From: Saccharopolyspora sp. NFXS83
GTDB lineage: Bacteria > Actinomycetota > Actinomycetes > Mycobacteriales > Pseudonocardiaceae
Length of the DNA: 64,000 bases
Assembly (NCBI RefSeq): GCF_026241095.1
Contig: NZ_JAPFGB010000012.1
Span: 124,001-188,000, forward strand
Direction of reading: 5' to 3'
The position numbers and the translations under genes were made by a program. Positions 1 to 64,000 of the stretch are shown here, in pieces; position 1 is the first letter of the stretch, and every line of letters begins with the position of its first letter. The notes under the pieces were generated by a model, which was not told the DNA's origin, did not search any database, and was given only the letters and a program-made list of their open reading frames with translations.

Positions 1-584
1 GTCAGCCGCCAGCGACCGGTGACCGCGTGCCGCGTCAGTACCACCCAGTGGCAGTTCGAGACCCCGCCGAGGCCGGGCCACATCTCCACCGGCCATTCCA
101 GCAGCCGGGCCGTCAAACCGGTGATCAGCCCGCCGTGCGCGCACACCAGCGCGGTCGCCCGGTGAGCGGAGTCGAGCTCGTCGACGACCTCGAACGCGCG
201 CTCGGCGACCTCCACGCGGGACTCGCCGCCGGGCGGAGCCCAAGTCGAATCGGACCGCCACACCGCCATCGAACCCGGCCAGCCGTGCTCGACCTCAGCG
301 CCGCTGAGGCCCTGCCACTCGCCCAAGTGCGTCTCGCGCAGCCGCTTGTCCTGCCGCACCGGCATGCCGGAGACCTCGGTGAACGCGGCTGCGGTCGCGC
401 TCGCCCGTCGCAGGTCCGACCCGACGGCGACCTCCGGCTCGAACGCCGCGATCGCCGGGGCCGCCCGGTGCGCCTGCGCGATGCCGTTCTCGGTCAGCGA
501 GGTGTCGAGATGCCCCTGGATGCGTCCAGCGGCGTTGTAGTCCGTCTCGCCGTGCCGCCACAGCACCAGGCGATCCAAGCTCAC
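1..584 (-). CDS. Histidine phosphatase family protein (GpgP-like phosphoglycerate mutase homologue), 3' end outside window
   Basis: Starts at GTG 584, overlapping the rsfS stop by four bases (GTGA), and runs off the left edge, so about 194 residues are visible. The N-terminus carries the phosphohistidine motif LWRHGETDYN, and a later CAHGG segment supplies the second catalytic histidine of the branch-1 histidine phosphatase fold; KRLRETHLGEWQG is also typical of the family. The position directly after rsfS and nadD matches the actinobacterial gene that encodes glucosyl-3-phosphoglycerate phosphatase (Rv2419c in Mycobacterium tuberculosis), so a role in polysaccharide precursor synthesis is likely but inferred from synteny. 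Other histidine phosphatases cannot be excluded. Translational coupling with rsfS is suggested by the overlap. Confidence 0.85.
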   Translation of the reverse strand, partial: MSLDRLVLWRHGETDYNAAGRIQGHLDTSLTENGIAQAHRAAPAIAAFEPEVAVGSDLRRASATAAAFTEVSGMPVRQDKRLRETHLGEWQGLSGAEVEHGWPGSMAVWRSDSTWAPPGGESRVEVAERAFEVVDELDSAHRATALVCAHGGLITGLTARLLEWPVEMWPGLGGVSNCHWVVLTRHAVTGRWRL

Positions 585-973
585 TCGACGCCGTCCTGCT
601 GCTCAGCCGGAACGGCGCTGTCGACGAAGTCGATGCGCGGGCAGTCCTTCCACAGCCGCTCCAGCTCGTACACCGAACGCTCGTCGGCGTGCTGCACGTG
701 CACCACGACCTCGACGAAGTCGAGCAGCACCCAGCGCCCCTCGCGGGCGCCTTCCCTGCGCACCGGCTTGGTGCCCGCGGCGCGCATCTTCTCCTCGACG
801 GCCTCGACGATCGAGTCGACCTGGCGCTCGTTCGGCGCCGAGGCGATCACGAAGCAATCGGTGATCACCAGCTGCTCGGAGACGTCGAGCAGCACGAGGT
901 CGTTCGCCTTCTTGTCCGCCGCGGCCTGCGCCGCGACGAGGGCCAGCCTGCGGGCTTCCTCAGTGGCTGCCAC
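581..973 (-). CDS. rsfS: Ribosomal silencing factor RsfS
   Basis: A 130-residue protein of the RsfS/YbeB/iojap family, which binds ribosomal protein L14 and blocks joining of ribosomal subunits when nutrients are scarce. Family features seen are the DLVLLDVSEQLVITDCFVI stretch near residue 28 and the GRWVLLDFVEVVVHV strand near residue 90. The GTG at 973 is chosen because a GAGAGGAG ribosome binding site lies about five bases upstream and because the longer reading back to 1036 adds a segment unlike the family. The gene sits between nadD and a GpgP-like phosphatase as in other actinobacteria, but here a GNAT gene on the other strand is inserted between it and nadD. Confidence 0.93.
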   Translation of the reverse strand: MAATEEARRLALVAAQAAADKKANDLVLLDVSEQLVITDCFVIASAPNERQVDSIVEAVEEKMRAAGTKPVRREGAREGRWVLLDFVEVVVHVQHADERSVYELERLWKDCPRIDFVDSAVPAEQQDGVE

Positions 974-1220
974 GTCACTCCTCTCAGGCGGGCACGGTTC
1001 CGCCCACGCGCCCCAGGATAGCCAGCCCCACCACACCCATTACGACCACCGGGGTGCGCACGGGACGTGGACCACCACGACGCGTTCCGCAGAGTTCACG
1101 ACTTCGGAACTTCCGAACAGGTGCGCGACCCCGCGGCAGTTGCTCCGATGCGCCGATCTCGATAATCGGTTGCGCCGATTCGGACACTGGATGCGAGGTC
1201 AACGAGAGGGGCGGGCGGGA

Positions 1221-1718
1221 ATGCGGACCGCAGTTCCGGGCGACGAGCCGGAACTCTCACGAATCGTGCACGGCGCATGGTCTTGGGAATCGTCGGTGTT
1301 TCCACGGCCGTCGCTCGATGCCCCCGTCTTCACCGAGCCGACCCTCCCCGAGAACGTCCTCGTAGCCGTCGAGAACGCGCGTCCGCTGGGTTTCGCGAAA
1401 CTGGTCCCGAGTTCACTCGCCCATCCCAAGATCGGACTCGCCACCGCCCACGTCCAAGTGATCTACGGGTGCTCGGTCGCCCCGGAGCACCAAGGACGCG
1501 ACGTGGGGACCGCGTTGCTGCACGCGATCCGGCGGGAGTCCGTCGCGCGCGGCGCACGCCGGATCACGTTGAAGGTGCTCGGCTCCAACCCCCGCGCTCA
1601 AACGCTGTACCACCGGCACGGCTACCGGGTCGAAGGAATCCTGCGGGGCGAGTTCTTCCTGCAGGGGAACTACGTCGACGACGTCCTGATGGCACTGGAC
1701 CTCAGCGCCGCCGCATGA
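1221..1718 (+). CDS. GNAT family N-acetyltransferase
   Basis: A 165-residue GCN5-related acetyltransferase, predicted to transfer an acetyl group from acetyl-CoA to an amine on an unknown small molecule or protein. The CoA-binding motif A is visible as VAPEHQGRDVGTALL near residue 95, followed by a second conserved segment LGSNPRAQTLYHRHGYRVEG typical of motif B. Start at ATG 1221 follows GAGAGGGG; an in-frame ATG at 1191 lacks such a site. It is on the plus strand between the minus-strand genes rsfS and nadD, interrupting a pair that is normally adjacent in actinobacteria, and it converges on nadD. The substrate cannot be read from the sequence. Confidence 0.85.
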   Translation: MRTAVPGDEPELSRIVHGAWSWESSVFPRPSLDAPVFTEPTLPENVLVAVENARPLGFAKLVPSSLAHPKIGLATAHVQVIYGCSVAPEHQGRDVGTALLHAIRRESVARGARRITLKVLGSNPRAQTLYHRHGYRVEGILRGEFFLQGNYVDDVLMALDLSAAA

Positions 1719-1740
1719 TCCGGCCCGACCCGACGACCGG

Positions 1741-2364
1741 TCACGGTCCCCACTCCGGTGCCGGTGAGCCGTCTTCGGCGCGGTAGAGGCCGCGCTTGGT
1801 GATGTACTGGACGATTCCGTCGGGTACCAGGTACCAGACGGGCAGGCCCGCGTTCACGCGTTCGCGGCAGCCGGTGGAGGAGATCGCCATCGCCGGGATC
1901 TCCACCAGCGACACCGAACCCTGCGGCAGGTGCGCGTCGTCGAGCGAGTAGCCGGGGCGCGTGACACCGATGAAGTGCGCGAGCTCGAACAGCTCCTCCA
2001 CCCGGTGCCAGGACAGGATCTGCTCCAGCGCGTCGGCGCCCGTGATGAAGTACAGCTCGGCGTCCGGGTACAGCGCGCGCAGGTCGCTGAGGGTGTCCGC
2101 GGTGTAGGTGGGGCCGCTGCGGTCCACGTCGACCCGGCTCACCAGGAACCGGGGATTCGACGCGGTGGCGATGACCGTCATCAGGTAGCGGTCCTCGGCC
2201 GGACTGACCACGTCGTGGCCCTTCTGCCACGGCTGGCCGGTCGGCACGAAGATCACTTGTTCGAGGCCGAACTGGGCCTGCACTTCACTGGCCGCCACAA
2301 GGTGACCGTGGTGGATCGGGTCGAAGGTGCCACCCATGACCCCGATACGGCGCCGACGAGACAT
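1741..2364 (-). CDS. nadD: Nicotinate-nucleotide adenylyltransferase NadD
   Basis: A 207-residue cytosolic enzyme that adenylates nicotinate mononucleotide to deamido-NAD in NAD synthesis. The nucleotidyltransferase signature [11 protein letters not shown] lies at residues 11-21 and the second signature appears as ISSTGCR near residue 160. Family members normally have an acidic residue after ISST (ISSTDxR); here it is glycine, a small deviation worth noting. Length is normal. It lies downstream of proA on the same strand with an 86-base gap, and upstream of rsfS across the inserted GNAT gene. Confidence 0.96.
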
Positions 2365-2450
2365 GACTGCACAGCCTAATCCAGCGACCTCCCAGGTAGC
2401 GCCGACGAGCAGCAGGACGGTGACTGATCACACGCTGCGCCCGCCGCGGC

Positions 2451-3767
2451 TCAGCCCGCGGGCCGCACGTGCCCGTCGCCGAACACGAGCCACTTCGTGG
2501 AGGTGAGTTCGGGCAGCCCCATCGGGCCGCGGGCGTGCAGCTTCTGCGTGGAGATGCCGATCTCGGCGCCCATCCCGAACTCGCCGCCGTCGGTGAACGC
2601 CGTGGAGGCGTTGACCATCACCGCGGCCGAGTCGACCCGTGCGGTGAACTGGCGCGCGGCGCGGACATCGCTGGTCACGATGGCCTCGGTGTGCCCGGAT
2701 CCGTGGGCGCGGATGTGCTCGGTCGCCGCGGGCAGCGACTCCACGACGGCGGCGGCGATGTCCAGCGAGCCGTACTCGGCGTCCCAGTCGTGCTCTTCGG
2801 CGGCGACCACACCGGAACCACCGAGGCGGACGAACTCGTCGTCGCCGTGCACGGTGACCCCGGCGGTGCGCAGCTCGGCGACCGCGCGTGGCACGAACTC
2901 GGCGGCGACGTCCCGGTGCACCAGCAGCGTCTCCGCCGCGTTGCACACGCTCGGACGGCGAGCCTTGGAGTTGAGCAGGATGCGCAGCGCCGTGTCCGCG
3001 TCGGCGTGCGCGTCGACGTACACGTGGCAGTTGCCCACACCGGTCTCGATCGTCGGCACCGTGGACTGCTCGACGACCGTGGCGATCAGGCCCGCACCGC
3101 CGCGGGGGATGACGACGTCCACCAGGCCGCGCGCGGTGATGAGGTGCCGCACCGAGGCGCGGTCGTGGCTGGGCAGCAGCTGCACGGCGGCAGCGGGCAG
3201 CTCGTGCTCGACGAGCACCTCGCTGAGCACCGCGACCAGCGCGGTGTTCGACTGCTCCGCCGACGCGGAACCGCGCAGCAGCACGGCGTTGCCGGACTTC
3301 AACGTGAGCCCGGCGGCGTCCACGGTCACGTTGGGACGGCCCTCGTAGACTATGCCGACTACGCCCAGCGGCACCCGGACCTGCTGGAGCTGCAAGCCGT
3401 TCGCGAGCACGTTGCCGCGCACCACCTCGCCGATCGGGTCCGGCAGCCCGGCGACGGTGCGCAGCCCCTCGGCGATCCCCCCGACGCGGTCGGTGCTCAG
3501 CCGCAGCCGGTCGATCAGCCCGGCGGCGGTGCCGTTGTCCTCCGCGCGCGCGACGTCGAGCTCGTTGGCCGCCAAGATCTCCGGGGCACGCGCGACGAGC
3601 GCATCGGCCATCGCGTGCAGCAGCGCGTCCTTCGCGCCCCGCGGCAGCAGCGCCAGTTCGGCGGCGGCGTCCCGAGCGGACCGAGCCGCGTCGCGCACCT
3701 GGTCACGGAGTTCGTCGCCGGCGGTCTCCGCCTGCTGGGCGTCGGTGGGTTCGATGCTCGTCGTCAC
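2451..3767 (-). CDS. proA: Gamma-glutamyl phosphate reductase ProA
   Basis: A 438-residue NADPH-dependent dehydrogenase catalysing the second step of proline synthesis, gamma-glutamyl phosphate to glutamate-5-semialdehyde. It has the aldehyde dehydrogenase superfamily fold with the catalytic cysteine in [11 protein letters not shown] (Cys about 275) and the family segments [17 protein letters not shown] and [11 protein letters not shown] near the C-terminus. Length is typical. Its pathway partner proB lies 3.8 kb away on the same strand; between them are a RecQ-like helicase and a transporter on the plus strand. It is divergent from the helicase gene. Confidence 0.97.
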
Positions 3768-3863
3768 GCGACCAGCCTAGTGGGCGCCCGCAACCGAGTT
3801 CCGCTGGTGACGAAGCGACGGGCGGTGCCGGGCACGTCGGCGCCATCCGGTAGGAATCGAGGC

Positions 3864-5981
3864 GTGGACGAACAAGCCCTGCGGGAACTCGCCGATGAAC
3901 GGCTCCGTGCGCTGGCCGGTCCGGATGCGGAACTGCGCGAAGACCAGTGGCGCGCCATCCAGGCCCTGGTGCTGCATCGTCGGCGCGCGCTCGTGGTGCA
4001 GCGCACCGGCTGGGGCAAGTCCGCGGTGTACTTCCTGGCCACCGCGTTGCTGCGGGAACTCGGCGAAGGTCCCACGGTGATCGTCTCGCCGCTGCTGGCG
4101 CTGATGCGCAACCAGGTCGAAGCCGCCGAAGCCGCGGGCGTGCGCGCCGCCACGATCAACTCGGCCAACCCGCAGGCCTGGCAGTCCATCGAGGAGCAGG
4201 TCGCCGTCGGCGACGTGGACGTGCTGCTGGTGAGCCCCGAACGGCTGAACAATCCCGATTTCCGGGACACCGTGCTGCCGGAGCTCACCCACAGCGCGGG
4301 CCTGCTGGTGGTGGACGAGGCGCACTGCATCTCCGACTGGGGCCACGACTTCCGCCCCGACTACCGCAGGCTGCGCACGCTGCTGGGCGAGCTGCCCGAA
4401 GGTGTCCCGGTGCTGGCGACGACGGCCACCGCCAACGACCGCGTGGTGCAGGACGTGTCCGACCAGCTCGGCGTCGGCGGCGAGTTCAGCGACCCGCAGG
4501 AGACGCTGGTGCTGCGCGGCACCCTGGACCGGGAGAGCCTGCGGCTCGGCGTGCTGCGGCTGCCGACGGCGCAGGCGCGGCTCGCGTGGCTGGCGAGCAA
4601 CCTCGGCGAGATGACCGGCTCGGGGATCATCTACACGCTCACCGTCGCGGCCACCGACGAAGTCGCCGGGTACCTGCGCGACCAGGGCTTCGAGGTCGCT
4701 TCCTACTCGGGTCGCACCGACCCTGAGGAGCGGCAGCGCGCGGAGGAGGACCTGCTGGCGAACCGGGTGAAAGCGCTGGTGGCGACCTCCGCGCTGGGCA
4801 TGGGCTTCGACAAGCCCGACCTCGGTTTCGTGGTGCACCTGGGTGCACCGTCCTCGCCGATCGCCTACTACCAGCAGATCGGCCGCGCCGGTCGTGGTGT
4901 GCGGCGCGCGGAGGCACTGCTGCTTCCCGGGCCGGAGGACCAGGAGATCTGGCGCTACTTCGCGTCGCTGGCGTTCCCGCCAGAGGGCACCGTCCGCTCG
5001 ATCTTGGACGCCCTTGCCGAAGGGGGCACCTTGTCCACGGCCGGGCTGGAGCCCCGCGTCGAACTGGGCCGGTCCCGGCTGGAGATGGTGCTCAAGGTCC
5101 TCGACGTGGACGGCGCCGTGCGGCGGGTCAAGGGCGGCTGGGAAGCGACCGGGGAACCGTGGAGCTACGACGCCGAACGCTACGGGCGCATCGCCGCGGA
5201 ACGGGCCTCCGAGCAGCAGGCGATGCTGGACTACCTGGCCACCACCGAATGCAGGATGGAGTTCCTGCGCCGCCAGCTCGACGACCCGTACGCCGAACCG
5301 TGCGGGCGCTGCGACAACTGCACCGGGGAGAACCGCTCCGCCGACGTCGACGAGCAGGTGGTCCAGCAGGCGCAGGAGCGGCTGCACCGGCCGGGCGTGG
5401 AGTTCGAACCGCGCAAGATGTGGCCGAGCGGGATGGAGGCGCTGGGCCTGGCGGTCTCCGGGAGGCTGCCCGCCGGGGAACGCGCCGAACCGGGCCGGGC
5501 CGTGGGCCGGTTGACCGACATCGGCTGGGGCAACCGGCTGCGCGAACTGCTCGGCACCGGTGTTGCGGACCAGGAGCTGCCCGAGGACCTGTTCCAGGCT
5601 TGCGTGAAGGTGCTGGCGTCCTGGGAGTGGGAGCAGCGGCCGGTGGGCGTCATCTCGATCGGCTCGAACAGCAGGCCGCTGCTGGTGCGCACCCTCGCGC
5701 AGCGCATCGCCACGATCGGCCGGTTGCCGCTGCTGGGCGAGGTGGCGACGAATCCGGCGACGACGCCGAAGCGCGGCAACAGCGCGCAGCGCGTCGGTTC
5801 GCTGCGCGGGCAGTTCAAGGTGCCGGAGGACCTGGCCCCGAAGGTCGCCGAGCTGGACGGCCCGGTGCTGCTGATGGACGACTACACCGACACCGGCTGG
5901 ACCTCGGCGATCGTCGCCCGCACCTTGCGGCTCGCGGGCGCCCCGGCGGTGCTGCCGTTCACCCTCGCCTCCACCGGCTGA
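3864..5981 (+). CDS. RecQ-family ATP-dependent DNA helicase with C-terminal phosphoribosyltransferase-like domain
   Basis: A 705-residue superfamily 2 helicase. Walker A is RTGWGKS (residues 47-53), the DEAH box is at 151-154 (VVDEAHCISDWGHDFRPDY, diagnostic of RecQ), and motif VI reads QQIGRAGRG near residue 338. The RecQ zinc site is present (a Cys in TTECR followed by CGRCDNC near residues 460-485). The HRDC domain is absent; instead the last 200 or so residues end in VLLMDDYTDTGWT (about 670-682), which matches the PRPP-binding loop of type I phosphoribosyltransferases as in ComF proteins. The GTG at 3864 is preceded by GGAATCGAG; earlier codons in this frame run antisense to proA. Probable role is DNA repair or recombination; what the tail does is unknown. 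Confidence 0.9.
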   Translation: MDEQALRELADERLRALAGPDAELREDQWRAIQALVLHRRRALVVQRTGWGKSAVYFLATALLRELGEGPTVIVSPLLALMRNQVEAAEAAGVRAATINSANPQAWQSIEEQVAVGDVDVLLVSPERLNNPDFRDTVLPELTHSAGLLVVDEAHCISDWGHDFRPDYRRLRTLLGELPEGVPVLATTATANDRVVQDVSDQLGVGGEFSDPQETLVLRGTLDRESLRLGVLRLPTAQARLAWLASNLGEMTGSGIIYTLTVAATDEVAGYLRDQGFEVASYSGRTDPEERQRAEEDLLANRVKALVATSALGMGFDKPDLGFVVHLGAPSSPIAYYQQIGRAGRGVRRAEALLLPGPEDQEIWRYFASLAFPPEGTVRSILDALAEGGTLSTAGLEPRVELGRSRLEMVLKVLDVDGAVRRVKGGWEATGEPWSYDAERYGRIAAERASEQQAMLDYLATTECRMEFLRRQLDDPYAEPCGRCDNCTGENRSADVDEQVVQQAQERLHRPGVEFEPRKMWPSGMEALGLAVSGRLPAGERAEPGRAVGRLTDIGWGNRLRELLGTGVADQELPEDLFQACVKVLASWEWEQRPVGVISIGSNSRPLLVRTLAQRIATIGRLPLLGEVATNPATTPKRGNSAQRVGSLRGQFKVPEDLAPKVAELDGPVLLMDDYTDTGWTSAIVARTLRLAGAPAVLPFTLASTG

Positions 5982-6117
5982 ACCCCTCCCCTACCTCCCG
6001 CTCCCTCGCACCACCACCTATGCCACGGACGTCACCGCCTCGCTGCGATGTCGCGGACGGGCGGTGTCCCCTCGGACGTTCGCCGGGAGATCGCTGGGGG
6101 TGGGTGGCGATCGGGGT

Positions 6118-6131
6118 GTTTCACGCGAAAC
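6118..6131. promoter_or_regulatory. parS-like 14-mer (candidate ParB site)
   Basis: The sequence GTTTCACGCGAAAC differs at one position from the bacterial parS core GTTTCACGTGAAAC. It lies in the 254-base gap between the RecQ-like gene and the transporter, where nothing else was recognised. A single site away from an identifiable origin may be coincidental. Confidence 0.35.
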
Positions 6132-6235
6132 GGTGGGTCCGGTTGGTGGGAAGGGTTTCCAGGCGGGCACCGAGCGCTTTAGTGTGATCCGACCCACTAG
6201 CCCGTGTGGGGGATCGATTCGGGGAGGGGCGGACG

Positions 6236-7510
6236 GTGACGGCTACATCCGTGCCCGAGCGGCATCGGCTGCCGATGCGCAAGCTCGTCGCGGCCAGCAT
6301 CGGCAATGCCATCGAGTGGTACGACTGGACGATCTACAGCGCGTTCAGCGTGTACTTCGCGAGCCGCTTCTTCCCCGGTGAGCTGGCGCTGGTGAACACG
6401 CTCGCCACGTTCGCGCTGGCGTTCTTCTTCCGCCCGCTCGGCGGCTGGCTGCTCGGCCGGTTCGCCGACCTGCGCGGCCGGAAGACGGCGATGCTGCTGA
6501 CGATCGCGCTGATGGCGGGCGGTTCGCTGCTGATCGGGGTGCTGCCGACCTTCGACCTGATCGGCTGGGCGGCACCCGCGCTGCTCGTGCTGGCCCGGAT
6601 CGGGCAGGGCCTGTCGCTGGGCGGTGAGGTGTCGAACGCGTCGGCCTACCTGGCCGAGATCGCCCCGGCGAGCAGGCGCGGGCGCTACTCCGCCTTCTTC
6701 TACATCTCCACCGGCACCGCGCTGCTCATCGCCTCGTTGCTGGGTTTCCTGCTGACCTCGGTGCTCAGCGAGCAGCAGCTCACCGACTTCGGCTGGCGCA
6801 TCCCGTTCGTGATCGGCGGCGTGCTGGGGCTGATCGGCGTGTGGTTGCGCCGCTCGCTGGAGGAGACCGAGCAGTTCGAGGACAACCGGGAGAAGGCCCG
6901 CGCCCTCGCGAAACCGCTGCGGACGACGTTGCGGTTGCACCCCAAGGCGGTGGGCCAGCTGATCGGCTTCAGCATGCTCTCGACGCTCTGCTACTACACG
7001 TTCTTCAGCGCGCTGACCCCGTTCGCGGTGAAGACCCGCGGCGCGGACGCCACGGACGTCTTCCTGGCGCTGTCGGTGGCCACCGCGCTGTTCATCGCCC
7101 TGCAGTACCCGATGGGAGTGCTCTCGGACCGCTTCGGGCGCAAACCGCAGCTGCTGGCGTGGTCGGCTGCGACGGCGGTGCTGATCGTGCCGCTGTCGGC
7201 CCTGGTCCGCCCCGGGCTCGGCAGTCTGCTGGTGGTCTTCTGCATCGGCGTCGGCCTCTACACGGCGATGACGTCGATCGCCCCGGCGATCATGTCGGAG
7301 CTGTTCCCGACGGAGCTGCGCGGCCTGGGCATCGGGGCTTGGTACAACCTGACGGTCGCCGTCTTCGGCGGCACCGCTCCGCTGGTGATCCAGGGGCTGG
7401 CCGCGGTCAACGCGTCCACCGCGTTCTTCTGGTACATCGCAGTCAGCGCCGTCGTCGCGTTCCTGGTGATCCGCACCTTGCCGGAGACCAAGGGCACCGA
7501 ACTCCGCTGA
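6236..7510 (+). CDS. MFS transporter, metabolite:H+ symporter (MHS) type
   Basis: A 424-residue inner-membrane carrier with about twelve hydrophobic helices. The segment SIGNAIEWYDWTIYS near the N-terminus and RPLGGWLLGRFADLRGRK between helices 2 and 3 are typical of the MHS family, whose members import alpha-ketoglutarate, citrate, proline/betaine or shikimate with protons; MSELFPTELRG near residue 350 is the repeat in the second half. The GTG at 6236 has GGGGAGGGG about seven bases upstream; an ATG at 6206 is less well placed. It stands alone between recQ-like and proB, so the substrate cannot be assigned. Confidence 0.88.
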   Translation: MTATSVPERHRLPMRKLVAASIGNAIEWYDWTIYSAFSVYFASRFFPGELALVNTLATFALAFFFRPLGGWLLGRFADLRGRKTAMLLTIALMAGGSLLIGVLPTFDLIGWAAPALLVLARIGQGLSLGGEVSNASAYLAEIAPASRRGRYSAFFYISTGTALLIASLLGFLLTSVLSEQQLTDFGWRIPFVIGGVLGLIGVWLRRSLEETEQFEDNREKARALAKPLRTTLRLHPKAVGQLIGFSMLSTLCYYTFFSALTPFAVKTRGADATDVFLALSVATALFIALQYPMGVLSDRFGRKPQLLAWSAATAVLIVPLSALVRPGLGSLLVVFCIGVGLYTAMTSIAPAIMSELFPTELRGLGIGAWYNLTVAVFGGTAPLVIQGLAAVNASTAFFWYIAVSAVVAFLVIRTLPETKGTELR

Positions 7511-7522
7511 GCGCGCGCGTCG

Positions 7523-8647
7523 TCAGCGCAGTGCGACCAGGTCGTCGGCGTGGACGACCTCGCGGCGCTGCTCCGCGGGCAGTTCGTGGGTCGAGCGGCC
7601 GATGAGGTCGGGCAGTTCGCCCGCGTCGTAGGCGACCACACCACGCGCCACCACGATCCCGGACGGATCGAGCAGCTCGACCACGTCACCGCCGTCGAAC
7701 GCGCCCTCCACCGCGGTGATCCCGGCCGCGAGCAGCGAACGCCGCCGCCGGACCACGGCCGCGACCGCCCCGTCGTCCAGCCACAACCGGCCGCGGGCGC
7801 CCGCGGCGTGCGCGAGCCAGAACCGGCGGGCCGAGAGCCGGGTGCCGGTGGCCGCGAACGCGGTGCCCACGTCGGCGTCGCCGAGCGCCCGACCGGCCTG
7901 CGCGGCGGAGGTCAGCAGCACCGGGATGCCCGCGGTGCACGCGACCCTGGCGGCCTCGACCTTGGAGGCCATGCCGCCGGTGCCGACCCCGGTCCCCGAG
8001 CCGCCCGCGTCCACCCCGTCGAGATCGCCCGCACCGGTGACCTCGCGGATCACCGATGCGCCCCCACCACGCGGATCCCCGTCGTAGAGGGCGTCCACAT
8101 CGGACAGCAGCAGCAGCGCGTCCGCGCCGACGAGGTGCGAGACGAGCGCGGCCAGCCGGTCGTTGTCGCCGAACCTGATCTCCGCGGTGGCGACCGTGTC
8201 GTTCTCGTTGACCACCGGCACCACGCCCAGCGTGAGCAGGCGGTTCAGCGTGCGCTGCGCGTTGCGGTAGTGCGCCCGCCGCACCACGTCGTCGGCGGTG
8301 AGCAGCACCTGCCCGACGGTGCGGCGGTAGCGGGCGAAGGACTCGGCGTAGGCGTGCGCCAGCGCCTGCTGCCCCACGCTGGCCGCGGCCTGCTTCGTGG
8401 CCAGGTCACGCGGCCTGCGGCGCAGTCCCAGCGGTGCGATCCCGGCCGCGATGGCCCCGGAGGACACCACGACCACCTGGCCGCCCGCATCGACGCGGGC
8501 GGCGACGGCGTCCACCAGCGCGGCGAGGCGCGCCTGGTCCAACGCGCCCTTCGACGTGGTCAGCGAGGACGATCCGACCTTGACGACGAGGCGGTGCGCC
8601 GCCGCGATCGACTTGCGGGTCGGCGACAGCTCCACCTCGTCGGTCAT
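7523..8647 (-). CDS. proB: Glutamate 5-kinase ProB
   Basis: A 374-residue enzyme that phosphorylates glutamate with ATP in the first, feedback-controlled step of proline synthesis. The amino acid kinase domain starts with [11 protein letters not shown] (about residue 20) and contains [10 protein letters not shown] and [11 protein letters not shown], typical of the glutamate site; the C-terminal 80 residues are a PUA domain (KLWLDDGA-like start, [10 protein letters not shown]). The ATG overlaps the obg stop codon by four bases, so it is co-translated with obg, the usual actinobacterial arrangement. Confidence 0.97.
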
Positions 8648-10125
8648 GCGTCCTCCTCGGCTCCCGCATCGCCGATGTAGCCGCCTTCTTCGTCGAGGTG
8701 CGAACGACGTGCCTTCTTCGCCGCCTTGCGCTCAGAAGCACCCACGCGATCGGTCGAGTCCAAGCGGTTGTCGGTGCCTCGCCCGCTGAGCATCGCGGCG
8801 ACGCCGGCCGGGGTGGACGGCTCCCAGTCGAAGGTCACGCTGCCGATGGTGACCTGGCTGCCCGGCTCCGCGCCGGCGCGGCCCAGCGCCTCCTCCACCC
8901 CGAGCTTCGCGAGCCTGTCGGCGAGGAAGCCCACCGCCTCGTCGTTGTCGAACTGGGTCTGGCGCACCCACCGCTCCGGCTTCTCTCCGCGCACGACGAA
9001 CGCCGCGTCGTCCTCCGGGTCGGTTTCGATGGTGAATCCGGAGTCGCCGATGGCGTGCGGACGCACCACGACCCGCGCCGGTTCGGGTTCGGGCAGCGAC
9101 GCCCGGTAGCGCTCGACCTCCTCGGCCAGCGCGAAGGTCAGCTCGCGGAGGCCTTCGTGGCTGGCCGTGGAGACCTCGAACACGCGCAGGCCGCGGGCTT
9201 CCAGGTCCGGCCGGATCAAGTCGGCGAGCTCGCGCGCCTCCGGCACGTCGATCTTGTTCAGCACCACCAGCCGTGGCCGGTCGGCGAGGTCGCCGTGCTC
9301 GCCCTGCAGCGCGGGCGTGTAGCGGGCCAGTTCCGATTCCAGCGCGTCCACGTCGGACAGCGGATCGCGCCCCGGCTCCATCGTCGCGCAGTCCACGACG
9401 TGCACCAGCACCGCGCACCGCTCGATGTGGCGCAGGAAGTCGAGGCCCAGCCCGCGGCCTTCGCTCGCGCCGGGGATCAGACCGGGCACGTCGGCCAGGG
9501 TGAACACCGTCTCGCCCGCGGTGACCACGCCGAGGTTCGGCGCCAGCGTGGTGAACGGGTAGTCCGCGATCTTCGGCTTCGCGGCGGACACGACCGAGAT
9601 CAGCGAGGACTTGCCCGCCGAGGGGAATCCGAGCAGACCGGCGTCGGCGACGGACTTCAGCTCCAGGACCAGGTCGAGCTGCTCACCCGGCTCCCCGAGC
9701 AACGCGAAACCGGGGGCCTTGCGGGCCTTCGAGGCCAGCGCGGCGTTGCCGAGACCGCCCCGGCCGGCTTCGGCGGCCACGAACGTGGTGCCGGGGCCGA
9801 TCAGGTCCGCCAGCACCTCGCCGTCCTCGGTGAGCACCACGGTCCCGTCCGGCACCGGCAGGATCAGGTCCTCGCCGATCGCACCGTTGCGGTGGCCGCC
9901 CTTGCCCGGCTTGCCGTTGGACGCGCTCGCGTGCGGCCGGTGGTGGAAGTCGAGCAGCGTGTGCACGCCCGAGTCGACGACGAGCCGCACGTCGCCGCCC
10001 CGGCCGCCGTTGCCGCCGTCGGGGCCGCCGAGCGGTTTGAACTTCTCCCGGTGGACCGAGGCGCAGCCATTGCCCCCATCGCCCGCGGCGATGTGGATGG
10101 TCACGCGGTCAACGAACCGCGACAC
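8644..10125 (-). CDS. obg: GTPase Obg/CgtA
   Basis: A 493-residue ribosome-associated GTPase needed for late 50S assembly and linked to stress responses. The glycine-rich Obg fold occupies roughly residues 1-158 ([28 protein letters not shown]), followed by the G domain with Walker A GFPSAGKS (about 165-172), DVPG and NKID motifs, then an OCT domain. The last 60 residues are basic and probably disordered, a common extension in actinobacteria. It follows rplU and rpmA and overlaps proB. Confidence 0.97.
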
Positions 10126-10183
10126 GAGTCCCTCCAGGTACAGACAGTGCGGACATCAGAGCGCCCGCGAACGCGAACGCGAA

Positions 10184-10223
10184 CGAGGGGCGGGACCGGT
10201 TTGCGAACCGGACCCGCCCCTCG
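10184..10223 (-). terminator. Terminator-like hairpin between rpmA and obg
   Basis: Arms 10184-10201 and 10206-10223 pair over 18 positions with one mismatch around a four-base loop (GC-rich, CGAGGGGCGGGACCGGTT on the plus strand). It follows the rpmA stop and precedes obg, so it may end or attenuate the ribosomal protein transcript. No T-run is visible, as usual in GC-rich actinobacteria. Confidence 0.65.
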
Positions 10224-10251
10224 TCGGGAAAGTGCTGTGCCGAGAGCCGGG

Positions 10252-10512
10252 TCAGACGACCTCGGCCGGCACGATGTTCACGGTCTTGCGACCGCGCTTG
10301 CTGCCGAACTCGACCTCGCCGGCCGAGAGAGCGAACAGCGTGTCGTCCTTGCCGCGGCCCACGTTCAGGCCGGGGTGGAACTTCGTGCCGCGCTGCCGAA
10401 GCAGGATCTCGCCGGCCTTGACGACCTGGCCGCCGTAGCGCTTCACGCCCAGATACTGAGCGTTCGAGTCGCGGCCGTTACGAGAGCTGGATGCGCCCTT
10501 CTTATGTGCCAT
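10252..10512 (-). CDS. rpmA: 50S ribosomal protein L27
   Basis: An 86-residue ribosomal protein placed near the peptidyl transferase centre. It begins [19 protein letters not shown], the family hallmark, and contains [21 protein letters not shown]. No N-terminal propeptide of the Firmicutes type is present. It lies 14 bases after rplU, the usual pairing. Confidence 0.98.
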
Positions 10513-10526
10513 GACTACTCAGGTCC

Positions 10527-10835
10527 TCACTTGGTGATGCCGGTGACCTCAACGCGAGTCAACTTCTGACGGTGACCCTGGCGCTTCTGGTATCCGGTCT
10601 TGTTCTTGAACTTGTGGATGCGGATCTTGGGGCCCTTGGTCTGCTCGACCAGCTTCCCGGTCACCGAGACCTTCGCCAGTGCGTTGGCGTCGGCGGTGAC
10701 GTCGGTGCCGTCGACGACCAGAACAGCCGGGAAGGTGACCTCGGTGCCGGCGTCGCCTTCGAGCTTCTCGACCTCGACGACGTCCCCGACCGCCACTTTG
10801 TACTGCTTGCCGCCGGTCTTGACGATCGCGTACAT
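10527..10835 (-). CDS. rplU: 50S ribosomal protein L21
   Basis: A 102-residue 23S rRNA-binding protein starting [14 protein letters not shown] and ending in the [15 protein letters not shown]-type segment of the family. The ATG at 10835 has a GGAGA site about ten bases upstream; a longer reading to 11036 adds unrelated sequence. It heads the rplU-rpmA unit and has a structured leader upstream. Confidence 0.97.
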
Positions 10836-10887
10836 GAGTCGGAAGTCTCCTGCTACTCGGTTCGCTTGGTTCACCCGTTGACGCCCT

Positions 10888-10969
10888 CTCCGGCGAGCCG
10901 GAGTTCCTACCGCCCGGCCAGGCCGGGCTTCGGGGGGTTCCTGTGTCGCGACCCTCGTCCCCACGAGGG
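10888..10969 (-). promoter_or_regulatory. Structured leader region of rplU (three hairpins)
   Basis: Within the 468-base gap between rplU and the divergent membrane protein gene, three perfect hairpins lie in a row: 10888-10903 (7-bp arms, CTCCGGC/GCCGGAG), 10912-10928 (7-bp arms GCCCGGC/GCCGGGC) and 10952-10969 (7-bp arms CCCTCGT/ACGAGGG). They are in the expected 5' untranslated region of rplU and could be an L21 or L27 autoregulatory leader. The rest of the gap (10970-11303) shows no gene. Confidence 0.4.
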
Positions 10970-11303
10970 GCACACCGGGTTCCACAGGCGTTTTGCCTCT
11001 CCGCCCGTCCGGCGGCGAGAAGTGCTCACACAGCATACAGACCGCCCGATGACGCCCGGCCGCTAGGGGTCCGAGCCGCCGGGAGCGGGCAGGTGGTCAG
11101 CTTATTCCACACCACCGCACCACCGGAGAACCGGGTGGGGCAACGGCGCCTCGCCGGTGGCTCGACGATCATCGGGAAAGGCCGCGCACCAGCCGGAAGG
11201 CGCGGGAGAAGACCGTCACCGGCGATGTCCGGACAAACGCCCGAACGCGCGCACGCCGCTTGCTACGGTGAGTCGCCGTTCGACCGTGACATGGGGAAAG
11301 CGC

Positions 11304-13043
11304 GTGACCGAGATCGCATCCGAGTCCATTTCGGGGCGGGGCGAGCACGCATCGTCCGGGGACGTCGACGACCTGCCGCGCGACCGCTTCCAGCGGCTCC
11401 GCGAAGGACCGCTCGGCCCTCGGCTGCTGCTGCTGTCGGCCCTGGTACCGCCGTTGATGATGCTCCGGGAAGTGCTGCGCTCACCTCAGCTGCACTTCTA
11501 CGACTACTGGTGGGTCCTGCTGGACATCACCGGTGAGGACGGCTCGCTGCGGCCGGAAGCGCTGTTCGGCTTCCGCAACGAGCACCCGTTCGTGCTGCCG
11601 AGCCTGCTGTTCTGGCTCAGCGCCCGGTTCGGGCACGGCCTGAACCATCCGCTGGGACTGGTGGTGCTGGCCTTCGGCGTGGGTTGCGTGCTGCTGGTGT
11701 GGGCGATGCTGCCCGCTTCGCTCGGCCGGTGGCAGCGCGCCGCGCTGGTGCTGGCGACCTCGACGCTGGTGTTCAACCCGCACGGCATCCACAACTTCGT
11801 GCGCTCGATGAGCGGCGCCTCGTGGATCTTGGCGATGCTGCTGGTGCTCGGTGCGCTGCTGGCGATGCAGCGAGGACGGCTTCCGATCGCCGTGGTGCTG
11901 GGGTTGCTGGCCTCGATCAGCTACGGCACCTCGTTCGCGGTGTGGCCGGCGCTGTCGCTGGTGGCGTGGTTGCGCGGCGAACGGCGTGCGCGCGTCGCCA
12001 CGCCGATGATCGTCGGGGTTGTCGTGGTCGCTACCTGGCTGGTGCTGCGCGGCCCGCAGGGCGGCGGGGGCGCTTCCCCGACCGACGACCCGGCGCAGGC
12101 GCTGCTGGCCGGGCTGAGCATGCTCGGCATGGTGTGGACGGGCACCGAGCCCTCGCTCGCGCTGGTCGCCGGGGTCGCCGGGCTGGCGCTGCTGGCCGTG
12201 CACCTGCCCGGTTGCCTGCGTCCCGAGCACCGCTCGGCGAGCGCTCCCTGGTGGGGCCTGGCGGTGTACGCCGCGGGCTGCGCGGTGATGATCTCCGGTT
12301 CGCGGGCCGCGTTCGGCGAGTCCGCGGGCTTGCAGAGCCGCTACAACAGCATGACCGCCGCGCTGTGGATCGCGGTGCTCGTGATCACCGTGGCGTGGGC
12401 CCGCTGGCCCGCGGTGCGGTCGGTAGCGGTGTTCACCACCGTGCTGAGCACCGTGGCGCTGGGCGCCCCGATGGCGCAGACCGTGCGCGAGGACGCGCCG
12501 AACCAGCAGCTGCTCGCGGTCGCCGCCAAGGTCGGCGCCACCGACGCGTTCACCGATCGCTTCCCCTCCCCCGAACGGCTGCTGCCGCGGATGCGGGCGC
12601 TGGGGCACTACCCGTTCTCCGAGGAGTTCACGCTGGGCTGCGGCGACGGCACCGAGATCGGCTCGCGGGTGGACACCTCCGGCTGGCGGGTGCCGAGCGT
12701 CGGCAGCTACCGCGAACCCCGCCCGGCCGGGTGGGACGTGATCCTGAACGTGGAGACCGACCAGATCCAGGGCGGCGCGCGGATGCTCAAGGGCTGGGCG
12801 ATCTCCGGCATCGAACGGGCCGAGTGCGTCGCGGTGCTGGACCAGGCCGGTCGCGTCGTCGGAGGCGGTGTCGTGGACATCCCTCGGTCCGACGCCGAAA
12901 GCCAGACCGTCGGCATCGAGATCGGTCTCGGCTACCGCGCGGTGGCCCCGGCGACGAGCACCGGCCCGCTGCGCGTCGCGTTCCGCTTCCCGGACGGCTG
13001 GTGGGCCCGTCCCCTCACCGAGAACCCGAAGGTGGCGTCATGA
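11304..13043 (+). CDS. Polytopic membrane protein, probable lipid-linked-sugar glycosyltransferase partner
   Basis: A 579-residue integral membrane protein with roughly ten hydrophobic helices between residues 45 and 400 and a soluble C-terminal domain of about 150 residues. An early luminal-type loop HFYDYWWVLLDITGEDGSLRPEALF resembles GT-C glycosyltransferases, but no catalytic motif can be named with confidence. GTG 11304 follows GGGGAAAG. Its stop overlaps the ATG of the next gene (ATGA), which encodes a polyprenyl-phosphate sugar synthase-type enzyme; the two probably act together in adding a sugar to a cell-envelope polymer or protein. Confidence 0.7.
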   Translation: MTEIASESISGRGEHASSGDVDDLPRDRFQRLREGPLGPRLLLLSALVPPLMMLREVLRSPQLHFYDYWWVLLDITGEDGSLRPEALFGFRNEHPFVLPSLLFWLSARFGHGLNHPLGLVVLAFGVGCVLLVWAMLPASLGRWQRAALVLATSTLVFNPHGIHNFVRSMSGASWILAMLLVLGALLAMQRGRLPIAVVLGLLASISYGTSFAVWPALSLVAWLRGERRARVATPMIVGVVVVATWLVLRGPQGGGGASPTDDPAQALLAGLSMLGMVWTGTEPSLALVAGVAGLALLAVHLPGCLRPEHRSASAPWWGLAVYAAGCAVMISGSRAAFGESAGLQSRYNSMTAALWIAVLVITVAWARWPAVRSVAVFTTVLSTVALGAPMAQTVREDAPNQQLLAVAAKVGATDAFTDRFPSPERLLPRMRALGHYPFSEEFTLGCGDGTEIGSRVDTSGWRVPSVGSYREPRPAGWDVILNVETDQIQGGARMLKGWAISGIERAECVAVLDQAGRVVGGGVVDIPRSDAESQTVGIEIGLGYRAVAPATSTGPLRVAFRFPDGWWARPLTENPKVAS

Positions 13044-14011
13044 GCGAACGCACTGCGGACGTCGAGGTGTCGTTGCTGGCCCCGGCGAAGAACGAGGGTG
13101 AGAGCCTGCCGAAGCTGTTCTCCGAGATCACCGCGGCGATGGAGGCCCAGTCGCGCAGCTGGGAACTGCTGATCGTCGACGACGGCAGCACCGATGACAG
13201 CTGGCGCGTCATCACCGAGCACACCGCGGTGGACCCGCGGGTGCGGGGACTGCTGTTGCGGCGCAACTTCGGCAAGGCCGCCGCGCTGGCCGCCGGGGTG
13301 GCCGAGGTGCGCGGGCGGCTGCTGGTCACCCTCGACGCGGACCTGCAGGACGACCCGGCGGAGGTGCCGCGGCTGCTCGCGGAGCTCGACGCGGGAGCCG
13401 ACCTGGTCAGCGGGCACAAGGCGCAGCGCAAGGATCCGCTGGGCAAGCGGTTGCCGTCGAAGTTCTTCAACTGGATGACCGGCGTGATCACCGGCCTGCG
13501 GTTGTCCGACCACAACTGCGGGCTCAAGGCGGCCCGGACCGAGGTGTACCGGCGGGTGCCGCTGTACGGCGAGCTGCACCGCTACATCCCGGCGCTGGCC
13601 CACCAGCTGGGGTACCGGGTGCGGGAGCTGCCGGTGCACCACCGGGCGCGCGAGCACGGCACGTCGAAGTACGGGCTGGAGCGCTACGTGCGCGGCGCGC
13701 TGGACCTGCTGACGGTGGTGGCGCTGACCCGCTACGGGCGCCGGCCCGCGCACCTGTTCGGCGGGCTGGGCGTGGTCGCGGGCTCGCTCGGCACCCTGAT
13801 CCTGCTGTACCTGACCGGGGTGTGGGTGTTCACCGAGAACTCGATCGGCACCCGGCCGCTGCTGACGCTGGGCATCCTGCTGGAGATCTTCTCGGTGCAG
13901 ATGATCTCCACCGGGCTGCTCGCCGAGCTCGTGCTGCACCGCACCGGGCGCGATGAGGACGTCACCGACCTCGTCGCGGACACCACGACGGCCGTGCGCT
14001 CCGCGGCCTGA
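13040..14011 (+). CDS. GT2 family glycosyltransferase (dolichol/polyprenyl-phosphate sugar synthase-like)
   Basis: A 323-residue enzyme with a cytosolic GT-A domain and two C-terminal transmembrane helices (around 240-265 and 275-300). The nucleotide-sugar motifs are LLIVDDGSTDDSW (about residue 40) and LLVTLDADLQDDP (about 95, the DxD). The RNFGKAAALAAGV and DHNCGLKA segments match bacterial bactoprenol glucosyl- or mannosyl-transferases such as GtrB/Ppm1-like proteins. It is translationally coupled to the upstream membrane protein. The sugar is not predictable. Confidence 0.88.
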   Translation: MSERTADVEVSLLAPAKNEGESLPKLFSEITAAMEAQSRSWELLIVDDGSTDDSWRVITEHTAVDPRVRGLLLRRNFGKAAALAAGVAEVRGRLLVTLDADLQDDPAEVPRLLAELDAGADLVSGHKAQRKDPLGKRLPSKFFNWMTGVITGLRLSDHNCGLKAARTEVYRRVPLYGELHRYIPALAHQLGYRVRELPVHHRAREHGTSKYGLERYVRGALDLLTVVALTRYGRRPAHLFGGLGVVAGSLGTLILLYLTGVWVFTENSIGTRPLLTLGILLEIFSVQMISTGLLAELVLHRTGRDEDVTDLVADTTTAVRSAA

Positions 14012-14095
14012 TCCGTCCGACTCCGTCCGCCGATTCCCCGCCGCACACCGGAGAACGAGCGGACAGCGCTCGTCACGCGACCTAGTATCCGGTCC

Positions 14096-14815
14096 ATGCT
14101 GACCGATCGGGAGCTCGAACTGGTGCGGCGGGCGACGGCGGTGCTCGACGGCGCGACGCTGAACGAGAACCACCAGGTCTCGGCCGCCGCCTACGACGCC
14201 ACGGGCGCGGTGTTCACGGGGATGAACGTCTCGCACTTCACCGGAGGCCCGTGCGCGGAACCGGTGGTGATCGGACAGGCCGCGGCCTCCGGTGCGGCAC
14301 CGCTGACGACGATCGTCGCGGTGCTGGCGCGCGGCATGCGGGTCATCCCGCCCTGCGGCCGGTGCAGGCAGCAGCTGTTCGACTACTACCCGGACGCGCG
14401 GGCAATCATCCGGGGCGAGAACGGGCTGGAATCGGTGCCGATCACCGACCTCCTCCCGTTCCCGTACGACTACCAGGACTACGAACCGGACGCCCCGCCG
14501 ATCGCGCTGCACCTGTGGGACGGCTACCTGGACGCGGTCCGCAACGGCACCAAGCGCAGCACGGTCCGGGTGCACGACCCCGTCGTGCCGGGACCGATCC
14601 GGCTGATCTTCGAGCACGACGGCGGGTCCGCGACCACGCTGGCGGCCGAGGTGACCGAGGTCGAGCACAGGACCGTCGCCGAGCTGACAGAGCAGGACGC
14701 CGTGCTCGACGGCTTCGCGAACCTGGCCGAGCTGCGCACCGCGCTCGACGCGCACTACCCCGGCCTGACCGGGGCCACGGAGCTCGACCTCGTGCGCTTC
14801 GCAACGACCGGGTGA
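14096..14815 (+). CDS. Cytidine deaminase-like domain fused to an ASCH domain
   Basis: A 239-residue two-domain protein. Residues 1-125 form a zinc-dependent deaminase of the cytidine/blasticidin-S deaminase group: the zinc motif is GGPCAEPVVIG (Cys and catalytic Glu, about residue 52) with PPCGRCRQQ (about 83). Residues 140-238 form an ASCH domain (a PUA-related nucleic-acid-binding fold), seen as LHLWDGYLDAVRNGTKRSTVR and the VTEVEHRTVAEL strand-helix. A likely job is deamination of free or RNA-related cytosine nucleosides, or of a nucleoside antibiotic. It is monocistronic or upstream of an AraC gene 88 bases away. Confidence 0.85.
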   Translation: MLTDRELELVRRATAVLDGATLNENHQVSAAAYDATGAVFTGMNVSHFTGGPCAEPVVIGQAAASGAAPLTTIVAVLARGMRVIPPCGRCRQQLFDYYPDARAIIRGENGLESVPITDLLPFPYDYQDYEPDAPPIALHLWDGYLDAVRNGTKRSTVRVHDPVVPGPIRLIFEHDGGSATTLAAEVTEVEHRTVAELTEQDAVLDGFANLAELRTALDAHYPGLTGATELDLVRFATTG

Positions 14816-14903
14816 GCAGCGGCTCGTTCCCGGCGCATGCGGTCCCGCAGCGCGACGACCGCCTGCGGCCCGGTGCGCGACATGCCTACGGCAGCATGAG
14901 GTC

Positions 14904-15647
14904 GTGGCCCCCTACGTCGAGCACCCTGTTCCCGGTGCCCTGCACGAGGCGGTCAGCTGCGGATGGATGCAGGAAGTGCCGTCCGGTGGCCACGTGCAGC
15001 GCGTCCTGCCGGACGGGTGCCTCGACCTGATCTGGCGCGACGGCGTGCTCGAAATGGCGGGACCCGACACCGGACCACGGCTCGTGCCGCTGGCCGCTGG
15101 CGGGATCGCCGGGCTCCGGATGCGCCCCGGCGCGGCGCGGCTGCTGCTCGGCGAGGTGCCCGCCGCCGAACTCCGCGACCGGCGGGTCGAGCTGGGCGAG
15201 CTGTGGGGGCCGAGAGCCCGGCCGGTGCTGGAACGGCTCGCGGCGACCGCGCGGGCCGCTGAAGCCTCGGACCTGCTGGTGCACCTCGCCCGCACCCGGC
15301 TGCCCGAGTACCGGCACGACGCGGCCGTCGCGGAGGCGGTGCGGCTGCTCGGTGCTCCGGGACCACCGAGCGTGGCGGCGTTGTCCGAACACCTCGGCCT
15401 CTCTCCCCGGCATCTCCGGCGGCGGTTCACCGCGGCCGTCGGCTACGGGCCGAGCACCTTGGTGAGCGTGCTCCGCTTCCAGCGCGCCCGTTCCCTCGAC
15501 GCCGCTCGGCTCACCGAGCTCGCCGCCACCGCCGGGTACGCCGACCAAGCCCACTTGAGCAGGCAGGTGCGGCGGTTGTCCGGGCTCACCGCCGCCGAAC
15601 TGCTCAGCAGCCGTACGCGCGCAGGGTCCGCAGCACGTCGATCGTGA
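14904..15647 (+). CDS. AraC family transcriptional regulator (DUF6597 N-terminus)
   Basis: A 247-residue regulator. The N-terminal half has the CGWMQEVPSGGHVQRVLPDG pattern of DUF6597 sensor domains, and the C-terminal 90 residues hold two helix-turn-helix motifs (SVAALSEHLGLSPRHLRRRF and RLTELAATAGYADQAHLSR) of the AraC type. GTG 14904 is the first plausible start. The 3' end overlaps the converging toroid-type gene by 44 bases. Ligand and targets are unknown. Confidence 0.85.
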   Translation: MAPYVEHPVPGALHEAVSCGWMQEVPSGGHVQRVLPDGCLDLIWRDGVLEMAGPDTGPRLVPLAAGGIAGLRMRPGAARLLLGEVPAAELRDRRVELGELWGPRARPVLERLAATARAAEASDLLVHLARTRLPEYRHDAAVAEAVRLLGAPGPPSVAALSEHLGLSPRHLRRRFTAAVGYGPSTLVSVLRFQRARSLDAARLTELAATAGYADQAHLSRQVRRLSGLTAAELLSSRTRAGSAARRS

Positions 15648-16515
15648 CCCGCGGGCGGGATTCCAGCTCGGTGCCGGGCGCCCACCGCCGCCAGCGGATC
15701 TGCCACCCGCCGTCGTCCTGCTGCGCCGCCGCCAGCGCGTCGAGGCTCACCGCGATCTCCTCGTCGGAGAACCACGAGCGCGCCACTCCGTCCGGGCGGG
15801 GCGCGTAGTCGTGCGCGAAGTGCCACTCACCGGGCGCGTAGCCCGGCATCAGGTGGGACCGCTCGGGGTTCGCCGGGTCGAGCGCCACGATGCGCTGCTC
15901 TCGCACCAGCTCGCCGAGCCGGGCCGCCGCCGCGACGGCGCGATCCCGGTCCGGCACGTGGTCGAGGAACGCGACCGCGGCGTGCGCCTCGTAGGGGTGC
16001 GTCTCGGTGAGCGCGTCGATCCGCCGCCAGCAGAACTCGGTCGCGCCCGGCAGCCACGGGTGCTCGAAGGAGTTCCGGTGCAGTTCGCCCGCGAGCAGCG
16101 CGGTGGACAGCAGCTCGCTCAACGGCTCGTCCTCGACCGGCATGAACGGCGGGTGCGGCTGGTCGCGCAGCGACGGGTCGACGACGGGCACGCCGCCGTC
16201 CGCGCCGGTGATGGAGACCAGCTGGTCGACGATGCCCGCGGCGTGTTCCGGGGTGCAGCGACCGATCTCGCCGAGCACGCTCAGCGCGGCGTGCGCACCG
16301 AGCGGCTGGCTCACCGGCCCCCGCATGTCCGGATCCAGGGCGTAGCCGAAGCCGCCGTCGGAGCAGCGGTAGGGCTCCAGCGCCGCCGCCACCCGCTCCG
16401 CGGTGCCCGCGCCGAACAGGTACTCGAAGCGGCGCTGCTCCAGCACCCGGGCGGTCAGCCAGATGAACCGCTCCGCCGCCGCCAGCCGATGCGTGTCCGT
16501 TGCGCCATCACTCAT
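15604..16515 (-). CDS. Terpenoid-cyclase/prenyltransferase toroid-fold protein of unknown function
   Basis: A 303-residue soluble protein. Repeated alpha-hairpin segments rich in Gly-Gly-Phe or Gly-Gly-Trp turns (CSDGGFGYALDPD near residue 50, GADGGVPVVD near 103, QDDGGWQIRW near 265) resemble the alpha/alpha-6 barrel repeats of squalene cyclases and protein prenyltransferase beta subunits, but no DxDD catalytic motif is seen. Actinobacteria commonly carry such proteins of unknown role. It stands alone and its 3' end overlaps the AraC gene tail to tail. Confidence 0.65.
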   Translation of the reverse strand: MSDGATDTHRLAAAERFIWLTARVLEQRRFEYLFGAGTAERVAAALEPYRCSDGGFGYALDPDMRGPVSQPLGAHAALSVLGEIGRCTPEHAAGIVDQLVSITGADGGVPVVDPSLRDQPHPPFMPVEDEPLSELLSTALLAGELHRNSFEHPWLPGATEFCWRRIDALTETHPYEAHAAVAFLDHVPDRDRAVAAAARLGELVREQRIVALDPANPERSHLMPGYAPGEWHFAHDYAPRPDGVARSWFSDEEIAVSLDALAAAQQDDGGWQIRWRRWAPGTELESRPRVTIDVLRTLRAYGC

Positions 16516-16616
16516 ACCCGGACGCTAAACCGGTCGTGGTCACCTGTCTTGAACGAATCGGCCGCCGCGCGGCTCGGCACTGGGGCGAGCGGTTCCGGCC
16601 GCCCCGGCCGGAACGA

Positions 16617-16652
16617 CCGCGGGCGGGCCGGGAAATCCCGGCCCGCCCGCGG
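16617..16652 (-). terminator. rne terminator hairpin
   Basis: A perfect 16-bp stem (arm CCGCGGGCGGGCCGGG, 16617-16632; matching arm 16637-16652) closes a four-base AAAT loop, 12 bases past the rne stop. This is a strong intrinsic-type terminator or RNA end-protecting hairpin. Confidence 0.8.
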
Positions 16653-16664
16653 CGTGGGTGGTGC

Positions 16665-19600
16665 TCAGCTCTCGGAGTTCGCTCCTGCGGTGGCGTCCTC
16701 GGCGTTGCCGGGGACGGCGTCGTCCGGCGGCGGACCCGCGGGACGCGACGCCGCACGACGGCGCGGGCGCCGGGCAACCGAGGCGGTCGCCGGGGCGGGC
16801 ACCTCCGGAACCCCGTTCGTCGCGGGCTCGCTCGGCTTCTCCGCCACCGTCATCACCACCGGCTCCACCGGGGTGCCCGCGCTACCGGCAGGGCGGCTGA
16901 CCTTGCGCCGCCGGGAGCGGCCGTTGGTCTCGCCGGTCGCGGCGGATTCCGGCTCGGCCAACGCCGCGGGCCGCGCGGGTGCCGACTGCGGAGCAGGCGT
17001 GCTCTCGGGCTTCGCGGGAGCGGGCTGCTGCGGCTCCGCCGTGCGATCCGCGGACGCCGCTGCGGGAACTGACGGCTGAGCCTCCCGCTCCTGCTTGCCG
17101 GAGCCGCGCTTGTCGGAGTCCTGCTTGCCCGACTCCTGCTTACCGGAGTCCTGCTTACCGGAGTCCTGCTTGCCCGACTCCTGCTTGCCCGACTCCTGCT
17201 TGCCCGACTCCTGCTTACCGGAGTCCTGCTTGCCCGACTCCTGCTTACCGGAGTCCGACTTCTCCGAGTCCTGCTTGCCCGCCTGCGAGTCCTTCGCCGC
17301 CTGGTCCTGCACGACGCCGTTGCGCTCGGCGTGCTGCGAGCCGTCCGACTCCGGCGTCTCCTGCTTGCCGCGGTTGCGGTTCCGGCGCGAACCGCCGCCA
17401 CCGCCGCCGTTGCCGGAACCGGAGTTGCCGCCGCCCTGAGCGTGCTGGTGCACGGCCGGGTCCGTCGAGACCAGCAGGCCCCGGCCGCGGCAGTGCTCGC
17501 AGGTGCTGCTGTAGGCCTCGAGCAGACCGGTGCCGACCCGCTTGCGCGTCATCTGCACCAGCCCGAGCGAGGTCACCTCGGCCACCTGGTGCCGGGTGCG
17601 GTCCCGCCCGAGGCATTCGGTGAGGCGACGCAGCACCAGGTCCCGGTTCGACTCCAGCACCATGTCGATGAAGTCGATCACGATGATGCCGCCGATGTCG
17701 CGCAGCCGCAGCTGGCGCACGATCTCCTCGGCCGCTTCCAGGTTGTTCCGGGTGACCGTCTCCTCGAGGTTGCCGCCCGAGCCGGTGAACTTGCCGGTGT
17801 TGACGTCGATGACGGTCATCGCCTCGGTGCGGTCGATCACCAGGTAACCGCCGGAGGGCAGCCACACCTTGCGGTCCAGCGCCTTGGCGATCTGCTCGCT
17901 GATCCGCTGCTCGGTGAACACGTCGTTCTTGCCGACGTGCCTGGTGAGCCTGCTCATCAGGTCCGGCGCCACGTGCTGCACGTAGGCTTCGATGGTGTCC
18001 CAGGCGTCGCCGCCCTGGACGACCAGCGACGAGAAGTCCTCGGTGAACAGGTCCCGCACGACCTTGATCAGCAGGTCCGGCTCTTCGTAGAGCAGCTGCG
18101 GAGCCTGGGCCTTCGGCGTGTCGGCCTTCTCCTTGATGATCTCCCACTGCGCCTGCAGGCGGCGCACGTCGCGGTCCAGGGCCTCCTCGGAGGTCCCCTC
18201 GGACGCGGTGCGGATGATCACGCCGGCGTTGTCCGGGACGATCCGCTTGAGGATCTCCTTGAGCCGCTTGCGCTCGTTGTCCGGAAGCTTCCGGCTGATG
18301 CCGGTGGCGCCGCCGCCCGGCACGTACACCAGGAATCGGCCCGGCAGGCTGATCTGCGTGGTCAGCCGCGCGCCCTTGTGCCCGACGGGGTCCTTGGTGA
18401 CCTGCACGAGCACGCTGTCACCGGTGGACAGCGCCTGCTCGATGCGGCGCGCCTTGCCTGCGAGCCCGGCGGCGTCCCAGTCGACCTCACCGGCGTAGAG
18501 CACGGCGTTGCGGCCCCGGCCGATGTCGACGAACGCGGCCTCCATGCTGGGCAGCACGTTCTGCACCCGGCCCAGGTACACGTTGCCGACGAGCGACCCG
18601 GAACCGGAGGCGGTCACGAAGTTCTCGACGAGGACGTTGTCCTCGAGGACCGCGATCTGCGTCTGGTCGCCGTTCTCGCGTACCACCATGCGGCGGTCCA
18701 CCGACTCGCGGCGGGCGAGGAACTCCGACTCGGACAGCACCGGCGCGCGGCGGCGACCGGCTTCGCGGCCGTCCCGGCGGCGCTGGCGCTTGGCCTCCAG
18801 CCGAGTGGAGCCCTTGATCGCGCGGACCTCGTCGTCGCTGCTCTCCTGGCGACCGTTGTCCTGCCGCTCCTCGCGGACGTGCACGACGGTGTTCGGCGGG
18901 TCGTCGTCCCGGTTCTGGCCGTCGTCGTCCCCGGAGCCCTTGCGGCGACGGCGACGACGGCGACGGCGGTTGCCGTCGTCGCCGGAGTCCCCGTCGGAGT
19001 CGCCGGCGGGCGCGTCGGCGGGCTTCGCGTCCTGGTTGCCGTCGGTGGTCTCGGCGGAGTCGTCGCCGGAGCCCTTGCGACCGGCCTCCTTGCGCGCCTC
19101 CTTGCGGGACTGCTTGGCGGGCTTGTCCTGCTTGCCCTGCTTGTCGGCGTTGTCGCGACCGCCTTCGTCGTCCTGCTCCTCGCCGGAGTCGGACTGGTCG
19201 CCGTCGCCGCCCTTGCCGCGGCCCCGGCCACGACGGCCACGACGGCGTCGGCGCCTACCGCCCTGGTCGTCGTCGTCACCGTCGGTGTCGGCGTCGGCGG
19301 ACTCGTCGACGTCGGCGGTTTCCGAGTCGGCGTCGTGCTGCTCGACGGGCGCCTCGGCGGGCTGCTCGACGGCGGGCTTCGCCGCGGCGGGCGCCGGACG
19401 TGCGGCGACGGGCTCCGGAGCGAGGAACATCGCCTGCGGGGCCGCGAACACCGGGTTCAACCCGGCGGCCTCGGCGCCCTCCTGGCGTTCGGGCTCGGCG
19501 GCGGGTTCAGCCGCGGCGGTCTCCTGCTGGTCGGCGCGACCGGACTGCTCGGCCTGCGGCATCGCCGCGTCCGAGTCCGCCGGTTCGCCGTCGGCGATCT

Positions 19601-19847
19601 GCTCCGGGCGCAGGTCCTGCACCACCTGCAGCGCGACCTCGCGCGTGATGTTGGATTGGGCGCTGCGCACCGGTTCGCCGAGCGCGTCCAGGGTGGTGAT
19701 GACCTCCCTGCTGCTCGCCCCCAGCAACTTCGCCAGCGCGTGCACCCGCAGCTTCGCGGGCAACTCGAAAGTGCCCGAGCCGCTTTCCTGCGTGGATGTG
19801 GACGATGGCCCGCTGGTGTTCCCAGCGGGCGTTTCCCTGTTCGACAT
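16665..19847 (-). CDS. rne: Ribonuclease E/G family endoribonuclease
   Basis: A 1060-residue RNase E, the core mRNA decay and rRNA maturation nuclease. Residues about 28-80 form an IF2_N-like module (LRVHALAKLLGASSREVITTL), followed by a long low-complexity acidic/basic linker, then the catalytic core: S1 domain near 415-500 (NVYLGRVQNVLPSMEAAFV), DVNTGKF and DIGGIIVIDFIDM (about 716) metal-binding segments, and the Zn-link CEHCRGRG (about 779). The C-terminal 270 residues are disordered, with a pentapeptide array at about 855-915. ATG 19847 has GGAGGAG upstream. The core is mid-protein, as in other actinobacteria. Confidence 0.96.
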   Translation of the reverse strand: MSNRETPAGNTSGPSSTSTQESGSGTFELPAKLRVHALAKLLGASSREVITTLDALGEPVRSAQSNITREVALQVVQDLRPEQIADGEPADSDAAMPQAEQSGRADQQETAAAEPAAEPERQEGAEAAGLNPVFAAPQAMFLAPEPVAARPAPAAAKPAVEQPAEAPVEQHDADSETADVDESADADTDGDDDDQGGRRRRRRGRRGRGRGKGGDGDQSDSGEEQDDEGGRDNADKQGKQDKPAKQSRKEARKEAGRKGSGDDSAETTDGNQDAKPADAPAGDSDGDSGDDGNRRRRRRRRRKGSGDDDGQNRDDDPPNTVVHVREERQDNGRQESSDDEVRAIKGSTRLEAKRQRRRDGREAGRRRAPVLSESEFLARRESVDRRMVVRENGDQTQIAVLEDNVLVENFVTASGSGSLVGNVYLGRVQNVLPSMEAAFVDIGRGRNAVLYAGEVDWDAAGLAGKARRIEQALSTGDSVLVQVTKDPVGHKGARLTTQISLPGRFLVYVPGGGATGISRKLPDNERKRLKEILKRIVPDNAGVIIRTASEGTSEEALDRDVRRLQAQWEIIKEKADTPKAQAPQLLYEEPDLLIKVVRDLFTEDFSSLVVQGGDAWDTIEAYVQHVAPDLMSRLTRHVGKNDVFTEQRISEQIAKALDRKVWLPSGGYLVIDRTEAMTVIDVNTGKFTGSGGNLEETVTRNNLEAAEEIVRQLRLRDIGGIIVIDFIDMVLESNRDLVLRRLTECLGRDRTRHQVAEVTSLGLVQMTRKRVGTGLLEAYSSTCEHCRGRGLLVSTDPAVHQHAQGGGNSGSGNGGGGGGSRRNRNRGKQETPESDGSQHAERNGVVQDQAAKDSQAGKQDSEKSDSGKQESGKQDSGKQESGKQESGKQESGKQDSGKQDSGKQESGKQDSDKRGSGKQEREAQPSVPAAASADRTAEPQQPAPAKPESTPAPQSAPARPAALAEPESAATGETNGRSRRRKVSRPAGSAGTPVEPVVMTVAEKPSEPATNGVPEVPAPATASVARRPRRRAASRPAGPPPDDAVPGNAEDATAGANSES
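17107..17285 (-). repeat. 15-bp coding minisatellite in rne
   Basis: About eleven tandem 15-bp units encode the pentapeptide SGKQ(E/D) in the disordered tail of RNase E. Two alternating unit types (reading CCCGACTCCTGCTTG or ACCGGAGTCCTGCTT on the plus strand) are nearly identical, so the array is likely to vary in copy number between strains. Confidence 0.85.
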
Positions 19848-20018
19848 TCAACTCCTCCGCCCCCGGGCGCGTCCGTGGACGCGGCCGCACAGGAGCATGT
19901 GCGTTCTGCGGTCTCCGTCGCCCGTGGGCGACGGCAATTCTGTTGGTCCCCTCCGTCCCGGCTCTGGGTGAACCGGGAAGTCCCACGGCGGGTCCGACGG
20001 TGTCCGCGCCTTCGCCCG

Positions 20019-20852
20019 TCACCCGGCCGGGAGTGTCCCCCGGTGAGCTCCGGCCGTCGCCCTGTCCAGGGTCAACGGGTCGGCGAGCCCTCCCTCGTCG
20101 TCGAGCCGACCTTGTTCCCACCGGGTCGCTCGCGCGGCCGTCGACGGGTCCAGATCGGCGACGACGCGCAAGGCGTTCAGCACATCGTCGGGTCGAACGA
20201 CGGGTGTTGTCTGCCGCACGACCGTTACGAGTATCCCATACGGTGCACGGCCCTCGGGCCAATCGTCCACTTGGGCGACGCAAGCGGGAAATCGGTCACG
20301 CAGCGCATCCGGATCTGCACTGTCCAGGACTTCCGCCGACACGATGGCCGCACGGGCGTCCAGAGTGCGGCGCCCGTCCTTGGTCATGCGTTCCACTTCC
20401 ACCGATTCGGCGGCGAGCAGGTTCGCCACCGCGGAGCGCAGCGGCTCCACCGCGACACCGGGCAGTTCGATCCCCCAACGGCTCGCTTCCAGCCGTTCCG
20501 CCAACGCTCCCGGCCCCGCCTGCACGACCTCGACCAGCTCCATGCCGGGCGGCAGCACCCGGTTCAGCTCCTCGCGCAGCACTTCCGGGTCCACCTGCCG
20601 CACCAGCTGCAGCTCGACGTACTCGGCTTCGCTGCCCACGCCCGTCGGCACCGCACCGGCCCAGGAGACCTTGGGGTGCGGGCTGAAGCCCTGCGAGTAC
20701 GCCATCGGCACACCGGCGCGGCGCAACGCCCGCTCGAAGACCCGAGCCAGGTCGCGATGCGAGCTGAACCGCAGACGTCCCCGCTTGGCGTAGCGCAGGC
20801 GCAGCTTCTGCACCGGCGCCGCCGACGGGTTGGGGTGGTCGCGACGACTCAC
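20019..20852 (-). CDS. TIGR03936/DUF2344 radical-SAM-associated protein
   Basis: A 277-residue protein of the family found beside TIGR03960 radical SAM enzymes. Diagnostic is the start KLRLRYAKRGRLRFSSHRDL with FSPHPKVSWA further on. GTG 20852 is chosen because GGAGGAG lies five bases upstream; a longer reading reaches 21062 without family similarity. Function is unknown; the family is proposed to serve rRNA or tRNA modification only by association. In this genome the gene is separated from its partner (22729-24690) by a secreted protease on the other strand. Confidence 0.88.
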   Translation of the reverse strand: MSRRDHPNPSAAPVQKLRLRYAKRGRLRFSSHRDLARVFERALRRAGVPMAYSQGFSPHPKVSWAGAVPTGVGSEAEYVELQLVRQVDPEVLREELNRVLPPGMELVEVVQAGPGALAERLEASRWGIELPGVAVEPLRSAVANLLAAESVEVERMTKDGRRTLDARAAIVSAEVLDSADPDALRDRFPACVAQVDDWPEGRAPYGILVTVVRQTTPVVRPDDVLNALRVVADLDPSTAARATRWEQGRLDDEGGLADPLTLDRATAGAHRGTLPAG

Positions 20853-21076
20853 CAGGCTCCTCCCGGAGGTGGCCGCACGAGTCGGCCGATCGTTGATCCG
20901 CACCGGCCGGATCCGCCCCGATCCGACGGGCCCAGCCGTGCCACGACGGTACCGCCTGGTTCCGCTCCGGCCGCCGAGCACCGCGCGGTATGTTCGTCCG
21001 GCCCTTGTTCCTCCCGGTGCGCGGTGGCTACCGTCGCGAGCATCGGGCGTTCGCCCGGCCACGTTGGAGGTTGGAC

Positions 21077-22435
21077 GTGCCCTTCGTCCGGCGGGCCGGC
21101 GCCGCGGCCACGAGCCTCTTGATCGCTGGCTTGCTGGCGGGTTCCGGTCCTTCAGCCGTCGCGGACCCCGCCGGGTCCTGCGCTGAGGACGGCCTCGACA
21201 CGCGCTACGTCGTGCTGTTCGAACCAGGTCTCCCCCGCGCGTCGGCCGCTGCTGAGACCGCGGCGCAGTGCGGCTCGATCGCGGCGTACTACGGGCAGAT
21301 CGGTGTCGGCATCGTCGACTCGGCGGATCCCGGTTTCGGGATCCGGATGGGACCGGACCGCGCCTACAGCGCCGAGCGGCAGGTGCGCGCCGACCGGATC
21401 GAGGCAGGTGAGAGCCAGAACGCCGAGCCCGGGGAGCGGCCCGCTCAGGACGATCAGTGGAACCTGCGCCAGATCCGCGCGCAGGAGGCGCACGTCATCA
21501 CCCGCGGCAGCTCGGACGTGGTCGTCGGCGTGCTGGACTCCGGGGTCGACGCGGCGCACCCCGAGCTGGCGGCGGCGCTGGACCCGGAGCGGTCGGCGAA
21601 CTGCCTCACCCCGGAGGACCCGGAGCTGACCGACCCGCCGGAGGGCGATGCGCACGGCACGCACGTCGCGGGCATCATCGCCGCCGCCGACGACGGCCAC
21701 GGCGTCACCGGGGTGGCACCGGCGTCGCGGATCGCGTCGGTCCGCGTGGTCAACGGTGATGGTTACGTGCACCCGGAGTCGGCGGTGTGCGGGTTCGTGT
21801 GGGCCGCCGAGCACGGCATCGACGTGGTCAACAGCAGCTTCTTGGTGGAGTCCGCGCAGCTGGGCTGCACCCGCGCCGGGTCGCCGGTGCCGCGGGAGGC
21901 GGTGCGCCGGGCGGTGGACTACGCGACCGAGCGGGACGTGCTCACCGTCGCCGCGGTGGGCAACGAGCGGACCGACCTCACCGCGGTCCCGCCGCAGCAG
22001 CGAGCGGTGTGCGACGCGGTGCCCACGGATCTGGACGGGGTGGTGTCGGTCGCCGCGGTCGGCCCGGACGCGGTGAAGGCCGGCTACAGCTCGTACGGCT
22101 TAGGCGCGGTGGACGTCGCCGCCCCGGGCGGTGAGCAGCACGTCGGCGGATGCGTGCGTTCCACGGTCCCGAGCGAGTACCGCTCGACCTGCGGCACCTC
22201 GATGGCGGCCCCGCACGTCGCCGGAGTGGCGGCGCTGCTGGCGGCACGCCATCCGCAGGCGGGCGCAGCGGACTTGAGCCGCATGCTGCAAGAGGCGGCA
22301 CGCCCCCTGACCTGCCCCCGCGACTACGACCTCAACACCGACGGCGCCCAAGACGCCCTCTGCCGCGGCTACGCCGCCTACAACGGCTTCTACGGCCACG
22401 GCCTGGTGGACGCCCTCACCGCAGTGACCAACTGA
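21077..22435 (+). CDS. Secreted S8 subtilisin-like serine protease
   Basis: A 452-residue exported protease. A Sec signal peptide is visible (VRRAGAAATSLLIAGLLAG, ending near GPSAVADPAG). The catalytic triad is complete: Asp in VVVGVLDSGVD (about 152), His in HGTHVAGI (about 194), Ser in GTSMAAPHVAG (about 376), with the oxyanion Asn in NSSF. Several cysteines suggest disulfides. GTG 21077 has GGAGG six bases upstream. It has a short propeptide-like region (22-135) but no C-terminal anchor, so it is not a mycosin. It is inserted between two radical-SAM-associated genes that normally neighbour each other. Confidence 0.92.
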   Translation: MPFVRRAGAAATSLLIAGLLAGSGPSAVADPAGSCAEDGLDTRYVVLFEPGLPRASAAAETAAQCGSIAAYYGQIGVGIVDSADPGFGIRMGPDRAYSAERQVRADRIEAGESQNAEPGERPAQDDQWNLRQIRAQEAHVITRGSSDVVVGVLDSGVDAAHPELAAALDPERSANCLTPEDPELTDPPEGDAHGTHVAGIIAAADDGHGVTGVAPASRIASVRVVNGDGYVHPESAVCGFVWAAEHGIDVVNSSFLVESAQLGCTRAGSPVPREAVRRAVDYATERDVLTVAAVGNERTDLTAVPPQQRAVCDAVPTDLDGVVSVAAVGPDAVKAGYSSYGLGAVDVAAPGGEQHVGGCVRSTVPSEYRSTCGTSMAAPHVAGVAALLAARHPQAGAADLSRMLQEAARPLTCPRDYDLNTDGAQDALCRGYAAYNGFYGHGLVDALTAVTN

Positions 22436-22489
22436 GCCCCCGCAAGCCGCCGAACGCCAAACCCCAAAGCACAAGCGAATCCGCACCTA

Positions 22490-22696
22490 GCGGCCGAAGG
22501 CCGTGCTGTAGGCGGCGAAGCCCGCCTGCCTGGCGGCCGAAGGCCGTGCTCGTATGCGCGCCAGCGCATAGCCCACGTCGAAAAGCCGCCCACCCGCGGG
22601 TTCTCAGCGGCTTCCTCGCGAGGACAGCTTTTTCCCTCGTGGCGGAGCCACGAGGGAAAAAGATCCCGCAGCGAGGAAGCCGCTGAGGTTCCGCCA
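22490..22696. repeat. Modular palindromic repeat, copy A
   Basis: A composite element between converging genes. It holds GGCCGAAGGCC motifs twice, a hairpin TATGCGC/GCGCATA (22553-22570), the string AGCCCACGTCGAAAAGCCG, and a nested palindrome: outer 17-bp arms 22603-22619 (CTCAGCGGCTTCCTCGC) and 22671-22687, inner 16-bp arms 22628-22643 (CTTTTTCCCTCGTGGC) and 22647-22662 around a GGA loop. All stems here are perfect. Related copies lie at 37936, 43824 and 47433. It may also act as a two-way terminator. Confidence 0.9.
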
Positions 22697-22728
22697 CCCG
22701 ACCACCCGAGCAAAACGAGCCGAAAAGC

Positions 22729-24690
22729 TCACTCAGTAAAAGCCGGGTTTTGGATTGGGGAGCCCTGCCCCACCGGGCTGATCGGCAGCAAAACCCGCCC
22801 AGAAGGCCCGACCTCGATATCGGTCCCCATCGTCGGGCACACCCCGCAGTCGAAGCACGGCGTCCACCGGCAGTCGTCTTGTTCCCGCGCTTCCAGTGCG
22901 TCCTGCCAGTCCGCCCAGAGCCATTCCTTGTCCAGCCCGGAGTCCAGGTGGTCCCACGGCAGGATCTCGTGCTCGGTGCGTTCGCGGGTGGTGTACCAGG
23001 CGACGTCCACGCCGAGCTCGGCGAGTTCTTCGGCCGCGCAGGTCGTCCAGCGCTCGTAGGAGAAGTACTCGTTCCAGCCGTCGAACCGGCCGCCTTCGCG
23101 CCACACCCGTTCGATGACCTTGCCCAGGCGGCGGTCTCCGCGGGAGAGCAGTCCTTCGACCAGCGAGGGCTTGCCGTCGTGGTAGCGCATGCCGATGTTG
23201 CGGCCGAGGCTGCGGTCGGAGTTGACCGCTTGCCGGAGTTTGCGCAGCCGCTCGTCCACCGTGTCCGGGTCGCACTGCGAGGCCCATTGGAACGGGGTGT
23301 GCGGTTTCGGCACGAATCCGCCGATGGAGATGGTGCAGCGGATGTCCTTGCGCCCGCTGACCTGCCGACCGGCGCGGATGACCTCCTTGGCCATCTCGGC
23401 GATCTGCAGCACGTCCTCGTCCTCTTCGGTGGGCAGGCCGCACATGAAGTAGAGCTTGACCTGCCGCCAGCCGTTGGCGAACGCGGCGGACACGGTCCGG
23501 ATCAGGTCCTCTTCGGACACCATCTTGTTGATGACGCGGCGGATCCGTTCGCTGCCGCCTTCGGGTGCGAAGGTGAGCCCGGAACGGCGGCCGTTGCGGG
23601 ACAGCTCGTTGGCGAGGTCCACGTTGAACGCGTCGACGCGGGTAGAGGGCAGCGACAGGCTCGTGTTGGAGCCTTCGTAGCGGTCGGCGAGGCCCTTGGT
23701 GACGTCGGCGATCTCGGAGTGGTCGGCGGAGCTCAGCGAGAGCAGCCCGACCTCTTCGAAACCGGTCGCTTCCAAGCCCTTCTGCACCATTTCACCGATG
23801 CCCTGGGGCGAGCGCTCCCGCACCGGGCGGGTGATCATCCCTGCTTGGCAGAAGCGGCAGCCGCGGGTGCAGCCGCGGAAGATCTCGACGCTCATCCGCT
23901 CGTGCACGCTCTCGGCGAGCGGCACCAGCGGCTGCTTCGGGTACGGCCACTCGTCGAGTTCCATGGTGGTGCGCTTGAAGACCCGGTAGGGCACGCGCTC
24001 GTGGTTCGGCACGACTTCGGCGATGGTGCCGTCCTCGGCGTAGCGCACGTCGTAGAACTTCGGCACGTACACGCCGCCGCTCTCGGCGAGGCGCAGCAGC
24101 AGCTCGTCGCGTCCGCCGGGGCGGCCTTCGTCCTTCCAGCGCCGGATGGCGTCGGTGATCTCCAGGACGGATTCCTCACCGTCCCCGAGCACCGCTGCGT
24201 CGACGAAGTCGGCGATGGGTTCCGGGTTGAACGCGGCGTGCCCACCCGCGAGCACCACGGGGTTCTCCTCGGTGCGGTCGACGGCGTGCAGCGGGATTCC
24301 CGCGAGGTCGAGCGCGCTGAGCAGGTTCGTGTAGCCGAGTTCGGTGGCGAAGCTGACGCCGAGCACGTCGAACGCGCCGACCGGGCGGTGCCCGTCCACG
24401 GTGAACTGGGGGATCCCGTTCTCCCGCATGAGCTCTTCGAGGTCCGGCCACACCGCGTAGGTGCGTTCGGCGAGCACGTCGGTGAGCTCGTTGAGGATCT
24501 CGTAGAGGATCATGACGCCCTGGTTGGGCAGACCGACCTCGTAGGCATCGGGGTACATCAACGCCCACCGCACGGAGGTGGCGTCCCACTCCTTGACGGT
24601 CGCGTTGAGTTCCCCGCCCACGTATTGCACGGGTTTGGAGACGCGGGGCAGCAGCGGCTCCAGGCGGTCGAACACGGACTCCACACTCAC
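22729..24690 (-). CDS. Radical SAM protein, TIGR03960 family
   Basis: A 653-residue radical SAM enzyme of unknown product. The [4Fe-4S] motif is RGCTRGCRFCQAG (CxxxCxxC, near residue 270), preceded by a B12-binding-like N-terminal region (VRWALMYPDAYEVGLPNQG). C-terminal cysteines in CFDCGVCP may bind a second cluster. GTG 24690 gives a family-length protein; no strong ribosome binding site is seen. It belongs with the DUF2344 gene at 20019-20852 and with rne, ndk in the conserved block. The 3' end is bounded by repeat copy A. Confidence 0.9.
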   Translation of the reverse strand: MSVESVFDRLEPLLPRVSKPVQYVGGELNATVKEWDATSVRWALMYPDAYEVGLPNQGVMILYEILNELTDVLAERTYAVWPDLEELMRENGIPQFTVDGHRPVGAFDVLGVSFATELGYTNLLSALDLAGIPLHAVDRTEENPVVLAGGHAAFNPEPIADFVDAAVLGDGEESVLEITDAIRRWKDEGRPGGRDELLLRLAESGGVYVPKFYDVRYAEDGTIAEVVPNHERVPYRVFKRTTMELDEWPYPKQPLVPLAESVHERMSVEIFRGCTRGCRFCQAGMITRPVRERSPQGIGEMVQKGLEATGFEEVGLLSLSSADHSEIADVTKGLADRYEGSNTSLSLPSTRVDAFNVDLANELSRNGRRSGLTFAPEGGSERIRRVINKMVSEEDLIRTVSAAFANGWRQVKLYFMCGLPTEEDEDVLQIAEMAKEVIRAGRQVSGRKDIRCTISIGGFVPKPHTPFQWASQCDPDTVDERLRKLRQAVNSDRSLGRNIGMRYHDGKPSLVEGLLSRGDRRLGKVIERVWREGGRFDGWNEYFSYERWTTCAAEELAELGVDVAWYTTRERTEHEILPWDHLDSGLDKEWLWADWQDALEAREQDDCRWTPCFDCGVCPTMGTDIEVGPSGRVLLPISPVGQGSPIQNPAFTE

Positions 24691-24724
24691 ACCGCCCAGG
24701 GTAGAGGTCCCGGTGGAGGCGGAT

Positions 24725-24767
24725 GCGGTGCGGCCTCGACCCGCTGCGGGGCCGGGGGCCGCACCGC
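24725..24767 (-). terminator. Terminator-like hairpin after ndk
   Basis: Arms GCGGTGCGGCC (24725-24735) and GGCCGCACCGC (24757-24767) pair perfectly over 11 bp, starting ten bases past the ndk stop. It separates ndk from the radical SAM gene. Confidence 0.65.
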
Positions 24768-24776
24768 CGGGAGTGA

Positions 24777-25187
24777 TCAGACCTCCGGGAACCAGAGCTT
24801 GATCTCGCGCTCGGCGGACTCGGGCGAGTCGGAACCGTGCACGAGGTTGAACTGGACCTCCAGGCCGAAGTCGCCGCGGATGCTGCCCGGCGCGGCCTTG
24901 TCCACCGGGTCGGTGCCGCCGGCGAGCTGGCGGAACGCCGAGATGGCGCGGGGGCCTTCGACGACGGCGGCCAGCACCTTGCCGGAGGTGATGAACTCCA
25001 GCAGCGAGCCGAAGAACGGCTTGCCGTCGTGCTCGGCGTAGTGCTGCTTGGCGAGTTCCTCGCCGACCTGGCGCAGCTCCAGCGCGACCAGCTTGAGCCC
25101 CTTGCGTTCGATCCGGCCGATGACCTCGCCGACCAGGCCGCGCTCGACCCCGTCGGGCTTGACCAGGACCAGGGTGCGCTCGCTCAC
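24777..25187 (-). CDS. ndk: Nucleoside diphosphate kinase
   Basis: A 136-residue housekeeping kinase that balances NTP pools. It starts [21 protein letters not shown] and has the phosphohistidine site NLVHGSDS near residue 117. GTG 25187 has AAGGAGA eight bases upstream; the longer reading to 25424 is unlike the family. In other actinobacteria it lies next to the folC-DUF4233 pair; here PhoD, an alcohol dehydrogenase and a small gene intervene. Confidence 0.97.
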
Positions 25188-25383
25188 GATTTTCTCCTTC
25201 GGATGGGGGCGCGGGCCTGTCCCGAGTCGCCGCGCCCGTGTTGCGCAAAAGGGTATCGGCGCAGGTGAACCGATCGGGCCCGGGGCGGCCGAGCGGCACC
25301 GGGAAGGCCGGTGACCTCGACGGTGGTGATCACCGGCACCGCCTCGGGCCGAGTCCGGCGAGCCGAGCACCGCGCCATCGGGT

Positions 25384-26928
25384 TCAGCGCTGCGGGTCCA
25401 GCTCCGCGGACCACAGCGATGCACCGGAGGAGTCGCGCAGGTCCACGGTGAGCCTGCCGCTGCCGCCGTCGATGTTGACTTCGCCGAAGTGCTGGAACCC
25501 TTCCAGCGGGGACCCTCCGGTGGCCGCGGGCGCGTTGACGAACACCGTCTCCGGCCCGAACGTCGGGTCGAGGTCGTTCGGCGGGCCCGCCCCGGCGTGT
25601 AGCGGCCCGGAGACGAACTCCCAGAACGGGTCGAACGAGGTGAACGCGGCGCGCTCCGGCGAGTAGTGGTTGGCGGCGGTGTAGTGCACGTCCGCGGTCA
25701 GCCACACCACGTTGCGCACCCGCCTGCGGCTGACCTCCCGCAGCACCCAGGCGATCTCGGCTTCCCTGCCGCCGGGCGCACCGGGCGCGCCGTTGGCGAT
25801 GGCTTCGACGTCGGTGTCGCCGTCGGGCACCACGATCCCGAGGGGCATGTCCGCGGCGACGACCTTCCAGGTGGCGCGGGAGCGGGCGAGTTCGTCGACG
25901 AACCACCGGGCCTGCTGCTCGCCGAGGATCCGCTCCGGCGTGGTGCCGGGCGAGTTCGCGTCCCGGTAGCTGCGCATGTCCAGCACGAACACGTCCAGCA
26001 GCGGCCCGTGCGAGACCTTCCGGTACACGCGCCCGTCGACGGCGTCGACGCGGCGGGCGGGCTGCCACTCGTGGAACGCCTGGAACGCGCGCCGCGCCAG
26101 CACGTCGACGCGCTTCTCCGCGTACTTCTCGGAATCGAGGATTTCGCCGGGGTACCAGTTGTTGGTGACCTCGTGGTCGTCCCACTGGACCAGCTGGGGG
26201 ACGTCGGCGGCGAAGCGGCGCACGTTCTCGTCGAGCAGGTTGTAGGCGAACTGCCCGCGGTATTCGGCGAGCGTTTCGGCGACCTTGGACTTCTCCGGGG
26301 TGACGAGGTTGCGCCACGTCCCCCCGTCCGGCAGCGCCACGGTCTCCTCCAGCGGGCCGTCGGAGTAGACGGTGTCGCCGCTGTGCAGGAAGAAGTCCGG
26401 GTCACGACGGGCCATCGCCGAGTAGATGGTCATGCCGCCCACATCGGGGTTGATGCCCCAGCCTTGGCCGACGACGTCACCGGACCACAGGAACCGCACG
26501 TCCTCGCGTCCGCGCGCGGCGGTGCGGAAGTGCCCGGTGAGCGGTTCGCCGGTGACGCGGCCGTCGAGGTCTTCGGCGCTGACGCGGTAGTGGAACCGCT
26601 GCCCCGGGGCGAGCCGGTCGAGCAGCAGCTTCCCCGTGCCGTCGGTCTCCGGGGTGAGCAGCGGCCCGCGGACCCGCCGCGCGTCGCGGAAGCCCGCGTC
26701 CCGCGCGACCTCCACGACCATCCGGGAGGGCCGGTCCGCGCGGGTCCACACCACGACCCCGTCCGGCCGCGGATCGCCGAGCTGCACGCCGTGCGTGAGC
26801 ACCGGCCGTCCGCCGCGCACGAACGCCGGGGCGGCACCGGCCGTCGACGGCAGCAGCAGTCCGGCGCCCGCCAGACCGGTTCCGGTGATCGCCCGTCGCA
26901 GCAGGTCACGTCGATTCATCGCACTCAT
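25384..26928 (-). CDS. phoD: PhoD-family alkaline phosphatase/phosphodiesterase, Tat-exported
   Basis: A 514-residue secreted metallophosphatase. The N-terminus has a twin-arginine signal ([17 protein letters not shown]) followed by a PhoD_N domain ([19 protein letters not shown]) and the metallophosphatase domain with metal ligands in SGDTVYSDG and [11 protein letters not shown]. It hydrolyses phosphate mono- or diesters, for example from teichoic acids or lipids, outside the cell. ATG 26928 or the in-frame ATG at 26919 may serve. It is divergent from the alcohol dehydrogenase gene. No PHO box could be identified in the 145-base gap. Confidence 0.9.
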
Positions 26929-27073
26929 GTGCCGGTTTTAGCCGAGTCAGGCGGCCATCCGGCGACCTGCGGGCGACGAACAGTTGAACCTCCGGTCCCT
27001 GGTGCGGCCCGAGCTCGCCGACTAGGTTCGGCTGCGGCCGTACCGACCGGCCGGTCCGAACGAGGAGGTCCGG

Positions 27074-28174
27074 ATGCGCGCAGCCGTGCACACCGCCGTG
27101 AACGAGCCGATGACCATCGAGGAGATCGCCGACCCGCATCCGAAGGCCGGCGAGGTCGCCATCGACGTGCTCTCGTGCGGCGCCTGCCACTCGGATCTGC
27201 ACGTGCTCAAGGGAGAGCTGCCGTTCCCCACTCCGGCGGTGCTCGGGCACGAGGTCGCGGGGGTGATCTCCGAGGTCGGGCCGGAGGTGAGCGGGGTGCG
27301 CGTCGGCGACCGGGTGGTGACCAGCTTCATCATGCCGTGCGGCCGTTGCGCCCAGTGCACGCGCGGGAATTCGGAGATCTGCCTGGAGTTCTTCGCGCAC
27401 AACCGGGCGAAGGGCCTGCTCTACGACGGGCAGACCCGGTTGTTCCGGCCTGGCGGCGAGCCGGTGTGGATGTACTCGATGGGCGGGCTCGCGCAGCGTT
27501 CGGTGACGCCCGCGACGTCGGTGTACAAGGTGCCGGACGAGGTGGAACTGGCCGATGTGGCCTCGGTGGGCTGTTCGACGATGACCGCCTACGGGGCGCT
27601 GCGCCACGCCGCCGACGTGCGGGTGGGCGACGCGGTCGCGGTGGTCGCGGCCGGCGGCGTGGGCAGTTCGCTGATCCAGCTGGCGGCGCTGTTCGGCGCC
27701 TCGATGATCGTCGCGGTGGACATCGCCGACGACAAGCTCGAAGCGGCCCGCAAGCTAGGCGCCACGCACACCGTGAATTCGTCCGATGTGGACGCTCCGG
27801 AGGCGATCCGCGAGCTGACCGGTGGCCGCGGGGTCGATGTGGCCTTCGAGGCGCTGGGGAGCACGGCCACGTTCGGCGTGGCCCGCGATTCGGTGGTGGA
27901 GGGCGGTCAGGTGGTGGTCGTCGGCATCGCCCCGAAGGGCAGCGTCGGCGAGTTCGACCTGGCCACCATCGCGCGCCGGAAGCTGCAGATCAAAGGCTCC
28001 TACGGCGCGAAACCGCAGCGGGACATGCCGGTGCTGCTGGACATGGTGGCCCGCGGGCAGCTGCGCCCGCAGGACGCGGTGAGCCGCCGCTTCGCGTTCG
28101 ACGAGGTGCAGGACGCCTACGACGCGCTGAACCGCCGCGAGATCCAGGGCCGGGCGGTCATCGACATCGCGTGA
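27074..28174 (+). CDS. Zinc-dependent alcohol dehydrogenase (MDR superfamily)
   Basis: A 366-residue NAD(P)-dependent dehydrogenase. Catalytic zinc ligands are Cys in SCGACHSD and His in GHEVAG; the structural zinc site is the four-cysteine run in PCGRCAQCTRGNSEIC (about residues 93-107). The Rossmann nucleotide motif is VAAGGVGSSLIQLA near 194. An acidic residue at the end of strand 2 (AVDIAD) suggests NAD. ATG 27074 follows GAGGAGGTCCGG. The substrate is unknown. It is divergent from phoD and its 3' end touches a small minus-strand gene. Confidence 0.9.
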   Translation: MRAAVHTAVNEPMTIEEIADPHPKAGEVAIDVLSCGACHSDLHVLKGELPFPTPAVLGHEVAGVISEVGPEVSGVRVGDRVVTSFIMPCGRCAQCTRGNSEICLEFFAHNRAKGLLYDGQTRLFRPGGEPVWMYSMGGLAQRSVTPATSVYKVPDEVELADVASVGCSTMTAYGALRHAADVRVGDAVAVVAAGGVGSSLIQLAALFGASMIVAVDIADDKLEAARKLGATHTVNSSDVDAPEAIRELTGGRGVDVAFEALGSTATFGVARDSVVEGGQVVVVGIAPKGSVGEFDLATIARRKLQIKGSYGAKPQRDMPVLLDMVARGQLRPQDAVSRRFAFDEVQDAYDALNRREIQGRAVIDIA

Positions 28175-28333
28175 TCAGCTCCACTGATCGGTGTCGAGGC
28201 ATTCCAGCAGCGCGGCGTTGTCGTTGACGTCGATCCCGGCGCGCGGCTCGCCCAGTTCGAACGTCGAGAGCTGGAATTTCCGCGTCACCAGTTGAGGAAT
28301 CTGATTCGCCACCACATCGTTGTTGATCTCCAT
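28175..28333 (-). CDS. Small 52-residue protein of unknown function
   Basis: The minus strand encodes a 52-residue acidic peptide starting MEINNDVVANQIPQLV and ending ALLECLDTDQWS, with its stop one base beyond the alcohol dehydrogenase stop. Third codon positions are strongly G/C biased, especially in the second half, which supports real coding. One cysteine and one tryptophan lie near the C-terminus. It is 87 bases downstream of DUF4233 on the same strand, so it may be the last gene of the folC unit. A leader-core shape (polar N-terminal part, short distinct C-terminus) recalls peptide precursors, but no modification enzyme is nearby. Confidence 0.5.
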   Translation of the reverse strand: MEINNDVVANQIPQLVTRKFQLSTFELGEPRAGIDVNDNAALLECLDTDQWS

Positions 28334-28420
28334 ACGCCATGGATACCGATGATCAACACGGCTGCCAAGGACACGATCAGGTGCCGTCGCCGAACGGCGA
28401 CCGGTTCGGCGGGTGCTCGA

Positions 28421-28870
28421 TCACTGCTCCGGCGGATACCCCTCGGGGTGGCCGAGCTGGTCGAACAAGCGGCCTTCGCGCATCCGCTTCGCGACGTCGT
28501 GGCGCAGGTACAGCATGTAGCCCCACACCGCCGCGAACAGCAGTCCCATGATTCCCACGGCGGGGTGCACCAGGTAGCAGGCGATCATCGCGACCTGCAG
28601 CACCAGCGCGAACCCGAGCCCCCACGGCTTCCGCTGGGTGAACCCGGCGATCAGCATGAGCACGGTGAGCGCGCCGACCACGGCGAACCCGATGCCGGTG
28701 ACGCCACCGCCGAACTGCCACACGACGGGAAGTGCGAGCCCGAAGGTGATGAACTCCATCACCAGGGTGCCCGCCATGATGCCGCGCAGCCCCTTCCACG
28801 GGTCGCGCACGCCTTCGGGCGCGGTGGGCAGCGACCAGAAGGACTGGGGCTCGGATCCGGACTCGGTCAC
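28421..28870 (-). CDS. DUF4233 membrane protein
   Basis: A 149-residue protein with about four transmembrane helices (residues 28-120) of the DUF4233 family, which in actinobacteria is nearly always beside folC (Rv2446c in M. tuberculosis). Conserved features are DPWKGLRGIMAGTLVMEFI and the FTQRKPWGLG turn. The ATG overlaps the folC stop (28867-28870), so the two are co-translated. Function is unknown. Confidence 0.9.
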   Translation of the reverse strand: MTESGSEPQSFWSLPTAPEGVRDPWKGLRGIMAGTLVMEFITFGLALPVVWQFGGGVTGIGFAVVGALTVLMLIAGFTQRKPWGLGFALVLQVAMIACYLVHPAVGIMGLLFAAVWGYMLYLRHDVAKRMREGRLFDQLGHPEGYPPEQ

Positions 28871-30243
28871 AATGGCTCCTTGCCGAACAGTGCTCGCCCT
28901 TCACCGGCGGTCACCACGGACCCGGTGATCACCACGCCGCCACCGGAGACGGTGTCGGAGTCGCCGGTGGTCTCCTCCGCCATCTGGATGGCGGTCTCCA
29001 CGGCGTCGTCCAAGCGCTGTTCCACGACGATGCGGTCCGGGCCGAAGATGTCCTTGGCCAGGGCCGCGAGCTCGTCGGGATCCATCGCGCGCGGCGAGGA
29101 GTTCTTGGTGAGCACGACTTCTTCCACGACGGGTTCGAGTTCCCGCAGCACTCCGCGCACGTCCTTGTCGGACAGCACGCCGATCACGGCGACGAGGCGG
29201 CGGAAGGAGAACTCGGAGCTCAGCGCGTCCGCGAGCGCGCGGGCGCCGTGCGGGTTGTGCGCGGCGTCGACGAGCACGGCCGGGGCGGCGCGGACCCGCT
29301 CCAGGCGACCGGGCGTGATCACACCGGCGAACGCCTCCTGGACGGCTTCGACGTCGAGCTGCTGGTCGGCTCCGGCCCCGAAGAACGCCTCCACGGTCGC
29401 CAGCGCCAGCGCGGCGTTGCGGGCTTGGTGCTCCCCGTGCAGCGGCAGGAAGATCTCGTCGTAGGTGCCGCCGAGCCCTTGCAGCTTGAGCATCTGCCCG
29501 CCGACGGCGACGGTCCGCGAGAGCACGCCGAACTCGTTGCCTTCGCGGGCCACGGTGGCGTCGACCTCGGCGATCCGCTCCATGATCGGCGTCTGCACCT
29601 CGGCGGTCTGCGCGGCGAGCACCACCACCGACTCGGGTTTGATGATCCCGGCCTTCTCCCTCGCGATGCCCGCGAGATCGGTGCCGAGGTAGTCGGCGTG
29701 GTCCAGCGCGATCGGGCAGAGCACCGCGATGTGCGCGTCGGCGACGTTGGTGGCGTCCCAGCCGCCGCCGAGGCCGACTTCCAGGACCGCCGCTTCGACC
29801 GGGGCGTCGGCGAACGCGGCGAACGCCATGCCGGTCAGCACCTCGAACTTCGACATCTTCACGTCGTGGTTCGAGTCCACGATGGAGACGTAGGGCGCGA
29901 TGTCGCGGTAGGCCTCGACGTAGGCGTCCGGGCTGATCGGCGCGCCGTCGATGCTGATGCGCTCGGTGGCGAGCTGCAGGTGCGGGCTGGTGTAACGCCC
30001 GACGCGCAGGCCGATGCGCGTGAGCAGCGCGTCGACCATCCGCGAGACGGACGACTTCCCGTTCGTGCCGCCGATGTGCACGACCTGGTAGTTGCGCTGC
30101 GGATCGGCCAGCAGGTCGGTGAGCGCCCTGATCCGATCCAACGACGGCTCGATCTTCGTCTCCGGCCAGCGCTCGTTGAGCTCGGCCTCCACGACGCGCA
30201 GCTCGTGCAGCGCACCGGACTCGGTGCCGGACAACTGGCACAC
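28867..30243 (-). CDS. folC: Bifunctional folylpolyglutamate synthase/dihydrofolate synthase
   Basis: A protein of about 458 residues that adds glutamate to dihydropteroate and folates. The Mur-ligase-type ATP site is VVHIGGTNGKSSVSRM (about residue 55), followed by GRYTSPHLQLATERI, LEVGLGGGWDATN and LVDAAHNPHGARAL, all FolC signatures. The GTG at 30243 is the most family-like start, although its purine-rich region (GGGGTAGGGGA) lies very close; a longer reading begins at 30297. In most actinobacteria valS is directly upstream; here a 2.4-kb island intervenes. Confidence 0.95.
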   Translation of the reverse strand: MCQLSGTESGALHELRVVEAELNERWPETKIEPSLDRIRALTDLLADPQRNYQVVHIGGTNGKSSVSRMVDALLTRIGLRVGRYTSPHLQLATERISIDGAPISPDAYVEAYRDIAPYVSIVDSNHDVKMSKFEVLTGMAFAAFADAPVEAAVLEVGLGGGWDATNVADAHIAVLCPIALDHADYLGTDLAGIAREKAGIIKPESVVVLAAQTAEVQTPIMERIAEVDATVAREGNEFGVLSRTVAVGGQMLKLQGLGGTYDEIFLPLHGEHQARNAALALATVEAFFGAGADQQLDVEAVQEAFAGVITPGRLERVRAAPAVLVDAAHNPHGARALADALSSEFSFRRLVAVIGVLSDKDVRGVLRELEPVVEEVVLTKNSSPRAMDPDELAALAKDIFGPDRIVVEQRLDDAVETAIQMAEETTGDSDTVSGGGVVITGSVVTAGEGRALFGKEPL

Positions 30244-30326
30244 TCCCCTACCCCGACGACAAACGTCCAGCTCAAGTCTACGTCGGAGGGTGCACATCCC
30301 GGGCCCGCGCCCCCAGGAGGTTGGGA

Positions 30327-30373
30327 GTGAACGGACCGTTCGTCCAATCCCGTTGGACGAACGGGCCGTTCAC
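30327..30373. repeat. Long palindrome, left boundary of the XRE/DUF397 island
   Basis: Two 21-bp arms (30327-30347 and 30353-30373) pair with a single mismatch around a TCCCG loop. The right arm (TTGGACGAACGGGCCGTTCA plus one base) is identical to the right arm of the element at 32662-32708, which lies in inverted orientation relative to this one. Confidence 0.85.
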
Positions 30374-30390
30374 CTCAACCACCACTCCCG

Positions 30391-30450
30391 TCACGCCGGG
30401 AGGTCGAAGCGCCCCGCCTTGGCCTCGGCGAGGAACGTGCTAGAGAGCTG
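30391..30450 (-). pseudogene. DUF397 gene remnant (C-terminal end only)
   Basis: The minus strand encodes STFLAEAKAGRFDLPA and a stop, the C-terminal signature of DUF397 proteins, but upstream sequence is unrelated to the rest of the domain. It is the decayed tail of a fourth DUF397 copy in this cluster. Confidence 0.65.
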
Positions 30451-30522
30451 GACGCCTGGCCGCCACGCCCATGGGGGATCATCGTGATCAGCAGTCAGAG
30501 CTTGCCGATCTAGGATCACGTG

Positions 30523-30714
30523 ATGAGCGACGCGCACGACCTCTGCACCGGCACGCTGGGCACTCGATTCCGGCTTACCGAGTCCAACAGCGTCCAAACC
30601 ATCGACGATTCATACCGGCGATTGGCGGCCGAGCTGACCGACGACGAGCGCGCCGAGCGTCACGCGCGCACGACTGCCCGTCGTGTGCGACTTGCTGCGT
30701 GGGACCACCGCTGA
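30523..30714 (+). CDS. Hypothetical 63-residue protein
   Basis: A short plus-strand reading frame starting ATG 30523 after CTAGGATC, encoding a hydrophilic, helix-rich protein with the C-terminal segment LAAELTDDERAERHARTTARR. Codon use is moderately G/C biased. No family is recognised. It lies inside the XRE/DUF397 island, opposite in direction to its neighbours. Confidence 0.45.
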   Translation: MSDAHDLCTGTLGTRFRLTESNSVQTIDDSYRRLAAELTDDERAERHARTTARRVRLAAWDHR

Positions 30715-30785
30715 CGGCACGTTCGCCGTCAGCAACGCACCGACTGACCGATCTACCGGAAAGCCCGGCTGAGCAACTACCCCGA

Positions 30786-30980
30786 TCACCGAGGCACGTC
30801 TAATCTCCCCGCCTTGGCCGCGTCCAAGAGCACCGCCCACGACATCGAGGAGAAGGCGAGCACTGGGCCACCTGCCTCCTTCGAGTCCCGCACGCTGACC
30901 GCCCGTGCCGGAAGACGCACCTCCACGCAGTTGTCGCTTCCGCCGGAGCTCCTGCTGCTCTTGAACCAACCCGTGTCCAT
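30786..30980 (-). CDS. DUF397 domain protein
   Basis: A 64-residue DUF397 protein, intact: WFKSSRSSGGSDNCVEVRL at the start and SMSWAVLLDAAKAGRLDVPR at the end, with the conserved VRDSK in the middle. ATG 30980 has GAGGAGG upstream, and GTG 30983 is a possible alternative. DUF397 proteins are usually partners of XRE/DUF5753 regulators and are thought to act in small signalling or toxin-antitoxin-like pairs; direct evidence is sparse. It lies downstream of two further DUF397 copies and the regulator. Confidence 0.85.
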   Translation of the reverse strand: MDTGWFKSSRSSGGSDNCVEVRLPARAVSVRDSKEAGGPVLAFSSMSWAVLLDAAKAGRLDVPR

Positions 30981-31013
30981 CACGCCTCCTCGATGGACGC
31001 CGTCGAACGCAGG

Positions 31014-31202
31014 TCAGCGATCGAAGCGCCCCGCCTTCGCCTCGACGAGAAACGCACCCCAGACCGATAACCGGAACGCGAACGCCGGGCCCGAACGCTC
31101 CTTGGAATCCCGGACACCCGCCCCGTTGCTGGAAATCCGCACCTCAACGCAATTGTCACTGGCAGCCGCACTCCTGCTGCTCTTGAACCAACCCGTGTCC
31201 AT
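31014..31202 (-). CDS. DUF397 domain protein
   Basis: A 62-residue DUF397 protein: WFKSSRSAAASDNCVEVRIS, then GVRDSKERSGPAFAF and the C-terminal WGAFLVEAKAGRFDR. ATG 31202 follows GAGGAGG by about five bases. The translation initiation region is nearly identical to that of the copy at 30786-30980, pointing to recent tandem duplication. Confidence 0.85.
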   Translation of the reverse strand: MDTGWFKSSRSAAASDNCVEVRISSNGAGVRDSKERSGPAFAFRLSVWGAFLVEAKAGRFDR

Positions 31203-31231
31203 CACGCCTCCTCGAATGCCGCTAGAAATGA

Positions 31232-31431
31232 TCACCGATCGAAGCGCGCCGCCTTCGCCTCGGCGAGGAACGCACCCCAGGTCGATAGCGAGAACGCGAA
31301 CGCCGGGCCTGAACGCTCCTTGGAATCCCGCACACCGACCGTGTGGGGGAGATCCGCACCTCCACGCAGTTATCGCTCGCTCCAGAGCTTCGGGATCTCT
31401 TGAACCATCCGCTATCCGCACCACGTGTCAC
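31232..31431 (-). pseudogene. Frameshifted DUF397 gene paired with the XRE regulator
   Basis: The reading starts at GTG 31431, overlapping the XRE stop (GTGA), and encodes GWFKRSRSSGASDNCVEVRIS; just after a run of five C/G bases near 31345 the frame is lost. The rest of the domain (VRDSKERSGPAFAF to AEAKAARFDR and stop at 31232) continues intact in another frame. Alignment with the copy at 31014 shows one base missing. It may be a genuine pseudogene or a sequencing error in the homopolymer. Confidence 0.75.
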
Positions 31432-32297
31432 AGCCACAGCTCCTCTTCCAGCCGCTCGATCAACTTCGGCGCTTCGTCCCTCGTGACCGCCAGTTCAGCG
31501 AGGCCCTTGAACGCATGTCGCAGCAGAGAGACGTCCGAGTCACCGTCGAAGTAGGTGGACGGGCCGAAAGTGGCGGAGGAGAACCCCACCGGCCCGCCCT
31601 TGTCTCCGAACTCGAACACGGTGAAGCCGCCACCCCGTGCCGGATTCCGCGTGCCGAACGGCAGAACCTGGACGGTGAGGTCATCGTGCAATTCCAAGAG
31701 CTCACGGAGGTGCCGAAGCTGGGCACGCATGACCTCCTCCGAACCAACGACCGTCCGAAGCGCCTCTTCGGTCACTATGAAGTGCAGGGCCTTCGCAGCT
31801 TCAGCACCGAACGCCTTCTCTTGCCGGTTCAGACGTGCATCAGTCCGTCGCTCGACCTCGTCATCCGACGCGTCCCACCACACGCCGTCACCGTCCGCCA
31901 TGAGCGCCCTAATGTAGTCGGGACACTGGAGCAAGCCCGGAACGATCGCCGCCTCGTAGCTGCACATGCCCACAGCGCTCGCTTCCAGGTCGACGAAACG
32001 CTGGAACGAGCGCGGCAATGCGTCGGTGTAGGGCCGTCGAGGCTGTCGCTTGCGCGCCTCTGCGGCCAGTGCAAGGACCGCTGAGCGCTCATCGCCCTTT
32101 ACGCCGTAAAGATCGAGCAGTGAGTCGAGATCGCCCGGGGTGATCGTGCTCTTGCCGTCCTCCAGCTCAGCAACCCGCGATCGGACCTTGCCCAGAACCT
32201 CCGATGCTTCCTGCCTCGTCCGCTGAGCTTCCGACCTGAGCCTCCGCAACGCGAGTCCCAGTTGGCGGCGCTCCAACGTCTGTCGAACTCGGCCCAT
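31428..32297 (-). CDS. XRE family transcriptional regulator with DUF5753 domain
   Basis: A 289-residue regulator. Residues 10-65 form a Cro/C1-type helix-turn-helix (LRRLRSEAQRTRQEASEVLG, then VRSRVAELEDGKSTITPGDL), and residues 100-285 a DUF5753 domain (FVDLEASAVGMCSYEAAIVPGLLQ; PFGTRNPARGGGFTVFEF). ATG 32297 has AGGAGG seven bases upstream. It is divergent from a 74-residue gene across twin operator palindromes and is followed by DUF397 genes, the common actinomycete arrangement. Such regulators often affect development or secondary metabolism. Confidence 0.9.
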   Translation of the reverse strand: MGRVRQTLERRQLGLALRRLRSEAQRTRQEASEVLGKVRSRVAELEDGKSTITPGDLDSLLDLYGVKGDERSAVLALAAEARKRQPRRPYTDALPRSFQRFVDLEASAVGMCSYEAAIVPGLLQCPDYIRALMADGDGVWWDASDDEVERRTDARLNRQEKAFGAEAAKALHFIVTEEALRTVVGSEEVMRAQLRHLRELLELHDDLTVQVLPFGTRNPARGGGFTVFEFGDKGGPVGFSSATFGPSTYFDGDSDVSLLRHAFKGLAELAVTRDEAPKLIERLEEELWL

Positions 32298-32350
32298 CAG
32301 CCGACCTCCTCGCGAGATCAAAGGATCTCATTCGATCAGTTGATACACAA

Positions 32351-32388
32351 GTCCGATATCGGACTTTAAGCTTAACTCCGATATCGGA
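32351..32388. promoter_or_regulatory. Twin palindromic operator between the XRE gene and a divergent small gene
   Basis: Two copies of the palindrome TCCGATATCGGA (32352-32363, extended to GTCCGATATCGGAC, and 32377-32388) have centres 25 bp apart, with a third small palindrome TTAAGCTTAA between them. The site is AT-rich for this genome and lies between both starts, so it is likely the binding site of the XRE regulator for autoregulation and control of the small gene. Confidence 0.75.
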
Positions 32389-32409
32389 CCAGAACCCCGG
32401 AGGCGCAGC

Positions 32410-32634
32410 ATGTCCCTGTACTTCGACACCAAGGTGTCCGTCGAGTCCTTTGTGGACATGGAGGCGGATGTGACGCTGCGGCACGAGGTGGACGAGCTCA
32501 ACGACCGGATCACGCTGGTCTTCGGCCGGGACGAGTTCGTCCTGCTGCTCGGCCGCGAAACACTAGAGTGCGTCGTCGAGGCGGGAAGGCGAGCGCTGGC
32601 GCAGCTCTCCGCGGCAGCCGTCTCGGAAGAATGA
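32410..32634 (+). CDS. Hypothetical 74-residue protein, divergent from XRE regulator
   Basis: A small acidic cytosolic protein starting MSLYFDTKVSVESFVDMEADV with a predicted strand-rich first half and a helical end (VVEAGRRALAQL). ATG 32410 sits about 20 bases beyond the twin operator and follows GGAGGC. No family is recognised, but its position suggests it is the main target of the divergent XRE regulator. Its 3' end is followed by the right boundary palindrome. Confidence 0.65.
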   Translation: MSLYFDTKVSVESFVDMEADVTLRHEVDELNDRITLVFGRDEFVLLLGRETLECVVEAGRRALAQLSAAAVSEE

Positions 32635-32661
32635 TCCGCTCCCCCGCCGATGCCCCCAGAA

Positions 32662-32708
32662 GCGAACGGCCCGTTCGCCCAACGGGATTGGACGAACGGG
32701 CCGTTCAC
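32662..32708. repeat. Long palindrome, right boundary of the XRE/DUF397 island
   Basis: Arms 32662-32682 and 32688-32708 pair over 21 positions with two mismatches around a CGGGA loop, ten bases past the valS stop. It is the inverted-orientation copy of the element at 30327-30373. It could also end the valS transcript. Confidence 0.85.
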
Positions 32709-32718
32709 TCAAACCACC

Positions 32719-35379
32719 TCACGCCGGGGGCAGGGCCGCCAGGCGGGATTCGATCCGGGCGATGTCGGTCTGCGCCGTGTCGCGGCGGACCTTGATCTTC
32801 TCGACCACGTCGGCGGGCGCCTTGTCGGTGAAGGACGGGTTGCCGAGCTTCTTCTCGGTGCCCTCCAGCTCCTTGCGGGCCGCCGCGAGGTCCTTCTCCA
32901 GCCGCTTGCGCTCGGCCGCGATGTCAACCGCGCCGGAGAGGTCCAGCTCGACCGTCGCGGTCCCGCCGGTCAGGCCGATCTCCAGCGACGCCGAGGACGT
33001 GAAGTCCTCCCCCGGCTCGTTGAGCTTCGCCAGCGACCGCACCGCGGGCAGGTGCCCGGACAGCTCCAGCTCGTCCAGCCCGCCGAGGCGCGCGGCCACC
33101 CGCTGACCGGGCTTCAAGCCCTGGTCGGAGCGGAACCGGCGGATCTCGGTGATCAGCTTCTGGGCCGAGACGATGCGCTGCGCGGCGCCCTCGTCCGCGG
33201 GCGTGCCCGCGGCCTTCGGCCAGTCCGCGATGACCACGGACTCACGTCCGGTCAGCGTGGTCCACAGCGTCTCGGTGACGAACGGGATCGTCGGGTGCAG
33301 CAGGCGCAGCAGCACGTCGAGCACGTGACCGAGGACTTCGCGGGTGCGCTCGGCGCGGTCCCCGCAGCCGTCCATCTGGACCTTCGACAGCTCCACGTAC
33401 CAGTCGCAGAACTCGTCCCAGGTGAAGTGGTAGAGCGCCTCGGTGGACTTCGCGAACTGGAAGTCCTCCAGCAGTTCGTCCACGTCGGACGTGAGCTGGT
33501 CGGTGCGGTCCAGGATCCAGCGGTCCGCGTCGGTGAGCTCCGCGCGGTCCGGCAGCGCCGACGGCACGCGGGCACCGTTCATCAGCGCGAACTTGGTGGC
33601 GTTGAACAGCTTCGTGCAGAAGCTGCGCGACCCCGCGACCCACTCCTCGCTGATCGGCGCGTCCGCACCCGGGTTCGCGCCGCGCGCCAAGGTGAACCGC
33701 AGCGCGTCGGTGCCGTAGGTGTCCATCCACTCCAGCGGATCGACCGTGTTGCCCGCGGACTTCGACATCTTCTTGCCGTGCGCGTCGCGGACCATGCCGT
33801 GCAGCGCGATCACGTTGAACGGCGCCACGCCGTCCATCGCGTACAGGCCGAACATCATCATCCGGGCGACCCAGAAGAACAAGATGTCGTAGCCCGTGAC
33901 GAGCACGCTCGTCGGGTAGAACTTCGCCAGGTCCGCGGTCTGCTCCGGCCAGCCCATCGTGGAGAACGGCCACAGGCCCGACGAGAACCACGTGTCGAGC
34001 ACGTCCTCGTCCTGGCGCCAGCCGTCGCCCGAGGGCGGCTCCTCGTCGGGGCCGACGCAGACGACCTCGCCGTTCGGGCCGTACCAGATCGGGATCCGGT
34101 GGCCCCACCACAGCTGCCGCGAGATGGCCCAGTCGTGCAGGTTGTCGACCCAGTCGAAGTAGCGCTTGGCCATCTCCGGCGGGTGCACCGCGACCCGGCC
34201 GTCGCGGACCGCGTCGCCCGCGGCCTGCGCCAGCGGACCGACCTTGACGAACCACTGCAACGACAGCCGCGGCTCGATCGGCTCCTTGGAACGCGAGCTG
34301 TGGCCGACGCTGTGCAGGTAGGGGCGCTTCTCCGCGACGATGCGGTCCTGCTCGCGCAGCGCCTCGCGGACGGCGACGCGGGCCTCGAAGCGGTCCATGC
34401 CGTCGAACTCGGTGCCGGTGTGGGCGATGCGGCCCTGCTCGTCCATCACGGTGAGCATCGGCAGGTCGTGGCGCTGGCCGATCTCGAAGTCGTTCGGGTC
34501 GTGGGCGGGGGTCACCTTGACCGCGCCGGTGCCGAACTCGGGGTCCACGTGCTCGTCGGCGACGACCGGGATGGTGCGGCCGGTCAGCGGCAGCTCGACC
34601 CGAGTGCCGACCAGGTTCCGGTAGCGCTCGTCGTCCGGGTGCACCGCGATGGCGGTGTCACCGAGCATCGTCTCCACGCGGGTCGTGGCCACGATGATCT
34701 CGGAGTCGCCGGAGCCGTAGCGCATCGAGACGAGCTCGCCCTCGACCTCGCGGTGCTCCACCTCGATGTCGGAGATCGCCGAACGCATCGCGGGCGACCA
34801 GTTCACCAGACGCTCCGCCCGGTAGATCAGGCCGTCGTCGAAGAGCTTCTTGAAGATCGTCTGAACCGCGCGGGACAGCCCCGAGTCCATCGTGAAGCGC
34901 TCGCGGCTCCAGTCGACGCTGTCCCCGAGGCGGCGCATCTGGGACAGGATCGAGCCGCCGTGCTGCTCCTTCCACTCCCAGACCCGCTCCAGGAACTTCT
35001 CCCGGCCGAGCTCGCGGTGGTCGACGCCCTCCTCGCGGAGCTCCCGCTCCACCAGAGCTTGGACGGCGATGCTGGCGTGGTCCATGCCGGGCAGCCACAG
35101 CGCTTCGTAGCCCTGCATCCGGCGACGCCGCGTGAGCACGTCCATCAGGGTGTGCTCGAACGCGTGGCCGATGTGCAGGCTGCCGGTCACGTTCGGCGGC
35201 GGGATCACGATCGAGAACGGCGGCTTGTCGCTGGTCGCGTCGGCGGTGAAGTACTCGGCGGCTACCCAGCGCTGGTACAGCTCGGCCTCGACGTCGGCCG
35301 GGTTCCAGCTCGACGGAAGTTCACGGGGCTGTGCGGTCCCGGAGGAGGTCTCCGGGAGAGGGGCGCTGGTTTGTGTCAC
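32719..35379 (-). CDS. valS: Valyl-tRNA synthetase
   Basis: An 886-residue class I aminoacyl-tRNA synthetase. The ATP-site motifs are [17 protein letters not shown] (HIGH at about residues 58-61) and [10 protein letters not shown] (about 530). The editing domain lies between them ([18 protein letters not shown]) and the anticodon-binding and coiled-coil arm ([25 protein letters not shown]) form the C-terminus. Length is normal. ATG 35379 is divergent from the YdeP-like gene. It normally precedes folC directly. Confidence 0.98.
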
Positions 35380-35496
35380 GCACCGATTCTACGAACCGCC
35401 TTCAGCCGACTTACCGGGCCTCACCTCCCGCGTTGCGCCGGCCGTGTGAACCACGCCACGCGGGGAGTGCTCCCGCGACCATGAAGGAGGACCCTG

Positions 35497-37839
35497 GTGG
35501 CCATGTCGCGCAAAGCCCCCGAACAGGACATCGACGAGTCGGCGCTGTCCACCCACGACCCGAAGGACCACGCCGCAGGCGTCAAGGCGGTGATGGTGTC
35601 GCTGCGCCGCAGCTGGGAACAGATGGGCGCGGGTCGCACGATCAAGACGTTGCCGCTGCTCAACCAGCGTTCCGGCTTCGACTGCCCGGGCTGCGCGTGG
35701 CCGGACCCGCGCGAGGCCGACGGGGACAAGCGCAGCGTCGCCGAGTTCTGCGAGAACGGCGCGAAGGCAGTGGCCGAGGAGGCCACCACCCGGCGGGTCG
35801 ACGCGGACTTCTTCGCGCGGCATTCGATCGAGGAGCTCGCGGGCAAGTCGGAGTACTGGCTCGGGCAGCAGGGGCGCCTGACCCAGCCGATGATCAAGCA
35901 GTCCGGCGACACCCACTACCGGCCGATCGGCTGGGACGGGGCGCTCGACGTCGTCGCGGAGGGGCTGCGCGAGCTGAACTCCCCGGACGAGGCGGCCTTC
36001 TACACCTCCGGGCGCACCAGCAACGAGGCCGCGTTCCTGTACCAACTGCTGGTGCGCAGCTTCGGCACGAACAACCTGCCGGACTGCTCGAACATGTGCC
36101 ACGAGTCCTCCGGTTCGGCGCTGACCGAGACCATCGGCATCGGCAAGGGCTCGGTGTCGCTGGCCGACGTCGAGCACGCCGACCTGGTCATGGTGGTGGG
36201 GCAGAACCCGGGCACCAACCACCCGCGGATGCTCTCCACCTTGGAGAAGGTCAAGGGCCACGGCGGCAAGATCATCGCGGTGAACCCGCTGCCCGAGGCC
36301 GGGCTGATGCGGTTCAAGAACCCGCAGAACGTGCGCGGCGTCGCCGGCAAGGGCACCGCTCTGTGCGACGAGTTCGCCCAGATCCGCATCGGCGGCGACC
36401 TCGCGCTGTTCAAGGCGCTGACCGCGCTGCTGGCGCAGGCCGAGCAGGACGCCCCAGGCACCGTGCTGGACCGCGAGTTCATCGAGCAGCACACCCACGG
36501 CTTCGACGAGTTCTTCGCGCAGGCCACCGACATCGACTGGGACGCGACGCTCACGGCCACCGCGCTGTCCCGCGAGCAGATCGAGACGATCGCGCGGATG
36601 CTCATCGAATCCGAGCGGACCGTGATCTGCTGGGCGATGGGCCTCACCCAGCAGAAGAAGGCCGTGCCGACGATCCGCGAAGCCGTCAACCTGCTGCTGC
36701 TGCGCGGCATGATCGGCAAGCCGGGTGCGGGCGTGTGCCCGGTCCGCGGCCACTCCAACGTGCAAGGCGACCGGACGATGGGCATCTGGGAGAAGATGCC
36801 GGAGCCGTTCATGGCCGCGATGGAAGCCGAGTTCGGCATCCCCATGCCGCGCAAGCACGGCTACGACACCGTGGACGCGCTGCACGCCATGCAGGCCGGT
36901 GAGGTGAAGGCGTTCTTCGCCGTGGGCGGCAACTTCGTGTCCGCCACCCCGGACACCGCGGGCACCGAGCGGGCGCTGCGCGGCTGCGGGCTCACCGTGC
37001 AGGTCTCCACGAAGCTCAACCGCTCGCACGCGGTCGTGGGCGACACGGCGCTGATCCTGCCGACGCTGGGCCGCACCGAGCGCGACGTGCAGGCGTCCGG
37101 GCCGCAGTTCGTCACCGTCGAGGACTCGATGTCGGTCGTGCACGCCTCCCGAGGCAGGCTCGAACCGGCGTCGGACGCCCTGCTCTCCGAGGTCGCGATC
37201 ATCTCCCGGCTGGCCCGGAAGCTGCTCGGCGACGGGCACCCGGTGCGCTGGGAGGAGTTCGAGAAGGACTACGACGCGGTGCGCAGGCACATCGCCGAGG
37301 TGGTGCCCGGCTGCACCGACTACAACGCGAAGGTCCGCGAACCGGACGGCTTCGTGCTGCCGCACCCGCCGCGGGACAGCCGCACGTTCACCACCACCAC
37401 CGGCAAGGCGAACTTCACGGTGAACGAGCCGCAGCCGCTGGTGCTGCCGGAGGGCAGGCTGCTGCTGCAGACGCTGCGCAGCCACGACCAGTACAACACC
37501 ACGATCTACGGGCTCTCGGACCGCTACCGCGGCATCGAGGACGCCCGCCGCGTGGTCATGGTCAACGAGAAGGACATCGCCGCGCTCGGTTTCGCCGACG
37601 GCGACCTGGTGAACCTCGTCTCCGAGTGGCCCGGCGAGCCCGGCCCCACCGGAGAGTCCACTGTGGAGGAACGGCGCGCGGGGCGGTTCCGCATCGTCGC
37701 CTACCCCACGGCTCGTGACTGCGCCGCCGCCTACTACCCGGAGGCGAACCCGCTGGTACCGCTGGGTTCGGTGGCGGAGAAGTCCAACACCCCGGTCTCC
37801 AAGGCGATCATCATCCGCCTGGAACGGGTCACCGACTGA
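35497..37839 (+). CDS. FdhF/YdeP-family molybdopterin oxidoreductase
   Basis: A 780-residue molybdenum enzyme of the formate dehydrogenase alpha-subunit superfamily (YdeP/FdhF group). Near the N-terminus FDCPGCAWPDP supplies a two-cysteine motif; TSGRTSNEAAFLYQLL and CSNMCHESSG (near residue 200) mark the molybdopterin site, and the C-terminal domain includes DGDLVNLVSEW. The usual four-cysteine Fe-S motif of catalytic Fdh is not seen. GTG 35497 follows AAGGAGG by six bases. The substrate of this group is unsettled; acid resistance has been proposed for E. coli YdeP. The maturation factor fdhD lies 5 kb downstream on the same strand. Confidence 0.88.
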   Translation: MAMSRKAPEQDIDESALSTHDPKDHAAGVKAVMVSLRRSWEQMGAGRTIKTLPLLNQRSGFDCPGCAWPDPREADGDKRSVAEFCENGAKAVAEEATTRRVDADFFARHSIEELAGKSEYWLGQQGRLTQPMIKQSGDTHYRPIGWDGALDVVAEGLRELNSPDEAAFYTSGRTSNEAAFLYQLLVRSFGTNNLPDCSNMCHESSGSALTETIGIGKGSVSLADVEHADLVMVVGQNPGTNHPRMLSTLEKVKGHGGKIIAVNPLPEAGLMRFKNPQNVRGVAGKGTALCDEFAQIRIGGDLALFKALTALLAQAEQDAPGTVLDREFIEQHTHGFDEFFAQATDIDWDATLTATALSREQIETIARMLIESERTVICWAMGLTQQKKAVPTIREAVNLLLLRGMIGKPGAGVCPVRGHSNVQGDRTMGIWEKMPEPFMAAMEAEFGIPMPRKHGYDTVDALHAMQAGEVKAFFAVGGNFVSATPDTAGTERALRGCGLTVQVSTKLNRSHAVVGDTALILPTLGRTERDVQASGPQFVTVEDSMSVVHASRGRLEPASDALLSEVAIISRLARKLLGDGHPVRWEEFEKDYDAVRRHIAEVVPGCTDYNAKVREPDGFVLPHPPRDSRTFTTTTGKANFTVNEPQPLVLPEGRLLLQTLRSHDQYNTTIYGLSDRYRGIEDARRVVMVNEKDIAALGFADGDLVNLVSEWPGEPGPTGESTVEERRAGRFRIVAYPTARDCAAAYYPEANPLVPLGSVAEKSNTPVSKAIIIRLERVTD

Positions 37840-37935
37840 CACCCCGGCAGGTCGCGCGGTGGCACCTCGACCGCCCACCACCGCGCGACCTGCCGGAGAT
37901 CGACTCGCCCCCACGGCGATCGCGAACCCGCGCAT

Positions 37936-38166
37936 CACGGCCGAAGGCCGTGCCTTTGCGGCGAAGCCGTGCAGTGGGCGAGCGAAGCAAAGCCTGCCTT
38001 GCGGCCGAAGGCCGTGCCTGTAAAGCGCGAAGCGCTTTAGCCCACGTCGAAAAGCCGCTCACCCGCGGGTTCTCAGCTGTCTTCTCGCCAGGACGGCTTT
38101 TTCCCTCGTGGCGGAGCCACTCGGGAAAAAGATCCCGCAGCGAGAAGGACGCTGAAGTTCCGCCAC
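37936..38166. repeat. Modular palindromic repeat, copy B
   Basis: Same order of modules as copy A: GGCCGAAGGCC twice, hairpin AAAGCGC/GCGCTTT (38022-38038), AGCCCACGTCGAAAAGCCG, then outer arms 38072-38088 and 38140-38156 and inner hairpin 38097-38131, both with several mismatches. It follows the YdeP-like gene. The region 37840-38232 holds nothing else recognisable. Confidence 0.85.
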
Positions 38167-38232
38167 GGAACCACCCGAGCAGAACGAGCCGTCCAAGCAA
38201 GGGATCGGCACGGGCGGGGCGCGCGTCCGAGG

Positions 38233-38562
38233 TCACCGCCCGTGCCGATCGGGCCCGATCGCCGTCCCACGGGGGGACAACGTGCCGCGGCACGACGCTC
38301 GGACCGGCATCCGGTGCCCCAGCAGAACGCTCAGGACACCGGTGGTGCGGCGAGCGGGACGCGGAAGCGTCGCGAGGCACCAGGGGCACGGGCGGGCCAG
38401 TGGCCGCGACATCTCCGCGGTCAGCACGACCAGGCCGCACAGCGCCCGGTACAGCCCTCGTCCCCTGGCCAACCCCTCGGCCATCTCGACATCCCCCACG
38501 AAGTGGTCACGTCCATCGTGGACATCGGTCACCCGGACCGGCCGATCACCTCGTCGCCGCAT
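38233..38562 (-). CDS. Small cysteine-rich protein divergent from XRE-TPR regulator
   Basis: A 109-residue reading frame from ATG 38562 with coherent G/C-ending codons. The central part GLYRALCGLVVL followed by ARPCPWCLATL gives a C...CxxC arrangement reminiscent of small actinobacterial proteins that sit beside XRE regulators and may bind zinc. The N-terminal DHFVGDVEMAEGLARGRG is polar. GTG codons downstream could also serve as start; no clear ribosome binding site is visible. It is divergent from the regulator at 38755 with an operator-like palindrome between them. Confidence 0.55.
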   Translation of the reverse strand: MRRRGDRPVRVTDVHDGRDHFVGDVEMAEGLARGRGLYRALCGLVVLTAEMSRPLARPCPWCLATLPRPARRTTGVLSVLLGHRMPVRASCRGTLSPRGTAIGPDRHGR

Positions 38563-38719
38563 ACCCACAGCATCGGCACCGCCGCGCCGGCGCAACAGGG
38601 AACACCTCGGGGCAACCCGGGGAACGTGCCGAAACATCCGGTGGCCTCGGCGATTGGCCTACCCGCCGGGGCCGTTCAGGGCAACTTGGGGCAAGATCGG
38701 CGACTGTGTGGAATTGAGT

Positions 38720-38736
38720 GGATACACTCTGTATCC
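38720..38736. promoter_or_regulatory. Operator-like inverted repeat upstream of XRE-TPR regulator
   Basis: GGATAC-ACTCT-GTATCC is a perfect 6-bp inverted repeat with a 5-bp spacer in an AT-richer patch, ending three bases before the GGGAGG ribosome binding site. Its position suits autoregulation by the downstream helix-turn-helix protein. Confidence 0.55.
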
Positions 38737-38754
38737 GTTGGGAGGCTGATCAAC

Positions 38755-39981
38755 ATGTCCCGCACCCCCCACGACCGGCGCCGACCGGAGCGCAACGAGC
38801 GGCTTCGCCGCGCCCGCGAAGCGCAGCCCTCACGCCTGGCGCCCGGCGAACCGCTGTCCCGCGCCGAACTCGCCGCCGCGGTCAACGGCTACCTGCTGGA
38901 GACGACGGGCAAGCGCTACGACCTCGACGCGCACCACGTGGCCAAGTGGGAACGCGGCGCGGTGCGCTGGCCGACCGCCGCCTACCGCGCCGCGTTGCGC
39001 GCGGTGCTGGGCGCGGCCGACGACGCCACCCTCGGATTCCGCCCCAGAGGCTCGCTCGCCCCGCCGTCGACTCCGGGCACCGGGATGCCCGCCACCAGCG
39101 TCGAGGCGATCCGAGTCGTGTCGGCCTCGTTCCAGTCCGCTGACCGGCGCGTCGGGGGCGGCAACCTCTACGAGACCGTGCGGCACTACTTCAACACCGT
39201 CGTCATGCCGCTGGTGCAGCAGAAGCAGGACAACGCGGACGTGCTGTCCGCGGCGGCCTCGATGATCGAACTCGCCGGGTGGATGGCGCACGACAGCGGC
39301 AACGACGTGCCCGCGCGGGAGCACTTCCTCACCGCGTACCGGCTCGCCTCCGCCGCCGCCAACCACGCGCTGGTGGCGAACGTCTGCGCGTCGCTGTCCC
39401 ACCTGTCCACCGAGATGCGCCAGTCGAAGGCCGCCGCGGACTACGCGCTCAACGGGCTCACCCACACCATGAACACGGAGGGCACCGGCCGTCTCGTGAC
39501 GCGGCTGCACGCGCTGCACGCCAGGGCCTTAGCCCTGCAGGGCGACCGGGCGGGCACCGAGCACCAGCTCGCCTTCGCCCAGGAACGCCTGGCGCGCAAC
39601 GACGACGCATGTCCCTGGATCGCCCCGTTCGACCACGCTTCGCTGGCCAGCGAGACCACCGAGTGCTGGCGCAGCCTCGGCGACCTGCGCCGAGGTGAGC
39701 TGCACGCGCGCGAAGCCGTGCAGCTGCGGCCGTCCGAGCGGGTGCGCAGCCGGGCGCTGAGCCTGCTGGCGCTGGCGCAGGTGCTCTCCGACGCCGGCCG
39801 CCACGACGAGGCCGCGGACACCGGGACCACCGTGCTCGTCGAGGCGAGCGCGCTGTCGTCGGCGCGCGTGCACGGCAGGCTCGACGAGCTGGCGACCTCG
39901 CTGCTGCCGCACCACCGGGTTCCCGGCGTGGCCGACTTCTTCGCCGCACGCGCCGCGTACCCGCTCCGCGACTCCGCTTGA
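38755..39981 (+). CDS. XRE-type regulator with TPR-like C-terminal domain
   Basis: A 408-residue protein. The first 85 residues carry a helix-turn-helix of the kind seen in actinobacterial XRE/TPR regulators (LSRAELAAAVNGYLLETTGKRY, HHVAKWERGAVRWP). The remaining 300 residues are alpha-helical repeats (AGWMAHDSGNDVPAREHFLTAYRLA; ALSLLALAQVLSDAGRHDEA) typical of TPR or SMI-type sensor domains. ATG 38755 has GGGAGG nine bases upstream. It is followed immediately by a NUDIX gene whose ribosome binding site overlaps its stop, so the two form an operon. Confidence 0.85.
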   Translation: MSRTPHDRRRPERNERLRRAREAQPSRLAPGEPLSRAELAAAVNGYLLETTGKRYDLDAHHVAKWERGAVRWPTAAYRAALRAVLGAADDATLGFRPRGSLAPPSTPGTGMPATSVEAIRVVSASFQSADRRVGGGNLYETVRHYFNTVVMPLVQQKQDNADVLSAAASMIELAGWMAHDSGNDVPAREHFLTAYRLASAAANHALVANVCASLSHLSTEMRQSKAAADYALNGLTHTMNTEGTGRLVTRLHALHARALALQGDRAGTEHQLAFAQERLARNDDACPWIAPFDHASLASETTECWRSLGDLRRGELHAREAVQLRPSERVRSRALSLLALAQVLSDAGRHDEAADTGTTVLVEASALSSARVHGRLDELATSLLPHHRVPGVADFFAARAAYPLRDSA

Positions 39982-39991
39982 GGAGGACCGT

Positions 39992-40474
39992 CTGGAGCCG
40001 AGTTCCGCGCAGGACGCCCACCTCGCGCAAGGCAACGCCCGGCAGGCCCGCAAGCGGGTCGCCGCCGACGTGCTGGTGCGCGACCGGCACGACCACGTGC
40101 TGCTTGTCGACCCGAGCTACAAGGACTACTGGGACCTGCCCGGCGGCATGGCCGAGGCCAACGAGTCGCCCCGCCGCGCCGCGGTGCGCGAGGTGAACGA
40201 GGAGCTGGGCCTGAGCCTGTCGGTGGGTCGCCCGCTGCTGATCGACTGGGTGCGCCCGCACGGCCCGTGGGACGACCAGCTGCTGTTCATCTTCGACGGC
40301 GGACGGTTGCACCCGGACAGCGTCGAGGCGCTGCGGATCTCGGACCCGGAGATCACCCGCTTCCGGTTCGTCCCGGCCGTGCAGGCCAGGGCGTTGCTGC
40401 GGCCCGACATGTACGACCGGCTACGACGGGCGCAGCACGCCCTGCACTCGGAACGCACCTCCTACGTCGAATGA
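39992..40474 (+). CDS. NUDIX hydrolase, probable CTG start
   Basis: A NUDIX pyrophosphohydrolase with a complete NUDIX box (GGMAEANESPRRAAVREVNEEL, glycine near residue 50 of the long form; box is GX5EX7REVXEEXG). AGGAGG at 39981-39986 is followed at normal spacing by CTG 39992, in frame, giving 160 residues, a usual family length; the first ATG-like alternative is GTG 40070, which would cut the first strand. The box is intact, so hydrolysis of a nucleoside diphosphate derivative is likely. It is coupled to the XRE-TPR gene upstream, as often found in actinomycetes. Confidence 0.85.
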   Translation: MEPSSAQDAHLAQGNARQARKRVAADVLVRDRHDHVLLVDPSYKDYWDLPGGMAEANESPRRAAVREVNEELGLSLSVGRPLLIDWVRPHGPWDDQLLFIFDGGRLHPDSVEALRISDPEITRFRFVPAVQARALLRPDMYDRLRRAQHALHSERTSYVE

Positions 40475-40503
40475 TCGGAGGCGCCGGGCGCCGAACCCCG
40501 GTC

Positions 40504-41409
40504 TTAACCGGCCGACTTCGGCAGTCGCCCGAAGTCGGCGCCGTCGTCGTGGACATCCGCCCAGGGATCGGCTTTCCGCGCCACCCGGCGCGGCAGGTTC
40601 CCGAGCCCGTAGGTCTGAGGAGCGGCCTTGGACAACTCCGCGAACTCCAGCGGCGTCGCAGCCGGTGCGCCGTCGCGGGCCCGCAGCGAATACGGCGCGA
40701 TCATCGTCTGCCCGTAGGCGTTGCGGCCGACGTCGAGGAAGAGGCGGTCCCCACGGCGGTCCTTGCGCTGCTCGGTGGTCAACCGGCCGGGGTCGTCGCG
40801 CACCGCGTCCTGCGCCAGTTCCCGCACCGCCGCGCGGACCTCGTCGAAAGCGCGCCGCCCGGCCAGCGGTGCCACCACGTGGAAGCCCTTGCCTCCCGTC
40901 GCCTGCAGGTACGGCTCCAGGCCGGCGTCGGTGAACCGGTCCCGGAATACGCGCACCACGGCGCGCAGCTCACCCACGTCGAAACCGGGCGGCGGGTCGA
41001 GGTCCACCACGACCAGCAGCGGCCGGTCCAGGTCGTCCACCGGCGCCAAACCCACGTGGAACTCCAAGCAGGCCTGCGCCGCCAGGTAGACCAAGGTCGG
41101 GGCGTCGTCGCAAACGACGTGGTGCACCGGTTCCGCCGAGCCGCGCCGCGGGACGGACTCCACCCGCACCCAGTCCGGGAAGTGGCGCGAAGCCTCCTTC
41201 TGGAAGAAGCCCTCCGAACCCACCCCGTCCGGGAAACGCCGCAGCGTCAGCGGTTTCCCGCGCAGGTGCGGCAGCATCCGGTCGGCGATCCGCCGGTAGT
41301 GGTCGGCGACGTCCCGCTTGCGGTAGCCCTCGCCGGGGTACAGCACCTTGTCCGGGTGGGTGAGGTCGACTCTCCTGCCCCCGACCTCCAGCAGTTCCGC
41401 GTCGGCCAC
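40504..41409 (-). CDS. ligD: LigD-type DNA repair polymerase/primase domain, stand-alone
   Basis: A 301-residue archaeo-eukaryotic primase-like polymerase of the bacterial NHEJ type. It has LTHPDKVLYPGEGYRKRDV at the start, the metal site VVVDLDPPPGFD (near residue 140), ATGGKGFHVVAPL (near 177) and the RLFLDVGRNAYGQTMIAPYSLRA-type end (broken here for length). In classical LigD this is fused to ligase and phosphoesterase domains; here it is a separate gene five bases after the phosphoesterase gene. It would fill or add nucleotides at double-strand break ends. No Ku gene is in the window. Confidence 0.9.
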   Translation of the reverse strand: MADAELLEVGGRRVDLTHPDKVLYPGEGYRKRDVADHYRRIADRMLPHLRGKPLTLRRFPDGVGSEGFFQKEASRHFPDWVRVESVPRRGSAEPVHHVVCDDAPTLVYLAAQACLEFHVGLAPVDDLDRPLLVVVDLDPPPGFDVGELRAVVRVFRDRFTDAGLEPYLQATGGKGFHVVAPLAGRRAFDEVRAAVRELAQDAVRDDPGRLTTEQRKDRRGDRLFLDVGRNAYGQTMIAPYSLRARDGAPAATPLEFAELSKAAPQTYGLGNLPRRVARKADPWADVHDDGADFGRLPKSAG

Positions 41410-41414
41410 CGCGC

Positions 41415-42005
41415 TCAGCGCTCCCGGTCGGCGTCGGCGGCCACGTCGTCGTTGGTGCGCCCGCTGAGCACCGATTCCGGGCGTCCGCGAGCCGGATCGC
41501 CGCCGCGGTCGGCGCCCTCGTCGTCCACCTTCACCAGCAGCCACTGCTCCCGGCCGCGCATCGGCGTGCGGGTCAAGGCGAAAGCGCCGGTGAGCTTCGC
41601 GCCCTCCAGCCACACCTTCACGTGCCCGCGTTCGAGCGCGTCGTCCACGTCGATCGGCGCGCCGCGGTGCTCGGTCAGGTTCCGATACGGCCCGGTGTCC
41701 CACACCACGACGGTGCCCGCCCCGTCCCCCTCCGGGATGACGCCTTCGAAGGACGCGTAGTCCAGCGGGTGGTCTTCGGTGGGCGTGGCCAGCCGCTTCT
41801 GCCCCGGGTCCGTCGACGGCCCCTTCGGCACCGCCCACGACTTGAGGACGTCACCGACCTCCAACCGGAAGTCGAAGTGCGTCGTCGACGCTTCGTGGCG
41901 CTGCACCACGAAGCGGGAGCGCGCTGCCGCGGACCCGCCGGACGGTTCGCCGGACTTCGCCAGGTCCCGCTTGCCCCGGTACTCGTCGAGCCGGTCTCGT
42001 GCCAT
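41415..42005 (-). CDS. LigD-type 3'-phosphoesterase domain protein, stand-alone
   Basis: A 196-residue end-processing enzyme that removes 3' phosphates or terminal ribonucleotides at DNA breaks. The catalytic segment is VQRHEASTTHFDFRLEV then LKSWAVPKGPSTDP (residues about 33-65), with HPLDYASFEGVIPEG and WDTGPYRN later, all hallmarks of LigD PE domains. ATG 42005 begins MARDRLDEYRGKRD, a typical PE start. The last 35 residues are polar and variable. It is the first gene of a two-gene unit with the polymerase. Confidence 0.92.
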   Translation of the reverse strand: MARDRLDEYRGKRDLAKSGEPSGGSAAARSRFVVQRHEASTTHFDFRLEVGDVLKSWAVPKGPSTDPGQKRLATPTEDHPLDYASFEGVIPEGDGAGTVVVWDTGPYRNLTEHRGAPIDVDDALERGHVKVWLEGAKLTGAFALTRTPMRGREQWLLVKVDDEGADRGGDPARGRPESVLSGRTNDDVAADADRER

Positions 42006-42071
42006 GCCGGAGCCGTACCCGGCGCCACAGCCGACCACACCCGGCGGCTCCGGCCGTCCGAACCGCAGCGA

Positions 42072-42671
42072 TCAGCTGCACTGCCAGAGGAAACGTCCCT
42101 GCCCGGTGGACTCGTCGAGGAACGCGTACCCCACCCCGGCATCGCCGAAGTTCACGTCGAACGGCAGGTCGCCCGCGGTGTCGAACTGCCCGATGAACCG
42201 GAACGGCTCGCCGGGCGACTCGTCGCCCTGCAACCACTGCGGCGCCCCGAACAGCCTGGTGGCGAAGTCGTCCACGTCGACCTCGCCGTCGAACGGCTCG
42301 GTCTCCACCCGGTGGTCCGGTCCGAACGTCGGCCCCTTCGCGATCGTCGCGACCGGGTAGAACTCCGCGGGCTCACCGGGCTGCGCGAAGAACGCGTTCT
42401 CCCCGCCGTCCGGCTCGAAGGTGTCCACGACGTCCTCGTAGTCCTCCGGGTAGTCCTCGGTCAGGAACAGGTAGGCCAGCCGCACCTGCTCACCCGGCAG
42501 CCGGATCTGCCCGAGGAAGCGCATCGGCCTGCCGAGGGCCGCGGACATCGGCCACGCCGGGGCTTGCAGCCACACCGGTTGGCCGCCGAACTTCGTGACG
42601 GGTTCCTGGATGGGCACGTCCGACTCGACGAAGCGGAGGCTCAGGCGGGGTTGTGCACTGCTGTCGGGCAT
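42072..42671 (-). CDS. DUF1963 family protein
   Basis: A 199-residue cytosolic protein with [24 protein letters not shown] and FIGQFDTA repeats characteristic of DUF1963/YwqG proteins. A duplicated strand pattern (LGQIRLP...FRFIGQFD) fits the fold. No enzymatic role is established; relatives sit near polymorphic toxin immunity genes, but no toxin is seen here. It is divergent from fdhD. Confidence 0.8.
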
Positions 42672-42937
42672 CGAGGTCCTTGCTGTTGCTGGCGGGGTTG
42701 CGCGGGCGCACCGCGCGCATCCGGCTTTCCGGGCGAGACCCTAGCGACCCGCACCGACCGAACCGGAAGGTTCCGCGCGAGCACACCCACCTCACACCCG
42801 AATGGAGCAGCACGACCCGATCAGCCCACCGCACCGATCCGACGACGCGCACCTGGTGGACCGCACCCGCGGGAGGCCATCGCAAGCGGCGCATACTGGT
42901 TCACGGCATCCGAGCAGCGCCGACCCAGGAGGCCGCG

Positions 42938-43783
42938 ATGGGACGAGTCACCGTCCGCCGACCAGTGCTCCGCGTGACCGAGAACGGGTCCCGCACCCGG
43001 CCGGACACACTGGCCGCCGAGGAGCCGCTGGAGATCCGCATCGACGGCCGGGCGTTGTCGGTCACGATGCGCACCCCCGGCAACGACATCGAGCTCGCCC
43101 ACGGATTCCTGCTCACCGAGAGCGTCATCGCCGACCGGGAGGACGTGCGCAGCGCCCGCTACTGCGACAGCCCCGGACCGGACGGGCGCAACACCTACAA
43201 CGTGCTCGACGTGCTGCTCGCACCCGGCGTCGAACCGCCCGACACCTCGATCGAGCGCAACTTCTACACCACCTCGTCCTGCGGGGTGTGCGGGAAGGCG
43301 GCGCTGGACTCGGTGCGGCTGAGCACCCGCCACTCCCCCGCCCACGATCCGCTGCTGATCAGCCCCCAGACGCTCGCGGACCTGCCGGACCGGCTGCGCG
43401 CGGCGCAGAAGGTGTTCGACTCCACCGGCGGGCTGCACGGCGCCGCGCTGTTCGACGCCGAGGGCCGGCTGCTGGTGTGCCGGGAGGACGTGGGCAGGCA
43501 CAACGCCGTCGACAAGGTCCTCGGCTGGGCCGTGCTGGAACGCCGCGTGCCGCTGGAGAGCTGCGTCCTCATGGTCTCCGGCCGGGCCTCGTTCGAACTG
43601 GTCCAGAAGGCCGCCATGGCCGGAGTCCCCGCACTGGCCGCGGTCTCCGCGCCGTCCTCGCTGGCGGTCGAACTGGCCGAGGAGCAGGGCATGACGCTCG
43701 TCGGCTTCCTGCGGGGGACCTCGATGAACGTCTACACCGGGGCCCACCGCATCATCGAACGAACCCCGACCTCGGTCTCGTAG
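42938..43783 (+). CDS. fdhD: Formate dehydrogenase accessory sulfurtransferase FdhD
   Basis: A 281-residue protein that moves sulfur from a cysteine desulfurase to the molybdenum cofactor of formate-dehydrogenase-type enzymes. The catalytic cysteine loop is [13 protein letters not shown] (CxxC, near residue 115), with [23 protein letters not shown] and [12 protein letters not shown] as family signatures. ATG 42938 follows CAGGAGG. Its client is presumably the YdeP-like enzyme at 35497-37839. Confidence 0.96.
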
Positions 43784-43823
43784 GAGTCCTCGCCGAACGA
43801 TCCGCTCCGCCGGTCGGGCAGCC

Positions 43824-43857
43824 GATCCTGCAGCGAGGAAGCCGCTGAGGTTCCGCT
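43824..43857. repeat. Modular palindromic repeat, right-half fragment (copy D)
   Basis: Only the right outer arm (GCGAGGAAGCCGCTGAG, 43833-43849) and its flanks are present, identical to copy A except for one base. The left arm and inner hairpin are missing. It lies between the converging fdhD and esterase genes. Confidence 0.8.
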
Positions 43858-43895
43858 GCCGACCCCCACCGCAACAGGAGTCGGACGACGAGCGG

Positions 43896-44792
43896 TCAGC
43901 CGTGGTCGGCGATGTCGGGGGCGTAGCCGCCGATGAAGTCGACGACCTCCGGCAGCGCGAACCGGTAGTAGCGGCTGTTGTGGCCTCCGGGAGTCCGCAC
44001 CGATGCCACCTCGGGCTTGGCCTTGCGCACGAACTTGCGCGTCCCGCTGATGAACCTGTCCCGCGTGCCGCACCACACCCCCAGCGGCACGTCCTCCAAC
44101 GCGGCGACGTGGCGCATCGGGTCGATCGCGCTCCACTCGGCCTCGTCGACGAACGCGCGCCGCCGCGCCATCTCCGGCCAGCTGGTGATCAGCGCGGGCG
44201 ACACCACCGCCGTCGCGTTGACCGGGCTGTCGAGCTCGTTGCGGCGGCGGGTGTAGAGCAGCGCCCCGAAACCGCCCATCGAGATGCCCGCCACGGCGAA
44301 CGGCTGGCCGTCCCTCCCACCGAGTCCGCGCTCCCCCAGCCAGCGCGGCACCTCGTCCAGCAACATCCACATCGGATCGTCACCGGAACGCTGGTGCCAG
44401 TAGCTGTTGCCGCCGCCGTCGACGGCGAGGATCGCGAACGGCGGCACCTTGCCCGCCTTGACCGACGCGGTCAACCACGCCGGCACCCCACCGGAGGACC
44501 TGCGGGCGTCACCGAACCGGCCGTGCAGCAGCAGGCACACCGGGAGCCCGGCGCGGGGCACCCCGCTCGGATACATCGTGACCAGGTCCACTTCGCGGTT
44601 GCGCGCCTGCGAGTGCACGGTCTCGACCGACACGTTGGTCTGCTTCGCCAGCGGAACGGGCTGCGGCGGCACCACCGCGCCCCCGGAGTCGCTGCTCAGC
44701 CCCAGCCCCAACGCACCTGCTCCGACCAGGCCGGAAGTGAGCAAGGTCCGCCTGTCTGGCATCGGGACTTTCCGCGGCTCCCCGCGCTGCAT
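43896..44792 (-). CDS. Exported alpha/beta-hydrolase (putative esterase, antigen 85/EstD-like)
   Basis: A 298-residue hydrolase. Near the N-terminus PDRRTLLTSGLVGAGALGLGL is a Tat-like signal. The nucleophile elbow is VAGISMGGFGALL (GxSxG near residue 172), with the acid in WCGTRDRFI and the histidine in TPGGHNSRYY. Family members include mycolyltransferases and carbohydrate esterases. ATG 44792 has GGAGG four bases upstream. The natural substrate is unknown. Confidence 0.85.
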   Translation of the reverse strand: MQRGEPRKVPMPDRRTLLTSGLVGAGALGLGLSSDSGGAVVPPQPVPLAKQTNVSVETVHSQARNREVDLVTMYPSGVPRAGLPVCLLLHGRFGDARRSSGGVPAWLTASVKAGKVPPFAILAVDGGGNSYWHQRSGDDPMWMLLDEVPRWLGERGLGGRDGQPFAVAGISMGGFGALLYTRRRNELDSPVNATAVVSPALITSWPEMARRRAFVDEAEWSAIDPMRHVAALEDVPLGVWCGTRDRFISGTRKFVRKAKPEVASVRTPGGHNSRYYRFALPEVVDFIGGYAPDIADHG

Positions 44793-44956
44793 GGCACCTC
44801 CGCTTCGTTCTCCCCGAACCGTTCATCGTGCCAATGGCCGTCGGCGCTACCGGAAGCCCCCTGCGCCACGGAGAGCTCACCCGCCTCGCACCAGGAGTCT
44901 CCGGTGGACGGTGAGCGCTCCGGCTCGGTGGCCGCCGCCCGTCCGCGGTGGACGGA

Positions 44957-45598
44957 TCAGCGCACGCCCTCCGGAACCGGCGACCAGCCCGCCGCGCACG
45001 GCGCGGAATCGAACCGGTCGGCCACCGGCACCGAGCCGTACAGCACCCAGCGCAGCAGCGCGGGCCACGGCCCGTAACCCGCGGCCGTGTCCAGCCCTCG
45101 GCCCTCGGCGAGAACGTCGAGTTCGACCCGCAACCGGTGGGCCAACGCGTGCGCCGCGCCCACCGGCGACGCCGGGTCGTCGGCTCCGACGACCAGCCGG
45201 GTCGGACCACCCGCTTCGCGCAGCGCCGGCGCGTCCGGTTCCCCGAGCACGTCCGCCCGCGATCCCGGCGCCCGCACCTGGTCGTCCGGCGCGACCAGCA
45301 GCACCCGATCGGCCCGGCGGACTCCGTCGGCCGCCGACCGCCGCGCCCCCAGCGTAGCCGCGTGCCGCAGCCACAACGCGGCGCCGCGGCGGTGGGCGAC
45401 GACCGCGAGCTCCGCTTCCGGGGGTGTGCGGGCCAGCCGGACGCGCAGCGCGGCGAGCGGATCGTGCGATTCCGCGGGCGACGGGCAGGTGGTCACGACC
45501 GCGCCCGAATCGGGCAGCCGCGCGGCCAGCCACTGCTGCCAGTGCCACGGACCGGTTTTCGAGCCGCCCGGCACCAGCAGCACGTGCAGCTCGCTCAT
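44957..45598 (-). CDS. RBBP9/YdeN-like alpha/beta-hydrolase with lost catalytic residues
   Basis: A 213-residue protein matching RBBP9-type serine hydrolases along its length (LLVPGGSKTGPWHWQQWL at the start, GADDPASPVGAAHALA, AAGYGPWP at the end). However the nucleophile motif, normally GHSLG, reads VAHRRGAALW with Arg in place of Ser, and the C-terminal catalytic His position reads GLDTAAG. Both changes are clear in the DNA, so it is probably a non-catalytic binding protein. It lies between clpX and the esterase, monocistronic. Confidence 0.75.
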   Translation of the reverse strand: MSELHVLLVPGGSKTGPWHWQQWLAARLPDSGAVVTTCPSPAESHDPLAALRVRLARTPPEAELAVVAHRRGAALWLRHAATLGARRSAADGVRRADRVLLVAPDDQVRAPGSRADVLGEPDAPALREAGGPTRLVVGADDPASPVGAAHALAHRLRVELDVLAEGRGLDTAAGYGPWPALLRWVLYGSVPVADRFDSAPCAAGWSPVPEGVR

Positions 45599-45765
45599 CG
45601 GGCCACTCCCTGGGCACGCTCGAATCGGACGACTCTCCGATGAGCATGATCACGCATGGCCGCGGATCGCGCGCCTGCGGCTCACCCACTAGCGGGACAC
45701 CCGGACGTTTCCCGCGAGCGCGAACCCGCTCCACTCGCCTGAGCTCGACCTCGCCCGAGAAGAGA

Positions 45766-45798
45766 ACTGCCGCCGCCCCGCGAGGGGACGACGGCAGT
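45766..45798 (-). terminator. clpX terminator-like hairpin
   Basis: An imperfect stem ACTGCCGCCGCCCC / GGGGACGACGGCAGT around a GCGA loop, four bases past the clpX stop. Confidence 0.6.
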
Positions 45799-45802
45799 AC
45801 CA

Positions 45803-47083
45803 TCAGGCGGACTTCTCGCGGCGCTCCCGCCGAGTGTTCTGCCTGGCCACGATCGTCGGGTTCACGTTCTCCCGCACCGTCTGCTCGGTGATGACGACCT
45901 TCGCGACGTCGGTGCGGCTGGGGATGTCGTACATCACCGGCAGCAGCACCTCCTCCAAGATCGCACGCAAGCCGCGCGCACCCGTGCCGCGCAGGATCGC
46001 CTGATCGGCGACCGCCTCCAGCGCCGTGCGGGTGAACTCCAGCTCGACGTTGTCCATCTCGAACAGCCGCTTGTACTGCTTGATCAGCGCGTTGCGCGGT
46101 TCGGTGAGGATCTGCACCAGCGACGGCTTGTCCAGGTTCGTCACGCTGGCCACCGTGGGCAGCCGGCCGATGAACTCGGGAATCAGCCCGAACTTGATGA
46201 GGTCCTCGGGCAGCACCTCCGAGAACCGGTCCGCGGAGTTCGCCTCCTCCTTCGAGCGCAGCTGCGCCCCGAAGCCGACGCTGGCCTTGCCGACCCGGTC
46301 CTCGACGATCTTCTCCAGCCCGGCGAACGCGCCGGCCACGATGAACAGCACGTTCGTCGTGTCGATCTGGATGAACTCCTGGTGGGGGTGCTTGCGACCG
46401 CCCTGCGGCGGCACGCTCGCCGTCGTCCCCTCCAGGATCTTCAGCAGCGCCTGCTGCACGCCCTCGCCGGAGACGTCGCGGGTGATCGACGGGTTCTCGC
46501 TCTTGCGGGCGATCTTGTCGACCTCGTCGATGTAGATGATGCCCGTCTCGGCGCGCTTGACGTCGTAGTCGGCCGCCTGGATGAGCTTGAGCAGGATGTT
46601 CTCGACGTCCTCGCCGACGTAGCCCGCCTCGGTCAGCGCGGTGGCGTCGGCGATGGCGAACGGCACGTTGAGCATCTTCGCCAAGGTCTGCGCCAGGTAG
46701 GTCTTCCCACAACCGGTGGGGCCCAGCATCAGGATGTTCGACTTCGCGAGCTCGACGTTCTCCTCGCGGCTGTCGCGCGTGCGCTCACCCATCTGGATGC
46801 GCTTGTAGTGGTTGTAGACCGCTACCGACAGGTTGCGCTTCGCCGGGTCCTGCCCGATGACGTACTGGTCCAGGAACTCGTGGATCTCCGTCGGCTTCGG
46901 CAGCTCGTCGAGCTTGACCTCACCGGCTTCCGCCAGTTCCTCTTCGATGATCTCGTTGCAGAGATCGATGCACTCATCGCAGATGTACACGCCGGGGCCG
47001 GCGATGAGTTTTTTCACCTGCTTCTGGCTCTTCCCGCAGAAGGAGCACTTCAGCAGGTCGCCGCCGTCACCGATACGTGCCAT
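45803..47083 (-). CDS. clpX: ATP-dependent Clp protease ATP-binding subunit ClpX
   Basis: A 426-residue AAA+ unfoldase that feeds proteins to ClpP1P2. The zinc domain is CSFCGK...CDECIDLC (residues 14-41), Walker A is GPTGCGKT (about 120), and Walker B is [10 protein letters not shown]; the IGF-type ClpP loop lies near SVGFGAQ. ATG 47083 ([13 protein letters not shown]) is the family start; ORF readings to 47110 add nonsense. It is downstream of clpP1P2 on the same strand but 489 bases away, with its own promoter-like region. Confidence 0.97.
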
Positions 47084-47143
47084 GACCGCTGACCCCGTCC
47101 CCTCCGGCACGCCGTCCGGTGACGTGCCTGACCGTATGTGCTC

Positions 47144-47180
47144 GTACCGACGGTACCTGCCGCTCCCCGAATTCGGGGAG
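47144..47180. promoter_or_regulatory. Two perfect palindromes in the clpX promoter region
   Basis: GTACCGACGGTAC (47144-47156) and CTCCCCGAATTCGGGGAG (47163-47180) lie 61-97 bases upstream of clpX. Both are perfect inverted repeats. They do not match the ClgR consensus as known, so a different regulator may act here. Confidence 0.45.
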
Positions 47181-47432
47181 ACTCGCAGACTCCGCTACCT
47201 GCCAGTCTCCGGCATGCGCCGGGCGCGGTGGTCGCCGAGGCCACCGTCCGGCGTGTCGCGAACGCCCGGCGTGCCGCCCGCACCAGCATCCCATTTTCCG
47301 GAACGCTCCCGCGACAGCCTTCCACCAGGTCCTTTCCCCAGATCGAGTTCTGCGCCCACCAGCGCTTCCAATCGCCGTCGTCCTCGCAGCGGCGAATCCG
47401 CCGAGCAGCGACCATCCACGCAACCGGCACCG

Positions 47433-47538
47433 CCGCGGGTTCTCAGCCGCCTTCTCGCGAGGGCGGCAATTCCCTCGTGGCGGAGGCCACTCGGGACATT
47501 GATCCCGCGGCGAGAAGGCGGCTGAGGTTCCGCTACCC
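47433..47538. repeat. Modular palindromic repeat, copy C
   Basis: Only the nested-palindrome module is present. Outer arms 47442-47458 (CTCAGCCGCCTTCTCGC) and 47510-47526 pair perfectly over 17 bp, although the arm sequence differs from copy A at four places, each compensated on the other arm. The inner hairpin is decayed. It lies between clpX and clpP2. The rest of 47084-47572 has the palindromes listed and no gene. Confidence 0.88.
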
Positions 47539-47572
47539 GGTCACCAACGCAGAACAAGGCTGGAGAAGCAGA

Positions 47573-48202
47573 TCAGGACTGGGCGGAGAGCTTGCGGTAG
47601 GGCAGCACCTCGTCGACGATGCCGTACTCCTGGGCCTGCTGGGCGGTCAGGATCTTGTCGCGCTCCACGTCCTGGCGGACCTGGTCCTTCTCCTTGCCGG
47701 TGTGCGTGGCGAGGGTGGACTCCATCAGGTCCCGCATCCGCTGCACCTCGTTGGCCTGGATCTCCAAGTCGGAGACCTGGCCGTAGATGCCCTCGGTCGA
47801 CGGCTGGTGGATCAGGATCCGCGAGTTCGGCAGCGCGAGCCGCTTGCCCTTGGTGCCGGCCGCCAGGATGACGGCCGCGGCCGACGCCGCCTGGCCCAGG
47901 CAGATCGTGCGCACGTCCGGGCGGACGTACTGGATGGTGTCGTAGATGGCCATCAGGGCCGTGAACGAACCACCCGGAGAGTTGATGTAGATCTGGATCT
48001 CGCGATCCGGATCGTCGGACTCCAGGAACAGCAGCTGCGCCATCACGTCGTTGGCCGACGCGTCGTCGACCTGGACGCCGAGGAAGACGATGCGCTCCTC
48101 GAACAGCTTGTTGTACGGGTTCGACTCCTTCACCCCGTACGCGGTGCGCTCGACGAAGGAGGGCAGCACGTACCGGGACTGCGGAAGCTGGAATGAGCTC
48201 AC
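47573..48202 (-). CDS. clpP2: ATP-dependent Clp protease proteolytic subunit ClpP2
   Basis: A 209-residue serine protease subunit that joins ClpP1 in a hetero-tetradecamer. Catalytic residues are Ser in [11 protein letters not shown] (about 110), His in ILIHQPS (about 135) and Asp in DVERDK. The [19 protein letters not shown] start matches actinobacterial ClpP2. GTG 48202 is 37 bases after the clpP1 stop, so the genes are co-transcribed. Confidence 0.95.
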
Positions 48203-48239
48203 GACAGGTGACTCCTCGTTACTAGGTCCGGGCGCGCGG

Positions 48240-48857
48240 TCAGCTGGGCAGGTTGGCTGCGGTGGCGACGTGGTCCACGAAGCCGTACTCGCGGGCCTCC
48301 TCGGCGGTGAACCAGCGGTCCCGGTCGGAGTCGGCCGTGATCTTCTCCACGGTCTGGCCGGTCTGCGCCGCGATCAGCTCCGCCATCTCCCGCTTGTGCT
48401 TGGAGAACACCTCGGCCTGGATCGCGATGTCGGAGGCCGTACCGCCCAGGCCCGCCGACGGCTGGTGCATCATGATCCGCGCGTGCGGCAGCGTGAAGCG
48501 CTTGCCCTGCGCACCGGCGGAGAGCAGGAACTGGCCCATCGACGCCGCGAAGCCCATCGCGACGGTGGCCACGTCCGGCTTGATCAGCTGCATGGTGTCG
48601 TAGATCGCCATGCCCGCGGTGACCGAACCGCCCGGCGAGTTGATGTAGAGCGAGATGTCCCGCTCCGGGTCCTCGGCCGCGAGCAGGAGCAGCTGCGAGC
48701 AGATCTGGTTGGCCATGGTGTCCTCGACCTGAGAGCCGAGGACGATGATCCGCTCCCGCAGCAAGCGCTCGTAAACCGAGTCGTTGAGCGAGAGCCCGTT
48801 CGTCGACCGCATGTGCGGCGTCGTGTCCGACGCCGGAACAGTCAGGTGCTGCGTCAC
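48240..48857 (-). CDS. clpP1: ATP-dependent Clp protease proteolytic subunit ClpP1
   Basis: A 205-residue ClpP subunit. Catalytic Ser is in [12 protein letters not shown] (about 104), His in IMMHQPSAG (about 129), Asp in [24 protein letters not shown] is the conserved N-terminal segment. GTG 48857, after AGGGGAGAC, is preferred over GTG 48908 because it has a ribosome binding site and gives the usual length. First gene of the clpP1-clpP2 operon, downstream of tig. Confidence 0.95.
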
Positions 48858-48987
48858 GTCTCCCCTGCCTTCTTCCACGATGAGGGCTTCCACAATGGAT
48901 CCGGCCACACCGGTCGCCGGGCGCCGGACCGTTGGGGATGCCTTGGCTTGTTCCGTTTCCGGTGATCCGCTTGCAACCGACCCTAAC

Positions 48988-49027
48988 GAACGTGGGCGGC
49001 ACCAGCTTCCCGGTACCGCCCACGTTC
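48988..49027 (-). terminator. tig terminator hairpin
   Basis: Arms GAACGTGGGCGG (48988-48999) and CCGCCCACGTTC (49016-49027) form a perfect 12-bp stem, about 75 bases past the tig stop. Confidence 0.75.
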
Positions 49028-49101
49028 GCTCAGAGCTTGTGCATTGCTCTCGCCGCTCGCGGATTCCTTCTGCTCACAGCGAAATCACCGCGAAAGAGTC
49101 G

Positions 49102-50520
49102 TCACTCCGACTTCGCGGCCGGGGTGGAACCCGCGGTCTCGTCGGAGGACTCGGCCTGCTCGACCTCGCCCTGCACGACCTCCGGAGCACCGTCGTCGTC
49201 CTGCGAGCCGAACAGCTCGTCCAGGTCGAGCTCGCTGCCGGAACCGTCGACCACAGTGGCCTGCCGCACGACCGAGAACAGCGCCTTGCTGCGCCGCACG
49301 TCGGCGTAGATCGCGCCGAGCTGGCCCGACTGCTGCGCCTGCTGGACGTACTGGTCCGGGCTCACGCCGAAGCGCTGGGCTTGGTAGATGATCCGCTCGG
49401 TGAGCTCGTTGTCGGAGACCGACACGTTCTCGGCGTCGGCGATCGTGTCCAGCACCAGCTGGGTGCGGACCGCCTTCTCCGCCTCCTCGCGGGTCTCCGC
49501 GTCGAACTGCTCGCGGGTCTGGCCCTGCGACTCCAGCCACTCAGCGAACTTGGCCTCGTCGTGGTCGAACGGGTGGATCGCGTCGTGCTCGCGCACCTCG
49601 ACCTCGGACGCCACCACGTTCTCCGGCAGCGGGACCTCGACGGTCTCCAGCAGCGCCTCGAGGACCTTGTCCCGCGCCTGCATGCCCTGCTGCATCCGCT
49701 TGACGCGGGCCAGGCGCTCCCGCAGGTCCGCGAGCAGTTCCTCGGCGGTGTCGAACTCGCTGGCCATCTGGGCGAACTCGTCGTCCGCCTCCGGCAGGTG
49801 CCGCTCCTTGACCGAGTCCAGCGTGACGGTCACCTCGGCGTCGCGGTCCGCGTACTCGCCGGCCACCAGCTTGGTGGTGAAGGTGTTGGTGTCACCCGCC
49901 GACGCGCCGATCAGCGCGTCGTCGATGCCCTCGATGAGCTGGCCGGACCCGATCTCGTAGGACAGGCCGCTGGTGCGCGCTTCCTCGACGTCCTCGCCGT
50001 CGACCGTGGCCGACAGGTCGATGCTGACGAAGTCGCCCTGCTGGGCCGGGCGCTCGACACCGGTCAGCGTGCCGAAGCGGGCGCGCAGCTCGTCGAGCTG
50101 CTCCTGCACCTCGTCCTCGGTCGTCTCGACGTCGTCCACCGACACGGACAGCTCACCGAACGCCGGAACGGTGATCTCCGGACGCACATCGACCTCGGCG
50201 GTGAACTCGATCTGGTCCCCGTCCTCGATCTTGGTGACCTCGATCTCCGGACGCCCGAGGGTGCGAACCTCGGTGCCGTTGATGGCCTCCATGTACTTGG
50301 CCGGAACCGCCTCGTTGACGACCTCGTCGAGCACGGGACCGCGGCCGATGCGGCTCTCCAGCACGCGGGCGGGAACCTTGCCCGGCCGGAAGCCCGGAAT
50401 GCGGACCTGGTTGGCGAGTGCCTTGTACGCGCGGTCGAAGTTCGGCTTGAGCTCGTCGAACGGCACCTCGACGTTGATCCGTACGCGCGTCGGGCTCAGG
50501 TGCTCGACGGTGCTCTTCAC
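49102..50520 (-). CDS. tig: Trigger factor
   Basis: A 472-residue ribosome-bound chaperone and peptidyl-prolyl isomerase. The ribosome-docking signature is GFRPGKVPARVLESRIG (residues about 43-60; the GFRPGK core is invariant), followed by the FKBP-like PPIase domain (QQGDFVSIDLSATVDG, SGQLIEGIDDALIG) and the alpha-helical C-terminal arms. The last 45 residues are an acidic, Gln-rich tail. GTG 50520 has AGGAG five bases upstream. It normally precedes clpP1P2. Confidence 0.97.
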   Translation of the reverse strand: MKSTVEHLSPTRVRINVEVPFDELKPNFDRAYKALANQVRIPGFRPGKVPARVLESRIGRGPVLDEVVNEAVPAKYMEAINGTEVRTLGRPEIEVTKIEDGDQIEFTAEVDVRPEITVPAFGELSVSVDDVETTEDEVQEQLDELRARFGTLTGVERPAQQGDFVSIDLSATVDGEDVEEARTSGLSYEIGSGQLIEGIDDALIGASAGDTNTFTTKLVAGEYADRDAEVTVTLDSVKERHLPEADDEFAQMASEFDTAEELLADLRERLARVKRMQQGMQARDKVLEALLETVEVPLPENVVASEVEVREHDAIHPFDHDEAKFAEWLESQGQTREQFDAETREEAEKAVRTQLVLDTIADAENVSVSDNELTERIIYQAQRFGVSPDQYVQQAQQSGQLGAIYADVRRSKALFSVVRQATVVDGSGSELDLDELFGSQDDDGAPEVVQGEVEQAESSDETAGSTPAAKSE

Positions 50521-50660
50521 GTGGTCTCCTAGTGCGAACGTGCTTCGGACCCCGGCGGTGCCGGCGGGAGCGCGACCCCACATCGGGTGCACTCCGGCGA
50601 CGCCGGGCTGACCTCCGAGTCTATTGCCCAGGCGAGACCGAGGCCGGGCCGGGGGTTGCC

Positions 50661-50927
50661 TCAGCGCGCCCCGCGGGCCGAGAACACCGCCTCACCGACC
50701 ACGTCACCCGCACCGCCCACGGCCGGCACGGCCGCCGAGCCCAGCGGCGTCGGAATCACCGCCGTCCCGATCCCCACCGTCGGCGGGACGATCTGCCTGC
50801 CGGGTCCGTCGACGAACAGCGACACCCCGATCAGCAGCACCACCGCGAGCATCAACAGCACCCCCACCAGCAAAGCGGGGAGCCGGACGCGTCGCGCGAC
50901 CCTCGACACAGCAACGTGAACGTGCAC
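50661..50927 (-). CDS. Small membrane-anchored hypothetical protein
   Basis: A reading frame of 88 residues from GTG 50927 (or 70+ from later GTG 50909) with one strong transmembrane helix (ALLVGVLLMLAVVLLIGVSL) preceded by arginines and followed by a Gly/Pro/Val-rich exported tail (VPPTVGIGTAVIPTPLG). Codons are G/C-ending. No family is recognised; it sits between tig and tRNA-Pro. Confidence 0.5.
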   Translation of the reverse strand: MHVHVAVSRVARRVRLPALLVGVLLMLAVVLLIGVSLFVDGPGRQIVPPTVGIGTAVIPTPLGSAAVPAVGGAGDVVGEAVFSARGAR

Positions 50928-51069
50928 GACCACGAAATCGACCTGCCGCTGCCGACCGTTACCGAATGCCGGGCGGATCACCCGCAGGAATCACGTTGCG
51001 TGATCTCCATCGCGACCCCGGAACGCAAAAAGGAGGCGCGGCCGCACGACCACGCCTCCCGGAGGACCG

Positions 51070-51143
51070 TCGGGGTGGCGGGATTTGAACCCACGACCCC
51101 TCGCACCCAAAGCGAGTGCGCTACCAAACTGCGCCACACCCCG
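51070..51143 (-). tRNA. tRNA-Pro (TGG anticodon)
   Basis: A complete 74-nt cloverleaf on the minus strand: acceptor CGGGGTG/CACCCCG, D-arm GGCGCAGTTTGGTAGCGC, anticodon loop with TGG between CTCGC and GCGAG, and the T-loop GGTTCAAATCC. CCA is not encoded. Confidence 0.97.
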
Positions 51144-51305
51144 TCCCACCTGCAACGCACCCCGACCGCACGGGTGCGTTGCGGAGAGCCTATCGCGACC
51201 GGTTAAGCTAGGGCACGCAAGGTCGGAAACACCCCGGCGATCACCGTCCGGACATCGACATCGATGCCCATCGGCGCACCACCGAGGAACGTCCTGACCA
51301 GGCAT

Positions 51306-51376
51306 GCGGGCGTAGCTCAATGGTAGAGCCCCAGTCTTCCAAACTGGCTACGCGGGTTCGATTCCCGTCGCCCGCT
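51306..51376 (+). tRNA. tRNA-Gly (TCC anticodon)
   Basis: A 71-nt cloverleaf: acceptor GCGGGCG/CGCCCGC, D-arm GCTCAATGGTAGAGC, anticodon loop CTTCCAA between CCAGT and ACTGG, T-loop GGTTCGATTCC. CCA is not encoded. It lies divergent from tRNA-Pro, 162 bases away. Confidence 0.97.
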
Positions 51377-51566
51377 CAGAGCACCTACCGGCAAGTGCGG
51401 CGCCCATTCCCGAACGCGGGAGGGGCGCCGTTTCGCATTCGCGCCGACCAACGAGCGTTTCGCCCGAACTCGCCGCCGAACGTCTCGTGCAGGACGACGG
51501 CGCGGGCGGCCGATCGAGCGGGATCGTCCGGGGCGACCCGGCGCCGGACTCCGCTCATCGCCGTGG

Positions 51567-52163
51567 TCACAGAACGGCCAGGAGCATTGCGGTCATCGCC
51601 GCGGCCATCACCGCGTGCGGGAAGGAAGCCACCCGCAGCGCCGCGCGGTCGCGGCCGGTCGGAGGCGCGAGGCCCACCGAGAGCAACCGGGCGGGCGGCC
51701 CCACGACGGCGACGACGACCGTGACGACGAGATCGACGGCGAACCAGGCCGCGAGCAGGACGACGACCACGGACACGGCTCCGCCGGGAGCCCCGTCGTG
51801 CCCGTGGGCGTGCCCCGGGGAGTGGCCGACGAGCACTGCCAGGCCCATGGCGGCGAAGGCGAGCAGGTGGTTCGCGAGTCCAGCCCGACGCCCCGGCCCC
51901 GCGGGCGGGCGAGCCAGGGCGGCGCCGGCGCCGAGCATCCCGGCCACCACGACGGCGAGGACCCACGACCGGGCCGTCGATCCCCACAGCGACGTGAACA
52001 TCACGGCCATGGCCAGGTTCATCACCAGGTGCGCCGCGTCGGCCTCTCGGGTGGTCCAGACGGTGTCGATCCGCCGCCCCGCGATGAGGCGGACCGCTCC
52101 GACTGCGGCGGCGGCGACCAGCACGACGACGAGCGCCGCGTCCGGCGCTCCCATTCGGCACAT
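51567..52163 (-). CDS. DUF5134 membrane protein
   Basis: A 198-residue protein with about six transmembrane helices of the DUF5134 type (HLVMNLAMAVMFTSLW near residue 50), and a His-rich loop GHSPGHAHGHDGAP between helices 4 and 5 that could bind metal. ATG 52163 has no ribosome binding site; a -10-like TATGCT lies seven bases upstream, so the transcript may be leaderless. It is divergent from the LinD-like operon across a TetR-type operator, which suggests shared control. Confidence 0.75.
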   Translation of the reverse strand: MCRMGAPDAALVVVLVAAAAVGAVRLIAGRRIDTVWTTREADAAHLVMNLAMAVMFTSLWGSTARSWVLAVVVAGMLGAGAALARPPAGPGRRAGLANHLLAFAAMGLAVLVGHSPGHAHGHDGAPGGAVSVVVVLLAAWFAVDLVVTVVVAVVGPPARLLSVGLAPPTGRDRAALRVASFPHAVMAAAMTAMLLAVL

Positions 52164-52176
52164 GGGTCGAGCATAG

Positions 52177-52196
52177 TTGACACGATCCCGTTTCAA
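52177..52196. promoter_or_regulatory. TetR-type operator, divergent DUF5134 / LinD-like promoter
   Basis: TTGACACGATCCCGTTTCAA matches the TetR-gene operator TTGACACGAGGCCGTGTCAA at all arm positions but one. It lies between the two divergent starts and contains a TTGACA -35-like hexamer. Confidence 0.7.
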
Positions 52197-52238
52197 CATC
52201 AGGCTGTCGAGGTTCCCCGGAGGACGAGGAGGACCGTG

Positions 52239-52388
52239 ATGGCGTGCTGCGTCGCGCTGGCCCTGGTGATCGCTCACGTGCGTGAGCTGTTGTTCCGGTT
52301 GCGCCCTTCGGCGGCGCCGCCGCCGACCCCCTTCGCCCCTCCGGCTCGCCGCCCCATGCCTGGCGTGCCGACCGGAAAAAGTCGATGA
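52239..52388 (+). CDS. 49-residue membrane peptide, translationally coupled to the LinD-like enzyme
   Basis: ATG 52239 follows GAGGAGG six bases upstream and encodes MACCVALALVIAHVRELL, a short hydrophobic helix, then a Pro/Ala-rich tail. Its TGA overlaps the ATG of the LinD-like gene (ATGA), a signature of coupled translation, so it is likely real despite its size. No family is recognised; it could anchor or gate the enzyme. Confidence 0.7.
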   Translation: MACCVALALVIAHVRELLFRLRPSAAPPPTPFAPPARRPMPGVPTGKSR

Positions 52389-54334
52389 GCGCGCCGGTGC
52401 CCGCCGGAGAGCCCGAGGCGACGCGGGACGGAAACCGGGCCGTCACTGTGCTGCTGCCCGACGTGCCCGCGTTCGGCCCGGTGACGGCGCGACGAATGCG
52501 ACGGGCGCTGGCGGCCTACGCCGTGGTGTGGCTGGCCGGATCCCTGCCGGGGTGGCTTGGCGCCGGCCCCGCGGCGGTCGCCTTCGGCCACGGACTGGCC
52601 CTGCCGGGCGGGGGTTTCCTGCTCGACGGGTCGTTCGCGGCAGCGGCGCTGACCGTCGTCACGTTCGTGCTGTCCCTGGCGCTGTGGTGGTACGCGGGGC
52701 CGGTCGTGCTGCCGCCGCTGGCGTGGGTGGCGGGTGCGGCGGTCGCGGCGCTCACGGTCTCGTCGCGGGAGGTCGCCGGCGCAGCGGCATATCTGGTACC
52801 GGCCCTGCCGGTGGCCGTGCTGGCGCTCTCACTCGCCGCGCACCTCGTGCGGCATCGTGGCCAGCACCGACGACGGTCGGTGCTGAACGCCGAACTCGCG
52901 CGGACGTCGTTCGTCGTCAGCGGCCCGCCCGACCTCGAATCGGGCCCGCCGGTGCGGGAGAGCTCCCCGGAGGATCTGGCGCACTTGCGCTATGCGCTCG
53001 ACGTCGCCCTGCAGCCGCTCGACAGGTTCGAGGGGTTCATCGTCCTGGAGCAGTACCGCGAGGGCGCGCTCCGGTACCAGCTGACCTCGCTCGGAACCGG
53101 CCTGGCGATGTCGCAGTACACCCGCACCCCCGCCTTCTCCGGCTACCTGGCGGAGGCCCAGCGCAACGCGATCGAGAAGATGCTCGACCGCCGCGTGTGG
53201 GGCTACTGGCGGACGGAGAACCTCTGGGGCAATCTCTCGACCACGCGCGACCCGCTGGCCACCGACGAGAACATCATGCTGACCGGCTGGCACGGCACGA
53301 TGCTCGGCTTCTACGCACTGCTCAACGACCTGCGCTACGCGGAACCGGGCGCGCTCACCTATCGCTGGTCCGCCGACGAGGCGTACCCGCACGACCACCA
53401 CGCCGTCGCGCGGCAGATCCACGACGGCATGCGCCGGTCGGACTACGCACTCATCCCCTGCGAGCCGAACTGGATCTACACCGTCTGCAACGCCTTCGGG
53501 ATCAACGCGATGCTCGGCCACGATCGCGCCCACGGAACGGGCCACGTCGAGGACCTGCGCGAACGGCTCCGGCACTCCTACGAGCACGAGTTCTTGCGGC
53601 CCGACGGCCGCATCGTGGGCGTCCGCGCTCGCCACCTGGGGTTGTCGTGGAACTTCTGGTCGGGCACGGCGGTGCAGCTCAACACCGTCTACTGGATGCA
53701 CGCGGCCTTCCCCGACCTCGCGCAGCGGGCGTGGTGGCTGCTGCGGCGCAACGAGCTCACCCTGCGCGACGGGATCCCTGCCCTCCCTCCCCGTGCGTCG
53801 AACCGGGTGGACGTCGGCTCCTACCGGCTCGGCCGGGACACCTTCGCCCAGGTCGCGATCACGATGGCGGCCCGCGAGATCGGCGACGGCGAGATGGCCG
53901 ACGCGGCTGCCGCGCTGCTGGCGGAACGGGAGCCGATCGAGGAGCGCAACGGCTGCCGTCGCTTCGCCGACGCGTCGCCGATGGTCAACTTCTACGCGGT
54001 CCTCGGCCGGTTCGGCAGGCAGCACGCGCTGCGGGACCTGCTCGGCCACGGAGGAGTCCCGCAGGCGTGGCGCACCGGACCGCGGCTGACCGAGGCCGCC
54101 TACCCGGACGTGCTCGTCGCCCGGGCGGTGACCGACGGTCGTGCGCTCGACCTCGTCCTCCGCCCGGGAGCGGGCCCGGTCCGGACGGTGCTCGCGGTGG
54201 ACCGGCTCGTGCCGGGTTCGGCGTACCGGGTCGCGGGCGCGTGCGCGGACGAGGTCATCGCCGACGCGCGGGGCCGGGCCGTGGTCGAGGTCGACCTGGA
54301 CGGTCGTCGCGAGCTGCGGCTCTACCCGTCCTGA
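52385..54334 (+). CDS. Linalool dehydratase-isomerase (LinD)-like enzyme with N-terminal membrane domain
   Basis: A 649-residue protein. Residues 35-160 hold about four transmembrane helices; residues about 190-560 form an (alpha/alpha)6 barrel like LinD of Castellaniella defragrans. Shared segments are RRVWGYW (about 269), DENIM (about 294) and IPCEPNWIYTVCN, with Cys359 and Cys368 nine residues apart like the catalytic Cys171/Cys180 pair; a histidine in GWHGTMLG corresponds to a LinD active-site histidine region. LinD hydrates myrcene and isomerises linalool/geraniol. A related activity on an alkenol or terpenoid at the membrane is likely; the exact substrate is open. Convergent with the TetR gene (13-base overlap). 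Confidence 0.8.
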   Translation: MSAPVPAGEPEATRDGNRAVTVLLPDVPAFGPVTARRMRRALAAYAVVWLAGSLPGWLGAGPAAVAFGHGLALPGGGFLLDGSFAAAALTVVTFVLSLALWWYAGPVVLPPLAWVAGAAVAALTVSSREVAGAAAYLVPALPVAVLALSLAAHLVRHRGQHRRRSVLNAELARTSFVVSGPPDLESGPPVRESSPEDLAHLRYALDVALQPLDRFEGFIVLEQYREGALRYQLTSLGTGLAMSQYTRTPAFSGYLAEAQRNAIEKMLDRRVWGYWRTENLWGNLSTTRDPLATDENIMLTGWHGTMLGFYALLNDLRYAEPGALTYRWSADEAYPHDHHAVARQIHDGMRRSDYALIPCEPNWIYTVCNAFGINAMLGHDRAHGTGHVEDLRERLRHSYEHEFLRPDGRIVGVRARHLGLSWNFWSGTAVQLNTVYWMHAAFPDLAQRAWWLLRRNELTLRDGIPALPPRASNRVDVGSYRLGRDTFAQVAITMAAREIGDGEMADAAAALLAEREPIEERNGCRRFADASPMVNFYAVLGRFGRQHALRDLLGHGGVPQAWRTGPRLTEAAYPDVLVARAVTDGRALDLVLRPGAGPVRTVLAVDRLVPGSAYRVAGACADEVIADARGRAVVEVDLDGRRELRLYPS

Positions 54335-54969
54335 TCGCCGGGGTGTCCGGCGCCATCGGGCCGTATCGGGGCGCACGCCGCGACGCCGATCAGGACGAGC
54401 TGGTCGACGAGCGCGTCGTCGCCGATGTCCAGGTCGTCGCGCAGGCGCCGCTCGACCAGCTCGGTGACCCCCGCGACGAGGACCAGCAGGGTGGTCGCCG
54501 GGTCCTGGGCTCCGCCGCCGGACCCGGCCAGCTCAGCGGACAGGACCGCGACGAACCCGTCGAGCGCGGCGTTGCGGCGCGCTCGCAGGGCCGGGTGCGC
54601 GTGGGCCTCGGCCCACAAGCGCGACCACCCCCGGTCCGCGGACAGCGTCGAGAGCACGGCGCGCACCGCTGCGCGCACCCGCAGCTCGAACGTCGAGGGG
54701 GCGGCGCTGAGCGCCTCGGCGAGTGCCGCGCCCATGGTCGACACCGCTTCGTCGAACAGCGCCACCAGCAGGGTGTCCCTGCCGTCGAAGCTCTCGTAGA
54801 AGTAGCGCTTCGTCAGCTCCGCCCGGCGGCACACCGCATCGACGGAGACGCCGGCGGTGCCGTTCTCGGCGATCTGGTCGCGCCCCGCGGCGAGCAGGCG
54901 CGCACGGCGTGCGGCGGTCCGGTCCGCGGCGCTGACGCCGCGGTGCGGTCGGGTCACGGTGCGGGACAT
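54322..54969 (-). CDS. TetR family transcriptional regulator
   Basis: A 215-residue regulator. The helix-turn-helix is GTAGVSVDAVCRRAELTKRYFYESF (residues about 36-60, written in parts: SVDAVCRRAELTKRYFYESF), followed by a helical ligand domain. ATG 54969 sits between two palindromic operators and the divergent MpaB-type gene. A third operator copy lies upstream of the LinD-like operon, so it probably represses the whole locus and responds to a hydrophobic ligand. Confidence 0.92.
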   Translation of the reverse strand: MSRTVTRPHRGVSAADRTAARRARLLAAGRDQIAENGTAGVSVDAVCRRAELTKRYFYESFDGRDTLLVALFDEAVSTMGAALAEALSAAPSTFELRVRAAVRAVLSTLSADRGWSRLWAEAHAHPALRARRNAALDGFVAVLSAELAGSGGGAQDPATTLLVLVAGVTELVERRLRDDLDIGDDALVDQLVLIGVAACAPIRPDGAGHPGDQDG

Positions 54970-54980
54970 GACCTCATCTT

Positions 54981-55032
54981 GACACGAGGTCGTGTCGGGT
55001 AGCATCGTGAAGTTGACACGAGGCCGTGTCAA
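54981..55032. promoter_or_regulatory. Two TetR-type operators between tetR and the MpaB-like gene
   Basis: GACACGA-GG-TCGTGTC (54981-54996) and TTGACACGAGGCCGTGTCAA (55013-55032) are near-perfect palindromes with centres 34 bp apart, one next to each divergent start. The second contains TTGACA on both strands, so binding would block both promoters. Confidence 0.85.
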
Positions 55033-55059
55033 CAATACATCGAGGACGGAGACCGCTCG

Positions 55060-55971
55060 ATGAAGAGTGCACCGGGAGCGGGCTCGGCCCGAACACCACG
55101 ACGGAGGTGGCGGATCGGCGGCCTGGAGCGGCGGCGCATCGCCCGGCTCGACCCGGCCGCTGACCACACCGAGATCACCCGGTCGAGCCTGCAGACGTTG
55201 CACGGCGACCGGCGCCTGGTCCTCGCCATGTTCACGGTGGCGTTCATGAAGCAGGTCGCCGTACCGACGATGGCCCGGATCCTGTGGCGACGCGGTACCG
55301 GCGACATCGTCCAGAACACGGCGCTGCGCAACGACGACACCATCGTCTTCTTCGGTCGCTTCCTCGACTTCGGGCCGGACTCGCCGGAGGGCATCGCCTG
55401 GATCGAGCGGATGAACGAGATCCACGCCCACTTCCCGATCCGCAACGACGACGCGCTCTACACGTTGAGCACCCTGGCCCTCGACCCCGCGAACATCGCC
55501 GCCACCCTGGGTGCGCGGCCCTTCTCGCCGACCGAGATCGAGGCGCACTGGCGGTTCTGGCGCGCGGTCGCCGAGCGGCAACGCCTCCACGACATCCCCG
55601 CCACCCGCGAGGACATGCGGTCCTGGGCACTCGACTACGAGCGTCGCGAATTCGCGCCGAGCGCGGCCGGCCGGGCGGTCTCCGACGCCCTGGCCGAGGA
55701 CTTCACCGCCCGGGTCCTGCCCGCCCGCCTCCGGCCGTTCGGGCGCGAGGTCCTCTCCGCGATCAGCCCCGCGAACCTGCGGGAAACCCACGGACTGCCT
55801 CGTCCTCGGCCCGCGGTCCGGCTGGCAGTGCGGACCGCGAGCCGCGCCTACCTCGACGGCGTCGTCCTGCGCCCCGTGCCGCTCGACCGGTCCTTGGCCC
55901 GGACCTTCGGGACCAGCCGCACCGACACCGGCGACCCGGCGGTGCTCGGGTACCGCCACCACGGCCGGTGA
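55060..55971 (+). CDS. MpaB/DUF2236-family heme oxygenase-like protein
   Basis: A 303-residue protein of the DUF2236 family (MpaB, latex-clearing protein Lcp relatives), which use heme to cleave C=C bonds in prenyl chains. The family region is NEIHAHFPIRNDDALYTLSTLAL (about residue 127-149; histidine and tyrosine positions conserved) with HWRFWRAVAERQRLHDIP after it. ATG 55060 has GGAGA upstream. It is divergent from and presumably repressed by the TetR protein. With the LinD-like enzyme it suggests stepwise attack on an unsaturated terpenoid. Confidence 0.8.
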   Translation: MKSAPGAGSARTPRRRWRIGGLERRRIARLDPAADHTEITRSSLQTLHGDRRLVLAMFTVAFMKQVAVPTMARILWRRGTGDIVQNTALRNDDTIVFFGRFLDFGPDSPEGIAWIERMNEIHAHFPIRNDDALYTLSTLALDPANIAATLGARPFSPTEIEAHWRFWRAVAERQRLHDIPATREDMRSWALDYERREFAPSAAGRAVSDALAEDFTARVLPARLRPFGREVLSAISPANLRETHGLPRPRPAVRLAVRTASRAYLDGVVLRPVPLDRSLARTFGTSRTDTGDPAVLGYRHHGR

Positions 55972-56041
55972 GCGCGCGCTCTCCCCGTGCGCGGTCGGCG
56001 AGCGGGCTCGGCGGCGCGCACTCCGAACAGCGCCGCTTCGC

Positions 56042-56674
56042 CTAGGCGAGGGCTCCTAGTACGCCCAGGGCGGTTCTGATGGGGTCCAGGACCAGGGGGG
56101 CGTTTTCGGGGCGGGTGGTCGTGTCGACGGCTGAGCAGCCGTTGATCACTGCTGTGACGCCCGCTCGGCCCGCCTCTTCCAGCGGTGCGCGCATCGCGTC
56201 CGACCACCTGGCCGGGTCGGTGATGTCGTCGACCGTCAGGTCCAGGACCGCCACGTCGTGGAACGAGCCCTCCCAGCCGTAGTCGGCGATGCGCCGGTGG
56301 AGTTCCGCCGCGATGGCTTCGTTCCGGGTGACCGCTGCGATCCGGTGGCCCGCGGCGACCGCGGCGCCGACCGTGAGCCGGAGCAGGCCCAGGGCCGGCC
56401 GGCCGCCGATGGTGCCGCCGTCGGCGGGGACCGCCGGGTCGAGGACGCAGTCCGGCAGGACGGCGTCGCAGTCCGGTGCCGCGGCCAGGGCCTCGGCGAC
56501 CAGCTCCGTCGAGCGGTGCACGTCCTGCTCGGTGTTGAGGGCGCGCGGGCCGTGCGGGGGCAGGTCGGACAACACCACGCGCACCCCGGCCGGGGACAGG
56601 GCGTCGTAGCGGGCTTGGCGCCGGGCGACCTCCTGAGGTCCGACGACGATCGGCGTGACGGCTTGGACGAGCAT
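56042..56674 (-). CDS. Asp/Glu racemase superfamily protein (maleate isomerase/hydantoin racemase-like)
   Basis: A 210-residue cofactor-free racemase-fold enzyme. The two catalytic cysteines are in AVLPDCVLDP (about residue 73) and VINGCSAVDTT (about 182). ATG 56674 has GAGGAGG upstream. It is the last gene of the operon, 11 bases after a PrpD-like gene. Within this operon isomerisation of an unsaturated dicarboxylate (maleate isomerase-like) is plausible, but hydantoin or aspartate racemisation cannot be excluded. Confidence 0.82.
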   Translation of the reverse strand: MLVQAVTPIVVGPQEVARRQARYDALSPAGVRVVLSDLPPHGPRALNTEQDVHRSTELVAEALAAAPDCDAVLPDCVLDPAVPADGGTIGGRPALGLLRLTVGAAVAAGHRIAAVTRNEAIAAELHRRIADYGWEGSFHDVAVLDLTVDDITDPARWSDAMRAPLEEAGRAGVTAVINGCSAVDTTTRPENAPLVLDPIRTALGVLGALA

Positions 56675-56685
56675 GGCGTTCCTCC

Positions 56686-58044
56686 TCATCGGACGTGGGT
56701 GAGCGCGCCGAGCGCGCGCAGTTCCGCCGCGGCGTCGGCCGCGTCCGGCAGCGCGGCGCAGCGCTCCCGGATCCCGGCCACCACTTCGGCGTCGCCGAGC
56801 AGGTCGCCGAGGACGCGGACGCGGTCGTCGGCGCTGAACGGGTGGTGCGCGGCGTCGCCGATCGGGTTCGGCGCCTCCGCGACGGCGTGACCGTCCGGTG
56901 TGGACGCGGTGAGCCGGACCGGTCGTTCGGCGGGCAGCCGGGCGTCCAGGTCCCGCGCCGCCCGCACGGTCACCCGGCGGGCCAGCGCCGCCGTGGCGGG
57001 GTCGGCGAGCGCGTCCGCGGTGAACTCGGCCGGGCCGACCCGGCCGCGCCGCAGCGCGGTCGCGACGACGTACGGCAGCGAGAACCGGGCGGCCAGCGGA
57101 GTCGGCCAGTCCGTCCGGGCCAGCCCGGCCCCGAGCGAATGGATCTCGACGAGGACCTCCTCGGGATCCGGCCCGGCCCGCTCCCGCAAGGACAGCGCGA
57201 CGTCGATCGCGGCGTGCGTGAACGAGCACGAGGAGTGCTGCTTGAAGTAGCCGCCGAGGACCTCCCAGCGCTGCCCCTGCTCGTCGCCGAGCACCGCAGG
57301 CTCGAGCTCGCCGAGCAGATCGCCGAGCGCGTCCGCGGCGACACCGGTGAGATGCCCGCTACCGGAGGCGGCCAGCCGGGCCGCGACCAAGCCGGACTGG
57401 TTGGCGGCGCCGACCCACGCGTCCCGGACCGGGTTGCCGTCGAGCGCGGCGGAGAACGGCCCGGCGACGGGGAGCCCGCCGCCCGCGTCGATCGCGACGG
57501 CGGTCTCCACCGGGCCCAGCCCCAGCAGGCGGGCGCAGCCCGCCGCAGATCCGGTGACGCCCCAGTTGCCGTGCGGGTGCGTGCCCGGCCGGAGCCGGGT
57601 CGCCCGGCCGAACCGGGCGGCGACCTCGTAAGCGGCGAGCAGCGCGGCGCACAGCTCGGTTCCGCTCGCGCCTCGCCGCGCGGCCAGCGCGAGCACGGCG
57701 GGGAAACCGTGCGCGGCCGGATGTCCCGCGGCGAGGCGGTGACCGTCGTCGAGTTCGAGGCGCACCGCGGCGATCGCGTTCAGCCAGGCCGCGGCGTCGA
57801 CCGACGTGGTGCGACCCGTCCCGAACAGCGGCGACGGCCCCTCCGGCGGATCCCAGGCGGTGACCAGCGCCCGCTGCTCGGGTTCCCTCGAACCGAGCGC
57901 GGTGACCGCGGCGGAGTCGACGAGCACGGTCAGCAGCCGCTCCCGGACCTCGGCGGGGACCTCCGGCCAGCGCAGCTCGGAGACCCACCGGCCGAGCCCG
58001 CCGACCGCGGACCGGACCGCGTCGGCGTGCTCGGTCCCGCTCAT
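56686..58044 (-). CDS. MmgE/PrpD family protein 1
   Basis: A 452-residue protein of the family that includes 2-methylcitrate dehydratase, cis-aconitate decarboxylase and iminodisuccinate lyase. Seen are GHPAAHGFPAVLALAARRGASG (near residue 110, in parts), NWGVTGSAAGCARLLGL and FKQHSSCSFTHAAIDVAL, the last corresponding to the KxYpxc active-site region. ATG 58044 overlaps the MFS stop. Two paralogues in one operon imply different steps or a heteromer. Confidence 0.85.
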   Translation of the reverse strand: MSGTEHADAVRSAVGGLGRWVSELRWPEVPAEVRERLLTVLVDSAAVTALGSREPEQRALVTAWDPPEGPSPLFGTGRTTSVDAAAWLNAIAAVRLELDDGHRLAAGHPAAHGFPAVLALAARRGASGTELCAALLAAYEVAARFGRATRLRPGTHPHGNWGVTGSAAGCARLLGLGPVETAVAIDAGGGLPVAGPFSAALDGNPVRDAWVGAANQSGLVAARLAASGSGHLTGVAADALGDLLGELEPAVLGDEQGQRWEVLGGYFKQHSSCSFTHAAIDVALSLRERAGPDPEEVLVEIHSLGAGLARTDWPTPLAARFSLPYVVATALRRGRVGPAEFTADALADPATAALARRVTVRAARDLDARLPAERPVRLTASTPDGHAVAEAPNPIGDAAHHPFSADDRVRVLGDLLGDAEVVAGIRERCAALPDAADAAAELRALGALTHVR

Positions 58045-59327
58045 GCCCGCTCGCCCGCGGGGGCGTTGGCGGGTGTCGCGGCGAGAGCGGGTTCGCGCGG
58101 GACCAGCAGCATCAGCAGCGCGCCCGCGACCGCCAACCCGGCCATCACGACGAAACCGCTGGTGAAGCTGCCGGTACCGGCGACGATGAAGCCCATCACC
58201 GACGGGGCGACGATGCCGGAGGAGGCGAAGGCCGCGTCGGCGAAGCCCGCCGCGCTGCCCGGCTGGTCGGGGGCCGCGTCGATCGAGGCGACCCACCAGA
58301 TCCCGCCGGTGATGAACCCGAAGCCGACGCCGAGCGAGATCGAGATCAGTGCCACGGTGAGCGTCGGGGCGATCGCGAGCGGGATCAGCGAGCACCCGGC
58401 CAGCAGCAGCGCCACGCCCATCACGGCGAACCGGGTGCGGATGCGCGGGCTGCGCCGGTACACCCGGTCCACGAGGTACCCGCCGACCAGCGAGCCGACG
58501 ATGCCGCAGGCCCAGGGAGCGATGGAGAACGCACCGGCCTCCTCCACGGAGAGCCCGTAGGCGTTCGAGAGGAAGGATGGCAGCCAGTACATGAAGCCCC
58601 AGAACATGAAGCCCCAGGCGAAGTAACCACCGGCGACGACCCACAGGTTCCGGTTGGTCAGCAGCGGGCGCCACCGGACCGAGGACCGGCCCGACGCGGA
58701 GTCCGACTCCTGCCCCTGCGCGATGAGCGCGCGCTCGGCGTCGTTGACCCGCGAGGACTCCTCCGGCAGGTCGCGCAGCAGCACCACGGCGAACAGCGCC
58801 CACACCACGCCGATCAGCGCCAAGGTCCAGAACATCCCGCGCCAGCCGACGAGATCGGTCAGCCAGGTCAGCAGCGGCCCCGAGATCAGCAGGCTGCCGG
58901 AGACCGCGACCCCGCCGCACAGCGCCAGCGCGACGCCGCGTTCGCGGATCGGCAGCCACCGGCTCACCGTCCGGGTCGCGGCCGGGAACGCGGGCGACTC
59001 GCCGATCCCCAGCAGCAGCCGGATGACGAGCAGCCCGGCGAACGATCCGGCGACCGGGATGAGGGCGGTGGTCACCGAGAACAGCGCGATCGCGGCGAGC
59101 AGCACCCGGCGGGTCCCGAACCGGTCCACCAGCGGTCCGGACACGAACGCGGCGACCATGTAGCCGATGGAGAAGACGGAGCTGATGATCCCGTACTGCG
59201 CGGTGGTGATCCCGAACGCCTGCTCCAGCGGTTCCACCGCGTAGGAGACCGCGCTGCGGTCGATGTAGTTGATGACGATGAGGCCTACCACCAGCCCCAG
59301 CGTCACGAAGCGAAACCGTGTGCTCAT
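58041..59327 (-). CDS. MFS transporter, anion:cation symporter (ACS) type
   Basis: A 428-residue carrier with twelve helices. VIVNYIDRSAVSYAV-type start (LIVINYIDRSAVSYA) and LLGIGESPAFPAATRTVSRWLP match the ACS family, which takes up organic anions such as glucarate, phthalate, tartrate or hexuronates. It lies between two PrpD-like genes in the catabolic operon and is the obvious uptake system for its substrate. Confidence 0.9.
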   Translation of the reverse strand: MSTRFRFVTLGLVVGLIVINYIDRSAVSYAVEPLEQAFGITTAQYGIISSVFSIGYMVAAFVSGPLVDRFGTRRVLLAAIALFSVTTALIPVAGSFAGLLVIRLLLGIGESPAFPAATRTVSRWLPIRERGVALALCGGVAVSGSLLISGPLLTWLTDLVGWRGMFWTLALIGVVWALFAVVLLRDLPEESSRVNDAERALIAQGQESDSASGRSSVRWRPLLTNRNLWVVAGGYFAWGFMFWGFMYWLPSFLSNAYGLSVEEAGAFSIAPWACGIVGSLVGGYLVDRVYRRSPRIRTRFAVMGVALLLAGCSLIPLAIAPTLTVALISISLGVGFGFITGGIWWVASIDAAPDQPGSAAGFADAAFASSGIVAPSVMGFIVAGTGSFTSGFVVMAGLAVAGALLMLLVPREPALAATPANAPAGERA

Positions 59328-59361
59328 GCTCGTAATCCCTTGATTCCGATGGGGAATCGTT

Positions 59362-59381
59362 CGCTCCGTTCGCTCGGAGCG
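59362..59381 (-). promoter_or_regulatory. Hairpin in the MFS/PrpD intergenic gap
   Basis: CGCTCCG-TTCGCT-CGGAGCG forms a perfect 7-bp stem in the only sizable gap (92 bases) of the operon, a possible attenuator or RNA-processing site. Confidence 0.4.
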
Positions 59382-59419
59382 GACGAGACGTCGTTGTCCT
59401 GTCGGGGTTCGATCAGCTG

Positions 59420-60847
59420 CTAGCCGGTCGGGGCGGAGGAGGCGAGCGCGGCTTGGACCCCGGCCATCACCTCGCCGACCGCGCGGTCGTCGCGCAGGTC
59501 CCACACCGAGGTGACGATGTCGGCCGCCCGGTCCGGTCCGACCGCCCGTCCCGCGTTGCCGGTGAACTTCGCCGCCAGCTCCTCGGACGACAGCGGGCGC
59601 TGCGGTCCGCCGCGGTTCTCGGTGATCCGCTCGGTCACCGAGCCGCCGTCGGCGAGCTCGGCGGTGAGCACCGCGGGGAACTGGCGCGGGAACCCGGCCG
59701 TGGCCTGCTCGTCGGCGACGACCCGGACCCGCCCGGCCAGCTCCAACCGGCGGGGATCGGCCGCGGCGGCGTCGGTGAAGTCCTCGTGGAACACGCCGAG
59801 CCCGCCACCGCCGATCAGCGCGGCGGCCACGGTGTAGGGACCGGAGAACGCCGCGTGGTAGCCGGAGCGCGGATGCCGCTTCTCCTCGGCCGGTTCGGCG
59901 ATGGTGCGCAGCACCGGGGCGGGCACCCCGAGCACCAGCTCGCGGACCTGCTCGGCGGTCACGCCCCGCTCGCGCAGCCGGAGGGCGGCGTCGATGCCCG
60001 CGTGGGTGAAGTGGTTGCAGGGGTAGGGCTTGAAGAACACGCCTGGCGTCTCCCACTGCTCGCCGAGCCCGTCGGTGACCCGATCCGGGTGCACCCGCTC
60101 ACCGCAGAACGCGCGCAGGAAACCGAACCTGCCCTCGATCACGGTCGGCGGGCCGGTGAGGCCGTGGCGCGCCAGGTCCGCGGCGGCCACCCCGGAGTGC
60201 GCGGCCCAGCCGCAGTGCACCCGCTTGATCGTGCCGCCGGTGCGGTTCGCCTCGATCACCCCGGCGCCCATGCTCGCGGCGATGCCGACCGCGGAGGCCA
60301 GCTGATCCGCGTCGAGGCCCTGGACCATGCCGGAGGCCACGGCGGCGCCGATCGCACCGCAGATCGCCGTGGCGTGCTGCCCGTGCTCGAAGAAGACCGA
60401 GTTGCCCAGCTCCTCGTCGTAGCCCGCCATGCCGAGCCGGCAGGTGACCTCGATGCCCATCGCGGTCGCGGCCAGCAAGGCCCGGCCACCGGCGCCGGTG
60501 CGCTCCGCCGTGGCGAGCGCGGCCGGGACGACCGAGGCCGACGGGTGCAGGACCGACGGCAGGTGGGTGTCGTCGAAGTCGAGGCTGTGCGCCAAGGTTC
60601 CGTTGACCAGCGCGGCCGACGGGGCGGGCACCCGATCCGGCAGCCCGATCGCGGTCGCCGCGGGGGCGCCGCCCCACTCGGCGGCCACCGCCCCGGCGAT
60701 CCGGGCGGGTTCCTCGCGGGTGGCCGCGAGCGAGTTCCCGAGGACGTCGACGATCCGGCGGACCACGTCCTCGGCCAAGGTGTCGTCGACGCCGCCGGCC
60801 GCGAGCCGGGCGCCGACCTCGCCGATCCGCTGCGCGGGAGTGGTCAT
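59420..60847 (-). CDS. MmgE/PrpD family protein 2
   Basis: A 475-residue protein of the PrpD fold. Features are LAHSLDFDDTHLPSVLHPSA (active-site DDTH, near residue 90), GGTIKRVHCGWAAHSGV and FFKPYPCNHFTHAGIDA (KPYPxC, near residue 300). DDTH and KPYPxC are complete, so it should be catalytic, unlike paralogue 1 whose equivalents are less clear. ATG 60847 overlaps the cyclase stop. Dehydration or decarboxylation of a tricarboxylate-like acid is typical of the family. Confidence 0.88.
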   Translation of the reverse strand: MTTPAQRIGEVGARLAAGGVDDTLAEDVVRRIVDVLGNSLAATREEPARIAGAVAAEWGGAPAATAIGLPDRVPAPSAALVNGTLAHSLDFDDTHLPSVLHPSASVVPAALATAERTGAGGRALLAATAMGIEVTCRLGMAGYDEELGNSVFFEHGQHATAICGAIGAAVASGMVQGLDADQLASAVGIAASMGAGVIEANRTGGTIKRVHCGWAAHSGVAAADLARHGLTGPPTVIEGRFGFLRAFCGERVHPDRVTDGLGEQWETPGVFFKPYPCNHFTHAGIDAALRLRERGVTAEQVRELVLGVPAPVLRTIAEPAEEKRHPRSGYHAAFSGPYTVAAALIGGGGLGVFHEDFTDAAAADPRRLELAGRVRVVADEQATAGFPRQFPAVLTAELADGGSVTERITENRGGPQRPLSSEELAAKFTGNAGRAVGPDRAADIVTSVWDLRDDRAVGEVMAGVQAALASSAPTG

Positions 60848-61662
60848 GCCGGCACCACCGCCAGGGGACGGACCGGGGCGCCGGTGCCGCCGACGATGCG
60901 CAGCGGGGCGAACACGGCGAGGAATTCGCCGAGCCCCGCCTCCGCGGCGTCCTCCAGGGCGAGGTGCTCGACGATGTGGATGCCGTGCTCCACCAGCAGC
61001 ACCCGGTGGACCGGCAGCACGCGGTGCCCGGCCCCGGCGGGGATCTGCTCGTAGGCGGTGGTGTCCGTGCCGGTGGCGACGATGCCGCGCTCGACCAGCC
61101 ACTGGGCGCCGTCGACGGTCATGCCGGGCACGCCGGTCTCCTTGCCGACGTAGGCGGTCGCGTCGGAGAACAACCGCCCCCACCCGGTCCGCACCACGGC
61201 GACGTCGCCCGGTCCGGGCTCGGCGCCGATCCGCTCCGCGGCCCGCGCCAAGTCGTCGGCGGTGATGCCGTAACCGGGTTCCAGCACCTCCACGCCGTGC
61301 AGCGCGGCCACGTCGAGGAACACGCCGCGGGTGACCATCGGTGGGATCGTCTCCGCGCCGTGCACGGTGTGCTTGCCGCCGCGCTGGGACTCGGCCGCGT
61401 CGGCGCCGCCGTGCAGCCGCCCCTCGTGGCTGACGTGGGCGAGCGCGTCGACGTGGGTGCCGGTGTGGCCGCCGGTGACGATCACCTCGTTGGACGCCGA
61501 GCCCCCGTCGGGGCGGACCGCGTCGCCGTGGCGGCGTTCGAGGGTCATCCGGAAGCCGGGATGGTTCGGCGAGCCGGCCATCCCGGTGTAGAGCGGGTGC
61601 CCGAGCTCGATGGTCCGGGTACCGGCGCGCACGGCGCCGAGCAGTCCGTCGGTGGCGCTCAC
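60844..61662 (-). CDS. Cyclase-family metal-dependent hydrolase (kynurenine formamidase-like)
   Basis: A 272-residue protein with the HxGTHxD metal motif (VTGGHTGTHVDALAH, near residue 68), characteristic of the cyclase/KynB fold, and a distal histidine in HRVLLVEHGIHIVEHL. Members hydrolyse amides or lactones, or dehydrate isatin-type substrates. GTG 61662 follows GGAGAACTC and overlaps the upstream stop. In this operon a lactone or amide opening step is plausible. Confidence 0.85.
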   Translation of the reverse strand: MSATDGLLGAVRAGTRTIELGHPLYTGMAGSPNHPGFRMTLERRHGDAVRPDGGSASNEVIVTGGHTGTHVDALAHVSHEGRLHGGADAAESQRGGKHTVHGAETIPPMVTRGVFLDVAALHGVEVLEPGYGITADDLARAAERIGAEPGPGDVAVVRTGWGRLFSDATAYVGKETGVPGMTVDGAQWLVERGIVATGTDTTAYEQIPAGAGHRVLPVHRVLLVEHGIHIVEHLALEDAAEAGLGEFLAVFAPLRIVGGTGAPVRPLAVVPA

Positions 61663-62531
61663 GAGTTCTCCTTCCCGGCCGCCGCACGGGCCGGTTCGTG
61701 GTGGTCGGGGGCGTGCTGTTCCAGCGCGTCGGCGAGTTCGACCACCCAGCGGGCGCCCGCGACGACGGCCGGGTCGACGAAGCGGCCGTCGGCGTCGACC
61801 CAGGCGGCGTCGCCCGCGGAGCCGACCGAGGCGAGCAGGGCGCGCGCCCGCTCGACCTCCCCGGCGTCCGGGGTGAAGGCCGCGTGCACCGGGGCGATCT
61901 GCCGGGGGTGGATCACCGACCGGCCGAAGAACCCGGCGTCGCGCAGGGCGCCGCTGTCGGCGGTGAGCCCGGCGGTGTCCGAGAGCTCGGTCCAGACGCT
62001 GGCGACCGGGCTGGGCAGTCCGGCCGCGCGGTTCGCGGTGACGAGCCGGGCCCGGGCCCAGCCGAGCTCGGCGCGGTCGCGGACCCGCAGGTCGGCGGCC
62101 AGGTCGGTCTCGCCCGGCGAGATCCCGGCGACGAGCGGGTGGCTCTCGGCGAGGTCGAAGGCCCGGCGCAGCCCGCGGGCGCTCTCCACGAGCAGGTGCA
62201 GCGGCAGCCCGGTCCGTTCGGCGAGGTCGGCGACCGCGTCCGGGTCCTCCGCTTTGGGGACCCGCAGCCCGGCGATGCCGGAGCTCGCCAGGGCGGCGGC
62301 GTCGTCGTCCGACCACGGCGTCCCGGCGGCGTTGATCCGCACCCAGATCCGGGGGTCCCGAGCTGCGGTGGCCACCGCGACCTCGCGGGCGAGCGCCTTG
62401 TCGGCGGGCGGAACCGCGTCCTCCAGGTCGAGGACGACGGCGTCGGCCGCCCCGCCGAGGGCCTTGGCGACCAGGTCGTCGCGGTGGGCGGGGACGTAGA
62501 GCCAGCTCCGCGCCCACCCGAGGGCGCTCAC
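61659..62531 (-). CDS. HpcH/HpaI aldolase / CitE-like CoA-ester lyase
   Basis: A 290-residue TIM-barrel lyase of the CitE group. SWLYVPAHRDDLVAKAL, VVLDLEDAVPPADK and GFFGRSVIHPRQI are diagnostic of citryl-, malyl- or citramalyl-CoA lyases. It would cleave a 3-hydroxyacyl-CoA to acetyl-CoA plus a ketoacid. GTG 62531 overlaps the CoA-transferase stop, so CoA activation and cleavage are translationally linked. Confidence 0.9.
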   Translation of the reverse strand: MSALGWARSWLYVPAHRDDLVAKALGGAADAVVLDLEDAVPPADKALAREVAVATAARDPRIWVRINAAGTPWSDDDAAALASSGIAGLRVPKAEDPDAVADLAERTGLPLHLLVESARGLRRAFDLAESHPLVAGISPGETDLAADLRVRDRAELGWARARLVTANRAAGLPSPVASVWTELSDTAGLTADSGALRDAGFFGRSVIHPRQIAPVHAAFTPDAGEVERARALLASVGSAGDAAWVDADGRFVDPAVVAGARWVVELADALEQHAPDHHEPARAAAGKENS

Positions 62532-63727
62532 ACGACCCCCTGTTCGCGCAGCCGGTCCAGCTCACCGGCGTCGACGCCGAGGCCGCCGAGGATTTCCGCG
62601 GTGTGCGCGCCGAGGCGCGGGCCGGTGGTGCGGACCGAGCCGGGGGTCTCGGACAGCCGGAACGGGGTGTTCTGGAAGCGGACCGGGCCCAGTTCCTCGT
62701 CGTCGATCGTCACGATGCTGCCGAGCGCGTTGAAGTGCGGGTCGGCGAGCACGTCGGCCGCGGTGTAGATCGGGGCGACCGCCGCCTGGGCCTCTTCGAA
62801 GGCCGCGACGACCTCGTCCCGGTCGCGGGCGGCGATCCAGGAACCGACGGCCGCGTCGAGCTCCTCGACGTGCTCGGCGCGGCTCGCGCCGCTGGCGAAC
62901 CACGGTTCGTCGATCAGCTCCGGGGCGCCGACCAGCCGCATCACCCGCTCGGCGATCGACTGGGCGCTGGTGGACACGGCGACCCAGCGCCCGTCGGAGC
63001 ACTGGTAGGTGTTGCGCGGCGCGTTGTTCGACGACCGGTTTCCGGTGCGCGGCTGCAGCACGCCGAGCTGGTCGTAGGCGATGAGGCCCGGCCCGAGCAG
63101 GTGCAGCAGCGGCTCGATGATCGCGGTGTCGAGCACCTGGCCGCGGCCGGTGTCCTCGCGGGCCCGCAGCGCGGTGAGGATGCCGAACGCGGTGGTCAGC
63201 GCGGCGACGCCGTCGGCGAGGCCGAACGGCGGCAGCGTCGGCGGGCCGTCGGGCTCACCGGTCATCGCGGCGAACCCGCTCATGGCCTCGGCGAGGGTGC
63301 CGAACCCGGGGCGGGACGAGTACGGGCCCTTCTGCCCGAACCCGGTGACCCGCGCCAGCACGAGCCGCGGGTTGCGCGCGGAGAGCTCCTCCCAGCCCAG
63401 CCCCCAGCGCTCCAGGGTGCCGGGGCGGAAGTTCTCGATCACCACGTCCGCGTCGGCCGCGAGGTCGAGGAACAGCTCCCTGCCGCGCGGGGTGGACAGC
63501 ACCAGGGTGATCGCCCGCTTGTTGCGGGACAGCATCTTCCACCAGAGCCCGACGCCGTCCTTCTGCGCGCCGTGCGTGCGGGCGGGGTCACCGCGCGGGT
63601 GCTCGATCTTGATGACGTCGGCGCCGTGGTCGGCCAGCAGCGTGGCCGCCAGCGGACCGGCGAACAGGGTGGAGGCGTCGAGGACCTTCAGGCCTCGCAA
63701 GGCCGCAGGCTGGTCGTGGCTCATCAT
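62528..63727 (-). CDS. CaiB/BaiF CoA-transferase family protein
   Basis: A 399-residue class III CoA-transferase. KVLDASTLFAGPLAATLLADHGADVIKIE is a family hallmark (in parts: LFAGPLAATLLADHGADVIK), and LADGVAALTTAFG near residue 170 carries the catalytic aspartate. It activates an organic acid using succinyl-CoA or another donor. ATG 63727 overlaps the IclR gene stop. Together with the CitE-like lyase it resembles the itaconate/citramalate degradation pair, but no MaoC hydratase is visible. Confidence 0.92.
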   Translation of the reverse strand: MMSHDQPAALRGLKVLDASTLFAGPLAATLLADHGADVIKIEHPRGDPARTHGAQKDGVGLWWKMLSRNKRAITLVLSTPRGRELFLDLAADADVVIENFRPGTLERWGLGWEELSARNPRLVLARVTGFGQKGPYSSRPGFGTLAEAMSGFAAMTGEPDGPPTLPPFGLADGVAALTTAFGILTALRAREDTGRGQVLDTAIIEPLLHLLGPGLIAYDQLGVLQPRTGNRSSNNAPRNTYQCSDGRWVAVSTSAQSIAERVMRLVGAPELIDEPWFASGASRAEHVEELDAAVGSWIAARDRDEVVAAFEEAQAAVAPIYTAADVLADPHFNALGSIVTIDDEELGPVRFQNTPFRLSETPGSVRTTGPRLGAHTAEILGGLGVDAGELDRLREQGVV

Positions 63728-64000
63728 GTCCTTCCACTGCTGGTCGGGCGGGCTCGATCGGGCACGAGCCCGCCGAGCCGGGCGGTGAGGCGGTCGGCGA
63801 TTTCGATCACTTCGGGGGCGGTGGCGGCGACGAATTCGCCGGTGACGCGGAATCGGGGGCCGCACACCGACACCGCTCCGACGAGGCCGCCGGGACCGAA
63901 CACCGGCACGGCGACCGATCCGGCATCGCTCTGGCGCTCACCCGCGGAGGCCGCGTAGCCGAGCTCGCGGATGCGGTCCAGTTCGAGCCGCAGCGCGTCC
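63724..64000 (-). CDS. IclR family transcriptional regulator, C-terminal part (5' end outside window)
   Basis: The last 91 residues of an IclR effector-binding domain: LDRIRELGYAASAGERQSDAGS, VAVPVFGPGGLVGAVSVCGP and AAPEVIEIADRLTARLGG. IclR proteins of this type sense small organic acids and control catabolic operons. Its stop overlaps the CoA-transferase ATG, so it is the first gene of the operon or co-transcribed with it. The DNA-binding domain lies beyond the right edge. Confidence 0.9.
   Translation of the reverse strand, partial: DALRLELDRIRELGYAASAGERQSDAGSVAVPVFGPGGLVGAVSVCGPRFRVTGEFVAATAPEVIEIADRLTARLGGLVPDRARPTSSGRT

Follow-up and report, generated by a model that had tools for sequence, protein, structure and literature searches.

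What does a five-gene cassette do in the actinomycete Saccharopolyspora sp. NFXS83, and which of its genes belong together? The cassette lies at positions 51567..55971 of the window, the whole 64,000-nucleotide stretch of DNA that was analysed. An earlier note had placed here genes for a DUF5134 protein, a 49-residue membrane peptide, a LinD-like enzyme, a TetR regulator and an MpaB-type oxygenase. Coordinates were re-derived and all five genes proved real, with Pfam matches for DUF5134, Ldi, TetR_N and MPAB_Lcp_cat.

The enzyme (649 aa; 52385-54334, forward strand) consists of an N-terminal hydrophobic domain and an Ldi domain at residues 230-530. It matched Pfam Ldi (PF18566) at 9.1e-83, with 278.8 bits versus a gathering cut-off of 26.1, and in a profile search against LinD structures it matched 5hlr at 2.9e-26. 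The earlier note had staked its reading on likeness to LinD and on the genes occurring together; the likeness was found at the level of sequence, and co-occurrence in other genomes was found as well. The catalytic pair, C359/C368, has the nine-residue spacing that had been claimed, aligns with the LinD pair and, together with the flanking motif CEPNW, is invariant across 45 aligned sequences, the window's included. Like LinD/Ldi of Castellaniella defragrans (5hlr, 5g1u, 5i3t), the enzyme thus has an Ldi domain with a cysteine pair in CEPx6C context. Unlike LinD, which is periplasmic, carries a signal peptide and is capped by a C48-C101 disulfide, it has a membrane domain in place of the signal peptide, and an Asp aligns with C101 (a position reached by counting residues by hand on the alignment; C48 lies outside the alignments). 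The Asp is as expected, since the enzyme is predicted to be cytosolic.

The architecture, a multi-helix N-terminal domain followed by a cytosolic Ldi domain, is that of Lis-type enzymes (EC 5.4.4.4). Lis of Thauera linaloolentis 47Lol (ENO87364) is 644 aa long and joins the same two domains, with four helices predicted in 139 aa and GRAVY values of 0.94 and -0.406 (PMC4791888); the hydropathy of both halves is nearly equal in the window enzyme (+0.97 for residues 1-155, -0.35 for the remainder). We conclude that the membrane-plus-cytosolic layout, which had been presented as a novelty, is not new. The four-helix description is fair for several relatives, which have a fourth, earlier helix, but the hydropathy scan revealed only three clear helices above threshold in the window protein. 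Kinship with Lis is suggested by architecture and by a shared similarity to LinD; in an order sample of 399 genomes, three had a match, LinD among them, and Lis did not appear. Lis adjoins atu genes (PMC4847356), unlike the window cassette; more than 150 bp separate the lis gene from its neighbours (PMC4791888). Catalytic residues are not given in the available text of PMC12455561.

Relatives in Mycobacterium, Nocardia and Sphingobium have the Ldi gene near SDR and/or aldehyde dehydrogenase genes, which fits catabolism from alcohol through aldehyde to acid; no alcohol or aldehyde dehydrogenase gene was found within the window cassette. The enzyme probably rearranges terpene alcohols. Alternatively, it could act on long polyprenols, tailoring lipid carriers or membrane isoprenoids, and not on exogenous monoterpenols. 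Such a role is suggested by a mostly alphaproteobacterial subclade, in which DgkA-type kinase genes lie beside Ldi in eight non-duplicate loci and an UppS gene is also present in L131 and L123, and by the MpaB and Lcp relatives of the cassette's oxygenase, which cleave prenyl chains and rubber (PMC12724181). However, the window cassette contains no UppS or DgkA gene, the SDR and aldehyde dehydrogenase neighbours of other clades point elsewhere, and the distribution is patchy (a close, full-length enzyme is present in 4 of 150 family genomes), unlike that of a housekeeping lipid function. We consider polyprenols an unlikely substrate and retain terpene alcohols as the probable one.

The unexpected element of the cassette is a 49-residue peptide that recurs beside Ldi genes. 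In the window, this M-A-C-C dithiol peptide, pep49, is encoded at 52239-52388 on the forward strand, and its stop (52388) overlaps the Ldi start (52385) in an ATGA, which bears out the translational coupling claimed before. The window copy has no family in Pfam or NCBIfam at E 0.1 or better. The earlier note treated the peptide as a curiosity; it is the part that recurs. Among the literature matches listed, which lie mostly outside subscription journals, there was none that deals with such a peptide or with actinomycete Ldi cassettes.

Counterparts were counted as ORFs starting with M-x-C-C or M-C-P-x-C and followed by a hydrophobic run, a motif set after inspection of pep49 and of a Mycobacterium innocens locus, with the MCPxC form added later. 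Of 55 loci, 47 have a motif ORF next to Ldi, versus 0.34 expected (M-x-C-C in 44, M-C-P-x-C in three more). Among the eight misses, the Ldi gene of L017 and L040 is at a contig end, L041 has a copy with a TTG start, L033 has a copy 1.8 kb downstream, and L013, L024, L034 and L043, with adequate flanks, are without the peptide. The same branch provided 16 more loci that are not duplicates, 14 of them with the peptide (L094-L096, which duplicate L011, L010 and L014, and L114-L118, which duplicate first-set loci, were left out); the near-identical pair L109/L110 lacks it, and in L130 it lies 1.1 kb downstream of the match. An MCPVC on the opposite strand in L060/L061 was left uncounted. No peptide was found beside LinD, in about 9 kb around its locus, or beside eight predicted-soluble Ldi-like genes (0 of 9 loci), the flank covered for L063-L068 and L122 being only about 1.5 kb; L132 has one opposite-strand match under a looser pattern, which fails the final motif. 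Ten PF18566 matches without the CEP...C pattern, which fall outside the classes (L106, L111-L113, L120, L124-L128), likewise had no peptide in their loci. With an actinobacterial peptide profile, the best match outside the cassette in 150 genomes had an E of 0.004 and was taken as chance. The peptide recurs across phyla, and because counterparts stand beside most related enzymes of distant bacteria, it is probably an overlooked partner; the comparison of gene neighbourhoods makes a partnership with the Ldi enzyme well supported.

The partner is often only 36-57 residues long, and its cysteine pair varies between CC and CPxC. Across 13 aligned peptides, M1, C3, C4, R15, F32, P34 and R38 are invariant. 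The 'membrane peptide' label is plausible, though borderline, there being a single hydrophobic stretch within residues 1-21. Basic residues come after this stretch, which suggests that the N-terminal cysteines would face outward or sit within the membrane, apart from the catalytic pair in the cytosol, and makes direct electron transfer less likely. A peptide-Ldi fusion in Nocardioides, suggested by gene maps, was dismissed on translation: a stop and a frame change separate the two, so that the peptide there is a separate protein of 118-197 aa.

Its short, leader-like length and the ATGA overlap in the window would also suit a mere leader, translated to bring about coupling with the Ldi gene, whose product does nothing as a protein. 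We find this very improbable. The peptide is encoded downstream of Ldi in 12 of the 47 loci, its cysteine pair is invariant, and some longer membrane proteins begin with it, namely CtaG-like proteins (L036, L100, L108) and DgkA-type kinases (L055, L123). Codon-position differences show a third-position excess in two pairs (7/7/22 for pep49 versus L005, 8/9/24 for a second pair of relatives), while a third, close pair gave 5/3/5 (pep49 versus G120). A protein that partners the enzyme remains our reading.

Copper handling is the more familiar role of SCO and CtaG proteins, and a CC or CPxC pair could plausibly bind Cu(I). Like the peptide, SCO1/SenC and CtaG, which are cytochrome-oxidase assembly factors, adjoin Ldi-family genes, in other clades: tblastn found a SCO1/SenC gene next to each of the eight predicted-soluble Ldi-like genes (a count that includes the L132 query gene; four are identified by Pfam), and CtaG-like proteins are encoded near some Ldi genes. 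SCO proteins share a close cysteine pair with the peptide. Homology of the peptide to SCO1/SenC or CtaG was not detectable, yet the peptide forms the N-terminus of some CtaG-like proteins. Comparisons among long peptide proteins, DUF5134 and mycobacterial CtaG-like proteins gave hhalign probabilities below 1 percent, and PDB profile searches with CtaG-like and DUF5134 alignments gave no usable match.

These neighbours, together with the M-x-C-C N-terminus of CtaG-like proteins, raise the possibility that the peptide and its SCO/CtaG counterparts handle copper(I) or another metal, and that these Ldi enzymes have, or need, a metal at their cysteine site. Published biochemistry speaks against it: LinD works by acid-base catalysis with its cysteines (PMC6600392), no cofactor was evident in UV-VIS of Lis preparations, and the activators of Lis, which required a reductant, were reductants in general, namely dithionite, DTT, ferrous iron and, weakly, cysteine (PMC4791888). 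We judge a metal-handling role unlikely. We prefer a thiol role, and C170/C179 of LinD must stay reduced (PMC6600392).

The TetR-family regulator (215 aa; 54322-54969, reverse strand; TetR_N 3e-8 in Pfam) overlaps the Ldi gene tail-to-tail. The three matching operators described before were recovered, with the consensus TTGACACG-N4-CGTGTCAA. Operator 1 (52177-52196, one mismatch) lies between the DUF5134 gene and the peptide-Ldi operon, operator 2 (54979-54998, two mismatches) just upstream of tetR, and operator 3 (55013-55032, perfect) in the stretch separating tetR from the oxygenase gene, at a distance of 34 bp from operator 2. At three or fewer mismatches the window has three matches versus 0.20 expected, and 1 of 100 shuffles had at least three. 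The 6.9-Mb genome has one further site at two or fewer mismatches (C69:51679). A wider regulon was considered and set aside: this site is flanked by a paralogous tetR (36 percent) and by an ORF that, judged by eye, resembles an SDR, and it was treated, with the one stray site each in the genomes of L002 and L005, as belonging to other regulators or to chance. In G120, all three operator sites are inside the cassette. Near confinement of the predicted operators to the cassette points to a small regulon, and TetR is, on these predictions, an autoregulated local regulator whose putative operators lie in the promoters that it flanks and are rare elsewhere in the genome. Seventeen actinobacterial loci (L002-L016, L038 and L054; L013 is weak, at 3e-5) encode a TetR homologue close to Ldi; 7 of these 17 gave no match to the operator consensus.

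The oxygenase (303 aa; 55060-55971, forward strand) is a putative heme b alkene-cleaving enzyme of the MpaB/Lcp family (DUF2236); its membership of this C=C-cleaving family, as claimed earlier, was confirmed by a match to MPAB_Lcp_cat (PF09995) at 1.7e-13, with 51.6 bits versus a gathering cut-off of 23. It shares this Pfam family with 8s1j, Nro1 of Gordonia and LcpK30, and differs from them in its low identity and in having operators in common with an Ldi enzyme. Its nearest solved relative by sequence is 8s1j, a trans-anethole oxygenase presumably linked to Purwani 2024 (phmmer 9e-14, I-H dipeptide aligned). Purwani 2024 is cited in PMC12724181 for bacterial heme C=C-cleaving oxygenases; the trans-anethole oxygenase of PMC3774712 is a flavoprotein and may differ from 8s1j. 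DUF5134 (198 aa; 51567-52163, reverse strand; PF17197, 2e-15) is an integral membrane protein encoded divergently from the peptide-Ldi operon.

The genes do occur together, but the set of five is not the conserved unit: an MpaB gene adjoins Ldi in 3 of 55 loci, and in G120 and G042, and DUF5134 is near Ldi in 4 of 55 (L003-L006), and in G120. The core among close actinobacterial relatives is the peptide, Ldi and TetR; DUF5134 is an accessory that part of the relatives have. That the oxygenase and DUF5134 are chance neighbours of a peptide-Ldi-TetR unit would agree with their absence near Ldi in most relatives and with the eight MpaB-family and two DUF5134-family genes in the genome (a third DUF5134 location overlaps with the gene in the window). 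Yet the promoter region of the oxygenase contains operators 2 and 3, and that of DUF5134 contains operator 1. Of the four family genomes that carry the cassette, three also have a close MpaB orthologue (at least 69 percent); the 146 others have none. We think mere chance distinctly unlikely and include both genes in the cassette of this lineage.

We propose that these genes form a small module for terpenoid alcohols, under its own regulator, in which the peptide is a dedicated partner that keeps the enzyme active; the whole explanation has, in our estimate, an even chance of being right. TetR would sit as a repressor on the three candidate operators until an inducer, probably the terpenoid itself, frees it. 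Derepression would yield the Lis-type membrane-anchored isomerase/dehydratase, which may interconvert tertiary and primary allylic alcohols of the linalool/geraniol type, or dehydrate them, by acid-base chemistry on C359/C368 as in LinD and Lis. The peptide, translated just before the enzyme and associated with it in comparative genomics, would be its small membrane partner, and its vicinal cysteines would most likely keep the catalytic pair reduced or complete the enzyme's active form. In this lineage an MpaB-type heme oxygenase, judging by its family, may cleave a C=C bond of the substrate or product, with DUF5134 as an accessory membrane protein. We infer the redox role of the peptide, the substrate and the pathway.

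When Lis was produced on its own in E. coli, it was bound to the membrane but showed no activity, for which its authors offered misfolding as the reason, and the available parts of that paper make no mention of a small partner (PMC4791888). A peptide missing in E. coli could explain this result. The short partner is a possible missing factor for membrane Lis, and it would tie together the reductant need of Lis, the reduced cysteines of LinD and the SCO/CtaG genes beside Ldi. Both Ldi and Lis attract interest as a way to turn alcohols into dienes and linalool, and the cassette, with TetR and its candidate operators, is a possible terpenoid sensor. More tentatively, and with slightly less than an even chance, the Ldi superfamily may generally have dedicated dithiol partners, an M-x-C-C/M-C-P-x-C membrane microprotein for Lis-type enzymes and SCO-type proteins for soluble ones, which keep or set the state of the catalytic thiols and without which the enzyme is inactive. 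If this is true, the peptides would form a novel class of microproteins that activate enzymes, the failed expression of active Lis in E. coli would be explained, and LinD, without such a neighbour, would be an exception that relies on the periplasm.

The cassette comprises a DUF5134 gene (51567-52163, minus strand), a gene for the 49-residue peptide pep49 (52239-52388, plus strand), the Ldi gene (52385-54334, plus strand), tetR (54322-54969, minus strand) and an MpaB/Lcp-family oxygenase gene (55060-55971, plus strand), and all five genes were confirmed where the earlier note had placed them. Pfam assigned the four larger proteins to DUF5134, Ldi, TetR_N and MPAB_Lcp_cat; the peptide had no Pfam match, and an NCBIfam search of the cassette proteins returned TetR-family matches only, every one under its curated cut-off. 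The proposed coupling of peptide and enzyme genes was borne out, the stop codon of the peptide gene overlapping the start codon of the Ldi gene in an ATGA at 52385, as were the three matching operators. Copies of TTGACACG-N4-CGTGTCAA were found at 52177, where the DUF5134 gene and the peptide-Ldi pair diverge, and at 54979 and 55013, both inside the tetR-oxygenase interval. Genes for tRNA-Pro (51069-51143) and tRNA-Gly (51306-51377) flank the cassette on one side.

When up to two mismatches were allowed, the window's genome contained the three cassette operators and one match elsewhere (C69:51679, position 4680 of locus L091), with a tetR paralogue (36 percent) on one side and an SDR-looking ORF on the other. 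In the congener G120, whose enzyme is 97 percent identical, all three sites found were in the cassette; the genomes of loci L002 and L005 each had two cassette sites and one stray, genome G042 had one, and genome G075 had none by the window consensus. Operator pairs spaced 34-37 bp were present upstream of tetR or the peptide gene at L002, L004, L005, L006, L007 and L015, and no site scoring at least 12 was found at L008, L011, L013, L014, L016, L038 or L054. Seventeen actinobacterial loci have a tetR homologue in the vicinity of the Ldi gene. Since window positions 46923-60981 align with G120 at 96 percent DNA identity across 14 kb, there is no sign of cassette insertion since the two genomes split.

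A single-sequence search with the window enzyme matched LinD, the Ldi of Castellaniella defragrans, at 7e-8, and a 45-sequence profile of the enzyme matched it at 2.9e-26. The enzyme's cysteine pair aligns with the catalytic pair of LinD and is invariant in 45 of 45 sequences, a set gathered with six patterns, one of which spans the cysteine-pair region. The first 155 residues are hydrophobic (GRAVY 0.97) and the remainder hydrophilic (-0.35). Lis, the linalool isomerase of Thauera linaloolentis described in 2016, is 644 residues long; its N-terminal 139 residues are predicted to contain four helices, and the GRAVY values of its two parts are 0.94 and -0.406 (PMC4791888). The window enzyme shares this layout, as compared with the published description of Lis; the membrane-domain fusion, which had been put forward as novel, is therefore not new. 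We read the cassette as a Lis-type enzyme within a TetR regulon. Two Ldi copies appear decayed: the second gene of Actinomycetospora soli (L004:8001-9938), with an in-frame stop, and L062 (genome G098), where the match covers residues 554-647 only.

A scan for M-x-C-C plus a hydrophobic run revealed that the peptide adjoins Ldi genes in Proteobacteria and Mycobacterium too. In the final count it was present at 47 of 55 Ldi loci, within 1.3 kb and on the same strand (0.34 expected), upstream of the Ldi gene at 35 and downstream at 12. Two motif matches were found elsewhere in ca. 800 kb, one of them beside a second Ldi copy. C-P-x-C takes the place of CC at two Nocardia loci and one Patulibacter locus, and many peptides outside the window's clade contain, as judged by eye, a Trp-containing motif further along. 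Further loci came from three plasmids and from a PF18566 search covering 345 genomes in the window's class and 385 in that of genome G498; the peptide was present at 14 of 16 non-duplicate loci of the peptide-bearing branch. The near-identical pair L109 and L110 had no peptide even within ca. 7-8 kb. Ldi proteins of L097, L102 and L104 lack the membrane domain and are still preceded by an M-x-C-C protein (246, 230 and 55 residues, respectively). CtaG-like proteins begin with an M-x-C-C peptide in L036 (7012-7971), L100 and L108, as do DgkA-type kinases in L055 (9743-10195) and L123 (2746-3306).

Among actinobacterial relatives, the first ca. 44 peptide residues are conserved, and 13 sequences show no variation at M1, C3, C4, R15, F32, P34 and R38; in Nocardioides, Aeromicrobium, Jatrophihabitans and Smaragdicoccus a peptide-type N-terminus heads a membrane protein of 118-197 residues. 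Differences at the three codon positions were 7/7/22 for the window versus L005, 8/9/24 for L003 versus L004, and 5/3/5 for the window versus the close G120. Strong peptide-profile matches in 150 genomes of the window's family were confined to the window's own genome, G120, G042 and G075, the four with a close full-length enzyme.

The peptide was found at none of nine loci: that of Castellaniella LinD, which matches PDB 5i3t over its full length, and those of eight Ldi-like genes with no helix predicted ahead of the Ldi domain. In tblastn, a SCO1/SenC gene was located within ca. 1.5 kb of the predicted-soluble Ldi-like gene in all eight (L063-L068, L122, L132; Pfam-confirmed in L132, L122, L066 and L063); no SCO match was found in the surroundings of LinD. 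The Allorhizobium SCO copy (166 residues) begins directly with the SCO domain, so an N-terminal anchor may be missing. Next to the Ldi-like gene of L132 there is also a TetR-family gene. In a tree of 87 Ldi domains, LinD and the SCO group split from the rest (99/98) and peptide-less members were scattered; the length of the LinD branch makes its precise placement uncertain. L046, a MAG labelled Klebsiella pneumoniae, adjoins the gammaproteobacterial MAG L025 in the tree, and the label is probably a misassignment.

Loci of mycobacteria, Nocardia and Sphingobium carry SDR and/or aldehyde dehydrogenase genes near the Ldi gene (one example of each checked with Pfam), in keeping with catabolism of the geraniol type. 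In one mostly alphaproteobacterial Ldi clade, DgkA-type kinase genes were found at eight non-duplicate loci (L131, L123, L047, L051-L053, L055, L056); L131 (4751-7900) and L123 have UppS too, next to the genes for Ldi and the dithiol peptide. This gene content hints at a polyprenol substrate in that clade. The window cassette contains neither SDR/aldehyde dehydrogenase nor DgkA/UppS genes, and our best guess for its substrate is a C10-C15 allylic alcohol. The only significant solved relative of the oxygenase was 8s1j, trans-anethole oxygenase (9e-14); members of the MpaB family have been described as C=C-cleaving enzymes with heme b (PMC12724181). Some MpaB-family match was present in 71 of the 150 genomes, and the window's genome has eight members; therefore, presence of the family carries no information here, and presence of the orthologue does. 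Among these genomes, the window's included, close orthologues were found in the window's own, G120 and G042, all cassette carriers; the fourth cassette genome, G075, had no match at 1e-10. DUF5134 was near the Ldi gene at 4 of 55 loci; in L006 its reading frame is downstream on the same strand.

The C170/C179 pair of LinD must be reduced (PMC6600392) and Lis requires a reductant; Lis produced in E. coli was inactive though membrane-bound, and truncation to the cytosolic part gave a soluble protein that was inactive as well, for which the authors suggested misfolding (PMC4791888). We observed association of the peptide with Ldi genes, its conservation, exchange of CC and CPxC, and a parallel SCO association; a dedicated dithiol partner would explain both the redox needs of LinD and Lis and the inactivity of recombinant Lis. 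Such a peptide would reduce or activate the enzyme, which would act on a substrate of the class proposed here, and the oxygenase may contribute a step. Basic residues come after the peptide helix, suggesting from sequence an outward-facing N-terminus, which weakens the case for direct reduction. The main rival to a redox role is copper handling by the peptide, CtaG and SCO-type partners, favored by the recurrence of CtaG-like and SCO proteins next to Ldi genes. As far as our searches of Pfam, NCBIfam and the literature can tell, the peptide family is undescribed, and it turns the inactive recombinant Lis into a directly testable problem.
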